This document shows, piece after piece, positions 1 through 25,464 of a DNA stretch of 25,464 nt. The number at the start of each line of letters is the position of its first letter. Within the stretch, counting starts at the first letter, position 1. The stretch is from positions 1 to 25,464 of the IMG/VR virus record IMGVR_UViG_3300042691_000479, one strand, 5' to 3'. The translations under genes were made by a program, and so were the position numbers. The stretch comes from a virus. The notes below the pieces were generated by a model. It searched no databases, was not told the origin of the DNA, and saw only the letters and a list, made by a program, of their open reading frames with translations.

Positions 1-3000
1 ATACTTTTTCAATGATTGGCTGTACGTTGGCGTAGTCTTGATCACCCTTGCGTGAGTACTGACCACTGTTGTTGTCATCACTGGTGTTCTTTGTATCTTG
101 GGCAATACGACCCATTGCTTCGGCGGCTTGCTTGTCTAAGCGCTCTGGGCTGTCTTCTGGTGTAACTTCTTTAGGCACTGCAGGAGCACTACCGTTTAGC
201 GCGGCGTCCAACTCATCCAACAATGACTCTAGTCCCAATCCTTCCAACTCTTTTGGAATGACTGTTGGACCTTTGGTTACAGGACCCTTGGGCGCTCTTG
301 GTGCGCCTTTGGTTGGACCTTTGGGTGCGCGTGGACCGCCTTTAACTTTCTCTGGCTTACCTAAATCATCAAAGATGTTGTCTAGGTCTAGGTCAGAAAG
401 TCCTCCCAGTTCACCTCCTGATCCTTCGCCGCTAACTCCGCCAGTTTGGGCTCCGCCGGCTTCGACACCGCTGGGTCCCCCTCGTTTACCTTTTCCGCTA
501 TCCGGCTGCTGTTCAGTAGTACCAGCTCCACCAGCTGTTCCTCGTCCTCCGCCAGCGGTAGTTCCAGTGCCCCGTCCTGTTTTAGGTAGTTGTTCGCCGA
601 CTCCACCGCCCTCTGTAGTCCCCACTCCTGCGCCAGTGCCTCCATCTTCCACCGCACCGCTTGTTGGTACTCCTCCGGCTGGTTGATCGGCACCGCCAGT
701 AGCTGGCTGTTTTTTTCCGGTACCCACCACGACTTGTTCGCTACGATCACTGGTTTGAACATATCTGCTCCAAAGTTCATCAAATGTAGTTATCCGATCA
801 ACTGTTGAGTCAATTGGATAAACGTTGTCCGTTTGGTTTCTGCCGGCAATAACTAAGACGCGCAACGGCCAATTCGCGCCTTGTTTACGATATAAGCCAC
901 CAGCAATTTCATAGTGATCCGCTACGTTATAGTTGCCATATAACCAGTTCAAGAACACCCGATCTGTGGATGTAATTGTTCCGGGCTTGGGGTGAGCTCC
1001 AAGGATCAAGACAGCACGGCCATCGTTAGCCATGGCGCGCAAAGACTTGGCAGCAATCGCTTGATCAAGCGTACCAATCTTATAGTTCTGGCCATTCCAA
1101 GACGGGACGTTATCAGGCGTAGACAAAGCTCCAAACGGAGGATTTGCCAAGACAACATCAACCTCTTGATCTCTTAGGTCTTTTAATTTCTCAAACGCAT
1201 CACCATCAATCACGTTACCGATTTGCATCAAACGCATGTTCTCTGCACGGTGTGGGTCTAACTCTATCGTTGTGACATTCTGTGGGTTAGCCGCCACCAC
1301 CAACATGCCGTTACCACCTGTTGGGTCTAACACTGTTGTAGTGGACTTAACACGCGCCAGCATACCTGCTAAGAAGCCAATAGGCAGCGGCGTAGAGTAG
1401 GCGTTGTTGCTCTTGCTCAGTACAGACTGAACGTCCAGCGTGGGTTGGTTCTGATACAGGTTAACGATGTATTCGTAGATGGCTTTTGTATCTGAGCCCT
1501 GCGCTCGCATGTCAGTAATGACTTGGCTGATGTAGCGTGTAGCTGCTGCCTCAAAGTCTTCCTGAGTTTGCTTAAGCTTAACACGATCACCCTCAAAGTC
1601 AGCAATCTTGTATCTTTCAATCTCACGTTGGTCTTTAGCTGGGTTAAAGCCAAGCAACTCTGGATTCTGTAAGTAAGCTTTAATGCCGTACTCAGCCAGT
1701 TCACGGTTGTTCTTTGGCCACCAGCCCTGACGCATGTGATAGAACATGGACTCAGCCATTGAGCCGTTCTTAATCTCAGGCCACTTGAACAGACCCATCT
1801 CTTCCATGATGACGTCAATACGCTTGGCCATGTCAATGATGTGCTGGTTGACCTTGCTCATCTGCATGTCAGTTGGCGTCAAGACTCGCTCTTGGCCATC
1901 ACGCGCTGCTTTAGTACGTTTGGCTTCGTCTTCAGTTTTAAACCAAACCAAACCACCAGACGTACCTGAATCCAAGTTGTATTGGTCTAGGACTGCATAA
2001 CCCAGATCTTCAATTTCGACAATCTTGGTGTCCATCTTGTAGGTCTTGACTGCCAGAGTCTCTGGGTCAATCTGAGTAAGCATCTGCTTATAAACTTCAT
2101 TGAGCTTTGGACGCTCTTTACCTAGTGGGTAAATGGTGCCGCCATAACCATTCTTTTTGGTAATGTATCCATCAGCAACCGAAGGACCCACAAGGTATGG
2201 GCTACCACCTTTAGATGCGTCAAACAGCATAGCCTCAAACGCGCGAGACAACAGCTCTACGTCTGTGCCCCAGTAACGTGGCTCTCTGCCTTCATCTTGG
2301 TCTAACTGCTGTGCGTCTTTAAAGTATTGCGTTTGCTTGTCTGAATCTCTGATAACAGGGGCTGTACCCCAGTAGCCTTGATTTGAGATGGCCGCAAAGA
2401 ATGCTTTCTTTGGAGGAAGATTGCGGTTGTCTGTGCTACCAGCTGTATCACGCAAAACACCCTTTAAGTAGTTCTCTACTGTCTCAATCTCAATCTGTTT
2501 CTTAAGACGCGAGACTGTGCCCGACATTAACAACTTGCCGTTTGGCGTTTGTTGAAGGTTCCAATCTAAACCGTGCTGCCACTCATGTCCAAGTGATCCA
2601 TCACCTTTGGTTTTGGTTAGGTTGATCTCGTTAAGCTTGGGATAGTAATGAGCTGCAGTTTTGCCGCCACGACCTTGCGCTCCGATGGCCATCTTGAGCT
2701 TCTCGCCCAAGCCCAACATCTTTGGATTGATACCAGAGACATCCGCCAAGTCATACATGGCGTCATAGATAGCGTTAAGGTGAGCAGCTCGCTCAGTCTG
2801 GTTAACCCAGTTACCAAAGTCAATACCGCCCGGGAAGAACCCAAACGTAGTTACAAAATCATTTGTATCAACGTCACGCCCTTGTCGGTGGTCACGCATA
2901 CCACGGCGAACAATGTTGCCTAACTCTGGTGGTACTTCGGTTTCTTTCTTAACAACGCGATTGGTTTGATCGGTTGAATCTTCGTTAGCACCAAACAATT

Positions 3001-6000
3001 GGAACATCTTGTTAAAGAGTGCGCTTATGTTATTGGCTTCTATCTTGTTACGTAAATCTAATCCATCTTGGGTGTACTTTGCAAACGAAGCGGAGGCGTC
3101 TGCATCTTTAATGTACTTTTCTTTTAACGCAAGATCTAAATTACCAATACGGCCATGCGCGTCAAAAATTGCCTGTAAGCCTTGGAGTGCATCAACATAA
3201 CTCTGAAGGAGCTTTTGCACTTCCTCTTGCTTACCCTCTTCCAGAGCCATCTTAATGGCTTGTCGGCCACCAGTTCTATCTGATACACGAACAGTTCTAG
3301 CTTCTTTCAAAGCTTTCAACATGTAGTCAGTCGGCGACATGATGTAACTAACGATGCCCTCTTTGTACATCATTGCGCCAAACGAATTGTCTTTGTTTGA
3401 GTCAATGTCAAGTAGCGTGTCCTTGGCAACAGCCGCCAACATCTTAGAAATCTGGCTGTCTGTAGCGTCTTTAGGAGCTGGGGGTGCTGTGACTTTACCT
3501 TTGCGGTTCTTTACAAACTCAGCACCACCACCTTGAATACTTATTTTTTCAGGCTTGTATAACGCTGATATAGTGACGCGCTCTGGGCCTGTGTAGGATG
3601 GATCATCCGTAGCAGAAGGGATAGAACGATCAGTAATGCGGAAGCCAAACTTAGTTAATGCCTCTTCAATCTTAGAAACATTTGGCAAGTCCACAGGAAT
3701 ACGCAACAGACCTTCTGCGGGGAAGATGATTGGGAAAAGGTCTTCTGCTACAGCGTTGCCGTACAGTAAAGTTGAAACCTGATCAGCATTGCCATCTTCC
3801 ATAGCAACCTTCATGGGCTGCTTGTTAAATTCCTCGAGCTTTTTCTTTTGCTCGTCAGCGGCTTTCTTCTCTTCTTCAGCTTTGGCTTTTTCTTCAGCAG
3901 CTTTAGTCTTCTCTTCTTCAGTAAGCTTTACCTTGGGTGGCTTGGGCTCTTTAGCACCACCAGTAGGGGCTTCACCAGTAGGCTCAGACGGGCCTCCAGC
4001 GGGCGCAGATGGACCGCCTGTAGGCTTGGGTTCACCTTCAGCAGGCTTCTCCTCTGCAGGCTTTACTAATTCTTCTGTAGGTATCTCTTCAGCAGGCTTT
4101 TCTTCTGCGGGTTTTTCTTCCGCTGGCGCTTCCTCGGCTGGCTGTTCAACAACATCAACGGGCTTTTCCTCTGGTGGCTTCTCTTCGACCGGTGCCTCTG
4201 GAGTCTTCTCTACAGTCCTACCCTTGGTAATCCTGTCAATCGTATTGCGAATGTTCTCAACGGCCTTTGCGTCACCATTGGCTGCAGGAGATAACCCTTC
4301 ATTAGGGTTTATACCTAGCGCCTGTGCAGTGGGCAGTTGACCCATTTGAGAACGAATGTCTCCAATGGTGGTGTTCAGCTCATCCGCAGCCGCCTTTAGT
4401 TCGGGCGAGTTATAGAAGTTGTTGATGTCTTCTTCACTGCCCTTATTGAACCAACCATCTGGGCCGTTACCAAAGTATGGATACCACTGGCCTGTAGGCA
4501 CATTCTTTTTACCGCCACTACCAGTGCTGATATAGAACGGAACCTTAACGCCGTTAACCTCTTTAACAACAACAACACGCCTGTTAGTTACGAACGGCTC
4601 TGTAACATTGTTATAGATGGCTGGCGCTTCTGGAGCTGCAGGACCGCCTGTAACTTCAGGGGCTTTACCAGTTTTCTCTTGATTAAATGCAAGGCGTTGA
4701 GTAATTCGTGAGGCTATTGCTTTTACGGAATCGGGTGAAATGCCTGACAAGTCAGAGTACTTATCAGCATTGGCCTGCAACTCTGCTGCATACTCAGCCG
4801 CTTTTTCTGGTTGATTGTCTGCAAGCCTTTCAAGGAAAGCTCCTTGCATGGCAACAGGATCTGCTTGCGTATTAACTGAAAGAGGGTTCTTTCTTTGCCT
4901 GATGTTTGAATACTCAACAGCCAGTCTTTCTGCAGAATCAATTTTTGCAACCTCATCGTTCATCAACTGATTAGATTTTTCAAAGACTTGAGGCGTAGGC
5001 TGCTTTGGCTTGACTACTACAGGCGCGGTTGGACCACCAGTTACTACAGGTGCTTCAGGAGTTTGTACAGTTGGCTCTACGGGTTTACCCTCAAGCTCAC
5101 CCATCATCTGACCTGTGTCTTGGCTTTCATCCAAAACTTGCTGAATTAACTCAGTGCTTGGTGGCTGCTCAGTAACTACTGGTTCTGCGACTGCAGTTGG
5201 CGGTGTAACTTGCACACCATCAATGTCTACACTGCCGTCCTGTCGAGTGACTTTAGTAACAGGCTTTCCATCAACATCAACTGTCATGGTGCCGACAACT
5301 GGGCTAGTGGACGGAGGAGTTGTTGGTGCTGGTGCTATACCAGCGGGAGCTCCTTCATCTGGGGGAACTCCAAGTATTTGTTTGTTCTCTGCAAGCAAGC
5401 TCTCAAGGCCGCTTGGTGCTTGGCCAGTCTTACGAAGGCTACCAATACCACCACCAAACGCACCCATGCCCACACCGGCCAACATGCCCATGGCGGATGC
5501 TTCAGCAACGCCATCCATGAGTGGCCTGTCCATGGCGTAGTTCATCCACATCTGCTCTTGCGCTGACTGTGGTAACTCTTCAAACACACCCTCAGAGATA
5601 CCAGAGCCCGTAGCTTTTAGAGCAAAGTCTCTTACTGATTTGCCAACGCCTTGCTTGGCTTGTCCGGCGGCTTGGCTTGCACCACCAGCCAACAATGTAT
5701 CAATGTCATCAAGGCCAAGCTTGTTAGCCAGCTTACCGCCAGCCGCACCAAACGCCGCTGTACCAACGCCAGAACCAACGGCAGATATAACTTGCTTACC
5801 AGACAACAACTTGTCTTTGGATTCCTGACGCATTTGCTCTGCAGCCGCGCCAGCACCAATCAAACCTTCGCCTGCGGCACCAGCTGCTACAGCGCCAATT
5901 TTAGGAGCTACCTGCAATAAGCCTCGAGCAATACCAGCACCGCCAAGCATTTGTGGTATTGACTCACCAGCTGTCGTAAAGATCGTGCTAGGGTTTTGAA

Positions 6001-6460
6001 GAGCTGCTTTAGCTGTGGGTAAGAAACCTTGGGCTTCTCTAACTTTGCGATTAGCCGCTTGTTGAGCCTCAGACAAATATGTGTCGAGAATCTCTTTGGC
6101 TTCTTTGGGTTTAAAGCCAGCCTGCTCAAGAAGCTTACCGGCATAACCCATCGTGGGTAGATCAAGCAAACCAACAGCTGCTTCGGGCAAACCAATAGCG
6201 CCCTTTAACAATGTTATACCAACGTCTTTGGCCGTACCGCCTATTGTCCTGTCGTATCCCTGCGCTTCTCTGGCCGCAACTTGAGCGCGGTACTCGTCCG
6301 CAGTCATTGTGTTTGGTGCGCGTGGAGCTATAGACTCAAGGCCGGCAGGAGCTGGAGCCGCCTGCGCTGAAAATTTACCGTATCGAGCAAGCAACTCAGC
6401 TTGCGTGATTCCCTCTGGAACACCAGTAATCGTGGTGCCATCTGGCATCAAGACGTCCAT
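1..6460 (-). CDS. Giant polyvalent-type protein with zincin and N6-adenine methyltransferase domains (3' end beyond window)
   Basis: One open frame of at least 2,153 codons, cut by the left edge. It starts at ATG 6460 behind a strong AGGGG ribosome site. Visible layout: residues 1-29 are a short motif around MPDG..I.GVPEG; about 45-345 are Ala/Gly-rich amphipathic helices; 620-700 contain a YPYFGNGPDGW segment; 760-840 are Pro/Glu repeats and 840-880 a charged helix. About 1280-1440 are zincin-like, with HEWQH at 1292-1296 and a later SRAFEA whose Glu (1409) could be the third ligand. About 1700-1850 are an N6-adenine methyltransferase, with DPTGGNG at 1712 and NPPFG at 1773. About 1920-2050 are a Gly/Thr-rich linker. 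Such mosaics are known as large polyvalent proteins, and P1 DarB pairs a methylase and a helicase in a virion protein. The gene directly follows ejection-type genes. I infer an injected antirestriction or DNA-protection role. The domain calls are firmer than the function. Confidence 0.88.
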   Translation of the reverse strand, partial: MDVLMPDGTTITGVPEGITQAELLARYGKFSAQAAPAPAGLESIAPRAPNTMTADEYRAQVAAREAQGYDRTIGGTAKDVGITLLKGAIGLPEAAVGLLDLPTMGYAGKLLEQAGFKPKEAKEILDTYLSEAQQAANRKVREAQGFLPTAKAALQNPSTIFTTAGESIPQMLGGAGIARGLLQVAPKIGAVAAGAAGEGLIGAGAAAEQMRQESKDKLLSGKQVISAVGSGVGTAAFGAAGGKLANKLGLDDIDTLLAGGASQAAGQAKQGVGKSVRDFALKATGSGISEGVFEELPQSAQEQMWMNYAMDRPLMDGVAEASAMGMLAGVGMGAFGGGIGSLRKTGQAPSGLESLLAENKQILGVPPDEGAPAGIAPAPTTPPSTSPVVGTMTVDVDGKPVTKVTRQDGSVDIDGVQVTPPTAVAEPVVTEQPPSTELIQQVLDESQDTGQMMGELEGKPVEPTVQTPEAPVVTGGPTAPVVVKPKQPTPQVFEKSNQLMNDEVAKIDSAERLAVEYSNIRQRKNPLSVNTQADPVAMQGAFLERLADNQPEKAAEYAAELQANADKYSDLSGISPDSVKAIASRITQRLAFNQEKTGKAPEVTGGPAAPEAPAIYNNVTEPFVTNRRVVVVKEVNGVKVPFYISTGSGGKKNVPTGQWYPYFGNGPDGWFNKGSEEDINNFYNSPELKAAADELNTTIGDIRSQMGQLPTAQALGINPNEGLSPAANGDAKAVENIRNTIDRITKGRTVEKTPEAPVEEKPPEEKPVDVVEQPAEEAPAEEKPAEEKPAEEIPTEELVKPAEEKPAEGEPKPTGGPSAPAGGPSEPTGEAPTGGAKEPKPPKVKLTEEEKTKAAEEKAKAEEEKKAADEQKKKLEEFNKQPMKVAMEDGNADQVSTLLYGNAVAEDLFPIIFPAEGLLRIPVDLPNVSKIEEALTKFGFRITDRSIPSATDDPSYTGPERVTISALYKPEKISIQGGGAEFVKNRKGKVTAPPAPKDATDSQISKMLAAVAKDTLLDIDSNKDNSFGAMMYKEGIVSYIMSPTDYMLKALKEARTVRVSDRTGGRQAIKMALEEGKQEEVQKLLQSYVDALQGLQAIFDAHGRIGNLDLALKEKYIKDADASASFAKYTQDGLDLRNKIEANNISALFNKMFQLFGANEDSTDQTNRVVKKETEVPPELGNIVRRGMRDHRQGRDVDTNDFVTTFGFFPGGIDFGNWVNQTERAAHLNAIYDAMYDLADVSGINPKMLGLGEKLKMAIGAQGRGGKTAAHYYPKLNEINLTKTKGDGSLGHEWQHGLDWNLQQTPNGKLLMSGTVSRLKKQIEIETVENYLKGVLRDTAGSTDNRNLPPKKAFFAAISNQGYWGTAPVIRDSDKQTQYFKDAQQLDQDEGREPRYWGTDVELLSRAFEAMLFDASKGGSPYLVGPSVADGYITKKNGYGGTIYPLGKERPKLNEVYKQMLTQIDPETLAVKTYKMDTKIVEIEDLGYAVLDQYNLDSGTSGGLVWFKTEDEAKRTKAARDGQERVLTPTDMQMSKVNQHIIDMAKRIDVIMEEMGLFKWPEIKNGSMAESMFYHMRQGWWPKNNRELAEYGIKAYLQNPELLGFNPAKDQREIERYKIADFEGDRVKLKQTQEDFEAAATRYISQVITDMRAQGSDTKAIYEYIVNLYQNQPTLDVQSVLSKSNNAYSTPLPIGFLAGMLARVKSTTTVLDPTGGNGMLVVAANPQNVTTIELDPHRAENMRLMQIGNVIDGDAFEKLKDLRDQEVDVVLANPPFGALSTPDNVPSWNGQNYKIGTLDQAIAAKSLRAMANDGRAVLILGAHPKPGTITSTDRVFLNWLYGNYNVADHYEIAGGLYRKQGANWPLRVLVIAGRNQTDNVYPIDSTVDRITTFDELWSRYVQTSDRSEQVVVGTGKKQPATGGADQPAGGVPTSGAVEDGGTGAGVGTTEGGGVGEQLPKTGRGTGTTAGGGRGTAGGAGTTEQQPDSGKGKRGGPSGVEAGGAQTGGVSGEGSGGELGGLSDLDLDNIFDDLGKPEKVKGGPRAPKGPTKGAPRAPKGPVTKGPTVIPKELEGLGLESLLDELDAALNGSAPAVPKEVTPEDSPERLDKQAAEAMGRIAQDTKNTSDDNNSGQYSRKGDQDYANVQPIIEKV
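930..1425 (-). other. N6-adenine DNA methyltransferase domain inside the giant protein
   Basis: Read on the minus strand, the sequence gives YSTPLPIGFLAG, then the SAM-binding motif I DPTGGNGML (residue 1712 on), an acidic IELDPHR beta-2 end, and the catalytic motif IV NPPFG (1773 on). Order and spacing are those of gamma-type N6-adenine methylases. No specificity subunit or endonuclease is nearby, so the likely use is protective or regulatory methylation. Any helicase partner, as in P1 DarB, would lie past the left edge. Confidence 0.85.
1900..2625 (-). other. Zincin-like metallopeptidase domain inside the giant protein
   Basis: The sequence encodes SLGHEWQHGLDW, a classical HExxH zinc site (residues 1292-1296). 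About 115 residues later comes LLSRAFEAMLFDA, whose Glu at 1409 fits the usual third ligand of a gluzincin-type site, followed by a Y-P-x-G-x-E-R-like stretch. From memory, this order (HEWxHALD, then RAFEA, then YP.G.ER) matches the LPD1/zincin modules of large polyvalent proteins. Whether it cleaves its own polypeptide, the neighbouring ejection proteins or a host target cannot be read from the sequence. Confidence 0.75.
3940..4195 (-). repeat. Pro/Glu tandem repeats (PAEEK-type) in the giant gene
   Basis: Tandem and near-tandem PAEEK/PAEE units, followed by Pro/Gly-rich PTGG and APAGG units (about residues 760-840), form a flexible, acidic inter-domain linker. A Lys/Glu-rich helix of about 40 residues follows. 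The same bases read on the plus strand give a Ser/Ala-rich open frame, which is a by-product of the repeats. Confidence 0.85.
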
Positions 6461-6466
6461 ATTTAC

Positions 6467-6472
6467 CCCTTA
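6467..6472 (-). promoter_or_regulatory. Ribosome site fused to the upstream stop codon (giant gene)
   Basis: TAAGGG lies six bases before ATG 6460. Its TAA is the stop of the 530-aa gene. It supports the chosen start and suggests termination-reinitiation coupling. Confidence 0.75.
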
Positions 6473-8062
6473 TTTTGGCAGCTGGTCGAATGGTACAGCA
6501 GTTGGCTTCACAGGGCTAGGGGGTGGCTTGGGTCCATTTAAAAATTTGTCCCAGAAACCTTGCTCAACTGGCTTCTCGGCAACAGGAGTACGTTTAACAG
6601 CTGGTGGCGGTGTAACTTTTGGCTTACCTTTTGCATCTACAGGATAGTAAGGCAAAGCAATTTCACGCATATGCTCTAAGATTTTGTAATACTCATCACT
6701 ACCAATTTCAGCATCTTGCAGTTTTTTAGCTGCAGCTTGATACGCAGGATCTCTATTAACGTTAGCTTGGATCTTAGTCAGCATCTTGTCTTCAGCTGAA
6801 GGACGGTCTTCACGGTCATACGCAGCTTTCTGAGCAGCTAAATCAGCAGTGCGTTTAGCCTGCTCATACATGCGGCCTTCATGCGTTTCTTGTGATTTGT
6901 AACGCGCTTCTTGAGCTGCTCGCTGGGCTTTTCTGTCAGCCGCATCCAAAACTTCTTTGGCGCCAGAACCTTTGAGCTCTTCAATCTTAGCTTGACGGGC
7001 GTTAACTTGATCTTTAAGTCTCATAGCCTCATCAACACGGCCTTCAGCAAACGCACGTTGCATTTGTTCAATATCCGCTTGGAGCTTCATTGTCTCAATG
7101 GTCTGAGCACGTTCCAAGGCCTGCTGTTTAGCGGCACGTTCTTCCTGTGCGGCAGTAGCGGCGTTATAAGACTTACCAAAGCCACCAAAAGCAGCTCCAA
7201 TACCTCCCCTACCCCTCTGGCCACGGGTAGCTTCACCAGCGGCAATTAAAGCGTTAGACAAAGCAGCAAGACCTTGACTACCTTCTCCCTCTTTAAACCT
7301 TGCTCGTTGAGCTAGATTTTGCTCTTCAAGCTGGGTGGCCAACTTTGCAAGAGCTTCACCGGGTAATTTATTAATAATTCCCGCAAGCTCTGGCTTTTGG
7401 GCCAAGACTTCAGCGCGCGCTTGATCTCTGCTAACTGGCTGTGGCAGATTTGATTTGCCCATCAATCGGTCAGTCAGAATTTTATTAGCCAAACCTACAG
7501 GCAATTCATCAACTCCAACAGATGCGTCTGGTGCTGCACCACCTGATGCAACGGATTCATCCGATACCGCCGCAGGAACCAAGCCTTCATCAGCAAACGC
7601 CACGATACCGCCGGGCGCGTAGTTAAAGATGTCTTTGCGAACAGGCAACTCAGCCAGTCCACCAGCGGCCATTCCGGGTGCGCCTGCGGGGATGCTACCG
7701 GGTTTAGCCATTTGCTGTGGAGGCATCTTCTGAGCCATAGGGGGCGTAGGCATCTTGGGCATCTGCGGAGCCATCTGGGGTTGTGCAGCAGGCATAGGCT
7801 GAGGCATCCCTGCTGGGTTAATCCTCATGTTCATACCTTGGCCAATACCCGGTAAACCTACTTGCTGGCTTAACTCGCTCTCAAGCTTCTCTTTAACAGA
7901 AGAGTCAGGCGCTTGAGCTGCACGTTGCTCCATGGACTTACGGCGGTTCATCTCGCCAAGAGCCATGTATGGGGGAACCTGTGGGTTCTGCCCGTTAGCA
8001 TAAGACATGATTGCCTGTGTAGGCAGATCCTTAAGGTGTTCTTGGATTTGAATCAGATTCAT
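6470..8062 (-). CDS. Probable internal virion / ejection protein, 530 aa
   Basis: The N-terminal 60 residues (LKDLPTQ, VPPYMALGEMNRRK, AQAP) match, from memory, a recurrent domain in structural proteins of aquatic podovirus-like phages. Next come a Met/Pro/Gln-rich stretch (about 75-130), a YAPGGIVAFADEG segment (about 150-160), and a long charged helical region rich in Ala, Gln, Arg and Glu (about 270-440), likely coiled coil. The C-terminus is Pro/Lys-rich. The ATG overlaps the upstream stop codon (ATGA), so translation is probably coupled. Position between other low-complexity virion-type genes and the giant gene suggests a protein carried in the capsid and ejected with DNA. No enzyme motif is visible. 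Function is inferred from context only. Confidence 0.85.
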   Translation of the reverse strand: MNLIQIQEHLKDLPTQAIMSYANGQNPQVPPYMALGEMNRRKSMEQRAAQAPDSSVKEKLESELSQQVGLPGIGQGMNMRINPAGMPQPMPAAQPQMAPQMPKMPTPPMAQKMPPQQMAKPGSIPAGAPGMAAGGLAELPVRKDIFNYAPGGIVAFADEGLVPAAVSDESVASGGAAPDASVGVDELPVGLANKILTDRLMGKSNLPQPVSRDQARAEVLAQKPELAGIINKLPGEALAKLATQLEEQNLAQRARFKEGEGSQGLAALSNALIAAGEATRGQRGRGGIGAAFGGFGKSYNAATAAQEERAAKQQALERAQTIETMKLQADIEQMQRAFAEGRVDEAMRLKDQVNARQAKIEELKGSGAKEVLDAADRKAQRAAQEARYKSQETHEGRMYEQAKRTADLAAQKAAYDREDRPSAEDKMLTKIQANVNRDPAYQAAAKKLQDAEIGSDEYYKILEHMREIALPYYPVDAKGKPKVTPPPAVKRTPVAEKPVEQGFWDKFLNGPKPPPSPVKPTAVPFDQLPK

Positions 8063-9129
8063 GATGATGATCCAGTAGTAAGTCCGAGGCCTTTTAATAA
8101 CTCAGTAACATCTTTGTAGCCAAACGCTTTGGCCGCAGCAGCTCCGCCACCTAAAGCCGACAGCAAGGTTCCAATCCCAGACATTTCACCGGCTTTGTTT
8201 GTGACCGAGCCAGTAGGCAAACCAGAGATCATGTCACGCTGGAACTGCACTTGTTGGAACGGATACTGGCGTTGCTTTTCAAATTCTTCCTTATCAGCAG
8301 AGATGCCCTCAGACTCAATGCCGCGCTCAATGCCGCCTTGCGTAGACATGAGGTTAGCCAGATCTTTAGCCTGACCTTGCTCCGCATTAAACTGAGCCAT
8401 GGCCTTGTCGTAGGCGCTTGCGTATCCTTGGCCAACAGTCTTATTCTGTTCTTGCATTAAATTACGATAGTTCTCTGCGTTCATAATGGCTTGACGGCCA
8501 CCACCAAACGCACCGGCCTGAGTCATCTTGGCATTTGTAGCCGCATTGGTAATTTCATTTTGACGGCGCAGCTCATCCAACTGTGGGGTTAGCACATTCT
8601 GCAAGTACGGGTTCATGTACGACTGAGCAATGTTGCTAGGCTGCTGAGATGTTTGGGGCGGCGTCAAACCTGCAATACCTGCGGGTGCTGTACCAGTGTT
8701 ATAGCCGGTGGGCAGTGACATATCGCTTTTAGTGTAATCACTACCAATACCCAAATTACCCATTATGTTGGAAACAGAACCATCACCTTGTGCGGGCATT
8801 AAAGGCCCACCAAAGTCATTGCCTGTGTAGGCCACACCGGGGCCAGCAGAAACTGGGCCACCACCTTGCTGAGGCATTACCGCAGGCTGACCACCCATAG
8901 GGGAAGCAAAGCTTTGACCTAAGTTGGACGGGAACGTAAGCCCAGCCAGACCGCTGAACACTTTGTTCTGTAGGTTAGATGCGCCAGCTGTCAGTGGTCC
9001 TTGATAGACCTGATATGGTGTCTCAGATAAAGCTTGTGCTTTACCAAGATAGTTTGTGATGTACGGCGAAGCCCAATCGGCTAGGCCTTGGGTATTTGTC
9101 GATCCAGACGGTAGAGTTTCTCCAGCCAT
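8059..9129 (-). CDS. Probable internal virion / DNA ejection protein, 356 aa
   Basis: The central part carries SYMNPYLQNVL (about residues 168-178), then a helical stretch containing QAGAFGGGRQAIMNAE and a YDKAMAQF segment. This order is frequent, in my recollection, in uncharacterised virion proteins encoded next to podovirus tail and ejection genes. The N-terminal half is rich in Gly, Pro and Gln. The C-terminus has an Ala/Gly-rich hydrophobic segment (LLSALGGGAAAAKAFGY) that could interact with membrane. Start ATG 9129 follows a TAAGGA ribosome site that contains the previous gene's stop codon. A role in DNA ejection is inferred from neighbours and composition; no catalytic residues can be named. 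Confidence 0.86.
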   Translation of the reverse strand: MAGETLPSGSTNTQGLADWASPYITNYLGKAQALSETPYQVYQGPLTAGASNLQNKVFSGLAGLTFPSNLGQSFASPMGGQPAVMPQQGGGPVSAGPGVAYTGNDFGGPLMPAQGDGSVSNIMGNLGIGSDYTKSDMSLPTGYNTGTAPAGIAGLTPPQTSQQPSNIAQSYMNPYLQNVLTPQLDELRRQNEITNAATNAKMTQAGAFGGGRQAIMNAENYRNLMQEQNKTVGQGYASAYDKAMAQFNAEQGQAKDLANLMSTQGGIERGIESEGISADKEEFEKQRQYPFQQVQFQRDMISGLPTGSVTNKAGEMSGIGTLLSALGGGAAAAKAFGYKDVTELLKGLGLTTGSSS

Positions 9130-9135
9130 ATCAGC

Positions 9136-9141
9136 TCCTTA
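9136..9141 (-). promoter_or_regulatory. Ribosome site fused to the upstream stop codon (356-aa gene)
   Basis: TAAGGA lies six bases before ATG 9129. Its TAA ends the 553-aa gene. Confidence 0.75.
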
Positions 9142-10800
9142 AGCGGGTAAATACTTGTGCGCTTTTGTATCAGCAGCAACATTTTTAGTTTTGCGGCGCG
9201 CCTTTTGGACGCGATCCATCATGGCGTAAAGCTTCTGAGCGCCTGCTTCTGTAGAGCCGTTGCCTAGTTCGGAAACAACTCTTGCTGGTACGACAAACTC
9301 GCCTGTGGCCAAGCGGGCCGGTTGTTTACCACCGATTGTCGCAGGAATTGAGTCAGACACGCCGTCACCGGGGCCTTTGAGTAAGCGGCCACCATCTGAG
9401 TAACTACCCAAATCAGAGATGCCACCACCGCCGTACATCATTCCACCTCCTGCAGCCTTTGGCGTGTAGGTTGTTGGTGAGAAGTAATTAACGCCACCAG
9501 CTCCGGGACGAGCTTTTGTGCCAGACGTTGGTCCGTAAGGTAATTGCTTGCGATCAGCCGACAACGAGGGGATAACAGCGCCAGAACCTTTAGAGTCACC
9601 GCCGCCCTTATTCATCATGGCCATAAGAGCCAACAACATCATCAACATATTGTTGTCTTTTTTATCGGCAGCAGCCGCTTTAGCGCCTTGGTTTGCCTTG
9701 GTATTGTCAATCGTTTTTGTTTCACGAATGATCTTATCAACGCCATCTTTATTGGTGGTGATAGTTTTGGTACCGTCAATAGTATTGGTAACAACCTTGT
9801 ATGTGCCATCTTTGTTATCAATGATGGTGCGACCGGGCGATACAACAGACTGCTGGCCTGTAATGGTTGGGTTATTGATGAAAGACTTCGGATCACCAAT
9901 TGAATACATTGATCCTAGTGGATTGGCTTTACTGCTCTGAGCCAAGAAGCCTGTTTCGCTTAATGTCCCACCAGTGCCTTTGAATGGGGTCAAGCCTGCT
10001 TTATCGTACTGAGAGTCAAGGTACTTCTCAATCTCAGGGAATGCGCCGGGGTTGTTCTTAACCAAACTGGTTAAAGCACTCTCACTGTACTCAGCCGGAA
10101 TGTACTTGCTTAAGCCTTGTCCACCGCCCATTTGCTCAAGGCCCATGCCGCGCGTTGAATCTCCAGACAAGCCCTGACCGTCTTTTGTTTCAAGGCCAGA
10201 TCTCAAACCATAGTCAACCGTTTCTGGTGAATAACGGGCAATTTCTTCTGCCGTACCAGAGCCTAGCAAGTCTTTAAGACTGTTAAATCCCTCGCCCGTA
10301 ATGCCTGTTGCACCAGTGACTGGATCAAACATCGAAAGCTGGCCACGACCCGTAGACTTAAGACCAGTGCCGCCAGTTGTATCTTTTTCAAGATCAGCAA
10401 GGCTAATTCTTTTTGAGCCAAGACTACGGCTTAAAGATTCTCCATCCCCTGAATCTGTTAACTTTGATAAATCAAACGCGCCTTCGCCAGCATCCAGTCC
10501 TGTAGTGTCTATACCAAGGCTTTCACCAAAGTCACCTGCAATTTTGCTAAAGTCAATTTCTCTGCCGTCACCACCGCCCAGCAAACTAGAGATGTCAAAG
10601 GCCTCTGGGCCCATATCTAAACCAGATAAATCTATTCCGCCACCATCGCCACCAAGCAGGCTTGAAATGTCAAAAGCTTCTGGGCCTAAATCCATGCCAG
10701 ACAAATCAATTCCAGATGAACCGCTGTCTCCACCAAGCAAACTTGAAATATCAAAGGCACCTTCGCCAGCGTCTAAACTGCCAAAATCAAATTCTTCCAT
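9139..10800 (-). CDS. Repeat-bearing virion-type protein with conserved C-terminal module, 553 aa
   Basis: The N-terminus (residues 12-116) is four diverged copies of a unit around AFDISSLLGG followed by IDLSG. The middle is polar and Thr/Gly-rich. Residues about 383-398 are a very Met/Leu-rich hydrophobic run (MLMMLLALMAMMN), perhaps a membrane-inserting helix. The C-terminal about 100 residues contain GPGDGVSDSIPA, GEFVVPARVVSELGNG and AQKLYAMMDRVQ; I recall this module from many structural proteins of aquatic phages, with no assigned function. The tail is basic. The ATG at 10800 has AAGGGG six bases upstream. The gene sits inside the ejection-type block, so a capsid-internal role is the best guess. 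Confidence 0.86.
   Translation of the reverse strand: MEEFDFGSLDAGEGAFDISSLLGGDSGSSGIDLSGMDLGPEAFDISSLLGGDGGGIDLSGLDMGPEAFDISSLLGGGDGREIDFSKIAGDFGESLGIDTTGLDAGEGAFDLSKLTDSGDGESLSRSLGSKRISLADLEKDTTGGTGLKSTGRGQLSMFDPVTGATGITGEGFNSLKDLLGSGTAEEIARYSPETVDYGLRSGLETKDGQGLSGDSTRGMGLEQMGGGQGLSKYIPAEYSESALTSLVKNNPGAFPEIEKYLDSQYDKAGLTPFKGTGGTLSETGFLAQSSKANPLGSMYSIGDPKSFINNPTITGQQSVVSPGRTIIDNKDGTYKVVTNTIDGTKTITTNKDGVDKIIRETKTIDNTKANQGAKAAAADKKDNNMLMMLLALMAMMNKGGGDSKGSGAVIPSLSADRKQLPYGPTSGTKARPGAGGVNYFSPTTYTPKAAGGGMMYGGGGISDLGSYSDGGRLLKGPGDGVSDSIPATIGGKQPARLATGEFVVPARVVSELGNGSTEAGAQKLYAMMDRVQKARRKTKNVAADTKAHKYLPA
10453..10767 (-). repeat. Four in-frame repeats (AFDISSLLGG...IDLSG) at the start of the 553-aa gene
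   Basis: Units start near residues 12, 39, 64 and 105. The first three are 25-40 residues long with nearly identical cores; the fourth is degenerate (AFDLSKL). The nucleotide copies are diverged at silent positions, so this is not a recent duplication. The Asp/Gly-rich tails of each unit resemble short linear binding motifs joined by flexible spacers. Confidence 0.9.
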
Positions 10801-10803
10801 GGC

Positions 10804-13224
10804 TTACCCCTTTTCTTTAGCGGTGGTCTTAGATGGACTCATCGCGTTTTGCATAATCGTATTCATAATTGACTTTTGTAAGTCTATTGGTTTATCTTGT
10901 AATAGGCTTGACAAAAGCTGTCCACTTACCCCTGTAAACATCTTCTGCATATCAGGCGTCAGTGTATCGGGCATAGCACTGTTAATCAAGCTGCTTGTAG
11001 CCATATTTGTGCCGGTATTTAACAGTGAAGACAAGCCAGCTTCGCCTATATCTTTTTTGTTAATTGCCGCACCTATCGTAGACGTAGCAAGGTTTGGAAG
11101 CGCTTTGGTTAAGTACTGATCTGCAAAGGCATTGCCAGTATCAATCGTTGGCATATAGTTTTGAGCAAGCACATTTGTTCCAGCGCCAGCAGCTCCAGTC
11201 AAGAAGCCCTTGCCAAACTTACCGCCACCCATTTCGGCCATAGCTCCGTTTATAAGGCCAGAACTAACAACTTTTGCCGCAGTTGCGCCCAAAGCCGGGG
11301 TTAAAGCACCAGCCGCAAGAGATCCAAGACCGCTTGTAGCAAACGCAATTGCAAGCTGGCCAATAGGGCCAAGATCCGCTACGTCTTTAATTAAATTCTT
11401 ACCAAATCCAACCGTTTCTACACGTTGCTCTGGCTTGGCTTTTCCATCAGCGTCCCAAACACCAGTAACACCAACCCTGTGCTGTGGCCACACTTTGTCT
11501 TCAGGCCTGCCACGGTAGCCGGTTAGAGTGCCGTTTGCATCGTATTGAGCATCAACAATCACACCAGCTGCAGTCTTGATTGGTTTTGTGTAACCAGACA
11601 ATTGCTGGGTTTGGTCTTCACCACTACCAGTGGTAGTGTAGACGGGCTCTAAGCCCTTGGTGTCTTTAACCTGACCCGGCAGTGTGTAAGTCTGGGTCTG
11701 GCCTTCACTGTCCGTATAGGTCTTAGTCTCTGGCTTGCCAACTTCAAGTTGCTTAGGAACATCGCCAAGAGTCTTTTGATCAAGGCCAATGAATGTCTGG
11801 AACATATGGGGCTGGAGTTTGCCGCCAAACTTTTCGTCAGCAATACGCTGTGACATCTTGGCCACTTTATCAATAGCATCAGCTTGAGCGCCATACTTTT
11901 CACGCAAAGCTGGGTCTGCATTAACAGCAGCCACAAAGTCTGTGTAGCCTTTGGTCAGATCTTCGGGCGTACCATTACCAGCCATAGAGTCACGCAAACC
12001 AAGAATTGGAACTGCTTTCTGAACTTTATCAAGGGCTAGGCCGTATAAACCCTTAAGTCTTGGATCTTTATTAGCGTTATCAACAAATGCTTGAAGATCT
12101 TTGGCTGACTTTGTGGGGTCAGATGTAAGGGTCTGAAGATCTGCTCCAAAGTTTTTTACAGGCGCAAGGTAGGCAGTTACGTCTTTACCAGTGATATTAC
12201 CGCCCAAAGCTTTGGCAATCTGGTCATCCGTAATACTGTACTTTTGTTGAAGCGCAAGAGCTCCCTTGGTTTTATCTAAGTCACTAACAGTAGGAGCTGA
12301 TAGACCCTTAACAATGCTGGCCAGACCTGTGTCAAAGGCCGTAAACATCTGATCTACGCCCTTCTTATTCAAGCCTGAGTACTGAGCAATTTCGCTGGAA
12401 TCTAGGCCGTACTTATTGGCGGCCTGATTGATTGCGGCCACTCTATCAAAATCAGACTTGGTCTTATCGTTTAATGTGTTGGTAATGTAATCTTTAATGC
12501 CGGTGCCGTAATCTTTTAAATACGGGTCTACAACATCCTTGCCATACATGGCCGTCAGATCGCCTTGGCTAATGCCTGCTTTCTGGGCGGCTTCCATGAT
12601 CTTATTGGTTCGCTCAAAAGGCGAAAGGCTGGCATCACCCATAACACCAGACACATAGTCGCGAATCTGAGTTGTGGTAAATGGCGTAACTGTGCCGTAC
12701 TTGGTTTCTTCTGGCGCTACCGGTGGTAGGTTGTTGTAGCTTAATGGTGTGCCTACAGGGGGAATTGGAGGAGGCGGTGTAACAGGCGGTAACGTTTGGG
12801 CCTGTGGAGTTAACGATGCAATACCGCCAGAAACACCAGCGCCCATAGAACCCGGTGGCGGGGTACGAACTTCATCTTGTGCAAACTCTTGTAGGGCAGG
12901 AGGTTGGTAAGTTAGCTCTTGAGGCGGTAAATTGGCTGGAGGTTGAACATCTACAGCCTGCTGTGGCTGTGGTAATGTTTGACCAAAATTAATGCCGGCA
13001 TTACTAAAGTAGTTACTAACAGTGTTAGCGTCATATCCAGTTGCCTGCGACAGCTGCTCTGGCGATACGCCGTATTGTTGAGCTGCATCAGCAATAGCTT
13101 GTGGATTGCCTATATTTGCTTGAACATAAGCATTAATATCGGCATTTGAAAATGCTGGTGTAGCTGGTGCCGTATTTTCAAATACGTCTTCACCAAACTG
13201 TTGCGAAAAATAATCAATGGCCAT
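10804..13224 (-). CDS. Large helical-repeat virion-type protein, 806 aa, probable ejection protein
   Basis: A helical repeat of about 50-58 residues appears at 27-77, 184-238, 241-298 and 299-356. Its pattern is I..YV, then I..AA.KYG(V/L), then a D/EQL..ATG-like turn, then V..Y. Copy one is separated from the rest by a Pro/Gln-rich linker (82-175). Residues about 605-690 are Ala/Gly-rich and hydrophobic (GPIGQLAIAFATSGLGSLAAG), suggesting membrane association. I recall this repeat from other aquatic phage proteins but know no function. The gene starts one base after the previous stop, with AAGG upstream. Length, repeats and hydrophobic tail fit an ejected internal protein that could help form a conduit across the envelope; this is inference. 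Confidence 0.87.
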   Translation of the reverse strand: MAIDYFSQQFGEDVFENTAPATPAFSNADINAYVQANIGNPQAIADAAQQYGVSPEQLSQATGYDANTVSNYFSNAGINFGQTLPQPQQAVDVQPPANLPPQELTYQPPALQEFAQDEVRTPPPGSMGAGVSGGIASLTPQAQTLPPVTPPPPIPPVGTPLSYNNLPPVAPEETKYGTVTPFTTTQIRDYVSGVMGDASLSPFERTNKIMEAAQKAGISQGDLTAMYGKDVVDPYLKDYGTGIKDYITNTLNDKTKSDFDRVAAINQAANKYGLDSSEIAQYSGLNKKGVDQMFTAFDTGLASIVKGLSAPTVSDLDKTKGALALQQKYSITDDQIAKALGGNITGKDVTAYLAPVKNFGADLQTLTSDPTKSAKDLQAFVDNANKDPRLKGLYGLALDKVQKAVPILGLRDSMAGNGTPEDLTKGYTDFVAAVNADPALREKYGAQADAIDKVAKMSQRIADEKFGGKLQPHMFQTFIGLDQKTLGDVPKQLEVGKPETKTYTDSEGQTQTYTLPGQVKDTKGLEPVYTTTGSGEDQTQQLSGYTKPIKTAAGVIVDAQYDANGTLTGYRGRPEDKVWPQHRVGVTGVWDADGKAKPEQRVETVGFGKNLIKDVADLGPIGQLAIAFATSGLGSLAAGALTPALGATAAKVVSSGLINGAMAEMGGGKFGKGFLTGAAGAGTNVLAQNYMPTIDTGNAFADQYLTKALPNLATSTIGAAINKKDIGEAGLSSLLNTGTNMATSSLINSAMPDTLTPDMQKMFTGVSGQLLSSLLQDKPIDLQKSIMNTIMQNAMSPSKTTAKEKG

Positions 13225-13225
13225 A

Positions 13226-13474
13226 TTAAACCTTAATCTTTAAACGATTGTCGGCGGTGTCTCGGTACACTTCGCCCACACGCAAATTAGCCAAGTCAGC
13301 TTGTGTTGGCAAAGTATCAATGTTGATATTTAACTGCGCAATATTGATTGGCTGAATAGCGTTTAAACGTTGAAAGAATAAGTTCAACACATTCAACATC
13401 TGGCCCATGTAGGCAGCGTCATACTCTGGCGGTGGAGCCGGTAAGCGCGGTGGAGCATCCTGCATAAAACTCAT
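13226..13474 (-). CDS. Small conserved phage protein, 82 aa
   Basis: The sequence has a Pro-rich N-terminus, a helical YMGQMLNVLNLFFQRLNAI segment, and a C-terminal TLPTQADLANLRVGEVYRD motif ending in a short beta-like LKIKV. From memory, this small protein often sits next to the gp10-like tail gene in aquatic phages. It overlaps that gene's stop by ATGA and has AAGGGG upstream. It is probably a minor tail or neck component; there is no direct evidence for a function. Confidence 0.85.
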   Translation of the reverse strand: MSFMQDAPPRLPAPPPEYDAAYMGQMLNVLNLFFQRLNAIQPINIAQLNINIDTLPTQADLANLRVGEVYRDTADNRLKIKV

Positions 13475-15405
13475 GAGTTACCCCTTCTGCCGTCTGTCTT
13501 AATGTCAATACGAGGTGCACCCAACTGCCAAGTAGTGCCGACTTGGGTGGACTCCATTTGGAATATCAACTGTCTACCACGAACGCGAATGTAGACTTGA
13601 CCCGTAAACTCCTCAATTGGAGCTGTTGCAATACGCTGAATAGATGCGTTGCTTGTCCCTGCGGTTGAGCGTGGATCAGTTGCGCCTGAACCTGAGTTCT
13701 CAAACGGAATCAACGTCATCGTACACTGAGGCGTTCCGCTGGTAGAACCACGAAAAGTCAAGTCAGGCAGGACGCGCCAGATAAAACCAAAGTTGTGGCC
13801 GTCATCAATGTCAAACTCAGAGGAGCTAATCAAGGCTGGGATAGCTGTAGTTGTGGCTGTAGAGTTATCGTCCACGCCAAGCTCATGATTAACCAGATTA
13901 TTAATGTACGTTGCACCCAAAGGATAGTTGCGTAAACCTGAATCAAGCCACGCAGATCGTGCCATTGTGCCGTAGTACCAGATGTCTTCAAGGTAGTTGT
14001 AGATCACGTACTTGTCCACGGTGTTACTACCAGCAGAACAATAGAACCACCAAGCTTCGTTAAAACCTTCGTTAGTTCCCGCAAATATTTGGGCTGCTTG
14101 CGTCAAATCAATGTCGCTAAAAATGTACTGGCGCAGGTCGCAGCGCAAAGTTTGAACACGGCCATCGTATTTGTAAAACTTGTCTACGCCCATCCAATAA
14201 ACCACGCCAGAAGCCAGACAGACTGCGTTCGGGCCAATGATTGATACGTTGTCACCTAGCAACTGAGAAGCCCAAACCACGGGCGGCCCTACATACTGAA
14301 GCGAATAAAGGGCAGAGTCTGTAAACACTACTATCTCTTGACGGGCTTGAATGGCGGTAACAATCTCAGAGCCGTGAGACAACTGTAAGCTACCCGCTTG
14401 GTTTGTAGGTGCAGGTGTCCAAACAAGAAAGTCTTCTTGATCTGACCAACGAATTAACAGAGGGTTTAAGGTGGATGAACTGTAGTCATCGCAACCAAAA
14501 GCAAACACAAACCGGCTTGCGTCAGATACAAATGTAGACAAAACAACCGAAGGTACATCTGCGTCTGCGCCCATAATGCTAGACACTAAAACGCCACGAG
14601 TGTTTAAACCATTTGTTTGATCCCAATAGTACAAACCACCGCCACGGGGGGCAAAGATTAAGTCTTCGCCAAAGTTGGATTGGCTCCATAGACGAAGGGA
14701 AGATGTAGAAGATCCACCTGTACCCCAGAGGCCAGCACCCCAAGCGCCAGCGCCCCAGCCTGTAAGTGGAACTGCGTATTCAGGGCCAACATTAAGTTGA
14801 TAGGCAGCCACAACAGAAGCCCCGCCGCCGGGAGAACCTGCAATAGCCGTAGCGTTTGGCGTGACTGAAATTGTGATTGTGTACGAGTTAGCGTTAATTA
14901 CAGTGACTTGAAACTCTTGATTGAGAACAGCAGCCGTGACGTTGGTTCCGCCCCCGCCAATAGTTGTTGCTCCGCTAAAAGTTACAAAGTCCCCCGTCAC
15001 GCAACCATGAGCCGTATCTGTGACCGTGACTGTGGTGGATGCTGTCAGCGCAAACGGGTTGTTATTGATGGTAGGTGCAGGAACTACACGCAGGGGCGTG
15101 ATGTCGTTGTATGACCCACCGGATTCAATGTAAAACTTTAAGTTAGTGCCTACACCTACTAGGTTGGCTCCGGTCAGTGTGACCCAATTCCATAGTGAGC
15201 GGCACACACCTTCGTAGGTTTCATCGGATATGCGAACCCAGCCACCAATCTTTTCAGGGGTTCCTGAACGGAAACGCACCTTCTCAGACTCATACCAACC
15301 GCCCGCTACGTTTGTGCCAGAATTGACAGACCCCAAAGCCTCGGATGCGTACCGTGTATTTTCGCGGTTAACCCCCGGACGAAATAGAATCTTTTTTAAC
15401 GGCAT
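13471..15405 (-). CDS. P22 gp10-like tail hub / packaged-DNA stabilisation protein, 644 aa
   Basis: The N-terminus (RPGVNRENTRYASE, GGWYESEKVRFRSGTPEKIGGW, SLWNWVTLTG, LVGVGTNLKFYIE) and the later QEIVVFTDSALYSLQYVG, VYWMGVDKFYKYDG and RCDLRQYIFSDI segments are the pattern I associate with P22 gp10-type tail accessory proteins, which plug the portal after packaging and connect to the tail needle and spikes. I chose ATG 15405 rather than the TTG two codons upstream because AAAGG is correctly spaced for the ATG. The previous gene's TAA lies inside that ribosome site. Length is within the range I would expect for gp10-like proteins of aquatic podoviruses. The many short beta-strand repeats fit a propeller-like hub. 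Confidence 0.88.
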   Translation of the reverse strand: MPLKKILFRPGVNRENTRYASEALGSVNSGTNVAGGWYESEKVRFRSGTPEKIGGWVRISDETYEGVCRSLWNWVTLTGANLVGVGTNLKFYIESGGSYNDITPLRVVPAPTINNNPFALTASTTVTVTDTAHGCVTGDFVTFSGATTIGGGGTNVTAAVLNQEFQVTVINANSYTITISVTPNATAIAGSPGGGASVVAAYQLNVGPEYAVPLTGWGAGAWGAGLWGTGGSSTSSLRLWSQSNFGEDLIFAPRGGGLYYWDQTNGLNTRGVLVSSIMGADADVPSVVLSTFVSDASRFVFAFGCDDYSSSTLNPLLIRWSDQEDFLVWTPAPTNQAGSLQLSHGSEIVTAIQARQEIVVFTDSALYSLQYVGPPVVWASQLLGDNVSIIGPNAVCLASGVVYWMGVDKFYKYDGRVQTLRCDLRQYIFSDIDLTQAAQIFAGTNEGFNEAWWFYCSAGSNTVDKYVIYNYLEDIWYYGTMARSAWLDSGLRNYPLGATYINNLVNHELGVDDNSTATTTAIPALISSSEFDIDDGHNFGFIWRVLPDLTFRGSTSGTPQCTMTLIPFENSGSGATDPRSTAGTSNASIQRIATAPIEEFTGQVYIRVRGRQLIFQMESTQVGTTWQLGAPRIDIKTDGRRGNS

Positions 15406-15414
15406 TAGCAACCT

Positions 15415-15852
15415 TTATTTACTGGCAACGCCTTTGGTCTTCTCAAAAGAACGCATACCGGCAATGCCCAAGATGCCTGATAATATCACCCAAAGTTGGT
15501 CTGCGTCCAGTACCGGAGGGGGATCCATACCAGTAGGAACCCAGCCCATAGCTTGTAGGTATTTCCACGCCCACTGTAACAGCGGATATAGTAGGAACTG
15601 ATAGCCCATAGCAGCTACACCGATCCAACCGATAGCAGGGCGCCAGCCGCTGACAAACACGCTAGAAGACGCAGCTTCAATCTTGTTGACTTCAATCTGG
15701 GCTAAATCTGTGGCTTGGTCAATGCGCTTCTCTTCAAGATCAAGCTTACGCTGCTCAATCTCCATCTCCATGCGTTCTTTGTCGGTAGTGACCAGATCAC
15801 CAGCCACCTTACCAACAGCTTCAATAATTGATCCAACGGCAAGCAAGCTCAT
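15415..15852 (-). CDS. Holin, GTA-type 3-TM family, 145 aa
   Basis: A charged helical region (residues about 22-60, KERMEMEIEQRKLDLEEKR) is followed by FVSGWRPAIGWIGVAA, PLLQW and a second hydrophobic stretch (LWVILSGILGIAGM). This is the layout of the HOLIN 3TM family first named from gene transfer agents (GTA_holin_3TM). The gene overlaps the lysozyme stop by ATGA and has AAAGG upstream. It would open the inner membrane so that the lysozyme encoded just before it can reach peptidoglycan. The family match is from memory but distinctive. Confidence 0.9.
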   Translation of the reverse strand: MSLLAVGSIIEAVGKVAGDLVTTDKERMEMEIEQRKLDLEEKRIDQATDLAQIEVNKIEAASSSVFVSGWRPAIGWIGVAAMGYQFLLYPLLQWAWKYLQAMGWVPTGMDPPPVLDADQLWVILSGILGIAGMRSFEKTKGVASK

Positions 15853-16364
15853 GCTAGACCTTTCAACGTACGGTTAATCCAACCCAGCAGGAACTTTGAC
15901 TGTGTTTTGTTTTTGTTGCAAATTTCAGCGTAACGGGCAATCTTTGCCAAAGCGTATGCCTGTTTAAATTGCTGACCGTCTGTAACTTGGTTAAGTTTCT
16001 CTACAGTTTTAGCGCCGATGCCGCCGTCAGGGGTAGCACCAACAATCAACTGAGCCAGTTTCACAGCCATGCCCATGCCTGCGTTTACGCCAAAGTTAAA
16101 GATGGTATTAGCCACATCTTGGTTTGAAATCTCATTACCGCGCATCTTGTCCCAGAACTCAACTCGGTAGAACTCACGCACCATAGGCGTAAGGGAGCCA
16201 CCAAACTCCTTCTTATCTACCAGCGCCCAGCCGGGCCACTGCGGGTTTTTGTTTCTAGCAATACCAGCGTAGGTCATACCGCCCGTGTCGCCGGGTACTT
16301 CATGGAGGACATAGCCGCCCTCGTCTTTCATCATCTGCTCAAAGGCTGGTTCAAACTGCGCCAT
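15849..16364 (-). CDS. Endolysin: GH108-type lysozyme, 171 aa
   Basis: The N-terminal domain has KDEGGYV with the expected catalytic Glu at residue 15, then PGDTGGMTYAGIARNKNPQW. This is the hallmark of glycoside hydrolase family 108 muramidases. The C-terminal half (NFGVNAGMGMAVKLAQ, GGIGAKTVEKLN) is the peptidoglycan-binding type 3 domain that usually follows. Length is typical for the family, and there is no signal peptide, so export depends on a holin. The start overlaps the upstream stop (TAATG) with AGGAG about ten bases before. It cleaves host cell-wall glycan at lysis. Confidence 0.94.
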   Translation of the reverse strand: MAQFEPAFEQMMKDEGGYVLHEVPGDTGGMTYAGIARNKNPQWPGWALVDKKEFGGSLTPMVREFYRVEFWDKMRGNEISNQDVANTIFNFGVNAGMGMAVKLAQLIVGATPDGGIGAKTVEKLNQVTDGQQFKQAYALAKIARYAEICNKNKTQSKFLLGWINRTLKGLA

Positions 16365-16975
16365 TACTGTTTACTCCTTGAAAGCATGGTTGCCGCAATA
16401 TCCATCATGGTTTTTGCTACCTGAATGTCGGCGGGTTCATTATCCCATCCCACAGTAATTTGGCCTACAAATCTGCTTGGGTCAGGCGGCACACTAACTC
16501 TGCAAGTGTAAGTAACACCCTTGGCGATGTACCACAAGCCCATCTCGGACTGCGCTGACTTGTACTCACCACAAGGTGTCTCGCCAGCCATTAACTTAAC
16601 TACATCCGAATTGTTGCCTGCGTTCTGTGTAAACAGGCCCACATCCAGCCCATCGTTGGTTTTGTCTCGGCCTTCTTTGGTGTAAGCGCGGTACAGCACT
16701 CTAGTTCCAAACATAGGATTCACTTTGAACACGGCAACAATGGTAGCGTTGGTGGTTTTAAACAAGTGAGCGGCGGCATCTTCTACCCTGTCCTCGACAA
16801 TGCTTGGCATCTTCTTGGACTCTTTGTACGCACCCATTAGCAGTTCTTGGTTCTGCCAAACAAAGTACCCAGAGAACGCAAACACCGCCATGAGTATCAG
16901 CGCGAACAGTTTAAACGGGCTATCCACATAGGACAGCACCTTGCTTAGTATGTCTGCTGGCTTTTCGTCACTCAT
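16364..16975 (-). CDS. Membrane-anchored lysis-region protein of unknown function, 203 aa
   Basis: The N-terminus is short and cytoplasmic-looking, followed by one membrane helix (about residues 21-40, KLFALILMAVFAFSGYFVW). The remaining 160 residues are soluble, mixed alpha/beta, with two Cys (in TPCGEY and YTCRV) that could pair. The soluble part (VAVFKVNPMFGTRVLYRAYTKEG, then MGLWYIAKGVTYTCRV) faintly recalls GAF/PAS-like sensor folds, but this is a weak impression. It overlaps the 53-aa gene by ATGA and the lysozyme by one base, so it belongs to the lysis operon. It could be a spanin-like or lysis-timing protein. Confidence 0.85.
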   Translation of the reverse strand: MSDEKPADILSKVLSYVDSPFKLFALILMAVFAFSGYFVWQNQELLMGAYKESKKMPSIVEDRVEDAAAHLFKTTNATIVAVFKVNPMFGTRVLYRAYTKEGRDKTNDGLDVGLFTQNAGNNSDVVKLMAGETPCGEYKSAQSEMGLWYIAKGVTYTCRVSVPPDPSRFVGQITVGWDNEPADIQVAKTMMDIAATMLSRSKQ

Positions 16976-17133
16976 CCTAGTCCAATCATTCCAAGTAGTT
17001 TATTCACAATCTTATTTGACAAGTCATCAGGCAGGAACTGGAGAAACCCAAGCACCCACCAAGCAATGCACAACCGCACAAAGACTTTAAGGAAGAGGTC
17101 AAATTGCTTTTGGTACTCATTCACCGCCCACAT
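16972..17133 (-). CDS. Small single-TM protein in the lysis cassette, 53 aa
   Basis: A 53-codon frame, easily overlooked, fills the gap between two larger genes. The peptide begins MWAVNEYQKQF, has one membrane segment (about residues 11-34, rich in Phe, Leu, Val and Trp), and ends KIVNKLLGMIGLG. It ends with an ATGA overlap onto the next gene. A GTG at 17124 overlaps the previous stop (GTGA) and, with AGGA upstream, may be the true start, giving 50 aa. Tight packing between lysis genes supports a real gene; a holin-like or antiholin-like role is inference. Confidence 0.7.
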   Translation of the reverse strand: MWAVNEYQKQFDLFLKVFVRLCIAWWVLGFLQFLPDDLSNKIVNKLLGMIGLG

Positions 17134-17633
17134 CCTGCTTTGCCGCACATATTTTGCAACTCAGTCAAGCCAAAAGCAATCAGCGTTACAAGAAAAACAA
17201 TTGCCAATCCAGCTACCAAGTAAACCGTCTGTTCTTCCTCAGCTTCCTTGGCCTTCTTCTCTTCAAGCCGTAGCGCCTTCATCTCTTTGGCATCTGCCAA
17301 GTCCATTGCGGCTTGCCGTGCTTTAATTTTCTGCCATACGTCCATCTTGCCAGTAGTCATAAAGAGCAGTTTTAACTCCTCCTCAAACGCTCTGGCTTGC
17401 TCAAGCACCATCTCAATTTGTAGCGCGGTTCCCATGTTGGAACCCTTCTTGGAACGCTTGGCCTCGATCATCGCCTTGGTAGCGGTGCTCCTAGCATCAA
17501 ACATCTTGCCGATCATCGGGGCAAGACCACCTAAATCATTGGCAACCTTGCTGGCCTTTTTGACCATGCTGATAGCATTTTGCAACCCATCCAGTGCTGC
17601 TATGGGGTCTATTGGAATCACACTAAAGTCCAA
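17121..17633 (-). CDS. Coiled-coil membrane protein of the lysis cassette, 170 aa
   Basis: Residues 10-60 are helical and amphipathic. Residues 68-110 contain ALQIEMVLEQARAFEEELKLL, then a short loop and VWQKIKAR. Residues 111-135 are a charged helix, and 136-156 one strong membrane helix (VYLVAGLAIVFLVTLIAFGL), followed by a Cys-containing tail. I recall marine phage proteins with the same layout (a helix with EEL, a loop ending in W, a charged helix, then TM) and no known function. The apparent start is TTG at 17633, overlapping the end of the 30-aa gene, with no good ribosome site, so coupling is likely and the start is uncertain. Context suggests lysis. Confidence 0.82.
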   Translation of the reverse strand: MDFSVIPIDPIAALDGLQNAISMVKKASKVANDLGGLAPMIGKMFDARSTATKAMIEAKRSKKGSNMGTALQIEMVLEQARAFEEELKLLFMTTGKMDVWQKIKARQAAMDLADAKEMKALRLEEKKAKEAEEEQTVYLVAGLAIVFLVTLIAFGLTELQNMCGKAGCGR

Positions 17634-17710
17634 GCAATTATGTACGTGCCAAAAATGACGAAGGCCACCATACAGGCTGCGGCAATGAATGCTTCAGCCC
17701 AATCTTTCAT
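17618..17710 (-). CDS. Putative 30-aa membrane peptide at the head of the lysis cassette
   Basis: The frame starts at ATG 17710, two bases after the cupin stop codon, and overlaps the next gene's start. The peptide opens MKDWAEAFIAAA and is otherwise one hydrophobic helix ending AWTLV. No strong ribosome site is visible, so expression would rely on coupling to the cupin gene. Without this frame a 79-base gap would be the largest hole in the region. Very small membrane peptides are common beside phage lysis genes. Real, but of unknown role, is the most likely reading. Confidence 0.6.
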   Translation of the reverse strand: MKDWAEAFIAAACMVAFVIFGTYIIAWTLV

Positions 17711-17712
17711 GG

Positions 17713-18126
17713 TTAGATATGTGTAATTTCAACCGGCATATCTTGCGGGGGGCTTAAGTCAGCCATATTGGGCGCAAGTTGTTCTGCCTGTTGCACATCT
17801 GCGTAATCGTTAGAAATGCCACCAAGCTTTTTAACAATGTTTACAATCCGAGTGTCGTCTTCCATCGCCATAAACTCATGCGGTTGATTTGGCTTAAAGT
17901 CCACCACTTTACCGGCGGGCGCAATAACTTCCCAATCGTGGGAATATATTTTAATTACCCCCTTAGCCACAATAGTAATATGCACATTGTCTTCGGTGTG
18001 ATTATGTTTAACCACTAAATCACCGGCTTTTGCAAAATCATAAATTGTCCCACGCAAATCCCCCATGTTTTCCAACGGAGTTGGTTTTGCCAATTTTTCA
18101 GGTGGAACTATATTGTCATAAGACAT
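17713..18126 (-). CDS. Small cupin-domain protein, 137 aa
   Basis: Cupin motif 1 is visible as GDLVVKHNHTEDNVHITIVAKG (H-x-H, acidic residue, third His), and motif 2 as KPNQPHEF with its His. These give the metal-binding set of a single beta-barrel cupin. I chose ATG 18126 (MSYDN) over an upstream start at 18198 because GGAG precedes it at the right distance and the longer version would overlap the previous gene by 83 bases. It lies between the fibre-assembly-like gene and the lysis cassette. Substrate and reaction cannot be read from the sequence. It may act in sugar or host metabolism, or be a structural accessory. Confidence 0.85.
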   Translation of the reverse strand: MSYDNIVPPEKLAKPTPLENMGDLRGTIYDFAKAGDLVVKHNHTEDNVHITIVAKGVIKIYSHDWEVIAPAGKVVDFKPNQPHEFMAMEDDTRIVNIVKKLGGISNDYADVQQAEQLAPNMADLSPPQDMPVEITHI

Positions 18127-18487
18127 TTGGCGCTTCTCCGGGAGAGTCAAGATTTGCAAACAATGGCGAATTATTTCCTCCAAAAAGGACGGCTTCATCT
18201 AATATGCGCCGCCTTTGACGAAATTGTTTTTCTGAATCTGTCAATTCACGTACAGCCGTCCACCGCACCTTCCAAGTTCCGTTAATATTTTCTGGGGGTA
18301 ATTGTTTTGTGTGATGTGTTGTAGGGTCAAAATCCGGCATTGGGTCAACTTCAACCAAAGCAAAAGTGTTGGGGCACGGAAAATTTGGATGCGTTTGGTC
18401 TTCCCGTATTTCAGGATGTTCAAGACGTATATCACCCTCATACAGAGGATACTGCAGGGTAGAAAGTTTAATGTATTGAGTTGTCAT
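18116..18487 (-). CDS. Probable tail-fibre assembly (chaperone-like) protein, 123 aa
   Basis: The N-terminus (YPLYEGDIRLEHPEI), a central FALVEVDPMPDFDP, and the NGTWKVRWTAVRELTDSEK segment follow the usual pattern of small phage tail-fibre assembly proteins (a short fibre-mimic start, then W-x-V...LT-x-x-E). The gene directly follows the receptor-binding protein and overlaps it by ATGA, which is the standard position for such a chaperone. It would help trimerisation or attachment of the upstream fibre. The family call is from memory and position, and is moderately confident. Confidence 0.8.
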   Translation of the reverse strand: MTTQYIKLSTLQYPLYEGDIRLEHPEIREDQTHPNFPCPNTFALVEVDPMPDFDPTTHHTKQLPPENINGTWKVRWTAVRELTDSEKQFRQRRRILDEAVLFGGNNSPLFANLDSPGEAPNVL

Positions 18488-19950
18488 ATAAATCTAACGT
18501 CAGGCAGCGTACCGGCATTTTGCACTTGAGTTGGGGTAGGATTCGGGCCGTTTGTAAAGGAACCATTAAAAGGATCACTGAGAGAAATATCAGGCCACGA
18601 ACTTGATTCAATAGTAAAACTTGTGTTTGCCTGCCATGTCCATGTGCCGGATTGCGTTGATGTATACGTACCTGTTTTTGAACCATCGGCAGGAAATACT
18701 GCAAAACCGCCGCTTGAACCGCTAGTACCCTGTTTATAACAGAAGGCAATTGAGCCGTTTGGTAATACCTTTAGACCTTGATTTCTTTGTAGAGTCAAAT
18801 AGTTAGAACTGTTTGAAATCCACTCGCGCCGCCATTGCAAAGTTCCGGCGTTATTAAATTTTATAACTGCAATTTTAATAAAATTACCAGAACTATAATA
18901 ATTTATGCCACAAACGTAAACGTTTCCAGAACTATCTATATCAATAGCCCTAGGATTAAACTGATTTGTACTACTGTTTGAAGCATTAAATATATATTTC
19001 CACTGAACTGTAAATGATGAGTTCCACTTAACTACAAATCCAAGGTTGCTTGCAGATACACATCCATAACCATTCCCAGACGAATCTCCTACAAGACCCG
19101 TCCACTCACCATTAGGGTACTGTAAAGAATATGAACCTAAATAGCTTCCGCTACTATTATATTTAACAGCCTGTGGGTAATAATTGCTAGAACTGTTTGT
19201 TAGATTACCAAGATAAAAATTACTATTTGGATCTGTACCAACAGCTTTTACACTAGTGCCTTGTAATGTAGAATATCTACCAGCAATTACGCCATACGAA
19301 CTATTATATAAACGCCATTGAGATAAAACAATATCAGAACAGCAGTAAGTGCCACTTATATGACCGCCTAAAATAATACTTCCATTGGGTAGTTGACGAC
19401 CGCCATAACCTAAAGGCGCGCCACTAGGAGCATATGGTGCGGGAACAGGCGCACCTGAATAATTGTCTACACGATAAGATGGGGCAACATAAGTAAATGC
19501 GGTGGTTGTAAATTTCAATGCAGTAAAAAAAGTACCACCAAATATATTGGTAGGGGTAGCCGCACTCCACCCAAGCCAAGATAAAGCGCCGGTATTAAAG
19601 GCAAGTGAAAAATTCTTTGTAGTTACAGCCGAACCTGCAGCAGTGACTTGCCCAACGCTAACTGTACCCCCACTAGCAAATTCTCCCCCCACATATATAT
19701 TGCCTGAGCTATCCGAAGTAATAGCATATAAGGCGCTATTGCCGTAATAACAAAAGAAATATACGGCATTACTTTTGCCGTAAAAGTCGGTGGGCATAGT
19801 AATGGCGCCAGAAGCAACGCCCGCTAGCCCACGAACCGCAGCGTCATTCAAAGAAATTTGAGATGTGCCAGAACCGCCGTTTTCAAGGGCAATTGATTGC
19901 CCTGCGGTTGTACCGCCCAGACTGATTGGGCCAGAAGAATTCAATGCCAT
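18484..19950 (-). CDS. Receptor-binding protein with probable beta-propeller repeats, 488 aa
   Basis: The N-terminal 60 residues (SGPISLGGTTAGQSIALE, AAVRGLAGVASGAITMP, DFYGKS) are a tail-attachment type domain seen in several phage fibre proteins. The rest contains repeated DSSGNxY(V/G)xG turns followed by an AV.KfN..G..W strand (for example DSSGNIYVGG, DSSGNVYVCG, VIKFNNAGTLQWRRE), as in SBBP/NHL-like propellers. By eye, the DNA from about 18850 to 19500 is richer in A and T than the neighbouring genes and uses many Asn/Ser/Tyr codons, which suggests an exchanged module. It is followed by the assembly gene. Likely role: adsorption to a host surface structure. Confidence 0.85.
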   Translation of the reverse strand: MALNSSGPISLGGTTAGQSIALENGGSGTSQISLNDAAVRGLAGVASGAITMPTDFYGKSNAVYFFCYYGNSALYAITSDSSGNIYVGGEFASGGTVSVGQVTAAGSAVTTKNFSLAFNTGALSWLGWSAATPTNIFGGTFFTALKFTTTAFTYVAPSYRVDNYSGAPVPAPYAPSGAPLGYGGRQLPNGSIILGGHISGTYCCSDIVLSQWRLYNSSYGVIAGRYSTLQGTSVKAVGTDPNSNFYLGNLTNSSSNYYPQAVKYNSSGSYLGSYSLQYPNGEWTGLVGDSSGNGYGCVSASNLGFVVKWNSSFTVQWKYIFNASNSSTNQFNPRAIDIDSSGNVYVCGINYYSSGNFIKIAVIKFNNAGTLQWRREWISNSSNYLTLQRNQGLKVLPNGSIAFCYKQGTSGSSGGFAVFPADGSKTGTYTSTQSGTWTWQANTSFTIESSSWPDISLSDPFNGSFTNGPNPTPTQVQNAGTLPDVRFI

Positions 19951-19956
19951 GTGTAA

Positions 19957-19962
19957 TCCTTA
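19957..19962 (-). promoter_or_regulatory. Ribosome site fused to the upstream stop codon (488-aa gene)
   Basis: TAAGGA lies six bases before ATG 19950. Its TAA ends the 306-aa gene. Confidence 0.75.
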
Positions 19963-20880
19963 AGGTGTGCCGTAGGCTGTCACGTTGTTCAATGTTGTCA
20001 AATTGCCTGCGCTGTCCATGCTGGCAATTGTAGTAGCGCCGTATTTAAAAACCAAGACCCCGCCAACCTCAGAGATAGTGAAGTTGGTTGTTTGCAACAA
20101 AGGCGCAGACACTGCAATACCGTTAATGTTACCCGTACCGCCGTTGGCAATAGGCAATGCACCACTCAATGTGATATTCGGGGTTGTTCCACCAGAGGAA
20201 GCCAAAGGAGCGGAAGCTGTGACTGAAGTAACTGTGCCGCCGCCTGAACCTGCGCCAATCGCTGTGCGGAAGTCGGCTGCGTTTAAAGCTGATACGGTAT
20301 TGTCTGCATTAAATCTTGGGAACGTAACTGCGCTTGGGTTTGTGATGGTAAAGAGATTGCCACCTAGCGTAGTTGCACCAAGATTGGTACGTGCACCAGA
20401 TGCTGAAGAAGATCCTGTGCCGCCTTCTGTAATTGCCAAGTCTGTGCCAAGCGTCAGGGAGGACATATAGTTGATTGCGTCAACTACGTCTGTACCATTG
20501 TTATAGACCACGCAGGCTTTACCAGCAGGGATTGCAACGCCTGTTAGACCGCTAACCTTGACCGTGACGGCAAATCCACCCACGGAGTTATTCAGAATAA
20601 TGTAGGGCTTTTGAATTGCTGGTACGTTTAAAGTACCTGCTGCGCTCAGTGTGGCTGTAATGTTTAAACATGCTGCGCGGGCGTTCTGTGCTGCGTTTGT
20701 ATTAGTCAGCGTCAAGGTGCAGACGTTGGAGGTAAAGTCGCCCGTGACCAGCGTAGCCATGCCCACGATAGCCTGCTCAATTGCAGTACCTACGTTAGTG
20801 TTAACAATCGGCCCCCATGTGCCGTCATTGCCACCGACCTCAACAATCTCAAACTTTAGGTTGGAATACGTGTTTGACAT
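19960..20880 (-). CDS. Fibre-like virion protein, 306 aa
   Basis: The opening residues NLKFEIVEVGGNDGTWGPIVNTNVG are a common start of phage tail-fibre-like proteins, probably a virion-attachment domain. The body is Thr/Ser/Ala/Gly-rich and contains ITEGGTGSSSASGARTNLGA and ALPIANGGTGN turns typical of trimeric fibre shafts. The end, ISEVGGVLVFKYGATTIASM, fits a short beta tip. It lies between the S74 fibre and the propeller protein, with TAAGGG six bases before its ATG. It is either a second fibre or an adaptor joining the fibres. Confidence 0.83.
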   Translation of the reverse strand: MSNTYSNLKFEIVEVGGNDGTWGPIVNTNVGTAIEQAIVGMATLVTGDFTSNVCTLTLTNTNAAQNARAACLNITATLSAAGTLNVPAIQKPYIILNNSVGGFAVTVKVSGLTGVAIPAGKACVVYNNGTDVVDAINYMSSLTLGTDLAITEGGTGSSSASGARTNLGATTLGGNLFTITNPSAVTFPRFNADNTVSALNAADFRTAIGAGSGGGTVTSVTASAPLASSGGTTPNITLSGALPIANGGTGNINGIAVSAPLLQTTNFTISEVGGVLVFKYGATTIASMDSAGNLTTLNNVTAYGTP

Positions 20881-20882
20881 TT

Positions 20883-23216
20883 TTAACCCTTAATGAGTGT
20901 GGCGACCAGCGCCTCAAGTTTGGCGATGCGCTCTTCGTGTTCAGCATTTGCAGCCAGAGCCAAGGCACTGAGTTTCTCGTAGTCTACCGCCAATGAGCCG
21001 TCTGGTCGAGTGCGAACCGCCACAGGAAACTTAGCCAATACGTCTTGGGCAATAACACCAAAGTCAGCCTTGACAATAAAGTAACCGTCTTCGCCGCCGT
21101 GTTCTTCAATGTACTCGGCCTTCCAATCAAACAACTTACCGCCAATAGCCGCTGCCGTAGCCGCTGCGTTGGGGATGTTACGCACGTTTTCTTTGAACTT
21201 AATGTCAGAAGAGTAGTACGCAGTCACGTTGTTTGTTGCGCGAATTTCACCGGCTGTACCAGAACCCCCTGTGCCAACACCCAATGAGTTAACTTGGTAG
21301 TTGTTGCCGGTGTTTAAAGCATTAGCTGTTGTAGCAGTGGTCGCAGTAGTTGCAGATGTCGCACTTGTGGCTGACGTAGCCGTAGAAGCATTACCTGACA
21401 ACGTGGCTGTAATCGTGCCCGCCGAGAAGTTACCTGACGCATCACGAGCAACAATAGTAGATGCTGTGTTTGCAGATGTGGCGTTTGAGGTAACAGTAAA
21501 TGTACTTGAGGTTGATTGGTTAGCAGTAAACGAAGCAGAACCAGACAGGCCCGTACCGGACACAGCCATTGTCAATGTGCCGTTATTTGCTACGGGGGCC
21601 GCAACCCATGAAGGCGCTGATGCGCCGTTTGATTGCAAAAGTTGTCCAGAAGAACCCGCAGCCAACATAGCCGTAGTACCAGCCGCTGACTGATAAGGAA
21701 CAGTGCCCGCAGAACCACCAGCCAAGTTTGTAGCAGTCGTTGCTGTAGTGGCGTTACCCGAAGTGTTTTGGTTGAGTGTCGGTACATCTGCAACTTGGAT
21801 TGTGGACATCACCACATCTGAGCCGTTGCCACGTAAATATTGACCCGAAGTGACAGCGCCTGCAAGCGCATCCATCGCAGCTTGACGAGTGGTTTCACCT
21901 GTACCACCATTAATAATAGCCACCGTGCCTGATACGTTAGTGGCATTACCTGACAAAGTTGCTGTAATTATTCCTGCGGAGAAGTTACCAGAGGCATCTC
22001 GCGCTACAACTTTAGAAGCTGTATTAGCTGATGTAGCATCAACCGTGGCAGTAACCGCAGAAGAGCCGTTAAAGCTTGTACCGGTCAGGTATGTGCCCAA
22101 GGTCAAGGCGTTAGCCACTGATCCTGCTTGGCCGGAGATAGCGCCCGTCACAGCCGAGCCAGCGATGGCAATGTTTGTATTAGTTACAGATGTTACTTGA
22201 CCTTGAGCATTGGTAATAAACACAGGAACCGCAGAAGCCGAGCCATATGTACCGGCAGTACCAACGTTGGCAATATTAAACGTGGTAGCCGGGGAAAGAC
22301 TTAAACCTGTACCTGCGTTATAGACTTGTGCAGAACTAATCTGCGCAAACGTAATTGCTGTTGTACCAAATACAATTACAGCCGTAGTTGTACAGACATA
22401 TGTTTCGCCTGCGCCGGTATCGCCATTGGTAACAAAGAAGGCATCGTTATAACCAAGAGCGGTAGGTGTGCGTAAACCATAGGTGTCAGCGTCCGTAGCG
22501 CGAGTTAACACCCAATTAGTGGACGCAGTGCCTACGGTCGTAACCGTGTAAACGCCGTTTTCCGCTTGCGCTGTTTGGTTGTAAACCAATACTCGTTTGC
22601 CAACAGTCATTAATACGCCGTCAACAGTCAACGCAGCTTGCGTACCTGCGTTGGTCAGTGTAGCGCCTACGCCAGAAGCTCCGTTGTTGTACGTGGCAGT
22701 TAAATTACCTACGGTGTTTGGAGACTCAACAAAGACAGGCTCATGGTATGAGATACCTTGTGTAACCAACCCATCTACGTAGCTTTTGTTGGCAATATCC
22801 GTATTGGCCGCTGGTGTGGTAGATACTGTACCGGTAGTCAACGCCGCAGATGTTGCGGTAATTGCGCCAAATGCGGTTTGGACTACTTGCGTTCCCGCCT
22901 CGTTTTGATACGCCGACCGTGAAGATGGGTACGTACAGAACACATCTACTGCGCCTGTAAAATTAACCAAAGCTCCGCCAGCAGAAGAAGACAACGGTGT
23001 GGCGTTACGGCTTAGGGTTGTACCAGAAGATGTGTATGTGCCGTAGTTAACTTCCCATGCGCCTGTAGCGGCATCCACAATAGCAAAATACGTTGTATTT
23101 CCATCACCCACTGCGGAAAATGATTGGAAGCCTGTGGTTGTAGTTAACAGCGTGATTGTGCCTGTGCCGGGATTTGACGCGGTTTGTTTGACCCGATCTT
23201 TTAATACTAAAGCCAT
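20883..23216 (-). CDS. Tail fibre with C-terminal S74 intramolecular chaperone, 777 aa
   Basis: The N-terminus (MALVLKDRVKQTASNPGTG, then GAWEVNYGTYTSSGTTLSRN) is a common fibre attachment module. The shaft is Thr/Ala/Ser/Gly-rich with NGGTGETTRQAA and two copies of a VARDASGNFSAG...ATLSGNA block. The last 111 residues are a peptidase S74 chaperone: SSDIKFKENV, FDWKAEY, FGVIAQDVLAKFP, VDYEKLSALALAA, then a short coiled coil. By analogy with endosialidases the self-cleavage Ser is residue 670, with Lys 675 assisting. This domain trimerises the fibre and then cuts itself off. Tip specificity cannot be read. Confidence 0.92.
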   Translation of the reverse strand: MALVLKDRVKQTASNPGTGTITLLTTTTGFQSFSAVGDGNTTYFAIVDAATGAWEVNYGTYTSSGTTLSRNATPLSSSAGGALVNFTGAVDVFCTYPSSRSAYQNEAGTQVVQTAFGAITATSAALTTGTVSTTPAANTDIANKSYVDGLVTQGISYHEPVFVESPNTVGNLTATYNNGASGVGATLTNAGTQAALTVDGVLMTVGKRVLVYNQTAQAENGVYTVTTVGTASTNWVLTRATDADTYGLRTPTALGYNDAFFVTNGDTGAGETYVCTTTAVIVFGTTAITFAQISSAQVYNAGTGLSLSPATTFNIANVGTAGTYGSASAVPVFITNAQGQVTSVTNTNIAIAGSAVTGAISGQAGSVANALTLGTYLTGTSFNGSSAVTATVDATSANTASKVVARDASGNFSAGIITATLSGNATNVSGTVAIINGGTGETTRQAAMDALAGAVTSGQYLRGNGSDVVMSTIQVADVPTLNQNTSGNATTATTATNLAGGSAGTVPYQSAAGTTAMLAAGSSGQLLQSNGASAPSWVAAPVANNGTLTMAVSGTGLSGSASFTANQSTSSTFTVTSNATSANTASTIVARDASGNFSAGTITATLSGNASTATSATSATSATTATTATTANALNTGNNYQVNSLGVGTGGSGTAGEIRATNNVTAYYSSDIKFKENVRNIPNAAATAAAIGGKLFDWKAEYIEEHGGEDGYFIVKADFGVIAQDVLAKFPVAVRTRPDGSLAVDYEKLSALALAANAEHEERIAKLEALVATLIKG
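21316..21387 (-). repeat. Short tandem Ser/Ala/Thr repeats in the fibre shaft
   Basis: Tandem SAT then TAT triplet-residue units (about residues 610-634) lie just before the S74 domain. They form a low-complexity stalk that could vary in copy number. Confidence 0.8.
21390..21482 (-). repeat. Direct repeat copy 1 in the S74 fibre gene (about residues 579-609)
   Basis: This encodes SANTAS, VARDASGNFSAG and TATLSGNA. It matches the block at 21945-22037 at protein level and, with scattered changes, at DNA level. Duplicated shaft segments of this kind allow fibre length change by recombination. Confidence 0.85.
21945..22037 (-). repeat. Direct repeat copy 2 in the S74 fibre gene (about residues 394-424)
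   Basis: This is the partner of the block at 21390-21482. The encoded residues are nearly identical, while third-codon positions differ, so the duplication is old and held by selection on protein sequence. Confidence 0.85.
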
Positions 23217-23222
23217 GATAAA

Positions 23223-23228
23223 TCCTTA
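23223..23228 (-). promoter_or_regulatory. Ribosome site fused to the upstream stop codon (S74 fibre gene)
   Basis: TAAGGA lies six bases before ATG 23216. Its TAA ends the 220-aa repeat protein. Confidence 0.75.
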
Positions 23229-23888
23229 AGTCGGTATATTTTGCCAATTTGGGTCAGGAGGCGTTTGATCTGTTGGGATTGTGCCCCACACCAAGACATT
23301 ACCTACATAAACGTTTAGCTGTATACCAGCAGGGTATACGTTTGCGTCTTTTACTTTGGCATACGCATCAAGTCCAGAAGCCAATTCTTGGATACTGCCG
23401 TTGAACCTAGCAGTAGCGCTTTGCGTATGTGAGCCAACGGCGGATTCTGTAATTGTCACTTGAAATAAAGTTCCGCCAGCTACCGCATCGGTTGCCGTAG
23501 AGATTTCTGCAATAGCGGCTAACAAGTTTGCAATAGCTGAAGGCGCATCAGTTGCTGTGGCTAACTCTGATATTGAAGCCCGCATCGTGCCAATGACAGT
23601 TTGAGTGTCTGTGCCTGTAGCTGTTTCGGCTTGGGTTGCTAAGAGGTTAGATGGCGCAGTAGCAGCAGTGTCTGTAGCTGTGGCAAGTTCTGCCCGAACA
23701 GCGGTCATTATGTTATTTAAACTAACAAACGTTTCAGCTGCTGCGATTGCCTCTTGGATCAGAGCGCCTGCACGAGTCTCTTGAGCAACAGAATCGGCAG
23801 CCGTAGCTGCCTCACTTACAGACGACAACACTGTAGCCCCGCCTAGAGCGGCGAAGGGTGCTTGGGCAAATGCGACATCTCCAAACAC
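23226..23888 (-). CDS. Periodic-repeat virion-type protein, 220 aa
   Basis: The body is eight copies of a 20-21-residue unit around E-L-A-T-A-T-D, with Glu at residues 26, 46, 67, 88, 108, 128, 148 and 168. A C-terminal segment (YPAGIQLNVYVGNVLVWGTIP) may form a small beta tip. Start is GTG 23888 behind TAAGG. It sits between probable structural genes and the fibre genes, so it is likely a tail or fibre component. The strict period suggests a solenoid or a trimeric shaft with one turn per unit. I do not recognise a family. Confidence 0.82.
   Translation of the reverse strand: MFGDVAFAQAPFAALGGATVLSSVSEAATAADSVAQETRAGALIQEAIAAAETFVSLNNIMTAVRAELATATDTAATAPSNLLATQAETATGTDTQTVIGTMRASISELATATDAPSAIANLLAAIAEISTATDAVAGGTLFQVTITESAVGSHTQSATARFNGSIQELASGLDAYAKVKDANVYPAGIQLNVYVGNVLVWGTIPTDQTPPDPNWQNIPT
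23330..23813 (-). repeat. Eight 20-21-residue repeats (ELATATD-type)
   Basis: Repeats cover about residues 26-186 of the 220-aa protein. The most regular copies are ELATATDTA, ETATGTDTQ, ELATATDAP and EISTATDAV; the first two and last two are degenerate. Spacing is 20-21 residues throughout. Confidence 0.85.
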
Positions 23889-23900
23889 CGCGCTACCTTA

Positions 23901-24491
23901 TTAGGCTGCGTCAAGCGAGAACGTGTAAGTTACGTTCAATGTATCGCCAGAATCAACAGTTTTATCACCGCCAGTAAAGTCACCAGCAGAAAACAATACG
24001 CCTGAAGTGCCTGTAGCTGCTGTAGTTAAAAACGCGCCAGCCACCACTGTACCGTTAACCAACATAGGAAACGCAGATGGGGCAACAGAGTTGGTAACTA
24101 CTGAAGGATCGGCCAGCGTAGGAGAAGCTGCGTTAAAGGTAACAGCAATACGATTACCTGTGTAGGCTGTGCCGGGAACTAATTCAGTCCAACCAGCGTG
24201 TGAGGCCAATGTATTACCAGCAGCATATGTTGTGCCTGAACCCGGGCCTTGAACTAAGCCCAAATACCAACCGGCTGTGTAACCAGAGCCTTTGAAGTAC
24301 TTGCTGTTCATGTCTTGCAGACCTTCATTCACAACTAAGTTATGGAAGGTGTCAGACCACTTCTCAACGCCATCAGCGCCTACGCAAGTAACGGTGAACA
24401 CGCCACCCGCACCTACGCGCTCAGTGGAGCCTTTGTTTGCAGTTAAGCTTGCTGACACAAGGTCTTGGGCTTTTGATGTTTCTGTACTCAT
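23901..24491 (-). CDS. Probable virion structural protein, 196 aa
   Basis: The N-terminal part has GGVFTVTCVGADGVEKWSDTFHNLVVNEGL. Next come YFKGSGYTAGWYLGLVQGPG and ASHAGWTELVPGTAYTGNRIAVTF, and the C-terminal third looks beta-rich (FSAGDFTGGDKTVDSGDTLNVTYTF). I recall the WYLGL...ASH.GW.E...R pattern from conserved, uncharacterised structural proteins of proteobacterial phages. The start is ATG 24491 with TAAGGA six bases upstream. It is probably a tail or decoration protein; no function is established. Confidence 0.83.
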   Translation of the reverse strand: MSTETSKAQDLVSASLTANKGSTERVGAGGVFTVTCVGADGVEKWSDTFHNLVVNEGLQDMNSKYFKGSGYTAGWYLGLVQGPGSGTTYAAGNTLASHAGWTELVPGTAYTGNRIAVTFNAASPTLADPSVVTNSVAPSAFPMLVNGTVVAGAFLTTAATGTSGVLFSAGDFTGGDKTVDSGDTLNVTYTFSLDAA

Positions 24492-24497
24492 GATAAG

Positions 24498-24503
24498 TCC
24501 TTA
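24498..24503 (-). promoter_or_regulatory. Ribosome site fused to the upstream stop codon (196-aa gene)
   Basis: TAAGGA lies six bases before ATG 24491. Its TAA ends the 151-aa gene. Confidence 0.75.
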
Positions 24504-24956
24504 AGATATGCGCACGATGGCGCTGTTCGCATCGGCAGTTGGGAAAATGATTTGGAAAGTGTCGTTAGTTACTGTTTTATCAGAACCAAAATCCAACACA
24601 GCAATTGATTTATTGCCTTGCGTCACGTTGTAAATCAAAGCAGCGCGGGCGGTAAATGAGGCACTTGTCCAGCTTGTATTAGAGAATGAAATAAAAGCCG
24701 TAGGTATTGCGCTTTGGTTATTGCCTGACGTAGGGGATTGGCTGATAACCAATGTATTGCCGCCGGTTGTATACCCACTGCCGTTTGCTACTTCTCCGGT
24801 CATACCACCCGTGTAAACGGTAGTGCTTGCATTTATATCTGCTGCCGCTGTAAACAGTGCAATCTTAAATGTGTTTGGTGATGTAGGGCCAAAGTTGTGA
24901 ACAGCTTGGAGTAGCTCGATCTTGCAACTTGTGGTTACTGTTTGAAGAATACTCAT
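24501..24956 (-). CDS. Probable virion structural protein, 151 aa
   Basis: The sequence is beta-rich: CKIELLQAVHNF, TFKIALFTAAADI, TVYTGGMTGEVANGSGYTTGGN, then an FTARAALIYN strand and a VLDFGSDKTV end. The TFKIALFT...Y...GEV...GYT.GG order recurs, from memory, in small structural proteins of aquatic phages. It overlaps the preceding gene by ATGA and its stop codon is part of the next ribosome site. It may be a tail-tip or decoration protein; no catalytic motif is present. Confidence 0.82.
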   Translation of the reverse strand: MSILQTVTTSCKIELLQAVHNFGPTSPNTFKIALFTAAADINASTTVYTGGMTGEVANGSGYTTGGNTLVISQSPTSGNNQSAIPTAFISFSNTSWTSASFTARAALIYNVTQGNKSIAVLDFGSDKTVTNDTFQIIFPTADANSAIVRIS

Positions 24957-25464
24957 GATACTGCAACCCTAACTTGGCCATCGCGATAAGCGTCAGCACG
25001 TTGTTTACCATCACCCAAGTTCTTCAGCAAAGCCATGGCTTGCACGTAACGATCTTGAGCTACTTTCATCATATCGGCCTCTTGACGCATATAAACAAAT
25101 GCTTCACAGATTGTCCCATATAACAGCGCAGAATCAAAGTTATCTCCCAGCCAAGTTGTACTTGCGGTAACAATTGACTCGGGGTAGTAGTAGTAATGCA
25201 ACTCAGCCATGTAAGCTAAGTTAGGCGTTGGGCCAACAATAAATGTTAATTCATTTACATCCGCAGACTGGGGGCCAAAGATGCCATAGTGCCTTGGCTC
25301 GCCACGGGTGGCCGTTTGTGGATATGCTTCACGTATGAAGTTCACATCTTTATTTAACAGATACAAAAAGTCACCTTGGAAAATGATGGTTCCAGAGACT
25401 GTGCCTGTGCTTGCTTTAGTCAAATAAACCGTAGTTCCACTAACAGCGCGAACGTACGTGTCAG
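24953..25464 (-). CDS. Head-tail adaptor-like protein (5' end beyond window)
   Basis: The frame stays open to the right edge, so the gene starts outside. An internal TTG at 25423 is unlikely to be the real start. The visible 170 residues include GDFLYLLNKDVNFIREAYP, GEPRHYGIFG, FIVGPTPNLAYMAELHYYYYP, and a helical LYGTICEAFVYMRQEADMMKVAQDRYVQAMALL. This order (GEPR-Y, P-P-Y-L-Y, then a helical LYG..EA..Y..) is what I associate with phage adaptor proteins that join the portal to the tail. It is the first of a run of overlapping virion genes. Confidence 0.8.
   Translation of the reverse strand, partial: DTYVRAVSGTTVYLTKASTGTVSGTIIFQGDFLYLLNKDVNFIREAYPQTATRGEPRHYGIFGPQSADVNELTFIVGPTPNLAYMAELHYYYYPESIVTASTTWLGDNFDSALLYGTICEAFVYMRQEADMMKVAQDRYVQAMALLKNLGDGKQRADAYRDGQVRVAVS

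Follow-up and report, generated by a model that had tools for sequence, protein, structure and literature searches.

The way in which stub-tailed phages package and deliver proteins several hundred kilodaltons in size is still an open question, studied mainly on phage N4. In the N-terminal domain (NTD) of the N4 virion RNA polymerase (vRNAP), membrane-spanning helices are predicted at residues 224-278 and the isolated domain enters nanodiscs; it has been proposed to form an inner-membrane complex with gp51, the remainder of the protein refolding in the cytoplasm (PMC12633501). Earlier searches with the N-terminal region of this polymerase recovered only N4-type polymerases (PMC5512222). Phage P1 ejects DarB and its partners along with its DNA; they relieve type I restriction, and DarB protects against EcoB and EcoK (PMC12810830). 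Among the methylase-helicases of the polyvalent proteins, for which dyad Iyer et al. proposed a translocate-and-methylate mechanism, rare Strawberry-notch types have been noted (PMC5512222).

The window, a viral DNA fragment of 25,464 bases, holds at its edge a giant gene whose frame (2-6460, minus strand) is uninterrupted over 2,153 codons from an ATG start until it runs off the contig. The start lies 9 bases past the upstream gene, with AAGGGG as a plausible ribosome site. An earlier note on this DNA had described a single gene of at least 2,153 codons joining an Ala/Gly-rich N-terminus, an acidic linker, an HExxH motif and an N6-adenine methylase, and all of these were found in frame, Ala and Gly making up 33% of residues 1-350. 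The gene and the parts of its product are as follows.

2..6460, minus strand: giant polyvalent protein gene, N-terminal 2153 codons; the 3' end is cut by the contig edge
5501..6307, minus strand: N module (aa 52-320), all-helical by prediction and Ala/Gly-rich, with homology to the N4-type vRNAP NTD by profile comparison; proposed packaging/ejection/inner-membrane domain
4217..4609, minus strand: conserved segment (aa 618-748) within a variable linker, also present in L007, L035 and L036
4025..4213, minus strand: acidic Glu/Pro repeat linker (aa 750-812)
2876..3829, minus strand: uncharacterised domain (aa 878-1195) restricted to the core family, modelled with moderate confidence
2036..2878, minus strand: zincin-like metallopeptidase (aa 1195-1475), a CLCA_X part and LPD1
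2573-2587, minus strand: HEWQH zincin motif (aa 1292-1296)
2234-2251, minus strand: LSRAFE, with Glu1409 as candidate third zincin ligand
689..1555, minus strand: N6-adenine DNA methylase domain (aa 1636-1924)
1307-1327, minus strand: methylase motif I, DPTGGNG (aa 1712)
1133-1144, minus strand: methylase motif IV, NPPF (aa 1773)
281..688, minus strand: Gly-rich linker (aa 1925-2060), after which the helicase follows beyond the contig edge

Related loci extend the gene past the window. L001 holds a complete gene of 4,561 amino acids that matches the window at 88-94% over most of its length, and L002, which is 99.7% identical to window bases 1-6020, runs on past the window edge. Most complete relatives measure 4.5-4.7 thousand amino acids, and a full length of roughly 4,560 residues is estimated for the window protein. 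The earlier note had suggested looking for a helicase in the same frame; a Strawberry-notch helicase is present there in L002 and in the relatives of 4.5-4.7 thousand residues, and the window protein can very safely be presumed to continue into it as well. The giant frame is not a product of chance since, over the zincin-methylase region, 18 related loci retain it at 70-99% identity. In L002 a short deletion with a frameshift (9404-9468), either real or an assembly error, splits the giant frame just after the helicase.

The order in full-length relatives is N module, acidic linker, HExxH zincin (CLCA_X/LPD1), N6-adenine methylase, Strawberry-notch SF2 helicase, second zincin and C-terminal LPD38 module. 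Pfam scans of the window protein gave LPD1 above the cut-off and N6_Mtase below it; the methylase was further matched by PADLOC mad2 (E 3e-12) and PHROG 3820 (E 3e-10). The full-length relatives gave LPD1, the Strawberry-notch models AAA_34 and Helicase_C_4, and LPD38; no polymerase family appeared in these scans, its place being occupied by the methylase-helicase. The same frame in the relatives contains a Walker A motif (GDDTGVGK), DEAH, LGRIHRTGQ and a second HExxH motif (LAHEAIGH). HExxH, DPTGGNG, Walker A, DEAH and LGRIHRTGQ are kept in every locus that covers them, and among 19 aligned sequences HExxH, the glutamate of LSRxFE and motif I are invariant, NPPF being retained by 18. In L021 (12434-14674) and its near-duplicate L031, HPPA stands in place of NPPF with motif I, HExxH and the helicase motifs intact. 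Judged by its motifs, the L021-type giant is a natural methylase-dead version, and methylation would therefore not be indispensable in that lineage.

The domain at aa 878-1195, although strongly conserved in the core family, matched nothing in Pfam, PHROG or the PDB. PDB sequence searches with the window protein and a full-length relative returned nothing useful, a single weak match (E 0.008) being judged due to chance. No fold is claimed for the zincin region because its AlphaFold pLDDT is below 50 over most of its length; matches of this model to the PDB were not significant. A genome scan with the zincin-methylase alignment matched no bacterial genome.

Upstream of the giant, on the same strand, lie the following genes.

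6470..8062, minus strand: 530-aa gene immediately before the giant, kept in 25 related loci and a candidate for an ejection protein
8059..9129, minus strand: 356-aa gene, homologue of the gene (294 aa) that fills this slot in DSL-LC04
9139..10800, minus strand: 553-aa gene, its C-terminus homologous to a DSL-LC04 protein annotated as tail tape measure
10804..13224, minus strand: 806-aa gene, a candidate for an ejection protein, whose product has a hydrophobic Gly/Ala stretch near aa 618-653
13471..15411, minus strand: P22 gp10-like stabilization/tail protein, which marks the podovirus virion block

Three of the genes at 6470-13224 are kept in 25-32 related loci. Two of them, together with the P22 gp10-like gene, match genes of podovirus DSL-LC04 in preserved order, and the stabilization protein is related to its counterparts in DSL-LC04 and Pelagibacter phage HTVC023P. 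The last slot in DSL-LC04 holds a 1,068-aa 'DNA transfer protein'. The 806-aa gene matched nothing in phage records and its relatives are confined to a few loci, so the slot is variable. Comparison of the upstream genes with N4 gp51/gp52 and with the P22 ejection proteins gave no match. The description of these four genes as virion-type thus stands by position and by synteny with DSL-LC04, but not by annotation, as none of them has a PHROG function of its own. In the relatives the giant ends its strand run and is followed mostly by convergent small genes. This order indicates a late virion block rather than a replication region, and bears out the view that the giant occupies the final position of a podovirus ejection block. 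Elsewhere in the window (20883-23216) a tail-fibre-like protein with PHROG tail fibre matches has a C-terminus (SDIKFKENV...) that looks like an intramolecular chaperone.

Residues 122-590 of the giant matched the PHROG family 'virion RNA polymerase'. This match was examined by running a profile of the N module, built from 135 sequences, against the N-terminal regions of ten Schitoviridae vRNAPs in hhalign. The two profiles aligned with a probability of 97.4 (E 1.3e-11, score 92) over about residues 113-435 of N4. A reversed profile gave 0.3%, 60 column shuffles scored at most 21.9, and unrelated ORF families from the same loci scored 23 at best, one family (vRNAP NTD 94%) having been left out of this null as it consists of giants of the same core and was counted as a true relative. 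A compositional artefact is thereby ruled out for the part of the match that covers the N4 NTD. Taken singly, the N modules of the window type (93.6%), H66 (95.3%) and Y7 (89.4%) each aligned with the N4 NTD; P1 DarB gave 0.2%. Homology to P22 gp7/gp20/gp16, P1 DarB and the DSL-LC04 'DNA transfer protein' was rejected by comparison.

The different N-terminus of the L009-type giants also aligned with the N4 NTD (96%, hhalign). An HMM of the vRNAP N-terminus run against 1,674 ORFs ranked N4 first, followed by the N-termini of methylase-helicase giants (E 1e-10 to 1e-7), namely those in L009, L010, L013, L014, L019 and L020, which belong to this other N-terminal type. Two N-terminal types on this core are therefore N4-like; the types in L006, L007, L012 and L016 have no detectable similarity to the N4 NTD. 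The N module is, on this profile evidence, homologous to the N-terminal domain of the N4-type vRNAP, and the resemblance to ejected proteins proposed in the earlier note turns out to be kinship with an injected one. Structure prediction builds the module entirely of helices, at moderate confidence (pLDDT 71). The model matched nothing in the PDB and had three matches below 0.001 in BFVD, one annotated RelA/SpoT, which were used as support only. Because the helices are just weakly hydrophobic by plain hydropathy, membrane insertion of the module is something that we infer.

A cultured relative bears on packaging. The record of H66_0060 of Pseudomonas phage H66 describes a protein of 3,787 amino acids, similar to methyltransferases, which was verified in the virion by mass spectrometry; virion mass spectrometry of a relative, a check proposed for this giant, has in effect been carried out, in a phage without this helicase. 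The N module of H66_0060 was found with an HMM E-value of 1e-102, the profile training set having included this protein, and shows 42.5% identity by BLAST. Against the window core, its methylase (hhalign 96%) and its second-zincin segment (91%) were matched in the same order, and its gene lies at the end of the virion block, ahead of holin and endolysin. Neither a helicase of Strawberry-notch type (hhalign) nor an LPD1 zincin was detected in H66. Since H66 has the chassis and the methylase without the helicase, its virion record backs the chassis more than the exact window protein. The phiC725A paper (PMC5217972) treats the same protein as structural and likens it to internal virion protein D of phiRIO-1 and also to the C-terminal portion of N4 gp50. 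Homology, position and the H66 record together give strong support to packaging: the window giant is probably carried in the virion and fired into the bacterium with the DNA.

The N module is shared widely. A survey found it in 136 ORFs, mostly in viral contigs and Pseudomonadota genomes; it was N-terminal (within 150 residues) in 125 of 132, and the median complete length was 2,956 residues. The payloads behind it include ADP-ribosyltransferase (two), C5 methylase and LPD39, as well as RadC, InPase, PBECR3 nuclease, SLT transglycosylase, ddrB-ParB, MuF-C and LPD3/22/37. The giants in L026, L029 and L037 have the N and LPD38 C modules of the window family around an ADP-ribosyltransferase or C5 methylase, and the methylase-helicase core was found with six N-terminal and two C-terminal groups. 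Shared ends with other middles, and the same core with other ends, imply that ends and middle have been swapped independently. Stx-converting phages occur among the search matches, at the level of such matches. In Pseudoalteromonas phage Y7 (L039 3-14153) one protein of 4.7 thousand residues joins N module, ddrB-ParB, Eco57I methylase, SF2 helicase, second-zincin segment and ADP-ribosyltransferase, a single chain that approaches several of the P1 Dar functions.

The giant is best explained as the third and largest ejection protein of a podovirus of roughly 60 kb, combining an N4-type delivery domain with an injected methylase-translocase that would shield the entering DNA from restriction; we put the probability of this reading at about two in three. 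The protein would be synthesised late, loaded into the procapsid with the other ejection proteins and ejected through the tail as unfolded, loosely linked beads. After passage through the tail the N module would lodge at the inner membrane, and zincin, methylase and translocase would refold in the cytoplasm. The adenine methylase and Strawberry-notch translocase would then methylate the phage DNA during entry and so guard it from restriction, probably of a type I-like kind, as P1 DarB does. Cleavage of the polypeptide, either already in the capsid or once inside the cell, would probably be the task of the zincin domains and would free the enzyme domains. Synthesis, loading and ejection are supported by homology and by the H66 record; the later steps, with membrane anchoring and self-processing by the zincins, we infer. 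An antirestriction role of the window giant is likely.

Transcription pulls the genome into the cell in T7 and N4. The giant holds the slot and the delivery domain of the N4 vRNAP, itself a genome-entry helper, and the L021 type has kept its helicase intact although methylase motif IV is lost; both would suit an ejected motor whose translocase mainly pulls the genome in from a membrane-anchored N module, methylation being secondary. Such a role is unlikely, as the methylase is intact in 18 of 19 sequences, plasmid relatives of the methylase-Strawberry-notch dyad occur without podovirus delivery of this kind, and chassis relatives with ART, RadC or InPase payloads enter without a helicase. It is quite unlikely that methylation serves instead to evade another defence (BREX, DISARM-like or methylation-dependent) or to mark self DNA and exclude rival phages: the top match of the methylase in the defence library is indeed mad2 of the MADS system (E 3e-12), and several defence systems share the general chemistry of a methylase paired with an SF2 helicase, but the mad2 match covers the domain only, and DarB, the nearest tested analogue, counters type I restriction.

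Very improbable is an unpackaged intracellular enzyme, late or early, for replication or packaging. Sequence inspection places recombination-type genes just past the giant in the relatives, as such an enzyme might lead one to expect, but these are mostly on the other strand and the giant closes the virion block; the N4-NTD homology and the detection of the H66 giant in virions also speak against it. The injected methylase-translocase remains the preferred reading, although the helicase from outside DarB's family, the HPPA of L021, the four N-terminal types that show no N4-NTD similarity and the failure to detect this kind of helicase in H66 weigh against it. A wider proposal, possible though somewhat more doubtful than not, is that the N4 vRNAP NTD represents one form of an ejection chassis widespread among podoviruses (N module, often with the LPD38 C-terminal module), which packs giants in the virion and fixes them to the inner membrane, its payloads being freely exchanged; here a methylase-translocase would be held at the point of DNA entry, and the genome scanned and methylated while threading in.

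Of these results the most valuable is the link that joins the N-terminus of this giant to the ejection domain of N4 and to many other phage giants; what is new is the connection of the N4 vRNAP N-terminal region with the N module that many polyvalent proteins carry. Should dozens of different enzymes in other podoviruses prove to be delivered by the N4 domain, a packaging/ejection signal could be tested by domain swaps, and searching genomes with the N4-type delivery domain should uncover injected effectors not recognised before. As for the payload, it would add a second, independent case of a methylase-translocase carried in the virion, this one from a podovirus and with a helicase family unlike that of P1 DarB.

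Compared with described systems, the polyvalent proteins (Iyer et al. 2017, PMC5512222) are likewise giant, encoded beside virion genes and endowed with LPD1, LPD38, zincins and an adenine methylase fused to a SWI2/SNF2-clade ATPase. The window family has disparate domains in one chain (zincin, nucleic-acid enzyme, LPDs) and its gene adjoins virion/packaging genes. The parallel with multidomain polyvalent proteins holds, LPD1, methylase, Strawberry-notch helicase, LPD38 and two HExxH segments lying in one chain. The idea that zincin plus methylase make a distinct DarB-like system is not supported in that form, as the combination already occurs in the published class (PMC5512222) and the helicase is Strawberry-notch, against the SNF2-related one of DarB. 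The same dyad of methylase and Strawberry-notch helicase is rare in phage records (3) but was found on 548 plasmids, 251 of them predicted conjugative; that phages and conjugative plasmids both use it agrees with a role in protecting DNA on its way into a new cell. The plasmid proteins are about 28-32% identical and lack the phage N module and podovirus context.

The N4 vRNAP gp50 (Schitoviridae) shares a homologous NTD, its place as last gene of the ejection operon and a beads-on-a-string build, and differs in its payload, a single-subunit RNA polymerase in place of the methylase-helicase; no relation of the C module to the N4 vRNAP C-terminal domain was detected by hhalign. H66 gp60 and the F116-like giants (Hollowayvirus) have an N module 43% identical, followed in unchanged order by a methylase and a second-zincin segment related to those here, and a place at the end of the virion block; H66 gp60 differs in its length of 3787 residues and in carrying LPD23 and LPD3. 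P1 DarB resembles the window giant in an adenine methylase followed by an SF2 ATPase and in presumed virion-borne protection of DNA. The window-family methylase matches DarB 89-224 (hhalign probability 88, E 3e-6) and belongs to the EcoKI/TaqI-type N6-adenine methylases; the helicases gave 2.8% with hhalign, Strawberry-notch Pfam models being found here versus SNF2-rel_dom in DarB. LPD36, listed by the Pfam scans neither for P0002 nor for DarB itself, has no power to discriminate. DarB is without N module, zincin and LPD38, is 2255 residues long against about 4560 here, and takes another route, through a myovirus capsid and in dependence on DarA/Hdf. The window giant is thus a new variation within the known polyvalent proteins, one that would work like P1 DarB and yet, by its helicase, is placed outside the DarB family.
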